64,000 nucleotides of DNA from an uncultured Phycisphaerales bacterium (GCA_903845195.1 CAIMWO010000031.1:1-64000); one strand, 5' to 3'. Numbered from the stretch's first letter, positions 1 to 64,000 are shown. Numbers and translations: made by a program. Notes: generated by a model from the letters alone, not told the origin.

Positions 1-64
1 AGGTGCGATTTTTGAGGGGGCGGGTTGACTCGGTGATGTGATTCGCGGAGAATTAGTGGGATAT

Positions 65-132
<68 letters not shown>

Positions 133-138
<6 letters not shown>

Positions 139-150
139 CTTCTTATCTGA
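133..150. repeat. attachment-site copy at the tRNA 3' end
   Basis: The 18-bp sequence ccgctacttcttatctga begins in the acceptor arm of the tRNA and recurs exactly at 18121-18138. An identical copy of a tRNA 3' end a distance away is the usual trace of integration by a tyrosine recombinase. The integrase encoded at 19489-20625 is the obvious candidate enzyme. Confidence 0.8.
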
Positions 151-410
151 CAAGGACTTACGACACAAATCGTGAGTCCTTTTTTTTGCCAAATGTAGTA
201 AAATGTAGTAAAAATTACCGCCACTATTGCGAATCAGCCCGTCAAGTGCCCTGCGCGCCGACTCCATTTCGAGTCGCTGATGGAACAATTTTCTGCGCCG
301 ATGGGACGCACAATCGCAGGCCAACGCTAGCGCGTTGCCGGCTTCTTGAACCACTCTCCTACAACCTTCGATTGCGAGGCGATCCGGTGCCGTTCGCTGC
401 CGCGTAGTCG
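141..410. repeat. left-end duplication, copy 1 (gene-tail remnant)
   Basis: This stretch resembles 18129-18400 over most of its length. Shared blocks include gccaaatgtagtaaaa, gactccatttcga, attttctgcgcc, atgggacgc and cgttgccggct. In copy 2 the block covers the last codons and downstream DNA of the reverse gene at 18305-18835. Here the reading frame is interrupted and the rest of that gene is absent, so this is a decayed left end of a related element. From 411 to 752 I see no gene. Confidence 0.7.
152..187 (+). terminator. rho-independent terminator of the tRNA gene
   Basis: A 12-bp stem (aaggacttacga against tcgtgagtcctt, one G:T wobble) closes a six-base loop and runs into eight or nine T residues. 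It lies 13 bases after the tRNA. The copy of this region at 18139-18180 lacks the strong stem, consistent with decay or divergence there. Confidence 0.85.
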
Positions 411-752
411 GTAAGCTTCTATCGTTTGAGACGCACATGGAGTTGATGATCGCATTACCAGTGGCGAGGGATCTGCAAGTTCGCACTGCAACCGCCGAGA
501 TCCTCAGTGCCATACCTGCAACATCTGGTTCCTCACGTCGCAACCACCACGCCGCCTGTGGCGCCCACCGATGATGCTAGAGAGTTCCTCGGCAGAGGCA
601 GGCATTAACTGAATGTGATGGGTTTCCTTGCGGACGGCGCCGTGTGCCGCGGCCCATGCTTACACAGCTTGCGCTCCCGTGGCATAATGACTACACGTGA
701 GTTCGTTCGCATCTTGGCCCGTTCCTTCCGGCGCTGCAGCAAGGAGCCCATC

Positions 753-3623
753 ATGAACAAGGTCACCGTTCTTTCCTGCTGGCTGTTACTGATTCCCGGG
801 ATTGCACAGGCCGAACCCCCGGCTACGCAGCCCGTGCCGCCGCCGGTACTCCGGGAAACCGAGCCCGTGCGCATCGTCGCCGCCCTGACGCCCGCGGCCA
901 AGGCGCTGGAGAAAGCGGGTCTCAAGAGCGACAACGCAAGTCTACTGGCCTACCTGGCGCAAGAGAGCGACCCGACCAATCCGCAGATGAAGAAAGTCGC
1001 TGAACTGGTGCGGCAACTGGGCGATACCAGTTGGGAGGTCCGCGAGGACGCGACCAAGCAGCTCAAAGCGATGGGTTCTGTCGCGCGGGATGCACTGGAA
1101 AAAGCCGCGACCGACACTGATCCTGAAGTGACAACGCGAGTCAAGGATATTTTGGAACATCTCGAGGGACCTTCCCGGATGAGCCTGGTGCTGCAAACCA
1201 TGATTGAACGCAAAACTCCGGGTGCCGTGCGGATACTGCTGGAGCGGTTGCCCGGCATGGACGCTCCGGTCCAGGAGGTGGGTCGACAGGCACTGGCGGC
1301 TTGTGCCGGTCCCGAAGACGTCCCGATCCTGCGCCAGACGCTAAAGAATGACCATTTGGAGCCGGAACTGCGTGCGGCCATCCTGACCACGCTGTTTGAG
1401 ACGAGTCTGGAAGCTGATCCGGTACTCTTGAAGTCCTGCCTCGCTGACCCGTCGAAAGTGATCCGCCGGGCGGGTCTGTATGCACTGTACAAAGCGCCGG
1501 CGTTGAACGAGAGTTTTGTGCCGCCGCTGGTCAAGTTGCTGGCCGACGAAGATATCGACCTGGCCGGCCGGGCTGCAGGATTCCTGGCCAAGATCGGGGA
1601 TCCCGCGTCCGCAGAACCCTTGCTGGCCGTCTTGCATCGCAGCAAGGACTACTCGTTTCGCCACAGCGTCATTGATGCCTTGATACAGGTAAAGGGACGG
1701 GGCATGGCCGGTCCGTTGGCCGAGTTGCTCAGTGAGCCCGACTTCAATTCGCGCACCACGGTGCTGGGGGCGCTGGGAAGAATTTTCGCCCCGCAAGCTG
1801 CCGAGGCGGTGATTGGCGTGCTGGGAGATTCCAATAACCAGGTGCGCAGCCAGGCGTGCTTACTCCTGGCGACCTACGCCGATGCCAGGGCCGTCGAGCC
1901 GCTGTGCCGCATCGTCACCAGTGATAAGGATCCAGGTGTTCGGCGGGCGGCGGCATACGCATTGGGGCGCATCGGTGACACCAAGGCTGTCGATTCGCTC
2001 ATCGAACTGGTCACGACCGACAACTATCCTGCCGGCGCAAGCAGCACGCTGGCCCCACGGACCGGAAACAATGGATCGCCGATCACGCCGGAGGACGATG
2101 CCGCGCTCTATAAGCGTGAGGCCCGGGAGACGGCGTTGATTTCGCTCTGCGTGATTGGAGGCCCAAAGGCCGTCGAAGCCCTATTCCGGGCCACGGGGCC
2201 GTCGCAGGCGCCGACAGTGCGCGGCAAGGCGCTGGAACTATTGGCCGAGATGGGCGACCCGCGGGCTGCCGACCTGGTGATAGAGGGCCTATCCAACAGC
2301 GACAGCTTCATCGCGTCGTCCGCGGTGCGGGCCTGTGCGTTTGTCGATGATCCGCGACTCCTGCCGGCGCTGATCAAGCTCGTCAACAGCAATCGCAATG
2401 CCCATATTCCTGTAGTGGCGCATGGCCTGGGTGGCGGCTTCAGCTCGAGCGGCTTCAACGACGAGACCGCCATGCGTGAGCAGGCCATGAAGCTGTTGAA
2501 GGACCGCTGGCCGAAAGAGGCCCGCCCCGTATTGCTCGAGCGGCTGAAGGATTCCGAGGGGTTTATCGCCGGGCGGGCGGCCGAATGGCTGGCCGAAGCA
2601 CACGATCGTACCGCCATACCGGAGTTGATCACCCTGCTGGAGAAGGGCGGACGCTCATATGCCCCGGCAGCCGCCGCCACGGCACTGTGCAAGTTGAAGG
2701 TCAAGGCCGCCTTTGAGCCAAGTCTGGAACTCCTGGAGCCGTGGCAGGACGATGCACTGGCGGCGGCGCTGGGGGATCTTGCCGCAGAAGGTTTTGTAGA
2801 TGAGCTCGAGGCGGAACTGAGGAATCCCAAGGGGCATCGGGCCGCGGCCCTGAACGTGGCTGCCCACGTTCCGCGGCCGGAGCTGGCTGATGTCATCTTG
2901 CCCCTGCTGGATGACCACGTACCCTATGTTCACGATGCGGTCCTCAGAGCGCTCGGGGAGTTGAAGAATCCCCACGCCGTAGCGCCACTCGTCCAGCGGC
3001 TGAAGGGCATATTGGCGGTTGGGCCGTCAGGCAATGGTCAGGCCGCCGGCGCCGCGCGCCGCTCGTACGATCCAGGGATTCCGATACGCCCACTGGCCAT
3101 CGCGTTAGGAAAGCTCGGCGACAAATCGGCGGTGGAACCCCTGTTGCAGGCACTGGTCCGGTTACAGAACGATCAGCAAACAACGGTATGCATCGCCCGG
3201 GCGCTGGGGCGGTTGGGCGATAACCGGGCCTTTGAGCCATTGGTGCAGGTCGTTCGTCGGTATCCCGACGCCGCGGAGGGATTGGCGCTGCTGGGTAACC
3301 CGCAGGCGCTGCCGTATCTGCAAGCGGCCGCGGACGCTTCCAGTTCCAACCTGGTCGTCGCCAAGGCGATCTTCAAACTTGATCCGGCGGCCAGCGTGGA
3401 CGCCCTCGACAAAGTTTTGCGGAACTTTCGCAGTAACTTCGACGTCCCGCGCGTGGAAGCGGTGGAATTGCTGGCACAGGTAGGCAACGATCGCGCCCTG
3501 GAATCCATCCGCTTTGCGCTGCGGGACGACGGCGTTGCCGTCCGCCAGGCGGCGCGCAAGGCCTTGGCCGCACACCAAGTGCCGGCCACGGCGCCAAACG
3601 CGGCACCCGGACAGCGCCCGTAA
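753..3623 (+). CDS. secreted HEAT/PBS-lyase-like repeat protein
   Basis: This encodes a 956-residue protein made almost entirely of alpha-helical HEAT-type repeats (for example LLADEDIDLAGRAAGFLAKI and SDKDPGVRRAAAYALGRIGD), expected to act as a protein-binding scaffold outside the cytoplasm. The chosen start has an AAGGAG ribosome site six bases upstream. It is followed by a typical signal peptide: a short basic start, a hydrophobic core LSCWLLLIPGIA and a likely cleavage after AQA. A longer frame begins at 615 but has no ribosome site and would bury the signal peptide. An early repeat (LGDTSWEVREDATKQL) matches a repeat in the oppositely oriented neighbour, whose stop lies 11 bases away, so the two genes converge and may share evolutionary history. 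No catalytic motif is visible and the partner is unknown. Confidence 0.85.
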   Translation: MNKVTVLSCWLLLIPGIAQAEPPATQPVPPPVLRETEPVRIVAALTPAAKALEKAGLKSDNASLLAYLAQESDPTNPQMKKVAELVRQLGDTSWEVREDATKQLKAMGSVARDALEKAATDTDPEVTTRVKDILEHLEGPSRMSLVLQTMIERKTPGAVRILLERLPGMDAPVQEVGRQALAACAGPEDVPILRQTLKNDHLEPELRAAILTTLFETSLEADPVLLKSCLADPSKVIRRAGLYALYKAPALNESFVPPLVKLLADEDIDLAGRAAGFLAKIGDPASAEPLLAVLHRSKDYSFRHSVIDALIQVKGRGMAGPLAELLSEPDFNSRTTVLGALGRIFAPQAAEAVIGVLGDSNNQVRSQACLLLATYADARAVEPLCRIVTSDKDPGVRRAAAYALGRIGDTKAVDSLIELVTTDNYPAGASSTLAPRTGNNGSPITPEDDAALYKREARETALISLCVIGGPKAVEALFRATGPSQAPTVRGKALELLAEMGDPRAADLVIEGLSNSDSFIASSAVRACAFVDDPRLLPALIKLVNSNRNAHIPVVAHGLGGGFSSSGFNDETAMREQAMKLLKDRWPKEARPVLLERLKDSEGFIAGRAAEWLAEAHDRTAIPELITLLEKGGRSYAPAAAATALCKLKVKAAFEPSLELLEPWQDDALAAALGDLAAEGFVDELEAELRNPKGHRAAALNVAAHVPRPELADVILPLLDDHVPYVHDAVLRALGELKNPHAVAPLVQRLKGILAVGPSGNGQAAGAARRSYDPGIPIRPLAIALGKLGDKSAVEPLLQALVRLQNDQQTTVCIARALGRLGDNRAFEPLVQVVRRYPDAAEGLALLGNPQALPYLQAAADASSSNLVVAKAIFKLDPAASVDALDKVLRNFRSNFDVPRVEAVELLAQVGNDRALESIRFALRDDGVAVRQAARKALAAHQVPATAPNAAPGQRP

Positions 3624-3634
3624 CAGCCGTCGCA

Positions 3635-6600
3635 TCAGGGCGCTTTCAGCAGTTCTTCCAGGGGAACATAATAAAGCGTCCCGCCGCTGGCGAAGTAGAA
3701 GTGTTTGCTGTTGATGATCCACGGCCCGCGGAGGCTGTAGCCGTAATTGCGTGTCGTGAACCGCCGGTCCACGCGATACGGGCCGAATACGCTGTCCTTG
3801 CTTTCGGAAACCAAACGCACCACCGATTGGTCCGTCGTCAGCCAGACGATTCCCGGGCGCTCTTGAACCAGGTGGACGAACGTTTCATGTAACGCGTCAT
3901 TGAGATCCAGGTGCTGCCGCCGGCCGTCCTTGAGTTGCACGAGCACATCGCGCTGGCGGATGTGCCAGATGCCGCCGGTCTCATCCGTGCCGATGTCGCC
4001 GCCCCACAAAGTGCCTTCCCATGTGACCCACTTGCTGCCGTCCCACATGCGGAAGGCGGGAAAATCCTCGGCCTTGGCTTTTTCGTCGGCGTCGGCGCGG
4101 ACCAGCTTCTCTTTCATCTGGTCGATGGCTGGCTCGGTAAGGACCATGCCGGAACGGTAGTACGGCAGGTTGGTCAGGTCGTACCAACACCAACCGAAGG
4201 GGAAATCCCGCTGCGTGACCAGGTCGAGCTTGGGATGACCGTCAGCGCATCCGGCCCAGGAAAGCTGGCGGCAGTCTTTGTCGTAAGTCAGGATTCTCTT
4301 GTTGTCCGCGTCGATCCCGAAAACCCGCTCGATGTCGCAGTCCTGCCACTGACCCCCGCTATAGAGGCCATTGAAATACTTCATACCGGAGCCGTTGATA
4401 GACTGTTCGTTGTACGATTCCTTGAGCCAGAAATCGTTCCCCAAACGCAGGAGATAGGGGCCGTTCCACATGAAAGAGGCGCAATACGGCGTGGCCTCGG
4501 GCATCAGGTTTACCATCTGCTCATAGTGTTCGGAGATCAGGTCCTGAATCCGCCGCGCTTCGATGATCGATTCGCCCAGGTGCAGGCGAACGGGCTGGTC
4601 ACCGTAGGACAATACCATCACGGCGTGCTCCTTGAGCGGGAACAACACCGCCCCCTCGGCAAATCGCGGCGCCAGCGTCGTGACCGCGCTGCCCGCGGCA
4701 TACGCCAGTTGGCACTGGAGCGGACCAGTTCGCCGAATCATCCACAGCCGGCCGTCCAGGCCGGGAACGATCCCCAAATCCGGTTCATGGTTCAAGTCCT
4801 GGCTGATGTCGTTGATCAGAGGCCGGCCCGGCAAAAGGGAAGCCTTGCGCTGTCCGGTAGGGTTGAACCAGAAGTAGAGCGTGGAGGGATTGGTGTTCGT
4901 GGGCTTATCGACGCGCAGACAATACTGCCCATCTTTGACGGCCACGACGCGTGTCGACCGGTTTTCCGCAAACTTCCCCAGCGCGAAGAGGTCTCGGAAG
5001 CGCAGCGTCTTGAGATCCAGTTCGAAAACACACTGGCTGTCTCGACCGATGATCTGCCCGTCCGGCGTCTCCAGTTGCAGTTGGAAGAATCGGTCCGGCC
5101 GGGGGAAGTTGATGCGGCGCAATTCTGTTCCGCCATCAGTGCACAGTAGGAAATCCTCGCCCTGGACCTGGCCCTCCTGCCACGGCCGGTAAAACTGCAT
5201 GCCTCCGCGGGCCTGGAACAGGAAGTCGAGGGCTTCAAATCCTCCCAGATTGGCCGGGACCAGACGGGCTGAAGGGGCGGGCTGGAATTTGCGCAGCACG
5301 GTCTTCAGACGCAGCCTCTGCTCAGGATCATTGGATGCGTCGAGAGCCTTCTGCAGGCTGTCGATGCCCGCTTTGCCCGCCAGCTCAAGCCCCCGCAAAG
5401 CTGCCACGCGCACCTGGTAGGAATCGTCGGCGAGTTGGTCGATGCACTTGGCGAGCGCCGCCGCGTCTGCCGGTTTCCCCTGGATCGGCTCCAGACGCCA
5501 CAGGCGATTGCTCGTGCCCAACAACAAGTGGCCTTCATGCTGGCCGAGGAAGGTCGCCTGCTGGGTAGAGACGATGCCCGTATCCCAGAGGGCTCCGTCT
5601 GTGTAGGCGAGGAGCGAACACTGGGCGTCCGGTCCAGAGGTCTCAAAGTCACGAGCGATATACACGGCCTTCCCCACCCGCCGGAAGAGTAGGTTCTGCT
5701 GTTGGGTCATCGGGAAATCGCCCAGGCCGGAGGGAATGTCCATGTCCTTCCAGCCGTGCTGGTCGTAGAGGTGCAGTTTCTTCCTGCCCGCGGCGAAAAT
5801 CACCCCGCCCGTATCGACGTAGAGGTCAATTCCGGTGACGCCATGCACCCGTGGAAAAGGAATCGCATGGTGCGAGTAATACCCTTCGATCTGCTGCGTC
5901 TGAAGTTTTCCGCCCTCAATCCACGTGAGCGTTGTCCGGTCACCTTCGTACCGCCACCACGCACGGCCATCCAAGTCGACCATCATCTCCGTGTAGGGCC
6001 TATCAGACGACTGGCCGGGAATCCCACGGAATGGGTCATTGATCTCCACGGGGTAAACCATTTTAGCCTGCTTCTCGGCCGCCTCGGGATTTCTCGGGGT
6101 CGGCAGCAGCGTCCAAATCTTCCCACTCTGATCCTGGACGACTTTCGTGCCGCGGTCGAAGACGAAGACCTCCTCGCCATCCTGGTCCAACATCGGAAGC
6201 CCTGCCGGAAGTATGTCTCGACCCGGTGCATCGCGGGTAGATGCTGGACTCGTCGGTGTATTTTCGGAAACCATACTGACTTTGAGTGTAGCGCTGATTG
6301 TGGCCGGCCGGTGCTGGTACGGACGGACGAGCGTGCCCGTAATCGTCATCGTGTGATCCACCAGCACGCCATGGTCGAGGTTGTACTTCACCTGGCCGGC
6401 TTTCTTGAGGCACGTCTGGTCCGGCACATCCAGGCCGATGACGCAGTGTACGTCGATGGTCGCAATGCGCCCCTGCGGTGTGCCGATCACCGATACCAGC
6501 GTGCAGAGGATCTCCTCATCGATCGCCTCCGCCGGATAGATGGGCAGGTCTCCGAAACTCCGAAGTATGCGGTGATAGGACCACTTGTCACCGACGGCGA

Positions 6601-7207
6601 CCTTCGCCGGCGGCAGGTAGACCGTGGGCTCTTCGACGATCTGGCGGACCCAGTCGTCCTTACGGGCATGCTCCGCGATTACGGCCGGGTGAGTGACGTA
6701 TTGGGGAGACTGATTCTTGTCCAACTCTGCCGAACCCCGATGGTTGCTCAGCTTGCCGGAGGCGCCCAGGTCGGCCTGGAAGAGGAGCAGGAATTGCCAG
6801 TTGTCACTCTTGTAGGTGCTCGGCAGTTCGTTCGGAGCTAGGCAATCCACTTGGAAATGCCGGCCGGAATCTCCGCCGCGCTGCACGATACGGCCGATCC
6901 GGGCGGTCAGCACGTTGGGAGCATTCACGTCGCGCCGGACCGTGGCCGTCACCACCTGCCGGATATCCATGATCCGATCGTCCGGGCTGTACTCGCCGGT
7001 CGTGGCTTCCAGATGGCAGATTTGTTGTATTTGGTATGGTTGGCCCAGTTCATAGGGAAGCTGGAAGTGGAATTTCTCGGCCCGGTCGGCTTCCGTAGCG
7101 GCAGGGAGACTCTGTGCTTCCGCTTTCGAGGATGCAAGGATGGCGCTGAAGCCGAAGATAGCGGCAGCGACTCGCAGGACGAAGAGTGAACGACAGTATC
7201 GATTCAT
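3635..7207 (-). CDS. large secreted propeller/HEAT hypothetical protein
   Basis: This encodes an 1190-residue exported protein. The start at 7207 is supported by a GAGGAGG site just upstream and by a signal peptide with hydrophobic core (FVLRVAAAIFGFSAILAS) ending in KAEA. The first 330 or so residues form a beta-rich domain. After that, recurring motifs of the kind 'DEDGxxW' (DLDGRAWWRYEG, DETGGIWHIRQRD, GLDGRLWMIRR) suggest beta-propeller blades. Residues about 579-640 hold a helical repeat pair (LADDSYQVRVAALRGLEL) like that in the convergent neighbour. Such secreted propeller proteins are frequent in planctomycetes, usually with no assigned function. No enzyme active site is recognised. 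Confidence 0.8.
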   Translation of the reverse strand: MNRYCRSLFVLRVAAAIFGFSAILASSKAEAQSLPAATEADRAEKFHFQLPYELGQPYQIQQICHLEATTGEYSPDDRIMDIRQVVTATVRRDVNAPNVLTARIGRIVQRGGDSGRHFQVDCLAPNELPSTYKSDNWQFLLLFQADLGASGKLSNHRGSAELDKNQSPQYVTHPAVIAEHARKDDWVRQIVEEPTVYLPPAKVAVGDKWSYHRILRSFGDLPIYPAEAIDEEILCTLVSVIGTPQGRIATIDVHCVIGLDVPDQTCLKKAGQVKYNLDHGVLVDHTMTITGTLVRPYQHRPATISATLKVSMVSENTPTSPASTRDAPGRDILPAGLPMLDQDGEEVFVFDRGTKVVQDQSGKIWTLLPTPRNPEAAEKQAKMVYPVEINDPFRGIPGQSSDRPYTEMMVDLDGRAWWRYEGDRTTLTWIEGGKLQTQQIEGYYSHHAIPFPRVHGVTGIDLYVDTGGVIFAAGRKKLHLYDQHGWKDMDIPSGLGDFPMTQQQNLLFRRVGKAVYIARDFETSGPDAQCSLLAYTDGALWDTGIVSTQQATFLGQHEGHLLLGTSNRLWRLEPIQGKPADAAALAKCIDQLADDSYQVRVAALRGLELAGKAGIDSLQKALDASNDPEQRLRLKTVLRKFQPAPSARLVPANLGGFEALDFLFQARGGMQFYRPWQEGQVQGEDFLLCTDGGTELRRINFPRPDRFFQLQLETPDGQIIGRDSQCVFELDLKTLRFRDLFALGKFAENRSTRVVAVKDGQYCLRVDKPTNTNPSTLYFWFNPTGQRKASLLPGRPLINDISQDLNHEPDLGIVPGLDGRLWMIRRTGPLQCQLAYAAGSAVTTLAPRFAEGAVLFPLKEHAVMVLSYGDQPVRLHLGESIIEARRIQDLISEHYEQMVNLMPEATPYCASFMWNGPYLLRLGNDFWLKESYNEQSINGSGMKYFNGLYSGGQWQDCDIERVFGIDADNKRILTYDKDCRQLSWAGCADGHPKLDLVTQRDFPFGWCWYDLTNLPYYRSGMVLTEPAIDQMKEKLVRADADEKAKAEDFPAFRMWDGSKWVTWEGTLWGGDIGTDETGGIWHIRQRDVLVQLKDGRRQHLDLNDALHETFVHLVQERPGIVWLTTDQSVVRLVSESKDSVFGPYRVDRRFTTRNYGYSLRGPWIINSKHFYFASGGTLYYVPLEELLKAP

Positions 7208-7372
7208 CAGGGGTGCCTCCTCTTGAGATTGGACATGAGTATACCTGCTGGAATCGGAGACGTAGAGCGAGCATACCCCATCACGAACATGGTCTTGGTG
7301 GGCGAAAAATAGGGCACCACCAATCACCCCACGATACGGTGCACCCGGCGCGCATTCGCCGGGACGTTCAGG

Positions 7373-10300
7373 CTATGCACCATGGGTCAACTTTTCTTTG
7401 TAACCTTTGCCGGACTTCTCGGCGATCAAGCGGCGGGCCGCGTGGGCTGCGATGTTAGCATCGGCGAAGATTTTCGTTTGGGTCTGGCCTTGCGTTCCGA
7501 TACGCCCAAAACGGACGGTGAGGGTATTGTCCTTGACGACCACTTCCCAGAACTTGTCACTGGAACCCGCGACGAATTCAAAATACCGTGGCGCAGTGCT
7601 AGGCTCCGCGCTCGGTGCCGGTTCCGATGGATTCGGTGGAGGCACCGTGTCCTCGTCTTCGTCTGCAGTTTCGGCATCGAGTTCCGCCCACGCGTCATCG
7701 CCTGCGTCTTCTGGCTCGAGTGCCTGCAAGGCATCCCGACCTAGCTCGATCATCTGTATCAAGCGTTCCAATACGGCCGGTCGATCCTGATACCAGTCGC
7801 GGCAGAGCACATGGGCGACCTGCCATCCGAACGCGCTGAGCAATTGGGGGCGCAGCATTTCGCGTTCCAATAGGTCATCCTGCTGATAGTGCGCCTCCGT
7901 GTCGACCAGGACGCCCAGGCGGTATCCCAATTCACCGTGCCGCCGTGCCGCGATATCGCAACGAAAATGGGACATCCCAACACCCGTATCGATGGCATAG
8001 CCGCGATGTTTGAGCGCAGTCGCGATTTGCTCCACCACCACGCTCGGTCGCGTGTCCCCCTGTTCCTCCAGCTCACCCCAAACCGCCAGCTCCCGAAGGA
8101 TGCGGTGCGAACCTGGGGTATCGCCCACCGAACATGCAGCGGCATACTGCAAATAGGTCTTGAGACAATTTGCCCCGTCGTTGTAGTCGTTGGTGATGGC
8201 GATGTGACGGATGGAACTGACAACGGCCATGTGATGCTTGGCACGGGAGAAGGCGACGTTGAGACGTTTTTCGCCTCCGCTTTGGTTGATGGGGCCGAAA
8301 TTCATCCGCATTTTTCCAGCAGGATCGTTGCCGTAGCAGACGCTCAGGATGATCACGTCGCGTTCATCGCCCTGGATATTCTCCAGATTCTTGATGAGCA
8401 GGCCGGCGTATTGACCTTCGATCTGGCGTTCGTATTCGGCCTCCAGCCGCTCACCGAAAGACTTATCCTCTTCGGCCAGACGTGACAGTGCCGATTCGAT
8501 TTCCGTCTGCTGCGCCTCAGAGAAAGCCACGATGCCGACACTGGGATGTTCGTCATCGTGCAGGAGGCCGCGTACCAGGTGAGCGATGTACTGCGCTTCC
8601 GTGGCATTCCGCCGGCTGTCATACACCCCACGCGCCATGAGATGAAAACTCACCGGTCGATCGAGCAGCTGATCGACATTCGCTGTGCCGTCTTCCGGAT
8701 TCTCCGCCAGGATCTCCGGTCGTGCCGTGACAGCCGTCTGCGTTTCCGGAACGGTCAGGAGTTTCCCGTCGTAGAAGGCCCAGTTGGAAAAACTGATCAG
8801 GGACTCCGAACGGCTGCGGTAATGCCAGCCCAGCATACGCGAGCTCAGGTTCTTGGCGGCATGGTTCAGGAAGCTGTTACTGGAAAGATCGTATTCATAG
8901 GTCTGGCCGTTTTCGCTGAGCAGCAGGCCTTCTTCATCGGCGCTATCCGTCTTGGCCGAGAAGAAGTCGGTCGGCGGCAATTGCATCTCGTCACCGACTA
9001 CAATCGCCTGTTGCGCTCGAAAAATCGCCGGCACGGCTTCTTCCAGCGTAATCTGACTCGCTTCGTCGAAGATCACCACGTCGAACTGATCCACCCGCAA
9101 AGGAAGGGTGTCGCAGACGCTCAGAGGACTCATCAGCCATACGGGTTTGAGATCACTGATCACCAGTCCGGAGTCGCCGGCCACCAGGTCGCGAATGGAC
9201 TTGTGCCGCATCACCTTGCCGAATTCGTGTTCCAGCTCACGCCGCCCTCGGCTGTAAGCAGCCTTGAATTCCTTCTGCTCGGACGTGAGCCCGCCGGCCG
9301 GTTTGGCGGAGAGGCGCAGGTGTTCGATGAACCCTTGCCGGGCCTTCTCCAGAACGGCCGACGCATTGACCTCGTGCCATTTCTGGGAGAGCCTCGCCAG
9401 ACGCTGCACGTGAGCATCCCGTACGCTGCCGGTGAATCGATTGAGCACGCGATCGGAACGGAAAAGATCGTCGATGCAGCGGTTGAGGATGGCCGCCTCG
9501 AGCCCGCGCGTGTTCAAAGGCAAAGTCCGGAACGCACACGCCAGCTTCGGCGGTAGGTGTCCTAGCTGCTCCAGGCAAAACAGGAAATCCGGCAGCATCT
9601 CCAGCGAATGTTCGAGGGTCTGGAGATCTTTCTGGAGTTCCTCCAGCGGCTTGGCGGAAATATCTTCCAGGAATCCCTGGCATGCGGCTTCCAACTGGCG
9701 TGCCGTGCTAGCCAGCCCGGCCAACTTGGCGACGATCGCGCTGGCGCCCTCCGACGCGAGGAGTGACGCATGCAGAGGAAGCGATGCTGGCGGCATCCGT
9801 TCCAGCCATCGCTGGGCCTCTTGTACCTGCTGGGCAATCGTCTCGAGTGAATCCGTAACGCCCAGGGAAGCACGTGTATCCTGATCGGCTTGCGCCAGCG
9901 CCGCCGTAGCCTTGTATTCTTTGTCCAAGGCCATGAGAACCTGCGACCACCGAGGTTTGATGGCATGGGCCGCAAAGTGATAGCGGCTGCGAAGGACTTT
10001 CCGCAAACGCCACCATGACGGCTTGAGCATCGCCAGGAAACGACCCTCGACTGCCTGCGCCTGCTCAATGGCCAGCAGCACTTCGTCTTCCGGCAACTTG
10101 TTACGCCAATGCTTGGTGGCCTCCTGGGCCTGTACCAGCGCTGCCTGTAATGAACGCCGCTTCTTGTTCGCTTGCGCGTACCGGTCCGCCAAGGCGCTGC
10201 GTTCATCCAGCAAGCCCATCAGTTTGCGACTGGCCAGGGATTCCATCCGGCAGGCGTAATCCATCAGAACAAGGGCCTCCGACAGGCATCCCCAATAGCG

Positions 10301-12874
10301 CGCATCGGCGCCGGAAGCCAACAAGCCGGACACGAGTGATGCCAGGAGTTCTTGCACCGTCCTCAAGTGAGCCGTGACCCACTGTGTCGGGCGTTCCTGC
10401 TGATTCACTTTGGGGCTCAAGAATCGCAACGGGTGGCACGCCAGCACGCCATCGGTCTTCAGATCGGCGAGTGCTGATGCCAGGTGCTCGATTGTCTCGC
10501 TGTTCGCGACCCACTCGATGTAATCGGGAAGGGTTTCTTTCAGTTCGGGACTCAGGGATGCCGCTTCACTGGATAGATCGATGGCGCGATCCAGCAGTTC
10601 GCGTACCTTGAGCCCGGCCGTCGCCGGCGTGGCCAGCATCGCCTGGTTGAAGGCTTCGAGCGGTTCGAGGTCGTCACGCAGAGCCTTGAGCAGATTGAGT
10701 CGCCGTCGGTGCCAAGCCTTGGGCTTGGTTTGTTGGTCGGCCACCAATCCTTCGTACGTGGTCTTAAGATCGGCAATAAATTCTTTCTTGTCGGTCTGTG
10801 AATCGTGGATCAGGCAACACAGCTGATGCAGCTCCTGTTGTTTGAGACGCGCGTACACCACATCGATGGCCGCCCGTTTCTCGCATACGAAGAGCACCTT
10901 TTTCCCCCGCATAACGTAGTCGGCAATGAGGTTGGTAATGGTTTGCGATTTTCCGGTGCCGGGAGGCCCCTGGATGATGTAACTCGTCCCCAGCCGTGCC
11001 AGGCCGATGGCCGTAGCCTGGGTTGGATCGCAGGAGACAATGTGATATCGCTCCTCCAGCGGCAGCGCCTGCGGCTCTTCCGTTTCCACGGGGCGTGGCA
11101 CCAGCGAGAAGATTGCGTCAAAGGCCGGATTCTCGATCCCGTCGGCCGCCAACTCCGTGTAGTCGCGTACCAGGGTCATTTTCCGGTAGCGGAAATTTCC
11201 CAGTGTCAGACGGCAGAGATCAAAATCCCAGTGGAAGGGGTTGTCGTCGGCATCCTCCCGGAGCGCATAGAACTGCCGTTCCTTTTCGGAAGTCGGTACG
11301 TCATCGCCTGACGGCACCATGTACTGCCGAGGCGCCGGCTTCTCCTGTACGATCTCGCGCAAATGGGTAGGTCTCGGACGAATTCGCGACTTGAAGATCG
11401 CCAGCCCGAGTGGGTGGAAATTCGCCGGGTCGTAGCTGTAATCGACATCCAGAAAGCTGCGAACACCACGGCCCGAAAGACGGGCGCTGCGGCGATAGCG
11501 ATCCAGCCGGCGCTTGGCCAGATCGTGAATAAGATCGATCCGCGGCCGATCCACCTTGGTGGTCGTCACACCCGGTTCGCTGGCCGTCACCTTGGCCGAC
11601 AACTCCTCGTATAGCTGATCGAGCGTCGTTTCCGACAGATCGATCGTGACCGGCAGGTCAATATCGTAAAGCTGCTTGAACAGGTGGCGAACTACTGGAT
11701 TGAGCTCTGCCTCGGTGGTCAGGGGCTGCAGAAAGTAGCTGTCCCGCACCCCCTTCTTCTTGACGAGCTTCACCGGCAGCAGCACCAGCGGCGAATCGTA
11801 TTGTTCCGGAGGCGTGGCCTTGATGTTGGCCCAGCGCAGGAAACATAGCGCCAGACGCAGTTGCTCAAAGCCGAACTCTGCCGCGTCGCGCGCGGCTTCC
11901 GCTTTCAGGCGATCAAGCACGCTCGGAAGATAGACTTGTTCAGTGAAGTTGAGATAGTGGTTCAGGGCGACGGGCTCACCAGCGGAGACCATCTTGGCGA
12001 ACTCGCCGCGCCAGGTAAGGATCTGCTCGGGTCGGATGCTGGCAGCATCAAAAGAGAGGGGGACCGAGGCGTGTGTCAGATTAACGGCCTGCAGCGCTGC
12101 CTTGAAATGCAGCAGGCGATTCCGTCGCGAGACCTCGAAGAGCCGTTCCTGCAGCTTGCTCAGGATGACCTGCTTCTTCGCCCCGGCCGAATCACTGCTG
12201 GCCAGATCGAAGTGGAAATCGACGGCTTGATCGCGGTAGTGTTCGAGATTGTGGATCAGCGTAGGCAGATCCTGTGGCCGCTGGTGCCGGCTCAATTCCG
12301 TCATCCGTACAATGGCCTTGGCCAGCACGGGGTGGAGCTGGGCATTGATGCGGAAAAGGTTTCGCCGGTTGGTGACGAATGTCTGCAGGTCTTCCGGTTG
12401 ATTCAGATCCAGGCTGCAGGTGAGGCTGGCCAGCAGCATGCCCAGGCTGAACACGTCCGACAGCGGATCGTGATGACCAATCTGGTGTTCCCAGCACACG
12501 TATCCCGGCAGGAACACCGGCTTGCTGATTTCCTGGTCACGCACACCAATCTGTAAATTGGCCAGGGCCTCGGGTCCGGCATCAACATCCACCACGCGTT
12601 TGTGCGTCGAAAGCACCTCGACGGCTCCCAGCGGCCGGTCGAGGAGGCGGATCTTGGCCGTGTTCTGCAACGGCGTCTTGGCCGATGCATCCGGGAACCA
12701 TAGTTTCACGCCTTCGACTTGCAGCGCCGCAACACCGTCCAGCGGCGCCACCTTGCCGGCCCCGTGGGTCTGAGCCACCTGCCGGGCCAGAGGAATGAAA
12801 CTGGCCAGAGCGTCTTCGGTGGAGAAGCCGCCGAGCTCAAAACGCGAAAGCAGAAATTCATGAAAGGTGGCCAT
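7373..12874 (-). CDS. kinase-like/DUF4011 helicase/nuclease/WGR fusion
   Basis: This is a 1833-residue multidomain protein. Residues about 100-230 resemble the C-lobe of a Ser/Thr kinase (PGYVCWEHQ, SDVFSLGMLLASL, RHQRP), but the glycine loop, catalytic HRD and DFG motifs are not visible, so it is probably a pseudokinase. The DUF4011 region and a superfamily-1 helicase follow: Walker A GPPGTGKSQTITN near 635, Walker B with DEAS near 1266, and GDEMQLPP as motif III. Near 1645 is a Vsr/DUF559-like nuclease fold (GVLVDTEAHY, then ERE). An acidic linker leads to a C-terminal WGR domain (about 1755-1830), a nucleic-acid-binding module. Mokosh antiphage systems pair COG1112 helicases with kinase and nuclease modules, so this looks like a relative with a different architecture. 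It starts two bases after the stop of the M48 protease gene, so the two are almost certainly co-transcribed. Confidence 0.85.
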   Translation of the reverse strand: MATFHEFLLSRFELGGFSTEDALASFIPLARQVAQTHGAGKVAPLDGVAALQVEGVKLWFPDASAKTPLQNTAKIRLLDRPLGAVEVLSTHKRVVDVDAGPEALANLQIGVRDQEISKPVFLPGYVCWEHQIGHHDPLSDVFSLGMLLASLTCSLDLNQPEDLQTFVTNRRNLFRINAQLHPVLAKAIVRMTELSRHQRPQDLPTLIHNLEHYRDQAVDFHFDLASSDSAGAKKQVILSKLQERLFEVSRRNRLLHFKAALQAVNLTHASVPLSFDAASIRPEQILTWRGEFAKMVSAGEPVALNHYLNFTEQVYLPSVLDRLKAEAARDAAEFGFEQLRLALCFLRWANIKATPPEQYDSPLVLLPVKLVKKKGVRDSYFLQPLTTEAELNPVVRHLFKQLYDIDLPVTIDLSETTLDQLYEELSAKVTASEPGVTTTKVDRPRIDLIHDLAKRRLDRYRRSARLSGRGVRSFLDVDYSYDPANFHPLGLAIFKSRIRPRPTHLREIVQEKPAPRQYMVPSGDDVPTSEKERQFYALREDADDNPFHWDFDLCRLTLGNFRYRKMTLVRDYTELAADGIENPAFDAIFSLVPRPVETEEPQALPLEERYHIVSCDPTQATAIGLARLGTSYIIQGPPGTGKSQTITNLIADYVMRGKKVLFVCEKRAAIDVVYARLKQQELHQLCCLIHDSQTDKKEFIADLKTTYEGLVADQQTKPKAWHRRRLNLLKALRDDLEPLEAFNQAMLATPATAGLKVRELLDRAIDLSSEAASLSPELKETLPDYIEWVANSETIEHLASALADLKTDGVLACHPLRFLSPKVNQQERPTQWVTAHLRTVQELLASLVSGLLASGADARYWGCLSEALVLMDYACRMESLASRKLMGLLDERSALADRYAQANKKRRSLQAALVQAQEATKHWRNKLPEDEVLLAIEQAQAVEGRFLAMLKPSWWRLRKVLRSRYHFAAHAIKPRWSQVLMALDKEYKATAALAQADQDTRASLGVTDSLETIAQQVQEAQRWLERMPPASLPLHASLLASEGASAIVAKLAGLASTARQLEAACQGFLEDISAKPLEELQKDLQTLEHSLEMLPDFLFCLEQLGHLPPKLACAFRTLPLNTRGLEAAILNRCIDDLFRSDRVLNRFTGSVRDAHVQRLARLSQKWHEVNASAVLEKARQGFIEHLRLSAKPAGGLTSEQKEFKAAYSRGRRELEHEFGKVMRHKSIRDLVAGDSGLVISDLKPVWLMSPLSVCDTLPLRVDQFDVVIFDEASQITLEEAVPAIFRAQQAIVVGDEMQLPPTDFFSAKTDSADEEGLLLSENGQTYEYDLSSNSFLNHAAKNLSSRMLGWHYRSRSESLISFSNWAFYDGKLLTVPETQTAVTARPEILAENPEDGTANVDQLLDRPVSFHLMARGVYDSRRNATEAQYIAHLVRGLLHDDEHPSVGIVAFSEAQQTEIESALSRLAEEDKSFGERLEAEYERQIEGQYAGLLIKNLENIQGDERDVIILSVCYGNDPAGKMRMNFGPINQSGGEKRLNVAFSRAKHHMAVVSSIRHIAITNDYNDGANCLKTYLQYAAACSVGDTPGSHRILRELAVWGELEEQGDTRPSVVVEQIATALKHRGYAIDTGVGMSHFRCDIAARRHGELGYRLGVLVDTEAHYQQDDLLEREMLRPQLLSAFGWQVAHVLCRDWYQDRPAVLERLIQMIELGRDALQALEPEDAGDDAWAELDAETADEDEDTVPPPNPSEPAPSAEPSTAPRYFEFVAGSSDKFWEVVVKDNTLTVRFGRIGTQGQTQTKIFADANIAAHAARRLIAEKSGKGYKEKLTHGA

Positions 12875-12876
12875 GT

Positions 12877-14103
12877 TTACGTCGCCGCCTCCTGCGCCTT
12901 GGCCACGATGGCACTGGCTTCGGCGTCCAACGCCTCGAGCTGTTTCTTTCGGAGGTTGAGTTCCTTGGTCGCCAGCTGACGAAACCTGTCGCCCAGACCC
13001 AGTTCGTCGCTCAGGAGCAATGCTGCGGCCAGCGGCGCGTCCTCCAGATCGCGGTCCGCCGTCGCGAAATCCAGGAGCACATAACAGTAATAGTCCCGAA
13101 GTTTGTCCGTGACGCCGGCGAGATCCTCCGCTAATTCCTCATCGATGGCCGAGGCTGGCGCAAAGTCGTCAAAGAACAGTCGTGCATGGGCGAGCTGGGC
13201 CTCGGTGTGCAGCCAACTCGGCCGCAGAAAACGACCCACGAGACGGCGGGTCATGGCGGCAACCCGCTGTTGGCCGAGGAGATCGAGATCCTCAAGCGAC
13301 AAAGCCCCTTCGATCACCTGGGCGATTTCGTCGCCCGCCGATTGGGGATTCCCCACCCATAATTGAAGCGCACGAGCCCGTATAAAGGTCTCAGGATGGG
13401 TCACGCCCTCCGTTCGCGGATGACCCTTAGCAAAGATTTCATCGGTCTGTCGCAGATAGCTCTCGGCCGCAACATCCGTGGTGCCGGTTTCGATCCGGAC
13501 CAGCGCTGTGATCGTGGACGCCAGATCCTTGGTCGCCTGATATGCGGCGCGGTCACAAAGAACTTCAGTATAGAGCCCCAGCAGCCGGGCGCTGGCCTGA
13601 TGTGCCGGCTGGGCCTGCGCATCGTTGCACATGGCCGAGAGCATCTGCGTGGCGACCAGGTATTCGTGCCAGCGGTCTAGCAGGGCAAAATGCATGAGTT
13701 CATGGCCGAGAACGCATTTCAGTTCTACGGGAGTGAGGGTCGTGAGTAACGGCCCGACAAAGACGATGTGGGCTTCGCCCGGCATGTACGCCAGTGACGC
13801 GTTCAACGCGCCGCCGCCTGACGATTGGTAGAAGGTCACGGGGCAGGAAAGATTGAGTGCGGATGCCACTTCGTCGAACGCTGCGTACAGCGTCGGATTC
13901 GCATCACGTTCGATGCGGTAAGTGGCTTTGAGGAGGTCCAGTTTTACAGCCTCGTTATTCTGTGCGCGCAGACGATCAGTGGAAAACCAGTTCCACAGTT
14001 CTGCTTCCTGAGCCTGCAGATGAAGCACCAGTTCCGTGTGGTAGCGCAGAGGCTCTAGTGGGAGGATCGAAACTGTGGTCTCATCGTCGTTGTCTCGTGT
14101 CAT
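12877..14103 (-). CDS. M48-like zinc metalloprotease
   Basis: This encodes a 408-residue protein with a clear zincin motif, GHELMHFALL, at about residue 135 (HExxH). A second cluster, TEVLCDRAAYQAT, about 65 residues on supplies the likely third zinc ligand and the following Asp. No membrane segments are evident, unlike classical HtpX/Ste24, so it is probably soluble. The ATG at 14103 has an AAGGA site nine bases upstream; a GTG at 14136 would add 11 residues but lacks such a site. The gene leads a two-gene operon with the helicase, with a two-base gap. The C-terminus is helical and Lys/Glu-rich, possibly coiled. A protease paired with a helicase-nuclease suggests regulated activation or cleavage, but that is inference. 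Confidence 0.8.
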   Translation of the reverse strand: MTRDNDDETTVSILPLEPLRYHTELVLHLQAQEAELWNWFSTDRLRAQNNEAVKLDLLKATYRIERDANPTLYAAFDEVASALNLSCPVTFYQSSGGGALNASLAYMPGEAHIVFVGPLLTTLTPVELKCVLGHELMHFALLDRWHEYLVATQMLSAMCNDAQAQPAHQASARLLGLYTEVLCDRAAYQATKDLASTITALVRIETGTTDVAAESYLRQTDEIFAKGHPRTEGVTHPETFIRARALQLWVGNPQSAGDEIAQVIEGALSLEDLDLLGQQRVAAMTRRLVGRFLRPSWLHTEAQLAHARLFFDDFAPASAIDEELAEDLAGVTDKLRDYYCYVLLDFATADRDLEDAPLAAALLLSDELGLGDRFRQLATKELNLRKKQLEALDAEASAIVAKAQEAAT

Positions 14104-14470
14104 GTTTGCGGTCCTTGCTCTGTTGCTGCTGGGCACGATTGTCGGTCAGGGTTCAGATCCTCAATAGAATAGTAGATAGCGGTGAATTGTGCACGAATGC
14201 CTGAGCATACCTACGCCCCGACCTCGCGAGGACGGGTGACGGTTCCGGTCCACCGAGGAATCGGTGGCGTTGCCAGCATCGCTCCAGCGGCGAAATGCCA
14301 AGTCAAGCATCATATCGCCAGCGCTGAGGACCGGTGGTTGTGGTTGGAGACGAGAGCCGTTCAAATCGACTACGCTCTCTTCGACCCTGCTAGAGCCATC
14401 GTTTAAGTAATGTCGCCGAGACCGCAGACTCTCTGAAACCCCACGGATTCCATAAAAACAGCTCATGGAC
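14104..14470. other. intergenic stretch, no gene seen
   Basis: This lies between the divergent protease operon and the glycosylase-like gene. Short open frames on both strands lack ribosome sites and any recognisable protein features. The only structure noted is the promoter dyad that follows at 14471. Confidence 0.5.
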
Positions 14471-14501
14471 TATAAGGGTGGGGGTAGCTCTCCCTTATAA
14501 T
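14471..14501 (+). promoter_or_regulatory. promoter -10 box inside an inverted repeat
   Basis: A perfect -10 hexamer TATAAT (14496-14501) lies 57 bases before the next gene. It overlaps the right arm of an 8-bp inverted repeat, TATAAGGG at 14471-14478 and CCCTTATA at 14492-14499. The -35 region is poor. The dyad position fits an operator that would block the promoter. Confidence 0.5.
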
Positions 14502-14557
14502 AGAGTATATGGGCACCGCTTTTCCCTGGTGCCCTGTGCACTCGCGGAGACACGATC

Positions 14558-15682
14558 ATGCCCACTCAATTGCTCAACGCCGTGGCCCAGTTAGTGTACA
14601 CCAAGTATGACCCTCGTAACTTCCCCGAAGACGTAACGCGTGAGGTGTTCGAGCACTTGGTGCAAACCCCCGGCCTCATGGCGCAGTACCAAGACTGCCT
14701 CCTGCGTGGTATCGGAAGCAACACGTTGCACAAAAATATCGGCCAGCGGGTTAAGGAGCGTCTCGGCGCTGAGAGCTGTGGCTATGGCAAGTGTAATCCC
14801 GCCAAAGCCCTCATCACTGGTTACACCAAACTCCGCCCGCACCCCAAGACTACGCTACCTGCCCCCAGCCAGAAAGTCGTCACCCCCGTCGGCGTGAGTC
14901 CCCAGCAGAAGACCACCTCCTGCTGCTTCCCCTTCGGTCAGCCGCTCCAGGAACTCCGGCAGGACGACCGAAGTCCCAAGAAGGTCTTTGTACTCGGCGT
15001 CTACGCCAGTGCCGTTCACGCCCGCTGGATTGGCCCAGATGGCCGCGACGCAGTGCGGGCGCTGGCGGTGGCCAGTGAGCCGTATATCTTTTGGCGAGGC
15101 GAGGGGGCCGATGCCCTCATCAGCCGTATTTCGATCCCTTCTGCAGCAGGCCGTCTGGTTCCGGCCGATCCTCAGTTCAACGGTCCATCCGGCAGCGCGT
15201 TAGACGAAAAGTTCCTCCGGCCTCTGGGCCTCACCCGTGATCAGGCCTGGCTGAGCGATCTGGTGCCCCACAGCTGTGCCAACGAAAGTCAGGCCAAAGC
15301 GATCCAGCGCGTCTATCTGCCCCTGGCCGCACAGCACGGCCTGCCAATCCCCTCAATTCCCTCAGTGCCCGAAGAACTGGCCGATGCGCCACGCCGGGCA
15401 GCGATCCTGGAGGAATTGCGGGAATCGCAGGCGAGTGTTCTCATACTACTGGGCGATCAGCCCATCCGCTGGTTCCTGCGGTTCTTCGACTCACGCTGGT
15501 CGAGACTCTCGGATTTCGGCGCCTACGGCCGCTTGCACGCGACGAAGATCGATGGGAAGGACTGGCAGGTGCTGCCCCTGGTCCATCCACGTCAGGCGGG
15601 GCGGCTGGGGTTCTCGTCGGCGCACTGGTTTGAGGAACACGAGCGGTGGGCCAAGACCGCGGCGGGCGAGCTGTTGCCATGA
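14558..15682 (+). CDS. uracil-DNA-glycosylase-superfamily-like protein
   Basis: This encodes a 374-residue protein in two parts. Residues 1 to about 120 are a helical region of unknown type ending in a Pro/Thr-rich linker. The rest resembles the uracil-DNA glycosylase fold: a first beta strand and loop (VFVLGVYASAVHARW), a middle strand (ASVLILLGDQPIRWF) and a late VLPLVHPRQAG segment in the place of the HP-x-x minor-groove loop. The usual GQDPY-type water-activating motif is replaced, so substrate and activity are uncertain. It may bind or excise unusual bases. A dedicated promoter with a dyad precedes it and it stands alone. Base composition is like its neighbours. The assignment rests on motif order only. 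Confidence 0.5.
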   Translation: MPTQLLNAVAQLVYTKYDPRNFPEDVTREVFEHLVQTPGLMAQYQDCLLRGIGSNTLHKNIGQRVKERLGAESCGYGKCNPAKALITGYTKLRPHPKTTLPAPSQKVVTPVGVSPQQKTTSCCFPFGQPLQELRQDDRSPKKVFVLGVYASAVHARWIGPDGRDAVRALAVASEPYIFWRGEGADALISRISIPSAAGRLVPADPQFNGPSGSALDEKFLRPLGLTRDQAWLSDLVPHSCANESQAKAIQRVYLPLAAQHGLPIPSIPSVPEELADAPRRAAILEELRESQASVLILLGDQPIRWFLRFFDSRWSRLSDFGAYGRLHATKIDGKDWQVLPLVHPRQAGRLGFSSAHWFEEHERWAKTAAGELLP

Positions 15683-15734
15683 TGCGGCAAGGGGCGGTCT
15701 CAGGACTGGCGGTAGGACGCCGAAAGAGCCCAAG

Positions 15735-15875
15735 GCGTGGTAGGTGGGACGGCCCGTGCGACGGCTCAAAATCTCACTCCGCCGTGCTGCGCTTGGCACT
15801 CACTGACGAGCATAACTGAACCGTGAAGCGTGTAGATACATTAGCCCGTTCAGATCCTCCCACCGCTAGCGGTGT
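15735..15875. repeat. imperfect direct repeat, copy 1 (left of fic)
   Basis: This resembles 17985-18122. Shared blocks are ggtgggacggc, ctccgcc, gtgcgctt, and ctcactgacgagcataact with its continuation aaccgtgaa. It ends in ttagcccgttca...ccaccgctag, matching the ttaacctgctca...ccgccgctac that runs into the second attachment site, so it may be an older element right end with a decayed core. Confidence 0.6.
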
Positions 15876-16011
15876 CGGGCTGTCCTTCCCTTTATGGACG
15901 TGGAATCGCGTAAGCTTGGCAAGCCATTATTCAGCGGTTGCCACGGGCACTTCCTTCGAATTCTGCCGAATCTACTGCCATCTCACCCACCAGTAAGAAA
16001 CACTGCGTCAT

Positions 16012-17508
16012 CTACTGAAAGTACTCTCGGCGCACCACTTCCTGCATGCGTTCGACCTCATTATCGGTGAGTTCGGAGAACTGCGAAGCACGCTTGTTCG
16101 CCGACAGTTTTCCTCCGTTGTTTACGCACAACCGGATGAACAGGTCGATCGCCTTGTCGGGCATGTCTACAATGGCCTGCAGCCCGCTCTTGCTGGCGTC
16201 GTAGTGTTGGAGGAATCTGAGTTCTTCCGCCAGATCCGTTTCAATCGCACGCTGAACGAAGCCAAAGAGCGCTTCGGTCTGCGTTGTCATATCCAAATAG
16301 CGGTAGTACCGGCCCGAATCGGTCGTGACCGTCAGGTGACCGTCGTCACTGAGGATGTAATCGAGCAGTGGCAGGAGTTCCCTTGAGAACGCTTCCAGCG
16401 CCGCGTCATAAGCGGCTGGATCCTGCAGCATGGTTGCAGAGACCGGGAAGATCACGCCGGTCGGTGTGTACTTGCGCCGTGCCAGGATGTTGTGGATCAG
16501 AAATCGATGGATGCGACCATTGCCATCCTCGAAGGGATGCATGTAGACGAAGCCAAACGCCACCGCGGCGGCGTGCACCACCGGATGCACGCGCGCGGCA
16601 CCCAGACGTGCGTGGGAAGAGTACATACCCTCCATCAAGCTTTCCAAGTCCTCATGCTTGGGGGCCACGTAATGCACACGTTCACGCTGGTAGGCCTGCG
16701 ATTCGCCCACGTAGTTCTGGATGTGGCGGTAGTCGGCCTCGGCATACCGCGGATCAACAATCCGGTTCTGCAGGTTGATGAGCGGGGCCTTGGCGAAGAA
16801 ATCGTCTCTCTCCGCCACATGCAATAGGGCCACAAAACGCTCGACACGTGAGGCATCTAAGGCTACCGACTCGATCTCAAAGGAAGACTTCGTCTCCTTC
16901 GTGTAGAGATAGCTAAGGGCGCGGCGCAGAACCTCGCGAGGAAAGGCCGACAAAACCTCCTGGCATTTTGCGGGCAGGTCCATCTTCTCGAAGGCACGCA
17001 GGGCCTCGGTGCGGCGTACCATGGGGCAGAACCGCACGTCACCCAAGAGGTTATCGTTGATATAGTGGCGGCGCACCTGAACCGGATCGGCAGTGCAGTA
17101 CTCGCTGGCTTCAAGCAAGTCCACGTAGCTGCCCGTGGCGATGTCCTCCAGCGGGAGCCGCCGGCCCGTCAGGAGTTCATAGAGATACCAGAGGCGACGG
17201 GCGTATTTGCCGGTTGGCTTTCGGCGGATGTATGCCAGAAGATCCTCGGGTTCTGCGTGCTCAAACACCGCAGCCAAAGTGGTCAGATTGGTGCCGTCAT
17301 ATTTGAGGGCGAACTCGAGTTCCTCCCCCAAAGAGCCGTCCGTGGCGTAGGACGCAGGGAAGATGTCGAGGGTGGACCCTGCTTCGACACGCGTCTGCCG
17401 CATGCCAGCCACCATCGAACGGTGCCAGTTCGGCATAACTTGGAGGCCAAAACGTGCGATCAGGGCCTCGTAGCCGACAGCCTGCGACGCTATATTTTTA
17501 GTGGCCAT
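16012..17508 (-). CDS. Fic/DOC family protein (AMPylase-like)
   Basis: This encodes a 498-residue protein with a complete Fic active site, HPFEDGNGRIHR, at about 320-331. The His, the phosphate-binding GNGR loop and the second Arg are all present, so nucleotidyl transfer (usually AMP onto a target hydroxyl) is expected. Upstream, near residue 207, KSSFEIES resembles the inhibitory helix motif (S/T)xxxE(G/N) found in self-regulated Fic proteins, though the final position is Ser. A C-terminal region of about 120 residues ends in a helical DNA-binding-like segment. It stands alone and is flanked by two copies of a roughly 100-bp imperfect repeat, suggesting it moved as a unit. The target is unknown; it could be a toxin, a defence effector or a regulator. 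Confidence 0.85.
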   Translation of the reverse strand: MATKNIASQAVGYEALIARFGLQVMPNWHRSMVAGMRQTRVEAGSTLDIFPASYATDGSLGEELEFALKYDGTNLTTLAAVFEHAEPEDLLAYIRRKPTGKYARRLWYLYELLTGRRLPLEDIATGSYVDLLEASEYCTADPVQVRRHYINDNLLGDVRFCPMVRRTEALRAFEKMDLPAKCQEVLSAFPREVLRRALSYLYTKETKSSFEIESVALDASRVERFVALLHVAERDDFFAKAPLINLQNRIVDPRYAEADYRHIQNYVGESQAYQRERVHYVAPKHEDLESLMEGMYSSHARLGAARVHPVVHAAAVAFGFVYMHPFEDGNGRIHRFLIHNILARRKYTPTGVIFPVSATMLQDPAAYDAALEAFSRELLPLLDYILSDDGHLTVTTDSGRYYRYLDMTTQTEALFGFVQRAIETDLAEELRFLQHYDASKSGLQAIVDMPDKAIDLFIRLCVNNGGKLSANKRASQFSELTDNEVERMQEVVRREYFQ

Positions 17509-17984
17509 TCAGAAATCATCCGCAAAAACTTCTTTAACGAATCAAAAACACATAAAAATCGCGTCTCTGTGTGATAAATCTTATTACAGAATATCGTGCT
17601 AATAGGCAGTTGGCTACAGAAATCGTTGCGAAGCACGTAAAACTACTCGAATATGATCTATCGACGTTAAAAATCTCTTTTGCGTATAACTCGTGTTATT
17701 GACCAGACCTAAGCGGCGACCGCCATGAGCAGCTGCTCACAATTCCTAGCAGAGCGAGTAACCCGCTGGCCTTCGCGACGTTGTGTCCGTGAGTTTCCTG
17801 TGGGCGTCCTAGCGTGTCTGAAACGACTGGGTGTGCCGGCAATCGATTGGCCGTCGTGCAGAATCGACCGGGCGTGAACCACGACACGGCCAGGGAAGTC
17901 GGCGGCGGCGTCGATAGTGTAGAAAACAATGGGGTCAACCGCTCGAAGGGGTGAGGGAAAAGCCCCGCGGACACGAGGACAGAG
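17509..17984. other. AT-rich intergenic stretch, no gene seen
   Basis: This is the upstream region of the reverse fic gene. The first 200 bases are clearly more AT-rich than the surroundings and probably hold its promoter, but I cannot place convincing hexamers. No frame here looks coding. Confidence 0.5.
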
Positions 17985-18120
17985 CCTAGGTCCGGGTGGG
18001 TGGGACGGCACGTGCAAAGGCTCGACGCCTTGCTCCGCCATGGTGCGCTTGTTGCTCACTGACGAGCATAACTAAACCGTGAAACGCGTGTCGGCTCGTT
18101 AACCTGCTCAAGCCATACCG
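17985..18120. repeat. imperfect direct repeat, copy 2 (right of fic)
   Basis: This is the second copy of the repeat at 15735-15875. It abuts the second attachment core at 18121, so it is the natural candidate for the conserved right terminus of the first integrated element. Confidence 0.6.
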
Positions 18121-18138
18121 CCGCTACTTCTTATCTGA
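18121..18138. repeat. second attachment-site copy
   Basis: This is an exact copy of the 18-bp tRNA-end sequence at 133-150. It marks the junction between a first element (left) and a second element (right) that carries an integrase. The DNA to its right, 18139-18304, matches copy 1 at 151-330 imperfectly and holds no complete gene. Confidence 0.8.
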
Positions 18139-18304
18139 TAAATGTTTACGATCAAATTATAGGCCATTTTTGTTATGCCAAATGTAGTAAAATTACCACC
18201 ATTTTTGCGAATCAGTCCGTCGCTTCCGGTGTCTACCGACTCCATTTCGACTCGCGGACTCGCTAGTTTTCTGCGCCAATGGGACGCGCAATCGCAGGCG
18301 AACT

Positions 18305-18835
18305 CTAACGCGTTGCCGGCTTTTTGAACCGCTCCCATGCAGCCTTCGTTTGCGCCACGATCAGGCGCCGCTCGATGGCCGCATAGCGTGCTTTCGCCTT
18401 GTGAATCAACGGAGAGGGAAGGGCTTGCCAAAAGCGCAGCGCGACCCGTATCTGGTGGTCCAGTGCCGGGATCGGTAAGCGCTTCTCCACCAACGCGCTC
18501 AGGTAATCAAAGGGAATAGCCTGTTTAGAATCCCGTAGCGCCGCGGCCGTCGCCGTGTAGACTGGCAGGGGGCACCGCAGCGGCCGGGATGCTTCCCGTC
18601 GTTCCGTAAGCTCTTGCCTGCCGTCCGTGGTATCGACCCGGTAATGCTCCGGCCTCGTGCCTCTGCGACGGAGGCGCGGCTGATCTTGTTGCTCGACGTA
18701 CGCGTTGAGTAGCTCGATATTGCGCAGGATCCCGCCTGACACCGCACCAGTCTCCGGGTACGACGTGAGCAACTCCGCGAGCAGCCGCCGCATTTCCTGT
18801 ATGACGGCAAGGGGGTCTGGAGGCCTTCGACGCAT
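18305..18835 (-). CDS. hypothetical protein at element left end
   Basis: This encodes a predicted 176-residue basic, helical protein (MRRRPPDPLAVIQEMRRLL... to WERFKKPATR). I do not recognise the family. Its C-terminal end is the part duplicated, in broken form, next to the tRNA. The ATG at 18835 is a compromise; an upstream ATG at 18946 would overlap the promoter-like sequence used by the divergent excisionase-integrase genes. Its place between the attachment core and the integrase suggests an element-encoded accessory protein. Confidence 0.45.
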   Translation of the reverse strand: MRRRPPDPLAVIQEMRRLLAELLTSYPETGAVSGGILRNIELLNAYVEQQDQPRLRRRGTRPEHYRVDTTDGRQELTERREASRPLRCPLPVYTATAAALRDSKQAIPFDYLSALVEKRLPIPALDHQIRVALRFWQALPSPLIHKAKARYAAIERRLIVAQTKAAWERFKKPATR

Positions 18836-18939
18836 TGGGCAATTCCGTTCTCGTTGCGGGTGTCTCGGTCTTCTTTTATTCGACGGACCATCGGCTGGCA
18901 ACTGGGAACTTCCTACAGGGTCAATGTCACTTATTTTAA

Positions 18940-18967
18940 TTGACATAAGGGGCATTTGCGCTACACT
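18940..18967 (+). promoter_or_regulatory. sigma-70-type promoter for xis-int
   Basis: A perfect -35 box TTGACA (18940-18945) is followed after 16 bases by TACACT (18962-18967). It points toward the HTH and integrase genes about 200 bases downstream. A partial dyad (tgtcac...ttgaca) overlaps the -35 box. Confidence 0.55.
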
Positions 18968-19168
18968 GCGGTTGGCTAGTGGCCCCGCAAGCAACGGCCT
19001 CGTGCTTCTTTATGTGTGGATCTCTTCACTGTGGAGTGGCCCGCGTCCGAGAAGAACGCCGCAATTAGTGTGAATGCCTAATTTTTGAAGTTTGAAATGC
19101 CGACAAGAGCGATATGACATCCAGTCACACAGCCGCGACTCTCGAGTCCTTTTGTCAGAGAAATAAAT

Positions 19169-19486
19169 ATGAAAACCTTCACCGGAGCCAGCGATGCCGG
19201 CCCCTATCCATTGAACGCTATTTTTAGTGACCCGATCCCTGTAACGATGCGAGCGCTTCGTGCCGGTAAGGCCTCCCCCTCCAGACTGAAGATCGTGGAT
19301 ATGCCGGAGTTGGTCAGTATCAAACGTCTCGCCGCTCATTTCGACGCCCATCGCGCGTCGGTGCGACGGTGGCTGGATGAGGCAGGGATTCAGCCCGTCG
19401 CCCTGGGAAATGGGCGTAAGGGCGCGATTCGGTATCGGATGTCTGAGGTCAAGGGGTGGATTGAGAGTCGCCCCAATGTGAGGTAA
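19169..19486 (+). CDS. excisionase-like HTH protein
   Basis: This encodes a small protein of up to 105 residues. Its last 60 residues form a MerR/excisionase-type winged helix (VSIKRLAAHFDAHRASVRRW, then IRYRMSEVKGWIES), the fold that recruits or directs tyrosine integrases. The first 44 residues are not conserved-looking, and an internal ATG at 19301 may be the real start. The stop is two bases before the integrase start, so the two are translated together. Confidence 0.7.
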   Translation: MKTFTGASDAGPYPLNAIFSDPIPVTMRALRAGKASPSRLKIVDMPELVSIKRLAAHFDAHRASVRRWLDEAGIQPVALGNGRKGAIRYRMSEVKGWIESRPNVR

Positions 19487-19488
19487 TC

Positions 19489-20625
19489 ATGGCCAGTATC
19501 TACAAACGACAGAAAGCATATTGGGTTTCCTATATGGTGGGCGGAAGAAACGTCTGCCGATCACTGGGCACCGCAAATGCCCGTGAGGCGGAAGAACTCA
19601 AACGGAAGTATGAGGCGCTTAACGCGAACGGGCTTCTGCCCCAGCCCTCCAACACGCCAATCGGGCCATTCTTGCAGTCGCTGTGCGCATTTTGGCGCCA
19701 AACCCGTGGCGGAAAGAGTGCCGAGAATGATATCGGGCGATTGCGGCGTATCTTCGGGCCGTGCTGTGAGGCGTTGAAGCTTCGCTCCCACACTCCCCAT
19801 AGCTTCCGCACCCGACGATACGAAATACTAAGTGCTGCGGACGCTCGATCAGGACGCTATCTACCCGTCCGCAAACTCGAGGATCTGACCCCCGAGGCGA
19901 TCGCACGATACCTCGAGCGACGCGTGGTTCACGATGGCATCGTTGGTAAGACGGCCAATCACCTGCGAATTGTTCTGAGCGGGGTGTTTGCATATGCCCG
20001 GAAATACCACGGCTACCGGTGCCCGCACCCTGACTATCTCAATCCCATCCAGGGAGTCGAAAGATTCCCGGAAAAGCAGCCCGTGATCAAATACCTTTCG
20101 GCGACCGACATCATCGTCCAATTGGAGGCCCTCTCGGATCAACCGGAGATTCGGGCGATGGTGGCAGTCTACATCTATGCAGGGCTGCGGCGGTCGGAAG
20201 CTCTCTGGCTGACGCCCAATGATGTTGATCTTGAGGAGCGGGTCATTCGCGTACGCAAGAAAGAAGTTGAAAAGAGTCGATGGCAACCGAAGACGGGCAT
20301 CGATCGGGTTGTACCGATTGGCTCAAAACTGCTGGCCGAGCTTCAGGTCTACCTCCCACGCCAGCATGGGACGTGGTTCTTCACGTCGCCGGATGGCCAG
20401 CGGTGGGATCCCGACAACTTCTCCCGCTACCTTCGCGACCTTAACAAGGCATTGGGCCATACCTGGAACTGCAAAGAATTTCGGCACACATTCGGCAGTC
20501 AGCTCGCACAAAAGGGCCGGAGCCTTTTTAAGATCAGCGCCATGATGGGCAATAGTCCTGAAATCTGTCGCAAGTATTACGCCGCGCTTGTGCCTCACGA
20601 GATGCACGACGACGTGGAGTTTTGA
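19489..20625 (+). CDS. tyrosine recombinase (integrase)
   Basis: This encodes a 378-residue phage-type integrase. The N-terminus (IYKRQKAYWVSYMVGGRNV) is an arm-binding-like domain, followed by a core-binding domain and a catalytic domain from about residue 200. Visible catalytic residues are the first Arg in GLRRSEA (near 232), the second Arg in FRHTFGSQ (near 330) and the nucleophile Tyr in CRKYYAAL (near 363). The His normally three residues before the second Arg is replaced (CKEFRH), and the usual GHS is GNS. I recall that pattern from a planctomycete integrase branch, so it is probably functional. It likely integrates at the tRNA-fMet 3' end. Sequence from its stop to 20887 holds no gene. 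Confidence 0.9.
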   Translation: MASIYKRQKAYWVSYMVGGRNVCRSLGTANAREAEELKRKYEALNANGLLPQPSNTPIGPFLQSLCAFWRQTRGGKSAENDIGRLRRIFGPCCEALKLRSHTPHSFRTRRYEILSAADARSGRYLPVRKLEDLTPEAIARYLERRVVHDGIVGKTANHLRIVLSGVFAYARKYHGYRCPHPDYLNPIQGVERFPEKQPVIKYLSATDIIVQLEALSDQPEIRAMVAVYIYAGLRRSEALWLTPNDVDLEERVIRVRKKEVEKSRWQPKTGIDRVVPIGSKLLAELQVYLPRQHGTWFFTSPDGQRWDPDNFSRYLRDLNKALGHTWNCKEFRHTFGSQLAQKGRSLFKISAMMGNSPEICRKYYAALVPHEMHDDVEF

Positions 20626-20887
20626 TCGGACACCTCAGGCGGTCTGGTGCAAGCCGGCTAGCTCGCCCTTCATGTCTCCTCGCCGCAACAAGCTGCTCGC
20701 GAGTGGGCGGCTAACGCCTGAGATTTCCTAGTCTGCCGCTTGTTTTCCGGCTCAGCCCCAGGATTGAAGTGGTGAGTGGGGTTGCGGAGCAGGGCAATCG
20801 CATTCTCTATGATTGGACTGTTGCAGGGCTTAGGTCTGGTCCGATGGCTATTTTCCCGGGAAAGAGTGCCGGGAGAAGGAGCCATGG

Positions 20888-21094
20888 ATGGGCCATTCGA
20901 TTGCGAGAGCTTTTGGCAGTCCGAAGGATCCGCGGGACAAGAGCGGGCGGCGGCATTCCCTGCCGGCGCTGGTGAACATTGCGATTTGCGCGGTCATCTG
21001 CGGGTCGGAAGGATGTGCCGACATCGCCGAGTTCGGCCAGTTGCACCTGAAACTCAAACCCGAGGCCGCCTGCCACGCCCGCTTGGGCGGCTAG
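20888..21094 (+). pseudogene. ISAs1 transposase, N-terminal fragment
   Basis: The frame encodes FGSPKDPRDKSGRRHSLPAL followed by a hydrophobic strand and EGCADIAEFGQL, the conserved N-terminal signature of ISAs1-family transposases (DPR...GRRH...CG...IAEFG). It stops after about 69 residues, whereas complete enzymes run to about 350-400. A matching C-terminal piece lies at 24585-24902 on the same strand. Confidence 0.75.
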
Positions 21095-21184
21095 CCGCAA
21101 GCCCTCGGGTGGGGTCGCCGCGTGGCCCACCCTGGCCTCCCGGCAATAACTTGCGACATGCCGCTACATTCGTATACTCGCGGC

Positions 21185-21739
21185 ATGGCCAACAAGATCA
21201 AATTTGCCGATCCGAACCGGGATATTAGCGATCAGTTCACTGACAGTCTTCAGCGGGTTGCTGATGATCCACGCGCGACAATTCTCGTGGGCCCCGGCTT
21301 CATTGAAGCGATGGTGTCGGCGTTGCTTGAAGCGCGGTGTAAGAACAAATCGCGGATCAACGAAAACGGGCGAGAATTCACCCATTCTGTGAAGCTAATT
21401 GTCCTCAACGAAATGGGCGTCATACCGGACGTGCTGCATGAACGACTTCATCATCTGCGGAAGCTCCGAAATGACGCCGCGCACCAGCCGTTATTTGTAA
21501 CCGATGACGCCAAGATCACGGAGATGGCTAAGGACGTGTCACACCAGGGTCACTTCAAACTCTATAAATCTCCGCTGTTTTCCTTCATGACGCAGTGCCT
21601 TCACGAATTGTGGCAACTTGATTACGATTTTTTTGAAGCGCTGTTTGCCCCACGCGGTCGCGAACATCGCTTGAAGATCATCGAGGCAAATGCCCGCACC
21701 AACGCAGCCAGAAGCAAAGCGGTACGTTCGACCAGGTAA
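21185..21739 (+). CDS. DUF4145/HEPN-like protein
   Basis: This encodes a 184-residue helical protein. The segment LHHLRKLRNDAAHQPLF (about 88-104) is the RxxxxxH-like core typical of DUF4145 and related HEPN proteins, which often act as RNases or as their sensory relatives in defence loci. The Arg and His are both present; without a structure I cannot say whether it is catalytic. The ATG at 21185 begins a compact, charged protein; an upstream in-frame start at 21122 has no better support. It converges with the long reverse gene at 21946, and both lie between two halves of an ISAs1 transposase. Confidence 0.6.
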   Translation: MANKIKFADPNRDISDQFTDSLQRVADDPRATILVGPGFIEAMVSALLEARCKNKSRINENGREFTHSVKLIVLNEMGVIPDVLHERLHHLRKLRNDAAHQPLFVTDDAKITEMAKDVSHQGHFKLYKSPLFSFMTQCLHELWQLDYDFFEALFAPRGREHRLKIIEANARTNAARSKAVRSTR

Positions 21740-21945
21740 TGTTTGTGCGGCAGTGGCGTAAGACGCATCGTGCGGGCTCTCTCATTGCCTGCTCTGACCT
21801 CACGCCGCTTTACGGTAGTGATTCTTGATTAGGCCCCCCGAGTCCACTCTTGGCCTCTTTAACGATCTTACTAGCAGGACTTTTCTAGCTACCAGTTGGG
21901 CCTCGTCGAAGCTCGCCAGCGACACTCCCAGCAGGCAGGTCGATT

Positions 21946-24423
21946 TCAGCTGCCTCCTCGAACACATCTCCGCATGGCTCGGACGATTTCCACATCATCA
22001 TTGACATTGATGACGAGTTCCTCAGAGGCAGCCGACTGAGGCGATTTGTAGGCCCATTTGCCGTTACCACGCTCTGTGTCCAAGAGCCACACCACGGGCT
22101 CGCCACTCGCCGGCCCAGATCGAAAAAGCAACCAGGGACTCAAACTGATCATCACTAGCCGCTCGTCCTGACAGACAAGATTGATCTCATGATCAACCGT
22201 ATCCGGGCGTTGGGTTAGCGGGAATTGCCGGGACACTCGGTCCATCAGCGGATTGTCGCCACACAGGCGGCGGAACGTCACCGTCACATTCTGCTGAGTG
22301 GGGCTGACCTTCTCCTGAAACCACGTGGGATAGTCCTCGCAATAAGCCAGAAGCGAGCTTAGCTGCTGAAATAGTGCCCGTATCTCCTCATGCACTCCAG
22401 TGCGGGCGGACATCCCAAGGCTACTCAAGCCATGCCCATGGTATCGGTTACGTAATTCCACCACTCGCCCCAACGGCCCGTTGAGTTGCTCAGGGGATAT
22501 TGCCGTGATCCTGTTGCACAGCTTCGCGAGGGATTGCGGAACGCGCTTCTTAACGATCTCCATCAATCGCCGTCTCGCCTCGACGTTGAATGTGACCCAA
22601 TGACCAAGGCTGGGAATGAATTTTCCAGTGCCGGGACCACTCTTGCCTTTGAGTGTCTCATCAAACCGCGAGAAATCGCTGAGCGCAACGGGGCTGCCTA
22701 GTTGGTGGAGCACGGACATCATGAGGGCCAGGTCGTACCGCACGAGAACCTCGCTCATGACCATCAGTTGTTTGATGCGCTCTGCGATCTCCTGCTCCAA
22801 CTCGTACTTGCGATAGGGGATCGCCAGGATCGACGGTTTGGTGCTGGGCGACGATCGCAAGTCAACACCACCAGCCAACAAGGCCGTCAAGCGCATCATC
22901 CTTTCTCGTATGTGGTCCTGTAGCATGCAGAATTCGACCAAAGTAAACGGCGGACAAATCGACTCATGGTCACTATCCTCCCACATCTGGTAAAACTGCC
23001 TCAGCGTGCCTTTGAAGTCTCCGAACAGATCCTCGCGGCCATGCGCGGCTTCGTCCAATGCACGCCAGATGCCATCCATCTGTCGCAATATCCGCCGTCG
23101 TTCTTCCTCGTTTGGCCACGGAACCTCAAACTCGCGGATGTGTCGTGCACTGATCCGTGGTTCTAACAAGCTGCCAGAAGCGTGGGCGTCGATACGTGCC
23201 TCAACGTGCTGGTCCGCAAAGATAGATAATAAGAACGCGGGGTCATCACATGTTATGCGTAGTACGCGCTCCGCCGTGCCTTGCTCTGGTGCGGCGAGCA
23301 TGAGAGTGCCGCCATGGATTCCGTCAAGTGGCATCCAGCAAGTCTTGGGTTCCGGCGTGCTAGAGGGCCACGCGGCGAGTTCGTGCAATTCACAGAACTC
23401 GTCCATCCGCAGCAACGGGAATCGGTCATAGCCGGCAAAGTGGTTGAGAGGGACTTCCTCGCGGGCACGGTCATGCACGTGCCAGTCGTAGCTGAGCATC
23501 AGGTCGTCACGTTCCCAGACGATATCATCCTCCGTGCGGGGTGCATGGCCGTAGACGATTTTGAGCAGGGACGCGACGTAATCGGCCGATCGGAGTTGGT
23601 CCGCCGAGTGGGTTGAGAAGAACCGGGTATGAACGTGGAGTCGGGGAGACGGCGCAAGGCAAGCAAGGGTCAGCGGCGTGCCATCCATGGACCAACCCAA
23701 CAGATAAGTGGGCACAAGCTGAATGCACTGATTAGTCCACATTTCCCCAGGCTTCGCTTCGGGAATGCCGATCTTGAACTGCTGGGAGCTTTCGCGGAGG
23801 CTGTCGCGGAGGCTGTCGCGGAATCGCTCGTCGAAACGTCTTTCTTCCCGGAAGCACTCATTGTAGTAGCGTAGCAGTTCTCCCGAGTGCGTTGCCTCCA
23901 ACTCCGAGTCAGGACAGACAGCCAACACGCCACCACCGGGAGGGAGCAATCCAGATAGAAGCAGCGCCCCGCTGGTATTGCTTCGGAGTAGCCTCTTGGG
24001 AATCCGCAACTTCTCAAAGTCGGCATACTTGGTCTGAAAGTCCTCCGGCATGTCCGGCGATTGCCAGCGGCCAACTTCAAGCACCGAAGGAAGGGGTAAT
24101 TGCTTGGCCACGTCTACTTCGGCAGGTAATACCAGGTAGAACGCAAAACCTTGCCACCCAAAGCGCTCCCAGATCTGCTCCAGGAGTGTTCGCAGGTTTG
24201 TCGTTGCGTCCAATGCAAAGTTTGCTGAGGGAGGAAAACCGGATTCATCGTCCGGCGATTCCGAACACAGCTCGCTCAAAGCAGGGGCAAATTCTGCGAG
24301 TTCTTCATCAGTTGGACCGACAACTACCACGCGCTCAAACGTCATCTCCTTGTCCTGCCGCGCAATGAAGAACGAATTCAGAATGGGCAGGGCCGATGCC
24401 ATAACTTGTTGTCTTGTAATCAT
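21946..24423 (-). CDS. large unknown protein with MTase-tail-like segments
   Basis: This encodes an 825-residue soluble protein that I do not recognise. Two segments recall DNA methylase and specificity modules. Near 155-190, LLLSGLLPPGGGVLAVCPDS resembles the strand after the catalytic motif in N6-adenine methylases. Near 440, LEPRISARHIREFEVPWPN followed by EEERRRI resembles the target-recognition joint of type I specificity proteins. The motifs GxG (AdoMet binding) and NPPY are absent, so methylation is unlikely. The C-terminal third is helical and includes ELRNRYHGHG, reminiscent of HEPN-type helices, and ends in a beta-rich part. The start at 24423 avoids reading into the ISAs1 fragment; the site is weak. 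Base use resembles the neighbours. Confidence 0.6.
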   Translation of the reverse strand: MITRQQVMASALPILNSFFIARQDKEMTFERVVVVGPTDEELAEFAPALSELCSESPDDESGFPPSANFALDATTNLRTLLEQIWERFGWQGFAFYLVLPAEVDVAKQLPLPSVLEVGRWQSPDMPEDFQTKYADFEKLRIPKRLLRSNTSGALLLSGLLPPGGGVLAVCPDSELEATHSGELLRYYNECFREERRFDERFRDSLRDSLRESSQQFKIGIPEAKPGEMWTNQCIQLVPTYLLGWSMDGTPLTLACLAPSPRLHVHTRFFSTHSADQLRSADYVASLLKIVYGHAPRTEDDIVWERDDLMLSYDWHVHDRAREEVPLNHFAGYDRFPLLRMDEFCELHELAAWPSSTPEPKTCWMPLDGIHGGTLMLAAPEQGTAERVLRITCDDPAFLLSIFADQHVEARIDAHASGSLLEPRISARHIREFEVPWPNEEERRRILRQMDGIWRALDEAAHGREDLFGDFKGTLRQFYQMWEDSDHESICPPFTLVEFCMLQDHIRERMMRLTALLAGGVDLRSSPSTKPSILAIPYRKYELEQEIAERIKQLMVMSEVLVRYDLALMMSVLHQLGSPVALSDFSRFDETLKGKSGPGTGKFIPSLGHWVTFNVEARRRLMEIVKKRVPQSLAKLCNRITAISPEQLNGPLGRVVELRNRYHGHGLSSLGMSARTGVHEEIRALFQQLSSLLAYCEDYPTWFQEKVSPTQQNVTVTFRRLCGDNPLMDRVSRQFPLTQRPDTVDHEINLVCQDERLVMISLSPWLLFRSGPASGEPVVWLLDTERGNGKWAYKSPQSAASEELVINVNDDVEIVRAMRRCVRGGS

Positions 24424-24584
24424 GGTGTTTATCGTAAGGGCGGAGCGGCTTCGCGTACAACGAGCCGAGGAATAGGACGCGTGACGTAAAGCTGCAGGGA
24501 GACGCTGGTGAGCACGCCCGCCAAGACTTACGACTTGGTTGCGGACGAGATGCTGGTGTTGGCTCCAGGTGTCCGCCACACGGG

Positions 24585-24902
24585 GAAACCCTCGGCGGCA
24601 AGACCACCACCAAACGTCGCTACTTTATCTCCAGCCTCCCCGGCGATGACCCTTAGACTTTGGCCGCGGCGATCCGCGGCCATTGGGGCATGGAAAACCC
24701 CCTGCACTGGACCCTTGATGTGGTGTTCCGCGACGATGCCAGTCGGGTCCATGCCGGTCACGGAGCCGAAAACCTCTCCCGCCTCCACCGTGCCGCCTTG
24801 AACATGCTCCAACGCGAGGCCACCCGCAAGACCTCGATCCGCGCCAAGCGCCTCCGCGCCGACTGGGACCCCAACTACCTGCTCCTCATCCTTCAAACTT
24901 GA
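24585..24902 (+). pseudogene. ISAs1 transposase, C-terminal fragment
   Basis: Translation gives RRYFISSLPGDD, an in-frame stop, then AAAIRGHWGMENPLHWTLDV and SRVHAGHGAENLSRLHRAAL, ending KRLRADWDPNYLL. This is the conserved C-terminus of ISAs1 transposases (IRGHWxxENxLHWxLDV). The internal stop and the missing front make it inactive. It is on the same strand as the N-terminal piece at 20888-21094. Confidence 0.8.
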
Positions 24903-25138
24903 GAATACGATTGCCCTGGGTTGCGGAGTGGCTCACGCCGACCTTCCTGGACTACTTGCTCGACGATGTCGAGTTTGCGGGGATGGGTATAAGAGCCACA
25001 TTTACAGGAACCCGGCAACCACACGTTCCAGAACTGCCAGTGGATGTGGCCCAAGGGTGAAGCAACTGCTAGGAAAAGGACCTCGTAAGGCTCGTGTGAA
25101 CGACTGTAAGGCCACATTCGCTCATTCTTTTGTACTGT

Positions 25139-25179
25139 GTTGCAGAAGTCACTGTATCTGCTGCAGTGACTTCTGCAAC
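25139..25179. repeat. perfect 16-bp inverted repeat
   Basis: The arms gttgcagaagtcactg (25139-25154) and cagtgacttctgcaac (25164-25179) are exact complements around a 9-base loop. It lies 26 bases beyond the stop of the reverse HNH gene and could end its transcript or protect its 3' end. No T-run follows on that strand, so a classical terminator is not certain. Confidence 0.7.
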
Positions 25180-25204
25180 GATCTCGAGACGAATGGTGGT
25201 CTCG

Positions 25205-26119
25205 CTAAGCACGGCCCAGAAAGCAGTGCTGACGATGCCATTGCACGTATTCGCGCCCGGGCCATTGGTCTCGGCTCTTCGGCAGGCGAAGATGGCATCC
25301 CTCATATGCAGCCAGCTCCCGGCCATCAGGACTCATCTCAGCGAAGTGGCCGCGCGCAACTAGTACACGCAGATCTTCGTCAATCGTCCATAGTCCTTCA
25401 TCGAAGAGCCAGTGGGCGTTCTTGCAGAGCGCAATCCCATTACGTGGGTCATTGTTGCGTGAATCCGCAAACTGGTGAATGTGGGCAGCATCCACGATAC
25501 TTCCGGCATCGATCGTCAACAGGCGATACCCGGTGAGTGCACAGGTGTAGTCGTATTTGGCGACGACTTGCAGGCGGAATCTCGCCTCTCGGCCTGGGGC
25601 GAGGGCCAGCGGATCGTCCACCTGGGCGTCATGCTCTATCTGCTCGTCGTCCGGTACATCGCGGCCAATGATGGCGTAGAGTGCCGCCCGCTCACCTGAA
25701 GTGAAATACTTGGCAATCAGCAGGCGCCGGGCGCGATCTCGGGCCACCGGATCAGCCATGAGCGCCCGGAAAGCCGGAGAGAAGGCGGAGAACACACTCA
25801 AACGACTGTCTGGCGAGGGCGTTCCGTCGGCCAATAGAGGGTGCCATATGCCATCTCCAGCAAGATGGTGGAATGGCAAACGAATATCGGGCCGTTGGCG
25901 GCGTCTATGCGCAACCACGGTCCAGTACGTGCAGAATCGAAACGCCAGCTCTGGAGTCAGCGGTAGTGGGTCAGGAATATACTGTTCCTCCGCCATGTCG
26001 AGGATGGTTAGTAGCAGCAGTGGCTTGTGGGGGGCAGGGTCGCCCGAAGCTCGATCGACGCGCAGGTTGGCCAGTGATCCGAGCAGATCTGAGAAGAACT
26101 CTCTCGGGGAAGTCGCCAT
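25205..26119 (-). CDS. HNH restriction endonuclease, possible PT-DNA reader
   Basis: This encodes a 304-residue nuclease. The C-terminal HNH fold is clear: a CALTG turn, DAAHIHQFADSRNNDPRNG (about 209-227), and CKNAHWLFDEG, giving the ordered His-Asn-His metal site found in McrA-type enzymes. The N-terminal 110 residues (HKPLLLLTILD ... PFHHLAGDGIWHPL) resemble the sulfur-binding domain of ScoMcrA-like enzymes, which read phosphorothioated DNA; that is recognition of a pattern and not a proven match. A type IV restriction role is plausible. A GAGG site precedes the ATG. It is the last gene of a three-gene operon, 11 bases after the receiver protein. Confidence 0.75.
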   Translation of the reverse strand: MATSPREFFSDLLGSLANLRVDRASGDPAPHKPLLLLTILDMAEEQYIPDPLPLTPELAFRFCTYWTVVAHRRRQRPDIRLPFHHLAGDGIWHPLLADGTPSPDSRLSVFSAFSPAFRALMADPVARDRARRLLIAKYFTSGERAALYAIIGRDVPDDEQIEHDAQVDDPLALAPGREARFRLQVVAKYDYTCALTGYRLLTIDAGSIVDAAHIHQFADSRNNDPRNGIALCKNAHWLFDEGLWTIDEDLRVLVARGHFAEMSPDGRELAAYEGCHLRLPKSRDQWPGREYVQWHRQHCFLGRA

Positions 26120-26130
26120 GGTGCCTCAAC

Positions 26131-28158
26131 CTAGAGCGCGTCTGACGGGATAGGGGGACTTCCGCCCGCTAACGGCGGCGGATTGCCTCGTGACGACGCA
26201 TTGCTGCCATTGTCGTCACAAGGGCGCGAAGCAGCAGGAGGGGTCGAGGTGCCAATCGCCTCTCTTGGTGGCTCTTCGTCCTTTTCTGCTGTGGGTGTTT
26301 CCGTCTTGGGGGCAGGCGGGATAAGCCCCTCGGGTTTCACATACGTCCCGCTGAACCAAGTGAGATAGATAGTCTCGCGATCTTCTCTTATGCCGACCTT
26401 GAATTCCTTCAGCTTGGCGCGAAATTCTGGTTTCGAAAGATAGCACCTAAGCTCCCCGAGTACTCGAGGAGGCAAAATGTTATTTGTTTCGCTGCAAAAC
26501 AGCTTTTCGCTGCCGACGCCAAGCGCCCAAAGTGGTCCATCGTCAGCCTTGGCGTTGTCGTTCTCCATCACATCACACACGCCAAGCTTGTCGAACGTTT
26601 TTTTGTCGGGAACATGATAAAGCTCGGCCTTTCGCATTCGAAGATGCGACGAAACATCGTCAGTACCTACCGAGAGTAGGTCCGCTGCGTACCTCATCTG
26701 TACCTTCTCGGCTTCCTGAGTGCGCAGACGACCCCACTTCTTAAAGTATCTGGCGCCTGGAGCGAGTTCCATCCAGGGCACCAAAGAAGGGGTCTGAAGG
26801 CTCCAACAAAGCCAGCTCAATTTCCCTTCTGGGTCTAGCATAAGAGGCGTGGCGACCAGGTTACCAGCCGATGAAGGGGGGCGAGTGGTTTGGATTTTGC
26901 CATTTAATAGAAGGATTGTGCATACTTTGGGAGCAATCTTTCCATCTTCATGACGGAGTTCAAGATCGCATTCTGGCGTAATGACGAGGAAGTAGTTCTC
27001 CCCATCCCCCAGGAGCGTGTAGATGTCACCGAACCCGATAGGCGAGTTGAGAGCATAGTTACTTTGATCATAGAGAAGTTTGGAATGTATTCGGTGCAGG
27101 GAATGGCTCCCGAGTCCTTCAGGGACCATCATCTGTGCCTTCTCAAGTGTATCCATAAACTGTTCGAGACTAGCCCGTACGTCGCCGTCGTTACGCAGTT
27201 CGGCACTCAGTAGCCCGCTGAAGAGCCCCAGCAAGTGGTCCGCCAGTTTTGCGCGTTGCTGCGTGTCTCCTCCGGTAAGTCGTGCGGCAAATGGGTTAAA
27301 GTCCGCCGGAAGCAGTCCGCAGGTTTCGGATGCAACGCGGTCAACAGTCTTCCTCGCCGCTTTCCGCAACCCGCGTACGTGATCGAAATACGCTTGGCCC
27401 ATCGGTAGAGAAGTGACCAAATCGTACAAAAGGAACATGAATTGACTGCGTGCATCTAGTGTAGACTTTTCCATGTACCGAAAATTGGAGCGGAGATAAC
27501 CACCTCCTTCGCGTGCAACCATCTCCCACTGCGCTTCGCCAGGCCGGTCGGCAACGCTGCGAGACATTAGGATGGCTGCCGGGGGCTCGCCATTCTCTCG
27601 TGCCCACACTTGCCCAATTAGTTCCCCAAGAAGTGCCGACGCGTCTTTGCCAGCCGTATCCGGCTGCTCAGGTTGAAGACGGTAGTCTATGAAGTATAAC
27701 TTCTCGTCTCTGGGGACAGTGGCGTCCAGTCGCCAATGTCGCAATGGAGTGATGTTGAGTTCCCGCAGGTAACCTTCTAGCAGACGTAACGCAGGCTCAG
27801 CCCGGGGCGGGGCCGTCATAAGGGATACTGCTGTCACGTCCTTCGATAGCACTACCAGCCGTTCAATCTCTCGAACTGCCAAGTCGTCGGGATATGCATC
27901 CACATTGCCCGTCGTTTTCGCGACTTCTGCAACGATCTTCTCGTACAGTGAAGGCGCTTCGGCCCGCGCGTATTCGACTAACAGTACCCAATCGGTTGGG
28001 CTGACGCCGGGAGCAAAGGCGTCATCAATGATAACCGCCCGTGTTATCTTGAGGTCGTCTAGGCCAGCCGCTACTAGTTCTTTCACATCCTTTTGTTTCG
28101 GGGCCATTTCCCGATCGCGCTTTGCGGGCACTGCGTCGTCACTTCCAGATGTAGTCAT
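26131..28158 (-). CDS. receiver-domain protein with unknown output
   Basis: This encodes a 675-residue protein. Residues 38-235 look like a receiver domain with an insertion: acidic pair D45-D46 in AVIIDDAF, candidate phospho-acceptor D158 in YFIDYRL, S199 in ILMSRS and conserved Lys K231 in YMEKS. That is the full receiver quartet, spaced more widely than usual. The remaining 440 residues do not contain a DNA-binding domain that I recognise. They include a helical stretch and a beta segment (FGDIYTLLGDGENYFLVITP, then ECDL), so output may be protein-protein or catalytic. The tail is Pro/Glu/Thr-rich. The GGAG site precedes the ATG. The kinase-like ATPase gene lies 70 bases upstream and the HNH gene 11 bases downstream, implying a phosphorelay that controls a nuclease. 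Confidence 0.65.
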   Translation of the reverse strand: MTTSGSDDAVPAKRDREMAPKQKDVKELVAAGLDDLKITRAVIIDDAFAPGVSPTDWVLLVEYARAEAPSLYEKIVAEVAKTTGNVDAYPDDLAVREIERLVVLSKDVTAVSLMTAPPRAEPALRLLEGYLRELNITPLRHWRLDATVPRDEKLYFIDYRLQPEQPDTAGKDASALLGELIGQVWARENGEPPAAILMSRSVADRPGEAQWEMVAREGGGYLRSNFRYMEKSTLDARSQFMFLLYDLVTSLPMGQAYFDHVRGLRKAARKTVDRVASETCGLLPADFNPFAARLTGGDTQQRAKLADHLLGLFSGLLSAELRNDGDVRASLEQFMDTLEKAQMMVPEGLGSHSLHRIHSKLLYDQSNYALNSPIGFGDIYTLLGDGENYFLVITPECDLELRHEDGKIAPKVCTILLLNGKIQTTRPPSSAGNLVATPLMLDPEGKLSWLCWSLQTPSLVPWMELAPGARYFKKWGRLRTQEAEKVQMRYAADLLSVGTDDVSSHLRMRKAELYHVPDKKTFDKLGVCDVMENDNAKADDGPLWALGVGSEKLFCSETNNILPPRVLGELRCYLSKPEFRAKLKEFKVGIREDRETIYLTWFSGTYVKPEGLIPPAPKTETPTAEKDEEPPREAIGTSTPPAASRPCDDNGSNASSRGNPPPLAGGSPPIPSDAL

Positions 28159-28228
28159 ATGCTTATCTCCAGTCTCTATTCCGCCCGCACTCGACCTTCG
28201 GCATTGCTGGCCTCGTGTAGGATGTTGT

Positions 28229-30685
28229 CTACTTCACCGAGCACTCGCCAAAATCCAACACAAAGGTTGGGAGCCGTTTCCACTTATTGAACTCTCTGCC
28301 ATTCAGCGACAGCTTGATCCGATTGAACTCGCAGAGTTCTTTGCTCAAGTACAGTCCCAAGCCACGTCCGCCAGATCGCCGTGAGTGGAATCGTTCGAAA
28401 ATCCACTCTGCATCGGCGGGCGATATTCCAACACCAGTGTCACTAAAAGTTACGATCCGGGCTCGAGCGTCCAGGAACACTCGAATCTCTGAGGGAAGGG
28501 CGGTTACGGGGTGCTTTGAGCGCGTATCATCGAGCCAGTAGATTGAATTGCGGAAGAGATTATCGAAGACTTGCCGCACATGTCCTTCAACAGCATCCAC
28601 CTGGAATGTTGCGCCCTCTATTGCCTTAGGTGCGATCACCAGAGTGATCTTGTGCCTCTCGAGCCTTGCTCGGTAGTAGTCGCCCACGTGCTCCAGCAGG
28701 GAGCGGAGGTCAAACTCGCTTCTTCGTCGGCGATGTTTCGCCGGGCCGGGTTTGATGGCTGAGATTTGAGTTCGAAGCGACTTGAAAACCGCACGCAGAT
28801 GCGAAAGTGTTCGCCCCAACTTCGATTCGCGCCCAGACTGGGTGACCGCGTCGTCTGTATCGCTAATTGCGTGGTCGATACTGGCTTCAAGATCGTGTGC
28901 GAAATTCTCTGCCGCCATGCCTGTGGCAGCCAGTTCTAGCACTTCAACCCGATTCTCCTCCCTGTCCTCAAGGGCTTTTTGAGCGGCGTCGATTACCAGG
29001 CGAACGGCAGCCACCGAGTCCCCTAGGGATTTTCGGGCAGCTGCTATCTCGTGGTCGTCTTCGTCGGCTGCCGCCTCGATCAACTGCTCTACAGCGGCCT
29101 CGAACGCTTCTTGTGCTTCCATCGAACGTTCGTGAAGCGCTGCGAGATCCGCTTCGCTCGGGCGGGTCTGTGTGTCAAGTTCCATTACAAACGTACGAAT
29201 GAGGCTCTTCATGAAAATATAGAAAGTCTTGGCGGCCTCGTTATCCATAAGCCCTTCGCGGTTAGCCTGATCGCGAAGTTGGGGATTATCGGCTCGCGAG
29301 ATCCTCACGCATCCTACGACTTGTATGCGGTTCACCCGAAAACCTTGCCCTCGCAAAGCGGTAGTGTCGAGGTCAAGCCAGTCATCAAAAGTCTTATTGA
29401 TCTCTCGCACGACCGCTTCGCCCTTAGCTGCTGGTAAGGAGATCTGACCGTAGGGCATTACTCGCACCCCATCTCGGTAGATCTTCAGGCCTCCCGACCA
29501 TTCGTCGAGCCACTCTTTCAATTCCTGCCGTGTGGCGAGGCCAGGGACGGCAGCAAGGCGTCTACGGTTATAGTGATATAATTCGAACTGAAACGGACCG
29601 ATTTCAGCTAGTGCACGATCAGTGAGCCCGCCAAAATCCGCCGACGAGAACTCGCGGCGCGACTCCTTGCGTATGCCTGACTCAGTGGTAAACCAAAAGT
29701 CGACATGAACTGAGAACCTTTTCGATGCATCAATCTCAACGCGGCCCTTCATGCCGTTCTGCGATGCTTTCAAGAATCCCTGCCCAATAAGGGGAATCGT
29801 GATTTCTTGTCCATTCCACACTAAGCGTACGCGGCGGAGGCGTTCCTCGCGAAAAGGGTCGATGAATTTCGAAAGAAACCTTTGGCCCACCTCGACAGTT
29901 TTCTGATAGTCCCAGCGTGCTCTTAGGCTCGAAATGACCACAATCGTTCCTGCATCATCAGGGCTCCCATCCCATGAGAAAGAGGACATGTCGACGGGGA
30001 TCTCCTGCGCCGGCACTATTGATTCGGGGCCAAACAGCCGCCAGTCAATCGTAAGTGCGTGCGCACAACTATCTCGGGCCTGGTGAGTGCGTATCTTGGC
30101 ATCGTCTCCGAGACGCATCATTGAGAGTCTTCCGATCCCTTTTTCACCAGTCGGTACAGTGTCACCTTCGTACTCCTCGCCAGATTCCACGTGACGTTTG
30201 TGCTGGGAATAACGGTGCGTGGTACCAATGGTCAGGAAATATGTCTCGAGCTCCTGTTTGCTCATTCCACGGCCATGGTCTGTGATCGTGATCGAGTTTA
30301 CTGCACCGATCGCACGGACAAGCTCGTCGGCCGTGCCGCTTTCGGGTAATAGCTGATCAAAACATGCCAGAGTGGCATCAGTGAACAGGGCTTCCTCCCT
30401 GCCTTCAACTCTCAACTGGCGAAGTACATTAAGTGCTTGCGATTTTTTAAACTGTCCGTTCGCGGCCGCCGCAAGCGGACGAACGCGTTCTTGAGCAGTC
30501 TTGACAGCGGCAACTTCAGCCCGATAGGTCACTTCAACGTCAACTACAGCTGGTTTTTTGGACTTGGGTGTCGCATCAAAACCGTTCTTAACGAGCTCAT
30601 AGACGGCTACGTCGTCAGAACTGATCAGTTCCGCGCCCAAGTGTTCCAGAACCCTCGCCGCAAAATTAAAATAGGCCTTTGCCAT
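28229..30685 (-). CDS. double-GHKL sensor-kinase-like ATPase
   Basis: This encodes an 818-residue cytosolic protein with two ATP-binding GHKL modules. The N-terminal one is of Hsp90/MORC type: N-box YELVKNGFDA near residue 30, DHGRGMS, and GEKGIGRLS. The C-terminal one is a histidine-kinase module: N-box DNLFRNSIYW, G1 box FSDTGVGIS and G2 box GGRGLGLYLSK. A candidate phospho-histidine lies between them in NFAHDLE near 598. Modelled on known families, the N-terminal ATPase may be a nucleic-acid or clamp sensor and the C-terminal part phosphorylates the downstream receiver protein. There are no membrane segments, so the signal is intracellular. A GGAG site lies five bases before the ATG. It is first in the operon. 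Confidence 0.8.
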   Translation of the reverse strand: MAKAYFNFAARVLEHLGAELISSDDVAVYELVKNGFDATPKSKKPAVVDVEVTYRAEVAAVKTAQERVRPLAAAANGQFKKSQALNVLRQLRVEGREEALFTDATLACFDQLLPESGTADELVRAIGAVNSITITDHGRGMSKQELETYFLTIGTTHRYSQHKRHVESGEEYEGDTVPTGEKGIGRLSMMRLGDDAKIRTHQARDSCAHALTIDWRLFGPESIVPAQEIPVDMSSFSWDGSPDDAGTIVVISSLRARWDYQKTVEVGQRFLSKFIDPFREERLRRVRLVWNGQEITIPLIGQGFLKASQNGMKGRVEIDASKRFSVHVDFWFTTESGIRKESRREFSSADFGGLTDRALAEIGPFQFELYHYNRRRLAAVPGLATRQELKEWLDEWSGGLKIYRDGVRVMPYGQISLPAAKGEAVVREINKTFDDWLDLDTTALRGQGFRVNRIQVVGCVRISRADNPQLRDQANREGLMDNEAAKTFYIFMKSLIRTFVMELDTQTRPSEADLAALHERSMEAQEAFEAAVEQLIEAAADEDDHEIAAARKSLGDSVAAVRLVIDAAQKALEDREENRVEVLELAATGMAAENFAHDLEASIDHAISDTDDAVTQSGRESKLGRTLSHLRAVFKSLRTQISAIKPGPAKHRRRRSEFDLRSLLEHVGDYYRARLERHKITLVIAPKAIEGATFQVDAVEGHVRQVFDNLFRNSIYWLDDTRSKHPVTALPSEIRVFLDARARIVTFSDTGVGISPADAEWIFERFHSRRSGGRGLGLYLSKELCEFNRIKLSLNGREFNKWKRLPTFVLDFGECSVK

Positions 30686-31156
30686 AGGTCTCCGTCGAAT
30701 AACAAATCTTGGCCTTGTTAATCTGCATATCGTCTGCAGTGCTCAGCAAGCGGAACTCCGGACATCTGCGCACGTTCTTGCCGAAGCCTCCTCTTTTATC
30801 GGCTGTTGACAGCGATTATGTAGAGCCCGACCAGACCAACGGTACACGCCCGATCACCACAGATCGAGATGCAACTGTGGCGATGCCCGCTACCACGCTC
30901 CCAGAGCGTTGCGGGATTCAGCGACTGGGTCATACCTAGCCGCACGCTGCGTGCCCAACCTCCTGCGGATCTTCGAGCGGTTCTGATACGACAGCTTTAT
31001 CGCAAGGGCTCTGGCAGGACTCATTCTTGTCCCAAATCCACTGGGGGTCAATTAATCCGTTGATGGCGAGGGGGTTATTGCAGCGGCGGATATTGAAAGT
31101 ATTCCAAAGGAACAAGAACCGGGCTTCAGCGGCAGGCGATTCTTCGGCGCGTTTAG
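30686..31156. other. intergenic stretch between divergent defence operons
   Basis: This lies between the reverse kinase operon and the forward BREX-like operon. I see no convincing gene. It likely holds the promoter of the kinase operon, but no strong hexamers are evident. Confidence 0.4.
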
Positions 31157-31360
31157 CGTCTTCCGATCTTCCTGTTAGCCGTCGAGTGCAAAGAAGATCT
31201 GGCAACGCTGGAACGCATGCATTCTTCCGACGAGCAACGCTACGAATGGCATCAGTCTCGCAGGCCTGGAGAAGTTGTTCTATCGCACTACGTGGGTTTG
31301 GTTTATACTTCTTTTGATCAAGATCCCACCTGGATCTTGCCAAACGTTCGTGGGAGTTGA
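31157..31360 (+). pseudogene. gene-tail remnant
   Basis: After an in-frame TAG at 31154 the frame reads like coding sequence (FLLAVECKEDLATLERMH, then YEWHQSRRPGEVV and YVGLVYTSFDQDPTWILPN) to a TGA at 31360. There is no suitable start or ribosome site, and upstream frames are broken. I do not recognise the family. It lies just before the BREX-like operon. Confidence 0.35.
31319..31339. repeat. 8-bp inverted repeat before BREX-like operon
   Basis: The arms caagatcc and ggatcttg are exact complements around cacct. It lies 58 bases upstream of the first gene of the forward operon, near a TTTATACT box (31301-31308), so it may be an operator. It overlaps the gene-tail remnant. Confidence 0.4.
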
Positions 31361-31396
31361 CATCGTAAACGACGGCATTTCTCTGGGAGAAGCTCC

Positions 31397-32257
31397 ATGT
31401 CGTTAGATACTCAGCAATTCGGGATCAGTCGATTCTGGCTTTCGGTCGCACTGGCGGAGCTCCCCTCCCGGCCGGACATATTCGGCAGCTCGCAGCTCAA
31501 AGCTGCCAGGAAGTGCTTCCTTGCCGGCGGTAATCAGCTAAAGGCCATACGGAGCTGGTTGACGAACGCCGACATCGTGAAGTCTGCGGGGAGGCAAGTG
31601 CTGCTGACGAAACTGGGGGAACTCGTCTCGACCAAGGACCGGCGTGGGCGCGATCCTTGGACTTGGTGGTTGTTCCACATTCATCTCTGCGCAAACCGCG
31701 AAGCCTACCCCTATTGCACTTTCTTCACGCAGCTCGACGCAGATGGTGGCGGCTGGATGACCATTGATGAGGTGATTGAGTTTCTCACGAAGACGCTCAA
31801 GGAGTCAGCCGTCGCCGTCGAACGCGGTTCCGTGGAAAGCTATTTTCGCGGCGTCGAACTAGCCTTTCGACCTGGGGCATCATTGTACGGTCTTGGCTTG
31901 ATCGAATGGCGCGAGGACAATGCTGGCGGCCAGCGACTTCGTCGTCGTCTGGCAAAGCCACCCCTCTTTGTGGTTGCATATGCGGCTCTCGCTTTCCAAC
32001 AGGCGTTTTTCGAGAACCAAGTCACGATTGAAATGAGGGTCCTGCTACAGAAAGGGCTCGCGCGGGCACTCGGTCTTCGCGATGCCGATGTACGGGAGAC
32101 ACTGTCGCACCTTAACCAGGATGCGGGGCTTTCTCGCATTATGCAATATAAACAGGTGGCCAATTTGGACTCCATGCAGTTCGTGGAACCAAGTGAGCTT
32201 GTACTACGGAGGCTCGCAGCTCAAGCGTATGCGCAGGGGGAGATACAGTGGCAGTAG
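31397..32257 (+). CDS. divergent DUF4007-like protein
   Basis: This encodes a 286-residue protein whose layout parallels the clear DUF4007 protein at 45615-46556. It has a helical block with GGNQLKAIRSWL in the place of GVGKNMVRSIRHW. An LTKLGELV segment follows, then DPWTWWLFHIHLCA, where the family has DPYLEDVGSLWALHW, and a FFTQ segment. DUF4007 proteins occur in BREX-like and phosphorothioation-linked loci; the role is unknown but probably DNA or partner binding. The start has GGGAGAAG just upstream. It is first in a five-gene operon and overlaps the next gene by 10 bases. Confidence 0.6.
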   Translation: MSLDTQQFGISRFWLSVALAELPSRPDIFGSSQLKAARKCFLAGGNQLKAIRSWLTNADIVKSAGRQVLLTKLGELVSTKDRRGRDPWTWWLFHIHLCANREAYPYCTFFTQLDADGGGWMTIDEVIEFLTKTLKESAVAVERGSVESYFRGVELAFRPGASLYGLGLIEWREDNAGGQRLRRRLAKPPLFVVAYAALAFQQAFFENQVTIEMRVLLQKGLARALGLRDADVRETLSHLNQDAGLSRIMQYKQVANLDSMQFVEPSELVLRRLAAQAYAQGEIQWQ

Positions 32258-32736
32258 ACTCTTTCGCAGAAAGTCTGCAGCGACTTCTGTACACGCAGCT
32301 CGCACCTCAACTTCGCTATCGCGCCCTGCTCATACAGTGCACTGACCTAGGCGTTCTCCGAGTCATCGAGGAAAAGGTTTCGGGCGCTCTTTTGGCAGAC
32401 GGCAGGATCTTCACCGTTGTCCAAGCGCAGACGCAGTTCGACGCGATTGGAGCCAAACCATGTCGACAGCTCATCGATGATCTTGAGAAACTGTGGACGA
32501 AGCAGCACCTTCTGCTGACTGGCCCACTCCATTTTCTAGATTTTTGGCCCCCGCCCGCACGAAGCGCTTTCTGGTCGCATTTTGCGACAGTCACAAGTAG
32601 TCCTGGAATTATCATCTTTGATGTCCCTCGCGACATCGACACAGAAGATATTTTTAAGGTAATGGGAAAGATACCTGGCACCGATGCCCGTTACCTCAAG
32701 TCCCGGCTAGCTGCAACACAGGATGGGCTTGTATGA
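32248..32736 (+). CDS. small conserved-position BREX-operon protein
   Basis: This encodes a 162-residue protein starting with GTG behind a GGGGGAGA site. Alternating hydrophobic strands (RYRALLIQC, RIFTVVQAQ, QHLLLTGPLHFLDF, GIIIFDVPR) suggest an alpha/beta nucleotide-binding-like fold. No Walker A motif (GxxxxGKS) is present. Its small size and place directly before the BrxC-type ATPase recall BrxF of type 3 BREX systems, but the sequence resemblance is too weak to name it. It overlaps the ATPase gene by four bases (ATGA), so translation is coupled. Confidence 0.55.
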   Translation: MAVDSFAESLQRLLYTQLAPQLRYRALLIQCTDLGVLRVIEEKVSGALLADGRIFTVVQAQTQFDAIGAKPCRQLIDDLEKLWTKQHLLLTGPLHFLDFWPPPARSAFWSHFATVTSSPGIIIFDVPRDIDTEDIFKVMGKIPGTDARYLKSRLAATQDGLV

Positions 32737-35700
32737 GTACCCTAAGCGAAATCGTTCAAGTGTCCCACGACGAACGCCCGTTCGTGGAGTTCGAGTCCTC
32801 ATTGGACAACGACCAGGTGGTTTCTGGCTACATACCCGTCAAGTCCACACTTGACGTGTTGGAGTTTCTAGCTGACTCGCTCGCCATGCACAGCCCAAGT
32901 GGACGAGCCGTTATCTGCTTCGGGGCATACGGGTCCGGTAAGAGCCGACTCTGCGCTGTCCTCGCGCGTCTCTTCCGTGATGGAATGGATGCGCCAGCAC
33001 TCCTCCCGGTATGGAAACGTTTGCGGGCTCGTGGCCAGCTCAGTAGGCTGGAGTCCTTCCGTAAGAGCTTGCTTCCAGCGGGCCGGAATTGGCGGCCTTG
33101 GCTCGTAGTGCCGATGTATGCTGATGCTGGCGGTGGAACGATTAGCGCGGCCATGATCAGTGCCCTAACCAAGGCAGTTCGTCGGGCGGGACTCGATGAC
33201 CGTGTACTCGGAACGACAATTTTTCAGGAGGCAGGCAGACGTCTCCGCGAGATTCTTGCATCTGGCAAGCAGTATGTCCCTGCGCCAGGCTCAGTACACG
33301 CAACGGGTGAACAGCTGATAAGGGCAATCGAACAACAGCTTGATGAGACCGCGCTCGCAGAGTTCTGTGCGTTTCACAAAATCGCGACCTTGGGCGTGGA
33401 CTTTAGAGACCTGATCCGCTCGACAGGCGGCGTGGCGGTTGAGGCGCATGACGTCTTCAACCAGGTTTCGCAAAACATACAGCAACATGGTTACGAAGGT
33501 ATATTGGTCCTCTGGGATGAGATGGGATTCGCGATTGAACAACTCCTAACTGGCGCCAAGAATGCTTCCCGGAACCTCGGGCAGGAAGCGATGTCGCTAC
33601 AGAATTTTGTGGAGCGGACATGCGCGACAAATGAATTAGGAAAGCGAGTGATCTTCTTGGGTTTTACTCACGTGGGTATCACTGAGTACGCGACACGTGC
33701 AAACTTGGGGGAGCAAGATCAGAACAGGCTCGCCACCGTTTCGGACCGCTTTAGACAGCCAAATATCAATATTCGATTGAGTGTAACGGAAACCGAGGGC
33801 TACCATTTGGTCGCTGGTATGATGCGGCGTACCCCGGATGGGGATCGCATCCTTCAGAACCCAGCCCCAAAACTCCAGCGTATCGCCGACAGAATGCCGC
33901 GGTTTTCCAAGAACTGGGAGTCCATCCCTCCAGAAGTCTGTTACAACGATATTGTTGCGCCCTGTTACCCGCTTCATCCGACAACAGTGATGGTGCTCCT
34001 ACTTCTTTCTGACCAGATCGCGCAAGCAAACCGAACTACCTTCTACTACCTCCAAAATCGAGAGGAGGGTGGTCTGTCCCGGCTCCTTACTGAGCGCACC
34101 CTGCCGGCGACCGCCGATATTGGCGGTTCGGAATTGGTTCGCATCAATGATCTGTTCCACTTCTTTGAGCAGCCCTTGCGGAGCCGTGAGGCACGCCTCA
34201 TGGAACAGTTCGATGACGCTCTTGTCCGAATTCCCGATCCGACAGTGCTAGAGCTCGCAGTCCTGCGCACCGTCCTAATCTTAGGTGTGGCACGAGTTCA
34301 GCCAGCAACCACTGCATTTCTCGGCTTCGCGATGTGTGACGCCCAGCCGAACGAGCCTGGGGCGCAAGTCCTCCACGATGCGCTAAAACGTTTGAGTGAT
34401 GCTGGGTCGCTGTGGCACAATGCTGCAACGGAAGTGTGGGGATTTGTGGGGACTGGAACGGTAAGAACTGAGATCGAGCGTGAAATCGACGACGAAAGAG
34501 ATCTTATCACGACCGCTTCTTCCACAGTTCTCTTCCGCAATAATTCCGAAATCCATCGTGAAATTGCAGATTTCCTGGGCGACTTTGACTTGGACCCTAG
34601 TCCCTCGGGGATTATCCGGCGTGTTTCGGTCAAGGTGCTTGATGTTGCGCGAGGGGCCGATGCGATCGAAGAAGTTAACCCGGCAAGTGTGGGCGAAGGG
34701 GCTGACTGGCGATCCGCGTTGATCTACCTCGTTATTCCGGAGTCACCACAGGTCCTTCAGTATTGGCGAGAACGTGCTTCGGAGTGCACAGAGCCGACGG
34801 TGTACTTCGTGTTTCCACAGGGACCAGTCGAAATTAGTCCAGCAGTTCGCGACCTAATCGCAGTACGACGGGTGTTGAGCCGAAAAGACCAAGCCGATCA
34901 TGCCTTCAGGGTGCTGGAGGCAAAGCTCACTCGGCTTCGACAGGACCTTCGCCGCGAATTCGCGCAGCACTTCGGAAATGCTGGACTTAGATCTGGTACT
35001 GAGGTGGTGCAAGCCGGACCTGATCGTAAACTGGTCTCGGTCGAGTCTTGGAATGACCTACTCCCAAGCATCGCAGCTGCGCTGGAAACTGCATTCAATC
35101 AGCAGATACGTGTACGGTGTGGAACGTACAACGAGTGGCAAAGTCGAGCCGCTTGGGGTGCGATCGAGCATGTCGTAGAGAACATCTTGGATTCTGAAGA
35201 TAATCCAACACTCCGGGATGAGTACCTAGGGTTCGCCGAGAAATCACAAGAGGCCGCGATCGTCGATGGGGTATTGGTCGAGAACGGCTTCTACCGACAC
35301 AACGCTCTTACGGATAAGTGGGAGTTCACTCCTATAAAAGACCTAGCGGCCGCAGTACAGGAGGTCGCAGGGCATCTCCAGAGTGGCACAAGTGATAAGG
35401 AGTTTGAGAAACTCTACTCCACGCTTGTAGACCCGCCCTTCGGTATTCCTAACGGAGTCGTCCCCATCTTGGTTGCATTGGTTTTGCGATCAGATACTGC
35501 AAGAATCGGCGTCTACTACCGTAGTGCTCGACAGCTCGAGAGGGTCAAGAGCCGGCTGGCTGAAGCGATCGTTGACATGGCGAAGCAGCCTACGCGGTAC
35601 GTGACCCGATTCAACAAGCTATCGCCGAAGCAAAGGATCGCTTTTAGAGCCATCGGACCTGAGATGGGCGTCGCTCCCCCGGAGAAAGATGATCGACGGG

Positions 35701-36632
35701 ATAGCTTTGACAGCTTCTGCGGGCGAGTTCGTGATGAGTTGATCGCCTGGGCAGGACCACTTCCCGAAGACGTTGTAAACGGGACCGAGTTCTCTGAGGC
35801 CCAGCGGAAATTTCTGAAGCTGCTTCGCGGTGGCGTGCCTCCTCAATCTCCAGTGCTTGCTGAAGCAATCTTGGCTGTGATTGCAGAAGACAAAGGCACG
35901 CACGCTGAACTGGACTCCGCCGGATCAGAAACGCGTGACTTTCCGGAGGCCGTCAGGGCCTGGCGAGAACTGCGAGAACGGATTGATCGCTATATCGATG
36001 GCGTGAAAGCATCGGTGCAGCGACAGATCACGGAGTTGGCAGGTGGTCGCATGGACGGCGACCAGACTACGAAACAGCGATTCGTATCAGCGCTTAAGCC
36101 GCTCCAGGATCTTGGCCTAGCGGGAAACCCCATTTCGAAAATAGTGGAAAAGCTCAATGAGGCCAGTAGCACAAATGATGTCGCGCTCGAAGTCGCGTCC
36201 GCAATCGTTCAGAAAGACATCTCTAAACTTACTTCCGAAGACATGGGAGTGGCTACAGGGATGCTGAAGATGGTTGGTCTCATGAATGAGCTCAACCGCA
36301 AATGCTCAGTCATACTTCCGTCGGGCGACAGGCGAGAGTTGCCCATCGTTCCAGAATCAAGACCTTTGGATGAGATTCGGCAATCTCTTACCCATTGGCG
36401 AGCCGAATATGATCTTTCTGATGATCAGCTTGCGAGCGTCATCGTGAGGCTGATCTACGTTCAGCCGTCGCCGCCCGTGTCAACTGGGGATCACGATGCG
36501 GACGCTGTTGGGAGTGTGGAGCCAGCAAAGGACTCCCTGGAGCGGATTGTCGTTTCCTCATCTGACGTGAATGAGGTGAAATCCGTTGAGGATCCTGAAA
36601 CACCCGTTGGCGCCGGTGAAGGCGAGGCGTGA
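32733..36632 (+). CDS. brxC: BrxC/PglY-type P-loop ATPase
   Basis: This encodes a 1299-residue ATPase. Walker A GAYGSGKSRLCAVLARLF lies near residue 64 and a Walker B strand ILVLWDEMGF near 259. A conserved C-terminal half includes YGSPF-like ATPase sensor regions and a long helical part, and the tail is acidic. Length (about 1200-1300) and context match the BrxC/PglY proteins of BREX and Pgl systems, which are needed for both host protection and phage exclusion. It is co-translated with the small protein before it and with PglZ after it (GTGA overlap). A second, paralogous ATPase is encoded at 42106-45615 on the opposite strand; the two share the N-terminal ATPase layout but differ in the C-terminal region. 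Confidence 0.8.
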   Translation: MSTLSEIVQVSHDERPFVEFESSLDNDQVVSGYIPVKSTLDVLEFLADSLAMHSPSGRAVICFGAYGSGKSRLCAVLARLFRDGMDAPALLPVWKRLRARGQLSRLESFRKSLLPAGRNWRPWLVVPMYADAGGGTISAAMISALTKAVRRAGLDDRVLGTTIFQEAGRRLREILASGKQYVPAPGSVHATGEQLIRAIEQQLDETALAEFCAFHKIATLGVDFRDLIRSTGGVAVEAHDVFNQVSQNIQQHGYEGILVLWDEMGFAIEQLLTGAKNASRNLGQEAMSLQNFVERTCATNELGKRVIFLGFTHVGITEYATRANLGEQDQNRLATVSDRFRQPNINIRLSVTETEGYHLVAGMMRRTPDGDRILQNPAPKLQRIADRMPRFSKNWESIPPEVCYNDIVAPCYPLHPTTVMVLLLLSDQIAQANRTTFYYLQNREEGGLSRLLTERTLPATADIGGSELVRINDLFHFFEQPLRSREARLMEQFDDALVRIPDPTVLELAVLRTVLILGVARVQPATTAFLGFAMCDAQPNEPGAQVLHDALKRLSDAGSLWHNAATEVWGFVGTGTVRTEIEREIDDERDLITTASSTVLFRNNSEIHREIADFLGDFDLDPSPSGIIRRVSVKVLDVARGADAIEEVNPASVGEGADWRSALIYLVIPESPQVLQYWRERASECTEPTVYFVFPQGPVEISPAVRDLIAVRRVLSRKDQADHAFRVLEAKLTRLRQDLRREFAQHFGNAGLRSGTEVVQAGPDRKLVSVESWNDLLPSIAAALETAFNQQIRVRCGTYNEWQSRAAWGAIEHVVENILDSEDNPTLRDEYLGFAEKSQEAAIVDGVLVENGFYRHNALTDKWEFTPIKDLAAAVQEVAGHLQSGTSDKEFEKLYSTLVDPPFGIPNGVVPILVALVLRSDTARIGVYYRSARQLERVKSRLAEAIVDMAKQPTRYVTRFNKLSPKQRIAFRAIGPEMGVAPPEKDDRRDSFDSFCGRVRDELIAWAGPLPEDVVNGTEFSEAQRKFLKLLRGGVPPQSPVLAEAILAVIAEDKGTHAELDSAGSETRDFPEAVRAWRELRERIDRYIDGVKASVQRQITELAGGRMDGDQTTKQRFVSALKPLQDLGLAGNPISKIVEKLNEASSTNDVALEVASAIVQKDISKLTSEDMGVATGMLKMVGLMNELNRKCSVILPSGDRRELPIVPESRPLDEIRQSLTHWRAEYDLSDDQLASVIVRLIYVQPSPPVSTGDHDADAVGSVEPAKDSLERIVVSSSDVNEVKSVEDPETPVGAGEGEA

Positions 36633-38998
36633 ACGTGCAGACTGAAACCCGCGTTACTCTGATCTTCGACCCGTTCGACATCTACGCTTCGGGCGGCGTG
36701 AGAGTCACCGAACTCGAGGATGAGGAAAGGGCCTTTCGAGAGATTGACTGCCGGTTGCAGACGCAATCTCAAGACGAGATGGGTGAGCCTCTTACTGTGG
36801 TTGTGGGACAATCGGCAATTCAACACTTCAGAACCTATCGCGGCATTAGAGGCGTTCGGGTGGAGGACTTCACGCCGCTTCGGCGCGTCCACGAGATTGT
36901 GGGGCAGGCGCCCCCCGAATGGCTCACAGACGAAAACGTATATCAATGGGGTATGTTAAGCCTTAGGCCACCGGAACCTCCCTTCTTGGGGAGTTGGGAA
37001 GCAACTGTTGCCGACTGGCTGGCCCCCAATGTCGCCGGGTCGAAGTCATTGGATAGTTGGATACGTGCGCTATCGCAGTCGCCAAGCATTCCAGGGATCA
37101 TGAAGTGCGAGCCTGTCATTCGATGGTTTGTGCAACAGTTCGGGAGCTTGGGCCGTACATTTGGGTTGTCGGCCGACGAGATTGATGAGCTGTCCGACAT
37201 GCTCACGTCGGCAGAGTCGCCCTCGGCATTTGCGCGCACATGGGCTCGAAGGGCTGCGCTAGCACCACTCTTGGACTCGGCAGTTAGCAATCCTCTACAT
37301 AGCCCCAACATAGACGTGCTATCGCCGAAGATGCGGTTCCTGATGAAGAGACTGCCCATCCTCTTTCCATTGCCAACAATCATCAGCGGAGACGTGTGCC
37401 GTCTGTTCCGCGATGCTGTTCGGAAGGCTCGAATCCGCGACGCAGGGCAATTGGAAGCCGCTATTCTGCGCCTCAATGCCGTTTGGGAGGGAATCACGGA
37501 AGAGATTCGTGACTGGCTAGATGTTTCGCCTCGTGGGCTATCGCAAAAGGCTGCAGAGCATCTTGAGAAGTTGCCTGGATTCGCCGACTCGCCTGAACTG
37601 CAGGAAATAGTGGGAGAGCATCGTCCGCCAGAGGGGGCCCCCCGGTGGGAGGGTTTGAATGACAACTTTGACGGCTGGGTTTCTTCGTACGCGCGTTGGA
37701 TCAGAAACGCATTCAATCGCCGTGAACTACCTTCAATAGAAGATGATCCATCCACCGGCTTTTCGCGGTGGCTCAAGGACAACTATACCGTAAGCTTTAG
37801 TCATCCAGAGCGTAGCTATTTGACCGTTGCTGGCACGATTCGATCGGCACTTCGTGAGGGTCGAACGGTTCTTCTAGTGCTCATCGATGCGATGGCCGTG
37901 CATGTCCTTGATCACTTCCGTGTAGCGATGTCAAAGGCGCTTGGCGAGGAGCCAACACGTGTGACTTATGTGTTTGCACCGATACCAACCGTCACCGAAG
38001 TATGTAAGGCCTCGATCGCGTCGGGCATATTTCCTGACCAGTGCACCGGAGATCTCCGCGCCGATGTGGCCAAGGCATACGGCCTTCAAGACCAGCAGCT
38101 GCAGGTCGCCGCAAACTGGGCGGATGCACAACGGTCGCGAATCCTACAGGAGACGAAGCTGCTTGTTTATCGTGACAACAGAGTTGATGATCAGCTCGCG
38201 ATGGCAGGCAATTATCGAGAACTTGTCCATGAGTGCCGTAACATCGCGGATCGCGTGTCTTCGCTATTGCGACGCCTAGTCGATGATTGCCGCTGTATAA
38301 ACGGGAGCACCCCCCTCGGAGTTATTCCCGCCGATCATGGTTTCACCTACGGCCCCGGAGCTCTAGGGGGATCTGGCCACGAGGGGTCAGACCAGCGGCA
38401 CTTCTATCGATGCCAGGCTCTCAGCTCAACCGAACGGCGTCCGCCAGCTGACGAACACCTCACTTTTCTTGATAAGAATGTGTTTCGTACACGAAACGAC
38501 TATGTGGCCGCTCGAAGTCGCTCGTGGGGCTCAGATACATTGAGCGGATGGGTGATGTCACATGGAGGATTGTTGCCCGAGGAAGTCATAATCCCCCTCG
38601 TGGAATGGTACGGCAAGGACGCCCAGATACCTTGGCCTACGATTGACATTGTTGGTGATGCCTATCGTGAGCGTGGCGAGTGGCTACTGAAGACTAAATT
38701 GCGCAATCTTCACGCAGTGCCCGTCCCGGGAGGCGAGATTACCATCGGAGTGCGCGGAGCAATGAAGCGAGTCGGCATCCAATTCTCACGACTGCAGCCC
38801 GGGCAGACGGTAGTGTTGGATCTCAAGCTACCAGAAGCCAATCCTGAGATGATCGAGGAGTTGACCGTCGAGACCACAACCGAGATGCATTGGCGTGATT
38901 CACAACCTGTGCAGCTAGACCGCAACTACTCCGTGAGTGCCGCTCGACAGCTGGCCGAGCGCACTACCAGCCAAGATGCATTTGAGTCGATGTTCTGA
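36629..38998 (+). CDS. pglZ: PglZ-domain protein
   Basis: This encodes a 789-residue protein with the alkaline-phosphatase-superfamily core of PglZ: VLLVLIDAMAVHVLDHF near 417 (metal-binding Asp), VFAPIPTVTEVCKASI shortly after with the nucleophile-position Thr, and VIPADHGFTYGPG near 568 with the Asp-His metal pair. PglZ is the signature protein of BREX systems. The start is GTG inside the preceding stop (GTGA), implying coupled translation. The first 400 residues are helical and the last 120 are beta-rich. A GAGGAG site between its stop and the next start shows the operon continuing. Confidence 0.88.
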   Translation: MNVQTETRVTLIFDPFDIYASGGVRVTELEDEERAFREIDCRLQTQSQDEMGEPLTVVVGQSAIQHFRTYRGIRGVRVEDFTPLRRVHEIVGQAPPEWLTDENVYQWGMLSLRPPEPPFLGSWEATVADWLAPNVAGSKSLDSWIRALSQSPSIPGIMKCEPVIRWFVQQFGSLGRTFGLSADEIDELSDMLTSAESPSAFARTWARRAALAPLLDSAVSNPLHSPNIDVLSPKMRFLMKRLPILFPLPTIISGDVCRLFRDAVRKARIRDAGQLEAAILRLNAVWEGITEEIRDWLDVSPRGLSQKAAEHLEKLPGFADSPELQEIVGEHRPPEGAPRWEGLNDNFDGWVSSYARWIRNAFNRRELPSIEDDPSTGFSRWLKDNYTVSFSHPERSYLTVAGTIRSALREGRTVLLVLIDAMAVHVLDHFRVAMSKALGEEPTRVTYVFAPIPTVTEVCKASIASGIFPDQCTGDLRADVAKAYGLQDQQLQVAANWADAQRSRILQETKLLVYRDNRVDDQLAMAGNYRELVHECRNIADRVSSLLRRLVDDCRCINGSTPLGVIPADHGFTYGPGALGGSGHEGSDQRHFYRCQALSSTERRPPADEHLTFLDKNVFRTRNDYVAARSRSWGSDTLSGWVMSHGGLLPEEVIIPLVEWYGKDAQIPWPTIDIVGDAYRERGEWLLKTKLRNLHAVPVPGGEITIGVRGAMKRVGIQFSRLQPGQTVVLDLKLPEANPEMIEELTVETTTEMHWRDSQPVQLDRNYSVSAARQLAERTTSQDAFESMF

Positions 38999-39012
38999 GG
39001 AGTGAATACTGT

Positions 39013-41226
39013 ATGGCTGCGAGCGCATTTGACAACAAGATTCGTGAAGTATTTGGAGACTTCGCGATCGATAAGGGGCTACTTCGGCGCCTGGGCGTCT
39101 CTGGCGATGATCGGCACGTTCCATCTTACGTGATGGACTGGATCGTGACCTACTCGTCAAAAGCGTCACCGACGACTACCTCCCTCCAGCAGGAGGTGAC
39201 GCAATTCGTTCAACGGCATCTCCCCCCAAAGGGAGAGAAGGAGCGGGTGAAGTTCCGTCTAGGCCAAGGAGAGGTCATCACCTTACTTGATGCGGTGTCG
39301 GTTTCGGTAAAGCTGGGAGCAGAGGTGGAGTACTCTGCAGCGATCCCTTGCCTAGACGAGACCAAGGCCTTCATTGACGCATCAGTAATTGAGCAGAACG
39401 AGGGGCTCTTGCAGGGAAGTAGTTGGGGCGCCGTCAAACTGAAATATGACAGTGATGAAACACGCGGAGGTATTCGCGTCGTCGACTTCAAACCGATGCA
39501 GGCTGGTAGAGTATCAATCGAAGCCTACTTCGAGTGCCGTAAGGCATTCACAGTTGAGGAGTGGCTGGATTTGATCGTGCGAACGATGGGATACGAGCCG
39601 ACTGCCTATTCAGAGTCGGAGAAATTGTGGCTGATTTGTCGGCTGATTCCAATCGTGCACAATCGCGTAAACATGATGGAACTTGCTCCACCGGGATCGG
39701 GTAAGTCCTATGTGTTCAACAACATTAGCCGGCACGTCTGGCTGACTGCAGCAGAGATTAGTCCCGCGGTCCTATTCTACAACCGAGCGCGCCGCACGCC
39801 CGGGTTGCTTACGCGTTACGACCTGGTAGTCCTTGATGAGGCTCAGTCCATCCGGTTCACCAACGGGGCAGATATTCAGGCCCAATTGAAGGGGTACCTT
39901 GAACAAGGCGTTTACTCGCGAGGTGATGTCACCGCGACCGCCGAGTGTGGGTTGATGCTCCTAGCCAACATTGAGCTACAGGGAGACGGTGAGAGCACCT
40001 ACTACAATGGCAAGCCAAAGTTCCGACCACGTGATCGAGACTACATACGACGTTTGTCTCCTGTGTTTCTGGAATCACCACTGCTCGACCGGTTTCACGG
40101 CATCCTACCAGGATGGGAGATCCCGCCATTTCAGACAGACCAACAGGCAACGGGGCTCGGACTGAAGGCGGATTACTTTGCAGAGGTCTGCCACGCATTA
40201 CGCGGGGCGGCGCACATTTCCCAAGCTATTCGGGCAAAGCTCAGGTTGAGCGGTGGGAAACGGGACTGTACTGCAGTTGAGCGTCTCGCAAGTGGGCTTG
40301 CCAAACTCCTGCTGATCGATCCTGACCATCCCCGATTCAAGGAATTGGTACTTCGACCGGCCGAGGAAATGCGACGCCTCGCTCGGACTCAGCTGAATGC
40401 GCTGGATCCAGAGGGCTATCCTGCCAGCCTGCAGATACTCCATCTCGGACAGGAGGGAAGCAAAGCAAGCGTTGGGCGGGTAGGTCGATATGATCTTCTC
40501 GAAGAGATTGGGCATGGAGGGATGGCCCGAGTGTACCGTGCATTAGACACAAAGACCGGAACGGTAGTTGCGCTGAAGCGCGTGGAAAGTGCAGGGGCTC
40601 CGGTTAATGCAGCTGCTATCTCTCGGGAGATTGCGATTTATCAGCGACTCAAGGAGGTAGCCAATCGCAACGTTCTGGCCGTGAAGGACGTGTTCCATGA
40701 GGCTGGAGTGTACGCCCTTATCACTGAATTCGCAGATGGTGGAAGCCTTTGGGACATATGCAACCCAGAGGGCGAAGATTCCCCTCGCTCACTTGACGAA
40801 CGCACGGTAAAGCACATCGCGATAGAACTGCTGAATGGTCTGACGGCACTTCACGAACATGGCATTGTGCACCGTGACATCAAGCCTCAAAACGTACTTC
40901 GCTGCGACGACACCTGGAAAATAGCCGACTTCGGAATTAGTAAGTTCTTGGATACTCCGGTTACTGGTTATACCTTCCAAGGAGCACACACCGCGCCATG
41001 GGCACCGCCTGAGCAAATAGAGGGCGCGCAAGCGCATCCTTCTGCCGATGTCTATGCGTGCGGGCGAGTTTTGTGTTTCCTTCTAACAGGGAGCACAAAG
41101 CGGGAGGCGCTTTTGTCGGTTGCCTCTCACTGGCAAAAACTACTGCAGGACTGCGTTAACCTAAACGCCGAGAAGCGGCCATCCGCAAAGGCCCTAATGC
41201 AGTCCATCCAAGAAGTTCAATGCTAA
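39013..41226 (+). CDS. brxL: BrxL AAA+ protein fused to Ser/Thr kinase
   Basis: This encodes a 737-residue fusion. Residues 1 to about 470 follow the BrxL layout: VPSYVMDWIV, then FTVEEWLDLIVRTMGYEP, RLIPIVHNRVNMMEL and Walker A APPGSGKSYVF near 226, Walker B VVLDEAQS near 275 and a Gly-Arg-Gly segment. BrxL is a DNA-binding AAA+ (Lon-related) effector of BREX types 1 and 4. The usual C-terminal Lon-like protease part is replaced by a complete Hanks-type kinase, residues 488-737: IGHGGMARVY, ALKRV lysine, HRDIKPQN near 619, DFGISK near 638 and a WAPPEQ activation-loop end. All catalytic residues are present. This fusion is new to me. It has a strong site before the ATG and ends 22 bases from the convergent PAPS-reductase-like gene. 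Confidence 0.85.
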   Translation: MAASAFDNKIREVFGDFAIDKGLLRRLGVSGDDRHVPSYVMDWIVTYSSKASPTTTSLQQEVTQFVQRHLPPKGEKERVKFRLGQGEVITLLDAVSVSVKLGAEVEYSAAIPCLDETKAFIDASVIEQNEGLLQGSSWGAVKLKYDSDETRGGIRVVDFKPMQAGRVSIEAYFECRKAFTVEEWLDLIVRTMGYEPTAYSESEKLWLICRLIPIVHNRVNMMELAPPGSGKSYVFNNISRHVWLTAAEISPAVLFYNRARRTPGLLTRYDLVVLDEAQSIRFTNGADIQAQLKGYLEQGVYSRGDVTATAECGLMLLANIELQGDGESTYYNGKPKFRPRDRDYIRRLSPVFLESPLLDRFHGILPGWEIPPFQTDQQATGLGLKADYFAEVCHALRGAAHISQAIRAKLRLSGGKRDCTAVERLASGLAKLLLIDPDHPRFKELVLRPAEEMRRLARTQLNALDPEGYPASLQILHLGQEGSKASVGRVGRYDLLEEIGHGGMARVYRALDTKTGTVVALKRVESAGAPVNAAAISREIAIYQRLKEVANRNVLAVKDVFHEAGVYALITEFADGGSLWDICNPEGEDSPRSLDERTVKHIAIELLNGLTALHEHGIVHRDIKPQNVLRCDDTWKIADFGISKFLDTPVTGYTFQGAHTAPWAPPEQIEGAQAHPSADVYACGRVLCFLLTGSTKREALLSVASHWQKLLQDCVNLNAEKRPSAKALMQSIQEVQC

Positions 41227-41248
41227 CTAGTCTCCACATGAAGTTAGT

Positions 41249-42046
41249 CTAAGTGTGGCAGAATGAGCAAGGCAAGTTATCGTCGTCCTCGTCTTGTCCC
41301 AGAATCTCTAGCAGCGGCCTGTTAGGCTTGTCCTTCTTGGCCGCTAGCAAAGCGTCTTGCTGTTTTGCCTTAATCTCTGCGACGCGCTCTGGCCGCGCCA
41401 GTTCCTCGAGTGACTCCCGTTCAGTCCAGGTATAACGTTCACCGTTCACAGGATTGGTCTTTTCGTATTGTTTGGCCTTTTCATACAAGTCCGGATGTCG
41501 CTCGAGCAGCCCGACCCACTCGTTCTTACGCTGATAGAAGCAGAAGAAGCAGCCCGAACGTGTCCGCCAATCGTAGTAGGTCGGGAAGCCGATACCGCTC
41601 TCGTCCAAAATGCGATGTACGTCCTGGAGTGTCATTCCATCATCCCGGAATGGGTAGACAGGATGAATGTTGGGCTTTGAGGTGATGTAGCCCCCCCGAT
41701 CTTCGTCTGCCCGGATGCCCACATACATCATAACTTCATCAGTCCCGACGAACTTCTCAAAGGGCTTGATCTTGAGGACCTTGGTGCACCACCGCATCCT
41801 CGACGAGGGGAGGTACCCCCCATAAACCTTGAGCCAATGGTCAAAACCGCGATCATCGCGAAGGCGTACAATCTTCTTCCCCAGAAATGCCTCGAGTCGC
41901 CCTAGGTACTCGTAAGTTTCAGCAAGCTCCTTATCGGTATCACAGAACACATATTCCATGTCAGAGATCTTATCTCGCATATATATAGCGAGCGCCGTGC
42001 TGTCCTTTCCCCCGGAGAGCGACAGAATGTGACGGATGTTGGGCAT
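41249..42046 (-). CDS. PAPS-reductase/DndC-like enzyme
   Basis: This encodes a 265-residue adenine-nucleotide alpha-hydrolase fold protein. The PP-loop SGGKDSTALAIYM opens at residue 10, VFCDTDKEL follows, and SRMRWCTKVLKIKPF carries the conserved Cys-Thr-x-x-x-Lys. A CxxC pair (SGCFFCFYQRKNEW) and a terminal CSFCHT could bind a cluster or zinc. Relatives include DndC, which activates sulfur transfer for DNA phosphorothioation, and the PAPS-reductase-domain protein (BrxP) of type 4 BREX. Here no DndD or DndE gene is visible, so it may act with the neighbouring ATPases. It is last of a three-gene reverse operon, 59 bases after the ATPase. Confidence 0.8.
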   Translation of the reverse strand: MPNIRHILSLSGGKDSTALAIYMRDKISDMEYVFCDTDKELAETYEYLGRLEAFLGKKIVRLRDDRGFDHWLKVYGGYLPSSRMRWCTKVLKIKPFEKFVGTDEVMMYVGIRADEDRGGYITSKPNIHPVYPFRDDGMTLQDVHRILDESGIGFPTYYDWRTRSGCFFCFYQRKNEWVGLLERHPDLYEKAKQYEKTNPVNGERYTWTERESLEELARPERVAEIKAKQQDALLAAKKDKPNRPLLEILGQDEDDDNLPCSFCHT

Positions 42047-42105
42047 AAGAGTCCTTTCGTTTGCAGCACCAGGTATATTGTAGCGACAGCCTCATCGCGG
42101 CCACA

Positions 42106-45100
42106 TCATTCTGCAAGTAATTCACGGGTGACGCGTGCGAGGGCTGCAACTGCAATGTCACGAGTTCCTTTGTCAGCAGCGTCGCCCAAGGCCCGACGAA
42201 TGTCGGCCTCAAGTCGGTCCAAGACCTTGCGGCTGTCTCGCGGAATTCGCACAACCCGCTCCAGTTCCTCCGCGCCTCGAGTTGTAATCCCGACTCGAAT
42301 GGTATCGGTTTCTGGCTCCAAGAAGGCACCCTTGTGGTACGCGAGCGCTTCAAGGTGACCAAAGAGGCGCGAGACTTTCGAAAGCGCTACCTCGAATCTG
42401 GCCCGATCATGGTCCCGCCACATGGGCGGCGGTTTTTCACCCAAGAGTGCGGCGACCGATTCGAGCCAACTCGTATTGTCCAGTTCGGACGCCGCCGCTC
42501 GAACGGCGAAGGTCTTTACCGAGGGCTCAACAACCCAGTTTCGGAGATGCTCAGCCCTTCGCTGCAATTCCGGCCTTAGCTCTGCGATGTGGACCGAAAC
42601 TCCAAAAGCAACACCAATTGCACCACAGATCTCAACAAGTAGTTCGTCATAGGCACGTTGCAGTTCCCCCAGACTTGCTCGGAGAACACTTAAGAACGAT
42701 CGCAGGCCGGCATCGGATAGCTGTGTGTTCGGCAACAAAGGGACCACGCCACATGCCGCGGGCAGGTCTTCAAACAGGAGTTGGTCGGGCTCACGTGCCT
42801 GAATCAATGCTGTTCGGACTGCTTTGGCCGTTGCGGAAAGTCGCTCCGTATTCAGTGTGTATTCGTTGAGCTTGGCGGCGAAGCGACAAAGCGGCCGTAC
42901 TATTCCCAGGATGTGGTCTTTCGATACGGCGCCTACGACTTCTTCTCGGCCCAGCATCGCTGCGAGTTGGTTGAAGACCGTCGCACGTACGCCTGTTACT
43001 CTCCACCTATGTACCGTGAACCGCTCTGGTGACCGAATAGCCCGTTCAAATACGGGAACCGTCAATTGTGGAACAAAGGACTTATCTTCGTACAACGCCA
43101 CGTCGGTCGTATTAGCTAGCAGAGAGGCGCACAAGATCACCGGCAGTGGTCCGTCTCGCATGCCAAACGGCCTCCTCCTCAGAGTGTCATAGAGCTCCGA
43201 GATGGGTTTGGCGCCGTCCAAGGTTGTATTATAGAACTCTTCGATGGCCTCCCACACTGCATGTAAGCCCGCGTCAGCCTTTTCGCGAGGGGACGCGAAG
43301 TGCCATCCGTCGCTTCCATGGCGATGCATGCCTGTGGTCTTCAGGACCGAAAGGTACATGCTCTTGTGCGGTGGAGTTCCTTGGATGCCTAAATCCTCGG
43401 TCGCACTTTGACCAATCATTGCCTCAATCAAGTCACGACGAGCAGCGGCTGCTGCCGAGGACAGCTCGCGGCGATTGATGAGTTCGTTACAGATTCGAGG
43501 TGTATCGGGATACAGGTCGTCGCACACCTTGGAAAGAAACTCGTTCAGGTCGCGATAGGCATCAAACGATCGCTCGCGGCCGGCAGTGAACCAGACGTTC
43601 GGGGTATCCGCCGATTCTAGTGGCGAAAGTAAACCTGAAACCACACTCTCGACTTCTCGCAGTACCGCAATCTCCCTCGCTCGTAGCTCACGCCGTGCTG
43701 TTGCGTCACCCTCGAGTTCCGCGACGTGAGTCTTCACCCATTCGATGCATGCCGCCTCCCTAAGGGCATTCTCAAATCGACGGCCGTCTCCCGGCACCAA
43801 CACTAAAATGTCGCGTCGCTCACGGATCGCTGTATTCCGTACAGCTTCCTGAAGAAGAACTACCTGATCGGCGTCCTTAGGAAGAACAACACAAATGGAG
43901 CCATCTGCCTTTTGCGGGTGCTGAAGCTCGACGGAAGGCAAATTTGAAACATCAACGAAATGAACCGCAAAGTACCTTAGTGTGCCACGTGCAAAAGAGT
44001 GGCGGCGTGCCACAACTGGCCGAAGGGGCGCATATCGTGCGGCGAGGCTGGTGATAGGTAAAGAAGGATCAATCCGATCCCGAGCGGTCTTGATGGCGTC
44101 ATCAACGTTGACGTCGCTTCCTTCCCATAGAGCCCAAGTGTTATTGTATTTTCTGTGGACAACTATGGACTTCTTGCTGAGGTCGGCAAGGCTCTTTGCG
44201 ACGTCCACCTCCTCTCTCGCCCCTATCGCCGCGAGTTCGAGTAGTTCCTGCGTAGGGACAAGATTCCGCCACTGCCCAATGGCTGACAATAGTCCCACCA
44301 CCTTCACAGTGAACAGATCATTGAATGGTGCCTCAGGTAGGCGGTCGATAGCACCCTCAATTTCGGCCCAACGCTTCCCAGTGCGATGAGTGTACAGCGA
44401 GTCGCCAAAGGCGTTCAGCATGTAGTCGTACATTCGGTCGCAGGTATAAAGCTCAGCACCCTCGCTGCCGAGAAACTCGAGCAAGCCATGCGGTTCTGTG
44501 GACGCGACAAAGGAGAACACCGAACGTTCGTTCTGGGCAAGTCGACGAAATAACTGGCCCAGAGCGACAGCGACAATAGGATGCAAGGGATGACAGCGAT
44601 GGATAAGCGCGAAGAACTCCTCTCGGCCCATTCCGGCCGGAGCAAGGCCAAGTCGCCAGGCCCTATCGCACAACGCACTGAAAGACCGCCTATCGGCATG
44701 AGTCGACTCACGTGCAACCAGAGAGGCTTTTGTAACGACCGATCTGTGTGCGTCGCGAGCATGGGCTAGAAGGCGAAGAATCTCGTCAGCTGGTTCCTCG
44801 AATACGATGTCCTCAAAGCGGCCCTTCACCTTCTCCCATTCGGCCTGCTCGGTTGTCGACAAGCGACTGGCGTAAGCCCCAAAGTCTTGATGGAGGACGC
44901 CTAGCATTAGGAACAGGGGATCGGAACGTGTCGCTAACTCTGCCAACTGCTGGAGAAGATATACATCAGAGTGCGTTGGGTGCTGCGCCGAGTACTCCAA
45001 TATCTTGCCGAGTTCATCGATGACCAGGAAGATTCCGTTATATTCGAACTCTCCTTGCTTCATGGACTCCAATAGCCCATTGACGACAGCTATGACTTCG

Positions 45101-45615
45101 CGATCATTGACGATCTCTCCATTCAGGTGCGAGCGTTGTAGTCGAGCCACATGCTTGAGTAGTGCCGCCACGCCTTTCGTTGAACGGACTGTTGCAAGTG
45201 ATCGCTGTAAGCCGCGAAGTAGAGCAGCATGAAGCGGCTCTTTGGCCCCTGTAACGACAATTGGCAATAGCGGCGGAACGCTCTTCCTGCCAGAGGCAAG
45301 CTGACGTGCGAGTTCAACATCTCCTTTCTGCACAATGTGCTTGGCGGCATAGTGCGTTTTTTCGTTGCCGAGCGCAAAGAGGTGCGATGCGAACACTGCA
45401 AAGGCGGACTTCCCTGTGCCATAGGGTCCCGTAACAGTCCAAGCTCGTGCACCTTCGCCATTAGCTTTCGCGACTCCAAGCCGCTGAAGTACGCGGCGCC
45501 CACCTGAAGTTAGGAAATACCCATCAAGGCAATGAGGTGACCAGAAATCGATCTCGAGGTTGACCGATCGAACGAAGCGAGAGCTCGATGTGGCGGGTCG
45601 GGGCGTATTCGGCAT
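42106..45615 (-). CDS. second BrxC/PglY-type ATPase
   Basis: This encodes an 1169-residue protein with Walker A GPYGTGKSAFAVFASHLF near residue 61 and a Walker B strand IFLVIDELGK near 198. It shares the N-terminal arrangement of the ATPase at 32733-36632 (an aromatic-containing G-x-Y-G-[ST]-GKS loop, with long insertions before Walker B) and is similar in length, so the two are probable paralogs. The central and C-terminal parts are mostly helical and without recognised catalytic motifs. The stop of the upstream DUF4007 gene overlaps its start by one base (TAATG), so the two are translationally coupled. Together with the PAPS-reductase-like gene it forms a reverse operon that faces the PglZ/BrxL operon. 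Confidence 0.75.
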   Translation of the reverse strand: MPNTPRPATSSSRFVRSVNLEIDFWSPHCLDGYFLTSGGRRVLQRLGVAKANGEGARAWTVTGPYGTGKSAFAVFASHLFALGNEKTHYAAKHIVQKGDVELARQLASGRKSVPPLLPIVVTGAKEPLHAALLRGLQRSLATVRSTKGVAALLKHVARLQRSHLNGEIVNDREVIAVVNGLLESMKQGEFEYNGIFLVIDELGKILEYSAQHPTHSDVYLLQQLAELATRSDPLFLMLGVLHQDFGAYASRLSTTEQAEWEKVKGRFEDIVFEEPADEILRLLAHARDAHRSVVTKASLVARESTHADRRSFSALCDRAWRLGLAPAGMGREEFFALIHRCHPLHPIVAVALGQLFRRLAQNERSVFSFVASTEPHGLLEFLGSEGAELYTCDRMYDYMLNAFGDSLYTHRTGKRWAEIEGAIDRLPEAPFNDLFTVKVVGLLSAIGQWRNLVPTQELLELAAIGAREEVDVAKSLADLSKKSIVVHRKYNNTWALWEGSDVNVDDAIKTARDRIDPSLPITSLAARYAPLRPVVARRHSFARGTLRYFAVHFVDVSNLPSVELQHPQKADGSICVVLPKDADQVVLLQEAVRNTAIRERRDILVLVPGDGRRFENALREAACIEWVKTHVAELEGDATARRELRAREIAVLREVESVVSGLLSPLESADTPNVWFTAGRERSFDAYRDLNEFLSKVCDDLYPDTPRICNELINRRELSSAAAAARRDLIEAMIGQSATEDLGIQGTPPHKSMYLSVLKTTGMHRHGSDGWHFASPREKADAGLHAVWEAIEEFYNTTLDGAKPISELYDTLRRRPFGMRDGPLPVILCASLLANTTDVALYEDKSFVPQLTVPVFERAIRSPERFTVHRWRVTGVRATVFNQLAAMLGREEVVGAVSKDHILGIVRPLCRFAAKLNEYTLNTERLSATAKAVRTALIQAREPDQLLFEDLPAACGVVPLLPNTQLSDAGLRSFLSVLRASLGELQRAYDELLVEICGAIGVAFGVSVHIAELRPELQRRAEHLRNWVVEPSVKTFAVRAAASELDNTSWLESVAALLGEKPPPMWRDHDRARFEVALSKVSRLFGHLEALAYHKGAFLEPETDTIRVGITTRGAEELERVVRIPRDSRKVLDRLEADIRRALGDAADKGTRDIAVAALARVTRELLAE

Positions 45616-46556
45616 TAGCCTTTCACTCCCTTGGTTACGTAGTGGTGTGCAAGCATGTCCAAGGGCCGCACAGTCGCTCGTTTGTATAGCTGTCGCAATC
45701 CGGCAGTGACGTCGTAAGTGATCGCCTTGTCAGTGATGCGTTCGATTGCCTCTAAGTAATTGGTTATCACATTTTCGCTCAATTTAAACACTCGTCCTGG
45801 ACTTCCCTGCCGGTAAGCGACATGCTCGAATGTCATCGTCGGTTGCGAGGAATATGACGTCGTCCAAAACTGCAGCAAGGCAAACGTGAACATTGCTGGC
45901 GACAGTGATGGGTGCTCTCCACGCGCAAATGAATAGAACTTGCCTTCATCGCTATACTCTTGCAGAAGCCCGAGTTCCGTAAATGGGCAGTCAAGCGATT
46001 CTTCCGGTATTGTGTCGATTGCAGTTCCGGAAACATACGTGCGAATGAAGCAATCCACATCACGAGAAAGCGAGCTCTCCGCGACCTGCTTCCACCCGTG
46101 CTGCTCCGTGAACTTCCGCAGACCCGTTATAAATTTTGCCTTGGTGAATTCGAGGTCAGGGAAAAAGTTGAATGCCCAAAGCCACGTTGTCGGACTAGTC
46201 GCGGGCTTTGAGGCCAACATCCAATGTAATGCCCAAAGACTGCCAACGTCTTCAAGATACGGATCTTTTCCGCGTCCCCCCATCAAAAGCCTGCCTAGTT
46301 CAGACGGGACAAGGCCTTTCACTCGCGAACTATCGGTTGCAGACTCTTCCAGCACCCCAGTTGCCAAGGCCCAGTGGCGGATCGAACGGACCATGTTTTT
46401 GCCCACGCCGAGCGTGATCAAGGCATCATCACGTGCAAACAAATGAGGATCCTCGGAAACGGCATCGATGGCCTTCTTTAGCCAACCGTATCGCAGCGTG
46501 AAGCTTTCGTGGCCTGCGAACGAAGGAGTATCTGCGTCGTGCATCAGCATCGGCAT
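45615..46556 (-). CDS. DUF4007 family protein
   Basis: This encodes a 313-residue protein with the family hallmarks: FAGHESFTLRYGWLKKAID at the start, ITLGVGKNMVRSIRHWALA (a helical motif often mistaken for a P-loop), DPYLEDVGSLWALHWMLA and FNFFPDLEFTKAKF. DUF4007 proteins appear beside PAPS-reductase and ATPase genes in defence loci. The initiation codon is one of three close ATGs (46556, 46550, 46544); no clear ribosome site separates them. It is first in the reverse operon. Its more divergent counterpart in the forward operon (31397-32257) indicates that a DUF4007-ATPase pair occurs twice here. Confidence 0.8.
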   Translation of the reverse strand: MPMLMHDADTPSFAGHESFTLRYGWLKKAIDAVSEDPHLFARDDALITLGVGKNMVRSIRHWALATGVLEESATDSSRVKGLVPSELGRLLMGGRGKDPYLEDVGSLWALHWMLASKPATSPTTWLWAFNFFPDLEFTKAKFITGLRKFTEQHGWKQVAESSLSRDVDCFIRTYVSGTAIDTIPEESLDCPFTELGLLQEYSDEGKFYSFARGEHPSLSPAMFTFALLQFWTTSYSSQPTMTFEHVAYRQGSPGRVFKLSENVITNYLEAIERITDKAITYDVTAGLRQLYKRATVRPLDMLAHHYVTKGVKG

Positions 46557-46930
46557 TTAAGCCCAATCAATTTCTGGTCTGTCCCTGCACTCGAACCTCG
46601 CGGGACGTACCGCGAGCTCGATGCCAGCAACTAACTTCTTGTTCGCCTAAGTGGCGAGTCGCGAATTGTCCCAACAGCGTGAGAGATTGGCAAGGAGTAC
46701 GTCTTTAGACGGCAAACATGCGGCAGTTGGACTAAGACCCCCCCAAGATCGAGCGTAGGCTCTAGACTGGCTCAAACAGCCGCTGGGGGATTTCGAGCCT
46801 CGCGTCTATGAACGGCCTCTGGAAGTCGCAGTACAGGAGCAATACCCGGTGGGGGGTGCCATCATGATGCAGGGCGTAGAAGTACGCTCGTTAAGGTTGG
46901 TCTCATGAAAGCCCCCAAAAGCCCCTCTGA
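46557..46930. other. intergenic stretch with a decayed frame
   Basis: This is a divergent spacer between the reverse DUF4007 operon and the forward mobile-element genes. A reverse frame at 46762-46890 reads like protein (RAYFYALHHDGTPHRVLLLY, then DFQRPFIDARLEIPQRLF) but has a stop at its front and no start, so it is probably a gene remnant. No promoter is clear for the reverse operon. Confidence 0.4.
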
Positions 46931-46974
46931 TTTCTTCAGGCAGTCTTGCGCCGTGCGTTTATGGGCAAGTGAGG
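46931..46974 (+). promoter_or_regulatory. repeated upstream element, copy 1
   Basis: It starts tttcttcaggcagtcttgcg and runs through a TTTATG box (46958-46963) to the GTGAGG ribosome site of the next gene. It matches 47289-47331 at about four-fifths of positions, indicating a shared promoter or control region. Confidence 0.5.
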
Positions 46975-46980
46975 TGTGAC

Positions 46981-47166
46981 GTGGCTGATTTTAATATGGA
47001 CGCTCGTCCTCCCGGTGGTTGCTTCGGCGTACTGGTCTTCGCCGTGCTGCTGTTCGGGGTCATGGCGTTGATCAGCTATTTGGCGTTGTTCGGGGGTTGC
47101 GCTGGTTGGCTCCTCCTGATCGTGGGGTTCTGGGCGTTCGTTGAAGCATTGTGGGCAAAGAAGTGA
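46981..47166 (+). CDS. small two-helix membrane protein
   Basis: This encodes a 61-residue protein with two hydrophobic segments (CFGVLVFAVLLFGVMALISY and WLLLIVGFWAFVEALW) and a lysine end, so probably an inner-membrane hairpin. The GTG at 46981 is chosen because GAGG lies six bases before it; an in-frame GTG at 46969 would add four residues. It is the first forward gene of the mobile-element backbone. No family is recognised. Confidence 0.5.
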   Translation: MADFNMDARPPGGCFGVLVFAVLLFGVMALISYLALFGGCAGWLLLIVGFWAFVEALWAKK

Positions 47167-47243
47167 AGCAGTTGCATCGCCGTGAAAACGACGGCTTGTA
47201 TACCGCTGTCTTCTTTTGCGCGCCCATTCTCCGATCCCTAAAT

Positions 47244-47256
47244 CAACAGGATCGGT
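47244..47256 (+). repeat. CAACAGGATCGGT motif, copy 1
   Basis: This 13-base sequence recurs exactly at 50373-50385 and 50881-50893, with looser versions at 52449-52460 (tagaatcggt) and 54360-54370 (gtaggatcggt). All lie between genes of the 47-54 kb cluster, 20-100 bases before a start or just after a stop. Confidence 0.6.
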
Positions 47257-47288
47257 AGGGGGGTCACCACACTCAGGATGGGTAGCAA

Positions 47289-47331
47289 TTTCTTCAGGCA
47301 TTCTTACGACAGTGGTTTATAGGCATGGAGG
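47289..47331 (+). promoter_or_regulatory. repeated upstream element, copy 2
   Basis: It starts tttcttcaggcattcttacg and contains a TTTATA box (47316-47321) and the ribosome site of the plasmid-related gene. See the matching copy at 46931-46974. Confidence 0.5.
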
Positions 47332-47339
47332 AACCCCAC

Positions 47340-47654
47340 ATGAACGCCAAAGCTGCTCTCAACAATCAGAAGTTCAGCCTGGGACAGGTCGTAGCCACTC
47401 CCGGTGCGTTAGCGGCTTTGCAGCGTTCGGGGGAAAACGTAGCGGTTCTGACTGACCGCCATCAACGCGGTGACTGGGGTGATGTTCCTCCCGAGGACGC
47501 CAAACTCAACGACGAAGCCATCGCACATGAAGGCAACCCCGAGCAACAGGGGCGGGTGCTGAGCAGCTATCGCACGAGCGCTGGGGAACGTCTTTGGCTG
47601 ATTACCGAATTTGATCGCAGCGTGACCACGCTACTGCTTCCTGAGGAGTATTGA
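47340..47654 (+). CDS. plasmid-related conserved small protein
   Basis: This encodes a 104-residue soluble protein: a short helical front (FSLGQVVATPGALAALQRSG), a HQRGDWGDVPPEDAKLND stretch, and a beta-rich end (LSSYRTSAGERLWLITEFDR). I recognise the layout from small proteins common on plasmids and integrative elements; its function is not established, and database names suggesting a restriction subunit are unsupported. GGAGGA lies nine bases before the ATG. The gene stands at the head of the RuvB-like/HTH/recombinase series and shares its upstream element with the small membrane protein gene. Confidence 0.7.
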   Translation: MNAKAALNNQKFSLGQVVATPGALAALQRSGENVAVLTDRHQRGDWGDVPPEDAKLNDEAIAHEGNPEQQGRVLSSYRTSAGERLWLITEFDRSVTTLLLPEEY

Positions 47655-47658
47655 CGCC

Positions 47659-48621
47659 ATGAACGACGAGCAACCCAACAATCCCGGCCCCGCAACCATC
47701 GATCATGTCGTGGGCCAGACGCGAGCCGTTCAACAGCTTCGCACCGCACTCTCTGCTCACTTCAATGATCGGGCCTCTGTTGACGGTGGCGAAATCGCTC
47801 TGCCCCACATCCTGATGGTCGGTCCTCCCGGCGTTGGTAAGTCCACGCTCGCCCAAATCGTGGCGCAAGAATTGGGCTGCACGCTGCATGAGGAGCTTGC
47901 CCAGAACCTCTTGTCCCCCGGACAAGTCCACGGACTCATGATGATGGTGGAGCCGGGCGGGGTCGTCTTTCTGGACGAAATCCACGAGCTTTTGCCGCCT
48001 TGTCAGACAGTTCTTTACCGCTGTCTTGAAGAGCGGCGTCTCTTTCTCGGCGGAAATCGCAAGAGCATCACTTTGCCCGCCTTCACCTTCATCGGTGCGA
48101 CGACGGATGAATGGGCGTTGAGCAAACCCTTGAGAGACAGATGCAAAGTGCTCATCAGATTAACTCATTATTCCGAGAACGAAATCGCAGAGATCGTAGC
48201 CAAACGTTCTAAACGTCTTGGCTGGATCATCGAAGACTCCGCCATCACGGGCATCGCCAAGCGAAGCCGGGGAACGCCACGCATTGCCGTTCGCCTGCTG
48301 GAAGCATCACACCGCCAAAGTCGTTCCGAAGCTGCCGACCGGATCACTTCTCAGCACTTCAACCAGATGTGCCTCGTGGAAGGCGTCGATTCCATAGGTC
48401 TCGACTGCACGGAACGGCGTTATCTCTCGCTCCTCAAAGACGCGCAGGGGCCGGTGCGACTGAATTTGCTGGCCACGCAACTCGCATTGCCTCGGCGAAC
48501 CATCGAGTCGGTCATCGAAAGCGAACTCATTCGCCTCGGCCTCGTGACCAAGACCGAGACTGGCCGGTCATTGACGGCCGCAGGTGTCGAGCACCTCAAC
48601 GAAACGGAGAAGTCGTCATGA
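47659..48621 (+). CDS. RuvB-like AAA+ ATPase
   Basis: This encodes a 320-residue AAA+ protein closely following the RuvB plan: Walker A MVGPPGVGKSTLAQI, Walker B VVFLDEIHELLP, sensor 1 FTFIGATTDEW, an arginine finger region (KPLRDRCKV), sensor 2 SRGTPRIAVRLLE and a C-terminal winged-helix part. RuvB drives Holliday-junction branch migration. This copy sits among mobile-element genes without RuvA or RuvC and has its own N-terminal extension, so it may serve element recombination or replication. GAGGAG precedes the ATG. It overlaps the HTH gene by four bases (ATGA). Confidence 0.85.
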   Translation: MNDEQPNNPGPATIDHVVGQTRAVQQLRTALSAHFNDRASVDGGEIALPHILMVGPPGVGKSTLAQIVAQELGCTLHEELAQNLLSPGQVHGLMMMVEPGGVVFLDEIHELLPPCQTVLYRCLEERRLFLGGNRKSITLPAFTFIGATTDEWALSKPLRDRCKVLIRLTHYSENEIAEIVAKRSKRLGWIIEDSAITGIAKRSRGTPRIAVRLLEASHRQSRSEAADRITSQHFNQMCLVEGVDSIGLDCTERRYLSLLKDAQGPVRLNLLATQLALPRRTIESVIESELIRLGLVTKTETGRSLTAAGVEHLNETEKSS

Positions 48622-49091
48622 ATCGCCAAGAGAATGAGTTTCGGCCACGTGCAGCGGTGTCAGTTTCAGACATGGCGCGAGCCGTAAACCTGAGCCGCAG
48701 TCAATTCTACAGCTATATCAAACGAGGCGTGTTTCCCATGCCGGTTTATTCGCTCGCCACCAAACGGCCGCAGTACCTGATGGAGGCCCAGCAGGACATC
48801 CTCGAAGTTCGGACCACCGGTATCGGCGTCAATGGTGAATACACCATGTTCTATTTGCGGCGTGGTGGTCCAGCCCAAACGCAACAACCTCGTCGTGAAC
48901 GAGCATCAACAGCGGCGGCTCTTCATTCGGAAGTCCTGGAAGGTTTGAAGGGCCTCGGTATGGCCGGCGTGAAGGCGGCGGATGTCGAGCAGGCACTTCG
49001 CCTGCTTTTCCCCACGGGTGTTGCCGGCAAAGAGGCCACGGACCTCCTTCCCGTCGTTTACCGGCACTTCCGCCGTCAAGGTCTTGCGTAG
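48618..49091 (+). CDS. HTH DNA-binding protein of the element
   Basis: This encodes a 157-residue protein whose first 60 residues hold a helix-turn-helix of excisionase/AlpA style (VSDMARAVNLSRSQFYSYIK, then VFPMPVYSL). A linker and a helical C-terminus (MAGVKAADVEQALRLLF) suggest a dimerising part. It is translationally coupled to the RuvB-like gene and immediately precedes an array of 11-bp-spaced repeats before the recombinase, so it may bind that array to control integration or excision. Confidence 0.7.
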   Translation: MNRQENEFRPRAAVSVSDMARAVNLSRSQFYSYIKRGVFPMPVYSLATKRPQYLMEAQQDILEVRTTGIGVNGEYTMFYLRRGGPAQTQQPRRERASTAAALHSEVLEGLKGLGMAGVKAADVEQALRLLFPTGVAGKEATDLLPVVYRHFRRQGLA

Positions 49092-49149
49092 TTGTTGTGA
49101 GGCTTGTGACCGGCAGTTGTAGCGAGTCTGTCTGGAAGCTGTGTGATTT

Positions 49150-49231
49150 GTGTCCAGGTGGTGTCCGATGAGCGTGCAATTGCTGTGCAGTTGACGTGCA
49201 GATGATGTGCAGGGTGTGTCGGGATGGTGTG
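49150..49231. repeat. 11-bp-phased GTGCA/GTGTC repeat array
   Basis: GTGCA occurs at 49174, 49185, 49196 and 49207, exactly 11 bases apart. GTGTC(C) occurs at 49150 and 49161, and GTGT motifs continue at 49216 and 49227, again 11 apart. The phasing puts every copy on the same face of the helix. It fills the space before the recombinase gene, so it is a likely binding array. Confidence 0.65.
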
Positions 49232-49288
49232 TATAAGCCGTCCGGATTTAAGTGATGAAAGAACCGTTTCATAACATTCGAGGTTTTC

Positions 49289-50173
49289 GTGCAAAACGCT
49301 GACAACGAAATCGTAATCGTGAACTCTGGGGGCCTCCCTCGGCAAGCGGAGACCGATGAGCAACTGATCGGACTGTGGCTCCACGGCCGCGCCAAAGGAA
49401 CGCAGATCGTCTACACCGCTGCCGTCAAAGAACTGATGACGTTCGTGGCCAAGCCGCTGAGCACGATCACACTCGGCGACATCCAGGCTTTCGCCGACCG
49501 GTTGGAGCAGCAGGCGCTGCGCCCGGCAACCCGTCAGCGGAAACTGGCAACGGTGAAAAGTCTGATCAGCTTCGCCCACAAATTGGGCTATATCCCGTTC
49601 GACGTGGCCAAGCCGCTTCACCTCCCCACGTCAAAAGACACCTTGGCCGAACGCATTCTCGATGAAGGCGAAGTCCGCAAGATGCTGGCGCTGGAAGTAA
49701 ACCCCCGCAACCATGTCCTCCTCGTGCTGTTGTACGCCGCTGGCCTGCGAGCCAGTGAAATCTGCGGTCTGACATGGAAAGATCTGCAGAGCCGCACCGA
49801 AGGTTGTCAGGTCAATATTTTCGGCAAAGGCAGCAAGACTCGCACGATTCTGTTGCCCGCTTCAGTATTCCACCAACTGAAAGAGCTGCGTCGTGGCGCT
49901 GCCGACGATCAGCCCATCTTTCGTAGTCGTAAGAAGGGGCATCTCCGGCCCATGCAGGTGTGGCGCATCGTGGTGAAGGCTGCCCAACGTGCGGGAATCA
50001 GCAAAGCGGTATCGACGCATTGGCTTCGCCATTCGCATGCTTCGCACGCCCTCGATCGTGGCTGCCCGATTTCAATGGTCCAGCGGGATTTAGGCCATTC
50101 TTCGGTCGCTACCACGGGGAAATATTTACACGCACGTCCGTCGGATGGTTCGGCGAATTATCTGTCTCTGTAG
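49289..50173 (+). CDS. Xer-type tyrosine recombinase
   Basis: This encodes a 294-residue recombinase of the XerC/XerD length. It has an N-terminal core-binding domain (residues 25-110) and a complete catalytic set: Arg in AAGLRASEICGL near 153, Lys in FGKGSKTRTI near 178, HWLRHSHASH near 244 and DLGHSSVATTGKYLH with Tyr near 280. It begins with GTG. The N-terminal part lacks an arm-binding extension, so accessory proteins such as the nearby HTH protein could guide it. It differs clearly from the longer integrase at 19489 and marks a separate mobile-element backbone. Confidence 0.9.
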   Translation: MQNADNEIVIVNSGGLPRQAETDEQLIGLWLHGRAKGTQIVYTAAVKELMTFVAKPLSTITLGDIQAFADRLEQQALRPATRQRKLATVKSLISFAHKLGYIPFDVAKPLHLPTSKDTLAERILDEGEVRKMLALEVNPRNHVLLVLLYAAGLRASEICGLTWKDLQSRTEGCQVNIFGKGSKTRTILLPASVFHQLKELRRGAADDQPIFRSRKKGHLRPMQVWRIVVKAAQRAGISKAVSTHWLRHSHASHALDRGCPISMVQRDLGHSSVATTGKYLHARPSDGSANYLSL

Positions 50174-50211
50174 AGACGGCGACGATCCATTCATTACTGA
50201 AAGGAACCCGT

Positions 50212-50358
50212 ATGAAGACGTATTCAGTTGAGATCCGTTGGAATGGCCGTAATTTCGCCCCGGTCATCCAAGCGCGCAGCGCCAGTGATGCAATCGAAGT
50301 GGTGCGGATGCAATTCGTGGGATGCAACATTTTTCGTGCAACCCTGATCTCGTGTTAA
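50212..50358 (+). CDS. 48-residue hypothetical protein
   Basis: This is a small protein (MKTYSVEIRWNGRNFAPVIQ and a helical ASDAIEVVRMQF) that looks like a single beta-alpha-beta unit. AGGA lies six bases before the ATG, which follows the recombinase stop by 38 bases. The real start is much shorter than the open frame that contains it. No family is recognised. Confidence 0.5.
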   Translation: MKTYSVEIRWNGRNFAPVIQARSASDAIEVVRMQFVGCNIFRATLISC

Positions 50359-50372
50359 GTCGATCGGGCCTG

Positions 50373-50385
50373 CAACAGGATCGGT
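50373..50385 (+). repeat. CAACAGGATCGGT motif, copy 2
   Basis: This exact copy lies 48 bases before the GTG of the soluble cassette gene at 50434. Confidence 0.6.
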
Positions 50386-50433
50386 GCAGGCAGTCTGCGA
50401 ACAGTTGGCGATCAGCAGCTACGGGAGGCAAGC

Positions 50434-50877
50434 GTGAAAAAAGCCTATACCAAGATGTTCCGAGTTTTTGAAATTCACTACCGAGCCTCAGATCATTCGC
50501 ACGCCATCATGGTGTGCTCGGCAGACGGCGAACTGTGGCGTGTCACTTTGGATCGGCTCCCCAACTGTGAAAGTCTGTGGAGAACCGGATTGCTGATTGA
50601 AGTGCCCATGGTACTGGTCCAAGAAGGCGATGAAGATCGCTCGATGATCCCGGATTTTGCAACGTACTTTGGCGATCACTCTGCCCGCCGCATGTTCTGT
50701 ACAAGTCCGTTTCAAATAATCTCACAAAATTGGGGAGTCGAGGCGGCGATCAACCATTTCCCACCGGAAACGCGTGGAGAACGGGTGTTCTCCGACCCTA
50801 CACCGCCACCGACGCCAAAGAGACGGAAGTCCAAGGCGAAAGAAGCTCCGCCGAGCGACAAGGCGGGACAAGATTAA
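50434..50877 (+). CDS. cassette soluble protein, copy A
   Basis: This encodes a 147-residue soluble protein with a basic Pro/Lys tail (PPPTPKRRKSKAKEAPP). It is paralogous to the protein at 51580: both share an F-x-V-x-Y strand, the motif DGE-x-W-x-V, a helix with [EST]VPM or TPM, and EDR or KDR followed by MIP. A GGGAGG site precedes the GTG. It is directly followed by the membrane-protein partner at 50924. I do not recognise a known family. Confidence 0.6.
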   Translation: MKKAYTKMFRVFEIHYRASDHSHAIMVCSADGELWRVTLDRLPNCESLWRTGLLIEVPMVLVQEGDEDRSMIPDFATYFGDHSARRMFCTSPFQIISQNWGVEAAINHFPPETRGERVFSDPTPPPTPKRRKSKAKEAPPSDKAGQD

Positions 50878-50880
50878 ACA

Positions 50881-50893
50881 CAACAGGATCGGT
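50881..50893 (+). repeat. CAACAGGATCGGT motif, copy 3
   Basis: This exact copy lies 30 bases before the start of the membrane-protein gene at 50924, and just after the stop of the soluble gene. Confidence 0.6.
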
Positions 50894-50923
50894 GAGTTAG
50901 GTCACGGGTGATTGGAGGTTGTC

Positions 50924-51541
50924 ATGAACAAACTGATCGTAGTCTTCGTCGTCCTGGCTCTGGCGGTATGGTTCTGCTGGCCGCGCAGCACACACGTGAC
51001 ACCAGTGGCCTCGGAGCTGCGTGGGTCTGTTGAACCCGGTCAGCCGATGTCTGGCAGCAATCCGCCCAATTTGGCCAACGACGACATGATCGCCATCTAT
51101 CGGATGTACGGGAAGTCGATGGACGGGATTGTTCTCTACTACGATGCCGATACGCAGCAACTTCTTGAATGGGACGAAGTCAATTGCCGCTTCCAGAACC
51201 CGCCTGGCTTCTTTGAACGGCACTTCCGCATCAGCGAGGTCATCGGGTTGCTTCTTATCATCGGTATCGTCGGTGGTGGCGGCGGAATCAGCATCCTGAC
51301 CATCACCTATTCGCTTGCGGGAGCCACGACCGGCTATGCACGCAGTTATGTTTCGGGCGTGGATTCCGGCAGCAATTCCGGCTCTGGGGGCGGATGTCTC
51401 GGCATCATTATGATTGCCGCGATCATCTACTACTACTGTTACCTGTCGTCCCCAGCATTTGGCAAGGTTTGCGGCGTCTGCATCGACTGTTTCCTGTGGT
51501 TTCTCGGCTACGTGTTCAGCGGCGGGCCGCTGACCCGCTGA
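50924..51541 (+). CDS. cassette membrane protein, copy A
   Basis: This encodes a 205-residue protein with an N-terminal hydrophobic anchor (LIVVFVVLALAVWFCW), an exposed Pro/Asn-rich part, then two or three further membrane segments (VIGLLLIIGIVGGGGGISIL, LGIIMIAAIIYYYCYL). It is paralogous to the protein at 51931: both carry GFF-x-x-H-x-x-I-x-E-[VI], a hydrophobic Leu-Gly turn, AG-x-x-TGY, a Ser/Gly-rich loop, and LG-[IV]-I. The Ser/Gly loop (SGVDSGSNSGSGGGC) is probably flexible. Its ribosome site GGAGG precedes the ATG. Confidence 0.6.
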   Translation: MNKLIVVFVVLALAVWFCWPRSTHVTPVASELRGSVEPGQPMSGSNPPNLANDDMIAIYRMYGKSMDGIVLYYDADTQQLLEWDEVNCRFQNPPGFFERHFRISEVIGLLLIIGIVGGGGGISILTITYSLAGATTGYARSYVSGVDSGSNSGSGGGCLGIIMIAAIIYYYCYLSSPAFGKVCGVCIDCFLWFLGYVFSGGPLTR

Positions 51542-51579
51542 CCTAGGCCAACGCATTTCACGGTCGAGGAGTTTGTCAC

Positions 51580-51894
51580 ATGCGACAGTGTTACAAAGCA
51601 TTTAGCGTCCTCTACTTCTGGGCAGGCGAGCTGGACGGCGAGTTCTGCCATCTGCTCGTCGCACCCGATGGCGAGGCCTGGCACGTGAACGGACTCTTTC
51701 TCTGGTTGCCGGAAGAGGTGATCAGCACGCCAATGAAGATGGTGGAGGATGCAAAGGACCGTCACATGATTCCTGTGTGGGAAACAGTTCAGCCCACGGC
51801 CCAGGCTACCCGGTGCGACCTGCCCGACCCTTACGAAAGCGTGGCGTACTGCTGGGGTCATGAGGTTGCCTCACGGTTGCTGGACCAAAAGTAA
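51580..51894 (+). CDS. cassette soluble protein, copy B
   Basis: This 104-residue protein matches the core of the protein at 50434 (VAPDGEAWHVNG against CSADGELWRVTL; STPMKMVEDAKDRHMIP against IEVPMVLVQEG, then DRSMIP). It lacks the basic tail of copy A and has a C-terminal YESVAYCWGHEV. GAGGAG precedes the ATG. It is followed by the second membrane partner after 36 bases. Confidence 0.6.
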   Translation: MRQCYKAFSVLYFWAGELDGEFCHLLVAPDGEAWHVNGLFLWLPEEVISTPMKMVEDAKDRHMIPVWETVQPTAQATRCDLPDPYESVAYCWGHEVASRLLDQK

Positions 51895-51930
51895 TCCGAG
51901 ATGAGCGTCTCTTAGCACAAGGAGTTCGAT

Positions 51931-52443
51931 ATGAAAGTGTTATTGTCAATCGCTACCATCCTGTTGGCCCTCTGGGAGACGTACGGATATTTCTGGCCCA
52001 CACCTGCGGCCGATGTTCCTGTGGCACAATTGCAGCCCGTTGTGGATATGGCGCCAGTGCCTCCGCTGGCCGTTACTGATGAGCAGGATAGCACGCCGGA
52101 ACAGGTTGCTGCGGATCGGGCGATGGCCAATGGGTTTTTCGCCCAGCACTACTACATCACAGAGATTCTGTTTTTCGTCTTTCTGCTGGGCCTTAGCGGG
52201 ACGACGGTGATTACCACGCTGAGTTACAACTCGGCGGGGGGCTTCACCGGGTACTCGAATACCTACGTGCCGAGTGGATCATCGGGGGCGCCGATGTCTC
52301 TGGGAGTGATTGTTTTGTTTGGCCTGTTGTATTGGTTTGTGATCCGCCGTGCATTTTCGCCCGATCAGCCGGGTGTGATCGTTGGTCACGTGGCCGATTT
52401 CTTCTGCCACTTATTCTACGTCATGATTCACTGGTTCATGTGA
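51931..52443 (+). CDS. cassette membrane protein, copy B
   Basis: This 170-residue paralog of the protein at 50924 has an N-terminal anchor (VLLSIATILLALWETYGYFW), an exposed Pro-rich part, GFFAQHYYITEILFFVFLLG, SAGGFTGYSNTYVPSG and LGVIVLFGLLYWFVIRRAF. The C-terminus has another hydrophobic region (FFCHLFYVMIHWF). AAGGAG lies six bases before the ATG. Two soluble/membrane pairs in a row point to duplication of a two-gene unit. Confidence 0.6.
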   Translation: MKVLLSIATILLALWETYGYFWPTPAADVPVAQLQPVVDMAPVPPLAVTDEQDSTPEQVAADRAMANGFFAQHYYITEILFFVFLLGLSGTTVITTLSYNSAGGFTGYSNTYVPSGSSGAPMSLGVIVLFGLLYWFVIRRAFSPDQPGVIVGHVADFFCHLFYVMIHWFM

Positions 52444-52482
52444 TTCGCCATAGAATCGGTGAGGCGGGTATAGGAGGCAGCC

Positions 52483-52845
52483 ATGGTGGTTGATCGTATT
52501 GCCGTTACTCTGATGTGGACGGACGCCGAAGCGCACGTGGAAATCAAACTGCTCTCGGGCGAGCAGTCGCAGGGAATTCTGATGGTGGGGGTGGCTCATC
52601 CTCATGAATTCATAAAAGCCCAGGCTGCTTTTCTCAAGAAGTTCATTTTGGATACCCTTCAGGATTTTCAGGCAGCATTGGAAGCGGGTGCGGTATCGCA
52701 GGATCGAGAGATGACGCCAGATGAAGAACAGAAGCATCATGCGTTAGGGGTAGAGTTCGACCGGGTTATGCTGCTGGAGGTTCGTCAGGCAAAGGTTCAC
52801 ACATCGATTCGCCGGTCCACCCCCGCGGTGCATATGTCGGTTTAG
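52483..52845 (+). CDS. hypothetical protein
   Basis: This encodes a 120-residue soluble protein starting VVDRIAVTLMWTDAEAHVEI and continuing with a helix (EFIKAQAAFLKKFILDTLQDF). AGGAGG lies five bases before the ATG, and a variant of the repeated GGATCGGT motif lies upstream. Nothing is recognised beyond an alpha/beta character. It is followed closely by the nuclease-like gene. Confidence 0.5.
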   Translation: MVVDRIAVTLMWTDAEAHVEIKLLSGEQSQGILMVGVAHPHEFIKAQAAFLKKFILDTLQDFQAALEAGAVSQDREMTPDEEQKHHALGVEFDRVMLLEVRQAKVHTSIRRSTPAVHMSV

Positions 52846-52894
52846 TGTGGCCGGGAATACGATGGCAATAGAATCACAACCGGGAGGATTTGCA

Positions 52895-54349
52895 GTGGCC
52901 GCAGAGGTACAAAACGTCACCAAGGAAGTGTTCCTGACAGCATGTCGCACTGCTGGCTGGTTCATCCGACACAAAGTTTCTGTTGCTACTCCAACTCCCG
53001 GTGAAGCACTTCGCATGGAAGAAGGCCAAGAGGTACACCGGCGTGCGAGAACACTTTTCCCTCAAGGCATCTCAGGGCAGGATCGAACGACCGCAGCGGC
53101 AGCGAAGAAGACCACGCAGTTGATGGCCGATCCGTCAGTCACCACCATCTTCGAGGCTACATTCCACGTCGATGGCTACTCAGCGAGAGCCGATGTTATT
53201 CAGCGAGTCGCAGGGGCCTGGCATCTCGTCGAGATTAAATCCGACGTTGAAGACAAACCAGAATTAGTCGATGACCTTGCTTATACGGCGATGGTCGCCG
53301 TCCGCTGCGGCATTCGAATCGCGAAGGCATCACTGCTCTTGCTCTCCAAGGAGTTCCGCCTCGGCATGGGCAGCGACAAGCTTTTCGTAATGATTGATCA
53401 CACGTCAGACATGGAACAGAAGGTCAGGAACTTCCTCCTGCTCTGGGACGATGTTAGCAGCAAGACCAAGCAGCCGAACCGACCCTCTCCTAACCTCATG
53501 TTGGCCTGCCGGAGTTGCCCCTTCTTTGAGGCAGATTGCCTCGGCCGAGGAATCAACGATCACATCTTCGACCTTCCCCGACTGAGTCAGAAGAAGTTCG
53601 ATGAACTGGCTGCGGAAGGCGTCGTTACAATCCACGAGATTCCCGCTGGGAGTGAACTCACCGATACTCAAGAGCGAGTGCGGCGAAGCGTCATCAGTGG
53701 GCAGCCGTCTATCGCCGGTAGTCTTGCTGGCGAGCTTGCAGCCATCGTCATGCCTGCCTATTACCTCGATTTCGAAACGGTGATGACCGCTCTGCCGCTC
53801 TATCCTGCGATTGCCCCCTACACGCAGATTCCTACTCAGTATTCGGTGCATGTGTGTTCCAACGTCGGAAAGGTCACGGGTCACCGTGAATTTCTTGCCG
53901 ATCCAGCCAGAGATTGCCGTCGTGAACTTGCCCAACAACTGATCACCGATTTGGGGACAAAAGGCAGTGTCATTTCCTACTCCTCGTTTGAAAAGACGAC
54001 CATTCGGGCTCTGGCAGCACATTTCCCCGACCTCAAGAACCCGTTGGCGGTGATAGTGGATCGCATCGTTGACCTGGAGGCCATTTTGCGGCGTGGGTAT
54101 TACCATCCCGGCTTTCACGGCAGAACTTCAATCAAGGTGACGTTGCCGGTGATGGTTCCGAATATGAGCTACGAGGGGCTGGAGATTGGGGATGGGGACA
54201 CGGCCGTGGCGATGTTCGCCCGCATGGCGAAGGGACAGGTGGAAAAGCGGGAGACCGAACGGATTCGGAAGGCGTTGCTGGCGTACTGCAAGCAAGACAC
54301 GCTGGCCATGGTCAAGCTGCATGAGCAACTGACGGCCGCGATCGCATAG
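52895..54349 (+). CDS. DUF2779/Cas4-like nuclease
   Basis: This encodes a 484-residue protein of two parts. Residues to about 240 resemble Cas4/RecB-type nucleases: an upstream Glu (FEATFHVDG), an Asp in SARADVIQR near 100 and E-x-K in HLVEIKSDV near 113-115. Cysteines (LACRSCPFFEADCLG and an N-terminal TACRTAGW) could bind an iron-sulfur cluster. The rest, containing YYLDFETVM near 286, looks like a DEDD 3'-5' exonuclease-like DUF2779 domain. Two nuclease-type folds in one protein suggest DNA or RNA end processing. GGGAGGA lies seven bases before the GTG at 52895, which I prefer to the upstream starts (52847, 52862). Its neighbours have no CRISPR genes. Confidence 0.75.
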   Translation: MAAEVQNVTKEVFLTACRTAGWFIRHKVSVATPTPGEALRMEEGQEVHRRARTLFPQGISGQDRTTAAAAKKTTQLMADPSVTTIFEATFHVDGYSARADVIQRVAGAWHLVEIKSDVEDKPELVDDLAYTAMVAVRCGIRIAKASLLLLSKEFRLGMGSDKLFVMIDHTSDMEQKVRNFLLLWDDVSSKTKQPNRPSPNLMLACRSCPFFEADCLGRGINDHIFDLPRLSQKKFDELAAEGVVTIHEIPAGSELTDTQERVRRSVISGQPSIAGSLAGELAAIVMPAYYLDFETVMTALPLYPAIAPYTQIPTQYSVHVCSNVGKVTGHREFLADPARDCRRELAQQLITDLGTKGSVISYSSFEKTTIRALAAHFPDLKNPLAVIVDRIVDLEAILRRGYYHPGFHGRTSIKVTLPVMVPNMSYEGLEIGDGDTAVAMFARMAKGQVEKRETERIRKALLAYCKQDTLAMVKLHEQLTAAIA

Positions 54350-54597
54350 TCACAGCCATGTAGGATCGGTAGGACAGATCGGGCGCTGGGCATGGGAATC
54401 ATCGTCGCAGAAGAAGAATGCTTATTTGCCACACCCCACCCCATCCCCGGCCACCACGAATTTAGAGCACTCTCCCGGCGTGGACTGTCCTCTCGCCCCC
54501 TTTAAGCTTTCGTGTTCGGTATCCGCCGCAGAAATGGCCCAGGTAGACCTGCTCCAGGGCGGTAACCTTGAGGGGTTTTCATCTTCAACTCCTACGG

Positions 54598-55173
54598 TCA
54601 GACCTTCGCGGCCCAACGATGTATTTCGGGCGATGATTTGATCTCGTCGTATGTCTTCTTAAAGAGATCATCCATCGCCCGTTTGGCACGCTTGTTCGTG
54701 TCGCTCTCGACCGTGAGATTAGTCCTCCAATCCTCAATCCCTCTGCCTTGAACTGTACGGACCCAGATGACCTTTCCTGACCGGTCAGTCAACTCCCATT
54801 CCATGGAGATCACCATTTCACAAGGCTGGAAGCCAATATTGGGAATGCTCTGCTCAACACCCACGACTTTCGCCGTCAATACACCTTGAGCGGTGGCCCG
54901 ATCCGACGCCATTTGCGCGAAGGTCGCCTTTGCCAGTCGAGCGGTATTCTCCTTGAGTACTGGTCCGATTACTAAAACTGGGCCGATTGAGCTGTATTGC
55001 CACTTGGCATCTGTGAAGCCTGGCGCATAGGCGACGTAAACTGAAACAGGAACCCTTTCTGATGCTGCGTACCCGTCGTACGGCTCGACAGATGTTTTGT
55101 ACACCTGCATGCATCCAAACGATGACAGCGCACACATCAGCGTCACAAATAATTGTGGGAGTTTACGAGCCAC
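54598..55173 (-). CDS. lipoprotein of unknown function
   Basis: This encodes a 191-residue exported lipoprotein: a basic start (MARKLPQ), hydrophobic LFVTLMCALSS and the lipobox SFGC. The mature part is alpha/beta and ends with helices (KRAMDDLFKKTYDEI). The GTG at 55173 is chosen since AAAGGA lies six bases upstream; a TTG at 55179 has none. It follows the truncated reverse gene by two bases, so they form a unit. The spacer 54350-54597 holds no gene. Confidence 0.65.
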   Translation of the reverse strand: MARKLPQLFVTLMCALSSFGCMQVYKTSVEPYDGYAASERVPVSVYVAYAPGFTDAKWQYSSIGPVLVIGPVLKENTARLAKATFAQMASDRATAQGVLTAKVVGVEQSIPNIGFQPCEMVISMEWELTDRSGKVIWVRTVQGRGIEDWRTNLTVESDTNKRAKRAMDDLFKKTYDEIKSSPEIHRWAAKV

Positions 55174-55175
55174 GA

Positions 55176-55445
55176 TCAATCCTTTCTCACATCAAAAGTT
55201 ACTGGAATGGAAATCGTTCTGGCAGTGTCTATATCTGTCACAATGGCGGTCATTCGAAGCCGCTGAGGAATGGATACCTTCGCAGAATAATAGATGAATC
55301 CTTGCACGGATTTGCCGGACGAGACGGTTTGCCGACGAAGCTCTTTGACTTCGAAATTGTGTTTTAGATTCTCGGTATCGGCAATCATCGCCGCACCGAC
55401 AATCACAACCGGAAGTGAAACGATTGCAGTGCCGCCGATCGCAAA
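55176..55445 (-). pseudogene. N-terminally truncated secreted-protein gene
   Basis: The last 90 codons look coding: a hydrophobic stretch (IGGTAIVSLPVVIVGAAM), then HNFEVKELRR, VSSGKSVQGFIYYS and a beta-rich end. No good start exists in front of the hydrophobic part, and just beyond it the sequence becomes the zinc-ribbon gene on the other strand. A short version could start at the ATG at 55388 (70 residues). The end is two bases before the lipoprotein start. Confidence 0.4.
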
Positions 55446-55448
55446 TGC

Positions 55449-56567
55449 ATGAAGTGTGGAATGGTCCAAGATGAAGGGCACGTCTGGGATGGCTGCAAAT
55501 GTAACATTTGTCAGACTACGCGTGACGTGCAGCACGACTGGAATAAGGATTGCGAACGTTGTGCTCGCTGCGGTGCTACGCGAATCCATCCTCACGATTG
55601 GACCAAGAACTGTGAAGCGTGCGCCCACTGCAGTGTCACTCGTACCGGTGCCCATGATAGCTCAAAGAGCTGTGAGGTTTGTGCTCGCTGTAATGCGACT
55701 CTTACCAATGCTCACGACTGGTCCAAGAGTTGCGAGACGTGTGCGCGTTGTGGTGCCACTCGTACTAACGCACACGGTTGGAAAGGCTGTAAATGCTGGA
55801 AATGCGGCACGATTCGAGATGAGAGGCATGCATGGGATGGATGTAGTTGCCAGAGGTGCGGCAAAACGCGAGATAGAGGGCACGCTTGGATCGGCTGCAA
55901 GTGCAGGAAATGCCGAGCTACCCGGGATGAATTGCATGAGTGGAGCAACGAAGACTGTCAGAAGTGCGCGAAATGTGGCACAACAAGGGCGAACGGCCAT
56001 TCCTGGTATGGCCGCAAGTGCAGAAATTGCCAAGTAACCCGTAGGGAAGAGCATGATCTGAGTAGTGAAAGCTTGACATCATCGCATTACGCGGGGGTTT
56101 CGGGCGACGTGAATATGAACTCGAGAATGGAAAGTTTTGTGGCGGCCGTTAGTGCCGATTTTCCCAGATACCAAAGCAGCGACGTCGCATGGTGGAAACA
56201 GGTCTGGAATGCCGTTGGTGACGGGGATCGGGATCATGCACAACTGAGTCCGCTACAGATAGATTTCACGCTCCTAACACTCGACCTACCAAGTAGCCAT
56301 GTCGCCGATGAATTCATGTTGTCGCTGTCCTTCGCGAAACGGACTTCTCAGGGCATTCAGCTCGACGCACATATGTGGGCCGTTCGAAATTTGAAAATCG
56401 AAGGTTCGAGTGCATGCGCAGTCCTTATGACTTGTCCTTTTCTGGCGGGTGAGATCGTTGAAGTCACGAAGAAAGCTTCGGAAAAAGGATATAAGGTAAA
56501 AGCCCATTCGTTCGGTGATGAATCCAAACAAAAGATTGAGCTGGCGAAGGAAAAGATGGGGACGTGA
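55449..56567 (+). CDS. tandem zinc-ribbon (Cys-repeat) protein
   Basis: This encodes a 372-residue protein. Residues 1 to about 200 consist of about ten tandem modules of roughly 15-22 residues of the type C-x-x-C-G-x-T-R-x-x-x-H-x-W (CARCGATRIHPHDW, CKCWKCGTIRDERHAWDGC, CAKCGTTRANGHSW), each likely to bind a zinc ion. The final 150 residues are a different, globular part (RNLKIEGSSACAVLMTCPFL, then ASEKGYKVKAHSF). Many of the repeats share nearly identical DNA, indicating recent tandem duplication. I have seen comparable Cys-repeat fronts in planctomycete HEAT-type proteins. No clear ribosome site precedes the ATG, and the gene abuts the reverse truncated gene, so the front could be rearranged. 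Confidence 0.65.
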   Translation: MKCGMVQDEGHVWDGCKCNICQTTRDVQHDWNKDCERCARCGATRIHPHDWTKNCEACAHCSVTRTGAHDSSKSCEVCARCNATLTNAHDWSKSCETCARCGATRTNAHGWKGCKCWKCGTIRDERHAWDGCSCQRCGKTRDRGHAWIGCKCRKCRATRDELHEWSNEDCQKCAKCGTTRANGHSWYGRKCRNCQVTRREEHDLSSESLTSSHYAGVSGDVNMNSRMESFVAAVSADFPRYQSSDVAWWKQVWNAVGDGDRDHAQLSPLQIDFTLLTLDLPSSHVADEFMLSLSFAKRTSQGIQLDAHMWAVRNLKIEGSSACAVLMTCPFLAGEIVEVTKKASEKGYKVKAHSFGDESKQKIELAKEKMGT

Positions 56568-56687
56568 TCAAAAGAGTCAACGTATTCGACTAAGGAAGTT
56601 TCATCGTCTGGCAGGAATGATCGACAAGTTTTGTGATGAGAAGGCAACTACGTGCCTGGTAAGTAGATGGTTGAAAGGAACCAAGTC

Positions 56688-57041
56688 ATGGCAGACAAGC
56701 TCGTTGAGGAAACGAAGAAATTCATCAGTGACGTTCTTGAGAGAAACGGAGGTGACAGCTCGGTACTGGCGTTCTACTTCTCTACTCCGGCTGATGAGAC
56801 TTCTCGCAAATTCTATCGGTCTCTGGATTTCGCAAAGCCAGCGGGCGCGCTGGCTTTCCTTTACGACGGTCGCGGCTGTGTGGAATCCGCGTTAATGATG
56901 GGCGGGCCGTTCAGGAGTTGCGACATCCAAAACATGATGAGAATCGCCAGAACGATGGGCTTTTCCGTCAACAGCTGGGGATTTGGTCCAACTGCCGAGC
57001 GAGAACTTGATGCAGCCAAGGCGGCGGTTGGTGTGGAGTGA
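56688..57041 (+). CDS. hypothetical protein
   Basis: This encodes a 117-residue soluble alpha/beta protein (helix LVEETKKFISDVLERNG, then LAFYFSTPADETSRKFYRSL and a glycine-rich FGPTAERELD). AAAGGA lies eight bases before the ATG, so translation from 56688 is likely. It follows the zinc-ribbon gene on the same strand. No family is recognised. Confidence 0.5.
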   Translation: MADKLVEETKKFISDVLERNGGDSSVLAFYFSTPADETSRKFYRSLDFAKPAGALAFLYDGRGCVESALMMGGPFRSCDIQNMMRIARTMGFSVNSWGFGPTAERELDAAKAAVGVE

Positions 57042-57791
57042 GCTGCGTAGATTGGCGGGTGGCATCGCCATAAGCACAGGTGCTATGGCCGTTTCAAACG
57101 GCCATGCTTCTGCCCCGTCAATACGGATGCTCCGGCAGGCCCACCGTGTCCAGCGGCAATGGCCCGCGGCGCAGGCCGGCATAATCGCCGGCACTGGACC
57201 AAAGCCGGAAAAGCTTTCACGGCTCGTTGATCGGTTTCAACCCCGCTCCCCTATTATCCCGGCGCTGGACGGATACGAGAGCGTGGCCTTTGGAAGCTCG
57301 CTGATCCTCAAGCCCCCCTGTCCGCCGCCTTCCACGACGTCGTCAACGAGCAGATGCTAATCAGACAGGGTGTACTCAGCGCCGGTGCATCGCTCGGGCC
57401 TACCCCAAACTTGGATGGGCGCGGCAGACCGTCGATCGCCCGACAAGACGCCCGTGGCCTATCCAATCTCAGGAGCCGCATTTCACGCTCAATTCGCGCA
57501 TGAAGAATAAGTTTCATCCGTGTGAGTGCCCATATCTCGACGGGCCATCTCGACGTGGCAGACATCTTCATCCATCCCTTCGACCATCACCCGCCCCACC
57601 AGTCAATCATGAGCGTTCCGGGGTCACGTGATTCATCAGTGGCAATCCGGTTGAGTCCTGGGCTGTCCCATGGCATATTGCGGGCATTTCTGGGAACGGT
57701 TGCGGGCACAATTAACAGGAACTTTGATTCGGCGTGGTGTTCGGGAGGGAAGGCTGCGTCTCTTTACCTGGCGACCATTATCATCAGCGGT
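57042..57791. other. intergenic stretch with a hairpin
   Basis: A 10-bp inverted repeat, ATGGCCGTTT (57085-57094) and AAACGGCCAT (57096-57105), lies 44 bases after the previous stop and may act as a terminator, though without a clear T-run. Open frames here lack ribosome sites and look non-coding. The segment around 57190-57360 has a decayed-gene look (DRFQPRSPIIPALDGYESVA), but I cannot identify it. Confidence 0.4.
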
Positions 57792-58391
57792 CTATTTCTC
57801 TGACGCGACAATCATGAGCGTTTCCACCTCAACGATTCTTGCGAGCCAAATAAGCTTTGGCTCTGTGTAAAAATCTCCGGGTCGCGTGCATTTAATGCGA
57901 TATTGGATTTCATATGTTCGGTTTGCCTTGGCATCAAATTCCATCCGCTTATCTGCCATATAAATAAAACCCGATTGCTCAAGCCCCGGAGTAAAGACGA
58001 TATCATGGTGACCAGGAGAAAGTGGCAGGACTACACCAAGAGACTTTAGTGCGGACGGTTTTGCGTTGTCGAGTTCCTTGACAACTAAATATCCACTCCT
58101 ATTGTGGGGATCAATGTGGTACCAGCTGGCAGGTGCATGATCAGGGTCACCCTCGAACCAACCATATCTCAACGCAGCTTGTCCAGGCGAAGCAACTGCG
58201 GTGCTGGGTGTTAATATGCACTCTCCGGCATTCAACCGCCACCATGCGGCTGAGCGGTTAGCGCTGCATCCAGTCATCATCACTGCGAAGAATACCATTA
58301 GGAAACAAACGCAACTGGCGCGTAACTTTACGACCAGAACATCGGACACGGGAAATCTATTTACGAACGAAGCAAGTAATGACCAATTCAC
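57792..58391 (-). CDS. lipoprotein of unknown function
   Basis: This encodes a 199-residue lipoprotein: a basic stretch (VVKLRAS), a hydrophobic VCFLMVFFAVM and the lipobox MMTGCSAN. The mature part is beta-rich with AALRYGWFEGD and ends with GDFYTEPKLIWLARI. The GTG at 58391 is chosen for AAGGAG six bases upstream; the signal region is longer than usual (about 42 residues to the Cys), so an internal start such as GTG at 58349 remains possible. A short lipoprotein gene lies upstream on the same strand. Confidence 0.6.
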   Translation of the reverse strand: MNWSLLASFVNRFPVSDVLVVKLRASCVCFLMVFFAVMMTGCSANRSAAWWRLNAGECILTPSTAVASPGQAALRYGWFEGDPDHAPASWYHIDPHNRSGYLVVKELDNAKPSALKSLGVVLPLSPGHHDIVFTPGLEQSGFIYMADKRMEFDAKANRTYEIQYRIKCTRPGDFYTEPKLIWLARIVEVETLMIVASEK

Positions 58392-58512
58392 AAGAAACTC
58401 CTTTATTGCACGTCGGCACGGCGACATTTCAAACCGCAGCAACTTCTATGATCCGTGATCTTCCCGTCAACTTTGGGCTGACGACCGTTGTCAGTCTGTT
58501 TGCGTAGCTCAT

Positions 58513-58611
58513 CTACTTTGGACCATGGATTGGCAAACGTGAGGCGGCGCAACCGCCAAGAAGCCCGACCGTTGTGACAAGAAGGACAACTCCACGATAA
58601 ATGCAGCCCAT
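58513..58611 (-). CDS. short lipoprotein (32 residues)
   Basis: This small reverse gene encodes a basic start, a hydrophobic core VVLLVTTVGL and a lipobox LLGGC|AAS, leaving an 11-residue mature peptide ending in IHGPK. An AGAGG sequence precedes the ATG at 58611 by about eight bases. Such short lipoproteins resemble entericidin-like peptides. The length is small, but the lipobox makes it credible. Confidence 0.45.
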   Translation of the reverse strand: MGCIYRGVVLLVTTVGLLGGCAASRLPIHGPK

Positions 58612-58829
58612 GGTTTCCGCCTCTCGTGTCTGCTGAAGCGAACTACTGGAAAGAGATATGACTGCATGGGAAATCTACGCGCTGCCGGGCATGTTGTCGA
58701 GATATTTGTTCAAGGTTTTTTGGGGCGCGTTTGGATTGCCACCTGCCCAAACTTTCCTCTTGCCAACCGACCTACATGTGGTAATGTCAGCATATTCATA
58801 TCTGGGAGCGATCTTCGGCTGCCTAAGTG

Positions 58830-58857
58830 CGACCCGGCGACGAAGATTGTGCCGTGA
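58830..58857 (+). repeat. GCGACC...GATTGTGCCGT element, copy 1
   Basis: A stretch of 26-28 bases (gcgaccc...gaagattgtgccgt) recurs with few changes at 61317-61344, in both cases about 65-90 bases before a gene for a membrane protein. It may be a shared control site or a small repeat. Confidence 0.4.
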
Positions 58858-58921
58858 ACGGCGGAGAGGAAGAAGTCTACTGAATATCGCCCTGTTTTCT
58901 CTTTTCTGTGGGAAAGATGCC

Positions 58922-59899
58922 ATGAAATTCAAAATCACCAGCACCACTGCAAAGGGTTTGATCTTTTACGATTTCGTTGAGATGCCTTCGGCGGAATCCG
59001 CCGAACAGTACGCCAAAGAACGAAGACCCGATTGCATCAGTCGTGACGTCGTGATGCAAGATTCATCGTCCTCAAACACAGATGCGATCAGAGTGGTAGG
59101 GGAAGACCTGACGATGCCAGCAGTACCCGATGACACGCGTGCCCCGGCTGTGGTTGAAGGCGCAAGTTTTACGAACTCTTCTGGCGCACCCCGGTATCGA
59201 GTCTTCGTAACAAGCCAAAAACGGCGTGCCGCTGACATAACCGCAATTATTAAGGGGATAACATTTGCCGGACGCTCGATACCGGTCGTGGCAAATCAAG
59301 GCGAGGAGGGCCTCGTCAAGGCCGATGCTGAACTCGTTGACTTCGTGTGCCCGTCCTGCTGTCGCCCATACGCTACTGTGTACTCGCCCTTTCCTCTGGT
59401 GTTTCGTTGTCGGACTTGTGGAAAATTGGCTTCTATCGAGGTGAATGCCAAAAGTACCGATGAGGACGACTGGAACACCGGGGCGATTCGCCGCCTTAGA
59501 AGGGCCTACGGCGTTTTGCTTGCGATATGGATAGTCAGCGCTATCGCCTTCTTTATCGCCGCGGGAGGAATCCTCACTTGGTATCCCGACCAGGAAACAA
59601 CGCTGCTCAGCTTCGTGATCATATTTCATATTCTGCATACAGTTTGGGCTATCATTTTGGGAGTAATGTTGTATGGGTGCATGCGCAAGGTGTTGCATTA
59701 TCGTGCTATTGGTGGATGGGGCATAAATAATGGATTCCTCTTTCTTTTTGGCATCCCGACTGTTCGGTTATTTCTCCCGCATTTCGATCCACTGTGGATT
59801 GTCGTCTGGGTTGTCGTGTTTTGGTGGTGTGACGCGATGGTGATCAATGCTGTGCGTTTGCGAGAGATGTGCGACTTACGTAACAAGCAGACCATTTGA
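58922..59899 (+). CDS. zinc-ribbon membrane protein
   Basis: This encodes a 325-residue protein. A soluble front (MKFKITSTTAKGLIFYDF, then ESAEQYAKERRPDCISRDV) precedes a ribbon with two CxxC-type pairs (VCPSCCRPYATVYSPFPLVF, then CRTCG), followed by four hydrophobic helices (YGVLLAIWIVSAIAFFI, LLSFVIIFHILHTVWAIILG, LFLFGIPTVRLFL, WIVVWVVVFWW). The ATG at 58922 has a moderate GGAAAG site; a longer frame from 58658 has an unconvincing N-terminus. Function is unknown. Confidence 0.55.
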   Translation: MKFKITSTTAKGLIFYDFVEMPSAESAEQYAKERRPDCISRDVVMQDSSSSNTDAIRVVGEDLTMPAVPDDTRAPAVVEGASFTNSSGAPRYRVFVTSQKRRAADITAIIKGITFAGRSIPVVANQGEEGLVKADAELVDFVCPSCCRPYATVYSPFPLVFRCRTCGKLASIEVNAKSTDEDDWNTGAIRRLRRAYGVLLAIWIVSAIAFFIAAGGILTWYPDQETTLLSFVIIFHILHTVWAIILGVMLYGCMRKVLHYRAIGGWGINNGFLFLFGIPTVRLFLPHFDPLWIVVWVVVFWWCDAMVINAVRLREMCDLRNKQTI

Positions 59900-60006
59900 C
59901 GATTTGAAAGCCGAAATAGATTTCAGGGATCATTGCTCGGTTTCAAACCCCGTCTCACCCTGCTCCGCTAGCACTATTCGGTGCCGCCTTTCGGAGGATT
60001 AGAGCG

Positions 60007-61236
60007 ATGAGTGTTTCAAAGCTACTATTACGAGTTACAGTCGCTCTAGTTGCATTCTTTAGCTGGCCTACTCTCATCGTTTGCGGGCCCATCTTGGCTT
60101 TAGCCAACGGAGAGCTGATCGAAGGTGGTGCCAGATTCGGCCTTGTGGTCCTTTCACTGCTTGTTTTACCTCTCGGCATTTTTATGGGAGTGTGTGGTGC
60201 TCGGGGACGGTTCCCCCATTTGTCTAAACTCAAGATCAAGAATGCGTCCTTTGCTAAGATCTGCTTTTTGGGCTGGCTGTTATTGTTTGATTTTGGCATT
60301 TTCTCGGCCTTCCAAGGATTTTGGCCCAATTTTCCAAAACTAAATTGTGCGATCTATACCATCGGCTTCGTGTTGGGATTTGGCGGCACCATCCCGATGA
60401 TACTGATTGTAACCAACCACCAGGCTGAATTGGTGGGACTAAATGATGGCAAGAATGCTAGGGCAGCACCGACCCTACTCCGCTTCCCGCTCCTTATTCG
60501 TCTGCTTGAAAGATTTGCTAAAGCGCTAAGCGTGCGGAGTGATTTTCTGCCCACCATAGTTTCTCTCTCCCTATTTCCCGCGATCATTTTTTGTGCTATT
60601 GCTTACTTTACCGTGCTACCAATTATCGAGACTGGATTTTCGCAGCAGGAATCTACGGCCAACCTTCAATATGGCCCGAATGTTTCTACGCATCTTGTGT
60701 TTCACCCCGGTGATTGGGTTTCTGTATTGGGTCGTGAAGGTTGTCGGATCTCAATGCCTCGGGCATCGGGCCAGTGTGATGGAACAAAATATGATTGTGA
60801 CACCAGAGGTGATCCGAGTGACGAACCAATCCTTGGGGGTGAGAAAAAATGGGACACGGTTACGACCTCGATAAATGGGCACCCAGCTAGCGTAGCAAGT
60901 GGCGAGTTTCAGATCAGACTGCCAGTCGATGATAGAATTAGAGGAAAACGCTTCACATTTCATGCTACCGCTGAAACTTTGTTTCCCATAGCAACGGGAT
61001 TCAATCGGGAAACACAGAACAATGAATTTATATGGAGTAACCCCCAGACCATTACAATAGATTCATTTGTAGATATTCCATCGAAGATGTCGATACAGGT
61101 ATATTCCTTGTTACGTTCAATCTTCTGGTTGAGTATGTTTCTGGGATATGAGGGATGGATTGCACTCGCTCTTATCAATGCACCTGATGATGTGCGTCAC
61201 AAGTTTGCTATCTTCGATGATTCGGGACGGGCCTGA
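60007..61236 (+). CDS. multi-pass membrane protein, unknown
   Basis: This encodes a 409-residue protein with about six hydrophobic helices: VALVAFFSWPTLIVCGPILA, FGLVVLSLLVLPLGIFMG, ICFLGWLLLFDFGIFSAF, IGFVLGFGGTIPMILIV, SLSLFPAIIFCAIAYF and a C-terminal SIFWLSMFLGYEGWIALAL. Between the last two is a roughly 160-residue extracytoplasmic beta-rich domain with three Cys. A GGAGGA site precedes the ATG. It follows the zinc-ribbon membrane gene and may share a role with it. Confidence 0.6.
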   Translation: MSVSKLLLRVTVALVAFFSWPTLIVCGPILALANGELIEGGARFGLVVLSLLVLPLGIFMGVCGARGRFPHLSKLKIKNASFAKICFLGWLLLFDFGIFSAFQGFWPNFPKLNCAIYTIGFVLGFGGTIPMILIVTNHQAELVGLNDGKNARAAPTLLRFPLLIRLLERFAKALSVRSDFLPTIVSLSLFPAIIFCAIAYFTVLPIIETGFSQQESTANLQYGPNVSTHLVFHPGDWVSVLGREGCRISMPRASGQCDGTKYDCDTRGDPSDEPILGGEKKWDTVTTSINGHPASVASGEFQIRLPVDDRIRGKRFTFHATAETLFPIATGFNRETQNNEFIWSNPQTITIDSFVDIPSKMSIQVYSLLRSIFWLSMFLGYEGWIALALINAPDDVRHKFAIFDDSGRA

Positions 61237-61316
61237 AATAACTTCCGGACCTATGTGTGGGGGGCACATGGGTTCCATGTTAGGCAGGAGGACGTCGAAG
61301 TATCAAGGCCTGTGGA

Positions 61317-61344
61317 GCGACCAGCGACGGAGATTGTGCCGTAA
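61317..61344 (+). repeat. GCGACC...GATTGTGCCGT element, copy 2
   Basis: This is the second copy of the element at 58830-58857. It lies about 93 bases before the small frame at 61437. The spacer from 61237 holds no gene. Confidence 0.4.
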
Positions 61345-61436
61345 GAACTTGAATCCTGTCCCGTTACTTCCTCCCCGAATGGGATTATGCCTGTCTCGTT
61401 TTCCGTATTCCCGTGACAGATGAAAGGCTTCGTATC

Positions 61437-61526
61437 ATGACGTTCAATGCCGGGTCGAGGATCTTCTTGTACGCATCGATGTTCCTGGCTGCAGCTTACC
61501 TTTTTGTAGCCGGAGGCCATCCATGA
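61437..61526 (+). CDS. 29-residue membrane peptide (tentative)
   Basis: This short frame has a hydrophobic segment (IFLYASMFLAAAYLFVAG). Its stop overlaps the next gene's start (ATGA), which suggests translational coupling. GAAAGG lies about nine bases before its ATG. It could be a leader peptide, a small membrane partner or a chance frame. Confidence 0.35.
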   Translation: MTFNAGSRIFLYASMFLAAAYLFVAGGHP

Positions 61527-62053
61527 ACTATCGACCATGCCCCAAATGTGGTGCTATCCTGGAAGTTGACGTGAATTCATGCACATGTGGGTTCGGCCAG
61601 ACGAGTTGGTACAAAAACACGAGGCTGGGAGTTACGGCGGTTGTGCTTGGGGTCGTCATCATTCTCATCTTTCCCACGATCTTGGGTGTTATCGCCCGCA
61701 ATAAGGCCAGTGCATTTCAGGCTGAACACCCGGAATCGAAGGATGTTCCTTACATGGCGATAAGTCGCAAATTGCAGGGCGATGATGATGACCTGATCCT
61801 TGTAGACGCGGCAATGGCCCCGGTTCAAGGGCAAGTCGTCGTGGAATTCGATGATGGTTTGGTGGTCGAGACACGAGAGAATGGCAACGCCGTCGTTCTT
61901 TCGCGCGGCTATTTCAAAGACTTCGCACGTATTCCAATTTGGGGGCATGCCATATCGCTTTTGCTGGTGGGTGGGGGGATTGTGATACTTTTTCACGACA
62001 AGAAAGTGGCGAAGAAAGCTTTGCCGATATCGGGGAGCCGTCGTCCCTATTAA
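61523..62053 (+). CDS. zinc-ribbon membrane protein
   Basis: This encodes a 176-residue protein that starts with a CxxC...CxC ribbon (PCPKCGAILEVDVNSCTCGF). It has a membrane helix (VTAVVLGVVIILIFPTILGV), an exposed part and a second helix (ISLLLVGGGIVILF) near the C-terminus, which ends in basic residues. It overlaps a tiny hydrophobic frame at its start. Family and function are unknown. Confidence 0.6.
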   Translation: MNYRPCPKCGAILEVDVNSCTCGFGQTSWYKNTRLGVTAVVLGVVIILIFPTILGVIARNKASAFQAEHPESKDVPYMAISRKLQGDDDDLILVDAAMAPVQGQVVVEFDDGLVVETRENGNAVVLSRGYFKDFARIPIWGHAISLLLVGGGIVILFHDKKVAKKALPISGSRRPY

Positions 62054-62217
62054 GGAGGATATTGCCCTCAATCTTGAGTTCCACGTTCTTCATGCTGATC
62101 TCCTACCCGCCATCGCCACTTGTCATCATTCTGCTGATTCGTCTTCAGCCTGCACGATAACCAGACGAGGCCGTCGTGCGGATCTCCCCTTCACACGCCA
62201 AGTCCTAGTAAGCTGGA

Positions 62218-62313
62218 CTACGTTCGGAGCCGACCGAAACGGTGGAAAAGCTCGTGGCAGGTCCGGCAGAGCGTCTGGAGGTCAGCCTCATCTTTACAGC
62301 CAAGTGCCCACCG
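62218..62313 (-). pseudogene. HNH nuclease tail fragment
   Basis: About 31 codons read DEADLQTLCRTCHELFHRFG to a TAG at 62218, the recognisable end of an HNH-type fold (LCRxCHxxxH). An in-frame stop precedes it and no front half is found, so it is a remnant. Between 62054 and 62217 I see no gene. Confidence 0.5.
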
Positions 62314-62348
62314 TCAGTACGCCGCCCGCTCTACTTTTCAACCGACAT

Positions 62349-62696
62349 TTACAAGTGCCGTTGTCGTCGAGAAAGCGGTGACGTATTTCGCTTCTTGCGG
62401 CGTGACTGAACAGACTTGAGGAGTGCCGCACCCGATTTGCTAATTCCGTCGCCATAGTCGATGCCGGGCCACTTTTGCCTGCAGGCGTGGAGCAGTTCTG
62501 TTGCAATGCCTTTTCTACGTTCGTGGTCGGCCACGAAGATGAAATCGAGGAAGACAAAGGATTTGATCGCCGTGACAAAGGCCATGCCTGACGGGTAGCC
62601 GTTGGCCCAATCATCGCAGTAATACTCGACATACCAGTGAGCTCCCGGCAGCCAGTCGGTAGGAACCGGTTTCTGAATTCGCCTAAAGATGATCAT
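62349..62696 (-). CDS. GNAT acetyltransferase
   Basis: This encodes a 115-residue protein with the acetyl-CoA-binding motif A: FLDFIFVADHERRKGIATEL (R-x-x-G-x-A). The N-terminal part is a short beta sheet. It is shorter than a usual GNAT domain (about 140-160) and the C-terminal tail (KSVQSRRKKRNTSPL) looks unrelated, so the end may be truncated by the neighbouring HNH remnant. The substrate is unknown. Confidence 0.6.
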   Translation of the reverse strand: MIIFRRIQKPVPTDWLPGAHWYVEYYCDDWANGYPSGMAFVTAIKSFVFLDFIFVADHERRKGIATELLHACRQKWPGIDYGDGISKSGAALLKSVQSRRKKRNTSPLSRRQRHL

Positions 62697-62761
62697 TCGT
62701 GGCCCCCATTGTTGGTTATCCGTGGCAGGAACTGATTGGGTGTGAAATCACCTACGGTGCG

Positions 62762-63169
62762 TTACTCCCAATCCAATTCAGGTTTCTGCTCAGAGCCTTT
62801 CTTCGCAAATTTCTTCGCGTTGTAAGCGTCCATGGCGGCGGCGAACTGCGGGTCTGCGTCGAGTTGGCGTGTGACCTCGTCGTTGCACATGCCGCAGGAA
62901 GGGTCTTCATTCCATTCGGCGACCTGCTCGGCGATCTTGCGCAACGCGTCCTGTGCGCCGAACGCGTTCAGACGTTCCTCAGCGTGGACCGCCCGCATGG
63001 TAGCACTCGTTCCGGAATAGGTCCTCGATGCTTCTTCCCCAAGGTGGGCAAGGAGCAGATCACGGTGGTGGTCGATGATCACATCGAGTTCATACTGCGT
63101 GATTTGCGGCGGCGGCGTCACGATGATGTCGCGTGTATCCGGGGGTTGTGGGTTGTGGGTTTCAGACAT
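62762..63169 (-). CDS. hypothetical protein
   Basis: This encodes a 135-residue acidic, helical protein with a Pro-rich front (ETHNPQPPDTRDIIVTPPP), a helical middle (LDVIIDHHRDLLLAHLGEEA) and a CxMC pair (PSCGMCNDEV). AGGAG lies eight bases before the ATG at 63169, which fixes the start. It is not recognised. Confidence 0.55.
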   Translation of the reverse strand: MSETHNPQPPDTRDIIVTPPPQITQYELDVIIDHHRDLLLAHLGEEASRTYSGTSATMRAVHAEERLNAFGAQDALRKIAEQVAEWNEDPSCGMCNDEVTRQLDADPQFAAAMDAYNAKKFAKKGSEQKPELDWE

Positions 63170-63831
63170 TTGTGTTCTCCTAGTTCTGGATTGGCGCACC
63201 TTGGGTCGTCGCGAACAACTTGTTCGCAAAACAACGCCCCAGAATCCGTTCGGGAGGTTGCACACATTGCTCGGCCGACGTTTGTCACGTGCGTTGGTGC
63301 GGCGAGCAGATCGTCCTGATCAGATCTCACTGTTATCGGCGGGAATGTCGCCGCGAATTAGCGGTTCACAGTAATAGCGGTGATATTCTCGGGCCTGACA
63401 TGACGCATCCGAATTTCGCCCCGGTGGATCAAGCCAGAGGATGGCCAGCAAGGCTAACTTCGGCGGCGCATGTGAAACGTACCACGGGGGCATCGGGCGG
63501 TTGAAGGTGAGGTGGTTTTGAGTCTGGCGGAACAGCACGAAGCGATTGGCTGTGGGATTTGCAGGTCTTCATCCTGAAGTGGGAAGTGGAAACGATTTGT
63601 GCGAAAGTTTCATTCGCGCGAATGTTTTGGAAAGGTCGAAACAGAGCCACTGCGTTCCCGTTCTTGCCTCCGCCGAATGACCGCCGTGAGTGGATTGAGT
63701 ACGCATCGTCGCACATGGTTTGCCACGGTTGGGTGTCGCAGTAAGACCTTGGCGATACCCGGAGACACGCGGTAGTAGTGTGCAACAAACCATCGACCGA
63801 TGCCCGATACTAGTGGTCCCCGCCTAACAGT
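63170..63831. other. intergenic stretch, no gene supported
   Basis: Short open frames occur on both strands (for example 63559-63744 forward), but none has a ribosome site or a recognisable protein pattern. It lies between the small acidic protein gene and the transposase. Confidence 0.45.
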
Positions 63832-64000
63832 CTATAACTTATTCAAGGCCTTTTGAGCCCGCTTCACTTTGGCCAGGATGTCGGTGGCCGACGCCGTCCA
63901 AATGAACGGCTTTGGATTTTCGTTGTGCTGATTAATGTACTCCGTGATCGCACCCACCAGGTCGTCCACGTTGTAGTAGCTGCCACGCTTCAACGCCTTC
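63832..64000 (-). mobile_element. IS630-family transposase, C-terminal end (partial)
   Basis: The reverse strand encodes a basic C-terminal end: a VDDLVGAITEYINQHNENPK segment, then FIWTASATDILAKVKRAQ to a TAG at 63832. This matches the end of IS630-type transposases (PFxWT...IxxKVxRA). The front lies outside the window, so activity cannot be judged. Confidence 0.85.

Follow-up and report, generated by a model that had tools for sequence, protein, structure and literature searches.

The window, by which we mean the whole 64,000-nucleotide stretch of DNA analysed here, probably carries a two-module defence locus of BREX type based on DNA phosphorothioation (PT), in which SspBCD would mark self DNA and a BREX core without a methylase would attack unmarked DNA. 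The gene content, the active-site motifs, the recurrence of the two modules and the separate ancestry of their two ATPases are directly visible in the data.

Gene content and organization of the locus

An ORF check of the window confirmed eight ORFs at 31397–46556, all with the coordinates and orientation given in the preliminary description. The forward operon encodes a DUF4007 protein (SspB/BrxA-like, DNA-binding; P0001, 286 aa, 31397–32257, +; Pfam DUF4007 E 1.5e-13, PADLOC SspB E 9e-15), a small BrxF/BrxB-like degenerate STAND protein with its Walker A motif lost (P0002, 162 aa, 32248–32736, +; assigned by its syntenic slot), a BrxC/SspC-like AAA+ ATPase (P0003, 1299 aa, 32733–36632, +; PADLOC SspC E 2.8e-56, BrxC E 2.2e-14), PglZ (P0004, 789 aa, 36629–38998, +; PADLOC PglZ E 3.4e-7) and BrxL fused to a Ser/Thr kinase (P0005, 39013–41226, +; PADLOC BrxL E 1.5e-99, TIGR02688 E 5e-110, Pfam Pkinase E 7.6e-44). 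The reverse operon is an SspB–SspC–SspD set, encoding SspB with DUF4007 (P0008, 313 aa, 45615–46556, −; PADLOC SspB E 5.4e-94), SspC, the AAA+ ATPase of the PT writer (P0007, 1169 aa, 42106–45615, −; PADLOC SspC E 3.3e-304, within the SspC clade) and SspD, a PAPS-reductase-like sulfurtransferase (P0006, 265 aa, 41249–42046, −; PADLOC SspD E 2.6e-115).

Most of the forward genes overlap by 4–10 bases, sspB and sspC overlap by 1 base, and 22 bases separate the ends of the two operons, a spacing that fits a pair of compact operons facing each other. The sequence upstream of the forward operon showed no noteworthy promoter or terminator signal. No PglX/BrxX-type methyltransferase was detected among the eight ORFs with PADLOC, Pfam and NCBIfam-type models, in agreement with the earlier reading. 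Judged from these assignments, the forward operon is a methylase-free BREX core, and the reverse operon is predicted to be the writer module of single-strand DNA phosphorothioation.

Surrounding region

Divergent from the forward operon lies a four-gene run (21946–30685, −) encoding a protein with two GHKL-ATPase domains, a 675-aa protein, an HNH endonuclease and an 877-aa protein, possibly a separate restriction operon. An 1833-aa DUF4011/SF1 helicase/MTES_1575 nuclease/WGR protein (7373–12874, −) matches the PADLOC candidate PDC-S37 and Hhe, and a Fic-domain protein (16012–17508, −) matches the PADLOC candidate PDC-S24. Tyrosine integrase genes at 19489–20625 (+) and 49289–50173 (+) stand on either side of the defence region, which suggests a mobile island.

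Protein features of the core and the writer

In the core, the family profile of P0001 matched the SspB structure 6juf (E 1.9e-16). P0002 itself had no direct match to family models; its slot is occupied in other loci, where the counterparts in L056 and L097 retain G.PRSGKT and match NCBIfam BREX_3_BrxF (E 1e-6 and E 1.6e-4, respectively). The AF2 model of P0002 (pLDDT 75) resembles AAA+/ORC/DnaA folds, with a borderline best Foldseek match (E 1.9e-3, prob 0.99). P0002 is thus BrxF/BrxB-like by way of its positional counterparts, and only weakly similar in itself to named families. P0003 carries the Walker A motif GAYGSGKS and the Walker B-like motif LVLWDEMG. P0004 has weak sequence similarity to named families; the active-site residues of the alkaline-phosphatase fold (D420, T456, D520, D569, H570 and H645) are intact and invariant across 19–23 homologues, and the structure predicted by AF2 resembles PorX and nucleotide pyrophosphatase/phosphodiesterases (best E 1.6e-10). 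P0005 consists of the BrxL N-terminal domain and AAA+ domain at residues 1–470, matching the BrxL structure 8emc (E 8.5e-45), and a kinase at about residues 485–737 with intact VALK, HRDIKPQN and DFG motifs. A BrxL–kinase fusion was seen elsewhere only in L047, a Planctomycetaceae genome. By these retained motifs the parts of the core appear functional. The locus has both the BrxC-like ATPase and the PglZ by which BREX is recognized in general, and named BREX subtype models match it weakly.

In the writer, P0008 matched the SspB crystal structures 6juf/6lb9 (E 1.9e-45), and SspD carries the SGGKDS P-loop and the RWCT, CFFC and CSFC motifs, invariant in 9 homologues. Homologues of SspB, SspC and SspD thus stand in one operon, as in an Ssp PT module. 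SspBCD together with a cysteine desulfurase writes single-strand PT (PMC8092258). No cysteine desulfurase (SspA or IscS) is encoded among the eight genes; class-V aminotransferase genes, not resolved to IscS, occur elsewhere in the genome of the window, and SspA adjoins the locus in most relatives.

Known Ssp defence requires SspE or SspFGH in addition to the writer. In the genome of the window no GmrSD_N/SspE-type match was found with working controls, and SspF gave no match in a weak search whose controls gave no signal. A second SspC was not found in this genome either. With neither a second SspC nor a GmrSD_N/SspE-type match, the core is the sole candidate effector seen in the genome.

Recurrence of the two modules

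Genome contigs were scanned with a BrxL alignment, which yielded 80 loci; these were sorted with locally built profiles and by eye, so that the resulting counts are approximate. The groups obtained were canonical BREX type 4 with a fused BrxP and one ATPase, loci with a Lon-length BrxL, and loci with a core of the window type. Both ATPases were present on one contig in 12 loci, namely the window and 11 further genomes or plasmids from Planctomycetota, Cyanobacteriota, Chloroflexota/Thermomicrobiota and Pseudomonadota: the Thermomicrobium roseum and Pseudanabaena galeata plasmids, L047/L157, L048/L158, L052/L159, L053/L160, L056, L063/L163, L071/L164, L097/L165 and L120/L166. Most of them are arranged head to tail; besides the window, L056 (Ktedonobacter) and L097 (Kamptonema) are convergent. 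On the T. roseum plasmid NC_011961, nine genes run head to tail as sspB–sspC–sspD–DUF4007–small–ATPase–pglZ–brxL–cysteine desulfurase, and the P. galeata plasmid NZ_CP112879 has the same gene set. Little sequence lies between SspD and the core DUF4007 gene in L046, L063/L163, L071/L164 and L047.

SspD was found on the same contig in 16 of the 24 core loci (two of these being fragments at contig ends and one a longer variant), compared with 10 of the 392 genomes sampled from the phylum of the window. This phylum is taken to be Planctomycetota, judging by L047 and by the nearly identical BrxC proteins of L076 and of the same-class genome behind L008. Eight of the 24 core loci, several of them on short or draft contigs, had no detected SspD: two had a methyltransferase (L043 and L058) and six had neither. 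In L043 (14341–23159, −), an Abditibacteriota plasmid, the same core lies directly behind a type IIG/PglX-like methyltransferase, in place of SspBCD, an arrangement that fits a core whose writer is a separate unit. The nine other SspD genomes of the phylum had no core in the 12–20 kb examined, and three of the nine carry SspF, SspH or PbeA, which fits a writer able to work with different effectors.

The preliminary description had inferred from adjacency that the two operons form one system, and had named a reverse operon widespread without the forward one as the observation that would speak against it. The nine core-less genomes do provide that observation, yet they do not refute the inference, since SspBCD has several known alternative effectors (PMC8092258), as the SspF, SspH or PbeA of three of them also indicates. 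The inference is supported by the same gene sets standing together in 11 other genomes or plasmids, and recurrence in at least four phyla indicates that the two operons belong together and are probably one defence system.

Some further loci of the phylum were recorded alongside. Next to SspBCD, L187 (5016–9202) and L188 (4417–8723) encode 802/805-aa and 594/625-aa neighbours with no PADLOC match, which are candidate effectors. L190 (2303–4693, +) has a PbeA-type gene near an SspBCD set, a mix of writer and effector that we have not seen reported. Single-protein scans found no relatives of P0003, P0004 or P0005 in viral contigs and none of P0003 in the genome collection, which we attribute to fast divergence of the core proteins; the BrxL alignment likewise found nothing in viral contigs. 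The first P0003 matches within the class turned out to be ordinary SspC proteins or methylase-type BREX (L008).

Homology and ancestry of the two DUF4007–ATPase pairs

The pairing of a DUF4007 protein with a BrxC-type ATPase had been reported to occur twice in the locus, and alignment of both pairs, proposed as a check at the time, bears this out. In profile comparisons, the forward DUF4007 family aligned with P0008 over its full length (270 columns, E 3e-21), and the forward ATPase family aligned with P0007 over 775 columns (E 1.4e-20), a span that takes in Walker A, Walker B and the PLHP region and thus extends well beyond the P-loop. Both similarities are far above chance, and at the level of sequence the doubled pair is real homology.

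The locus had been described as a type 4-like set with one doubled pair, and a canonical BREX type 4 with its DUF4007–ATPase pair duplicated in place would indeed have the same functional set (PAPS reductase, DUF4007, BrxC-like ATPase, PglZ and BrxL), two homologous pairs and, as in most relatives, a short BrxL without Lon. We regard this origin as very improbable. About fifty type-4 loci from the BrxL scan each have one ATPase and a fused PAPS–DUF4007 BrxP of about 770–850 aa; the window has separate SspD and SspB genes, and of the type-4 parts it shares PglZ and BrxL, but in place of one BrxC from the type-4 clade it has two ATPases that both lie outside that clade. In a tree of 60 ATPases, made with a quick method and with several long branches that leave its details uncertain, 18 type-4 BrxC ATPases form one separate clade (SH-aLRT 100). 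SspC forms one clade (98) with P0007 inside, and the core ATPases are spread over several clades, among which BrxC of methylase-type BREX is interspersed. P0003 groups with L047 and gammaproteobacterial cores (100), while the SspC proteins of the window and of L047 are placed differently. The two ATPases of the window are therefore not sisters, and on this ground duplication of one pair in place was rejected and the earlier reading is largely refuted; the locus looks instead like a composite of SspBCD and a BREX core.

A mirror-tree test over 12 genomes found no correlation between core-ATPase and SspC distances (rho 0.107, permutation p 0.18), so that the two modules do not co-evolve closely. 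Probably, as far as the tree can tell, the modules have been re-paired repeatedly and were not born of duplication, an Ssp writer having been joined to a BREX core. The uncorrelated distances and the core loci without detected SspD count against a single system. They would also be expected if an orphan Ssp system and a BREX lacking its methylase were two independent neighbours in a defence island, as would the occurrence of SspBCD without the core and of the core without SspBCD, in a region that holds other defence-like genes and two integrases. We nevertheless consider such independence unlikely: the combination recurs in 12 loci, usually as one head-to-tail run, and the core has no writer of its own.

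Comparison with other defence systems

Like BREX type 4 (BrxP–BrxC–PglZ–BrxL; PMC12839542), the locus has predicted PT chemistry, DUF4007, a BrxC-like ATPase, PglZ and BrxL. Unlike type 4, it has the parts of BrxP unfused, two ATPase/DUF4007 pairs that lie outside the type-4 BrxC clade in their ATPases, an extra BrxF-like gene and a kinase on BrxL; in the available passages of the same survey, which covers type 4, type-4 BrxL is reported without a C-terminal extension, and neither a second DUF4007–ATPase pair nor a BrxL-kinase is mentioned. The gene order BrxA-like, BrxB/BrxF-like, BrxC, PglZ, BrxL resembles BREX type 1 minus pglX, and the BrxF-like small gene and a PglZ closest to the type-3 model recall type 3. 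In contrast to types 1 and 3, the DNA mark is predicted to be phosphorothioate, and the PglX/BrxX methyltransferase that characterizes types 1–3, 5 and 6 is absent from the eight genes.

With the Ssp system (SspABCD plus SspE or SspFGH; PMC8092258), the locus shares a standard SspBCD writer, whereas its predicted effector, a BREX-type core, comprises a DUF4007 protein and AAA+ ATPase of its own, PglZ and BrxL. DndCDEA–PbeABCD (PMC6459918) likewise joins a PT writer to a distinct module that blocks replication and is also found with methylases, but its writer is Dnd and not Ssp, and the core of the window is not related to the helicase and SMC-like Pbe proteins. PbeABCD was accordingly rejected as the identity of the core on gene content (PMC6459918).

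We found no earlier description of an SspBCD and BREX-core combination in the literature searched. No papers combining phosphorothioate, SspBCD and PglZ were found there, and papers with both SspBCD and BREX did not describe the pairing as judged by titles and passages; subscription literature lay outside the search, so a prior description is possible.

Proposed mechanism

In the mechanism that we propose, SspB–SspC–SspD would mark the cell's own DNA with single-strand PT, drawing sulfur from a cysteine desulfurase whose gene lies elsewhere. The forward DUF4007–ATPase pair would scan DNA for the PT mark, and a missing mark would license PglZ, as phosphodiesterase/nuclease, and BrxL, as AAA+ motor, so that replication of phage DNA is stopped. 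The DUF4007–ATPase scanning device would then be present twice, one copy writing and one reading. In type 1 BREX, PglZ is a metal-dependent nuclease (PMC12205998; summarized in PMC12839542). SspFGH attacks unmarked DNA and SspE needs PT (PMC8092258); by analogy, the core may read PT and respond to its absence, as SspFGH does, rather than to its presence, as SspE does, and the kinase may have a role of its own.

The same composite might respond differently, with PT switching the core on or with phosphorylation by the BrxL-kinase as the main action, a less probable arrangement to which we give about one chance in a handful. SspE offers a precedent for the former in being stimulated by PT (PMC8092258, PMC9646914), and the intact kinase motifs fit the latter. 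Because the kinase was seen in no locus other than the window and L047, it cannot be the shared mechanism. BREX generally acts on unmodified DNA, which counts against this alternative.

Implications

We lean, with some reserve, towards regarding these loci as a distinct, widespread and unnamed BREX class, whose methylase-free core would be a plug-in restriction unit with its own DUF4007–ATPase mark reader and would interchangeably take SspBCD or a methyltransferase as writer; in Planctomycetota, BrxL would have gained a Ser/Thr kinase effector. Among 2,678 sspBCD loci surveyed, SspFGH was present in 196, SspE in 199 and both in 36 (PMC8092258), so that most PT writers lack a known effector, and the BREX core is a concrete candidate partner for them. 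The locus would also separate writing from reading naturally, whereas a BREX system normally relies on one BrxC throughout; such a split would make the roles of individual BREX parts testable.
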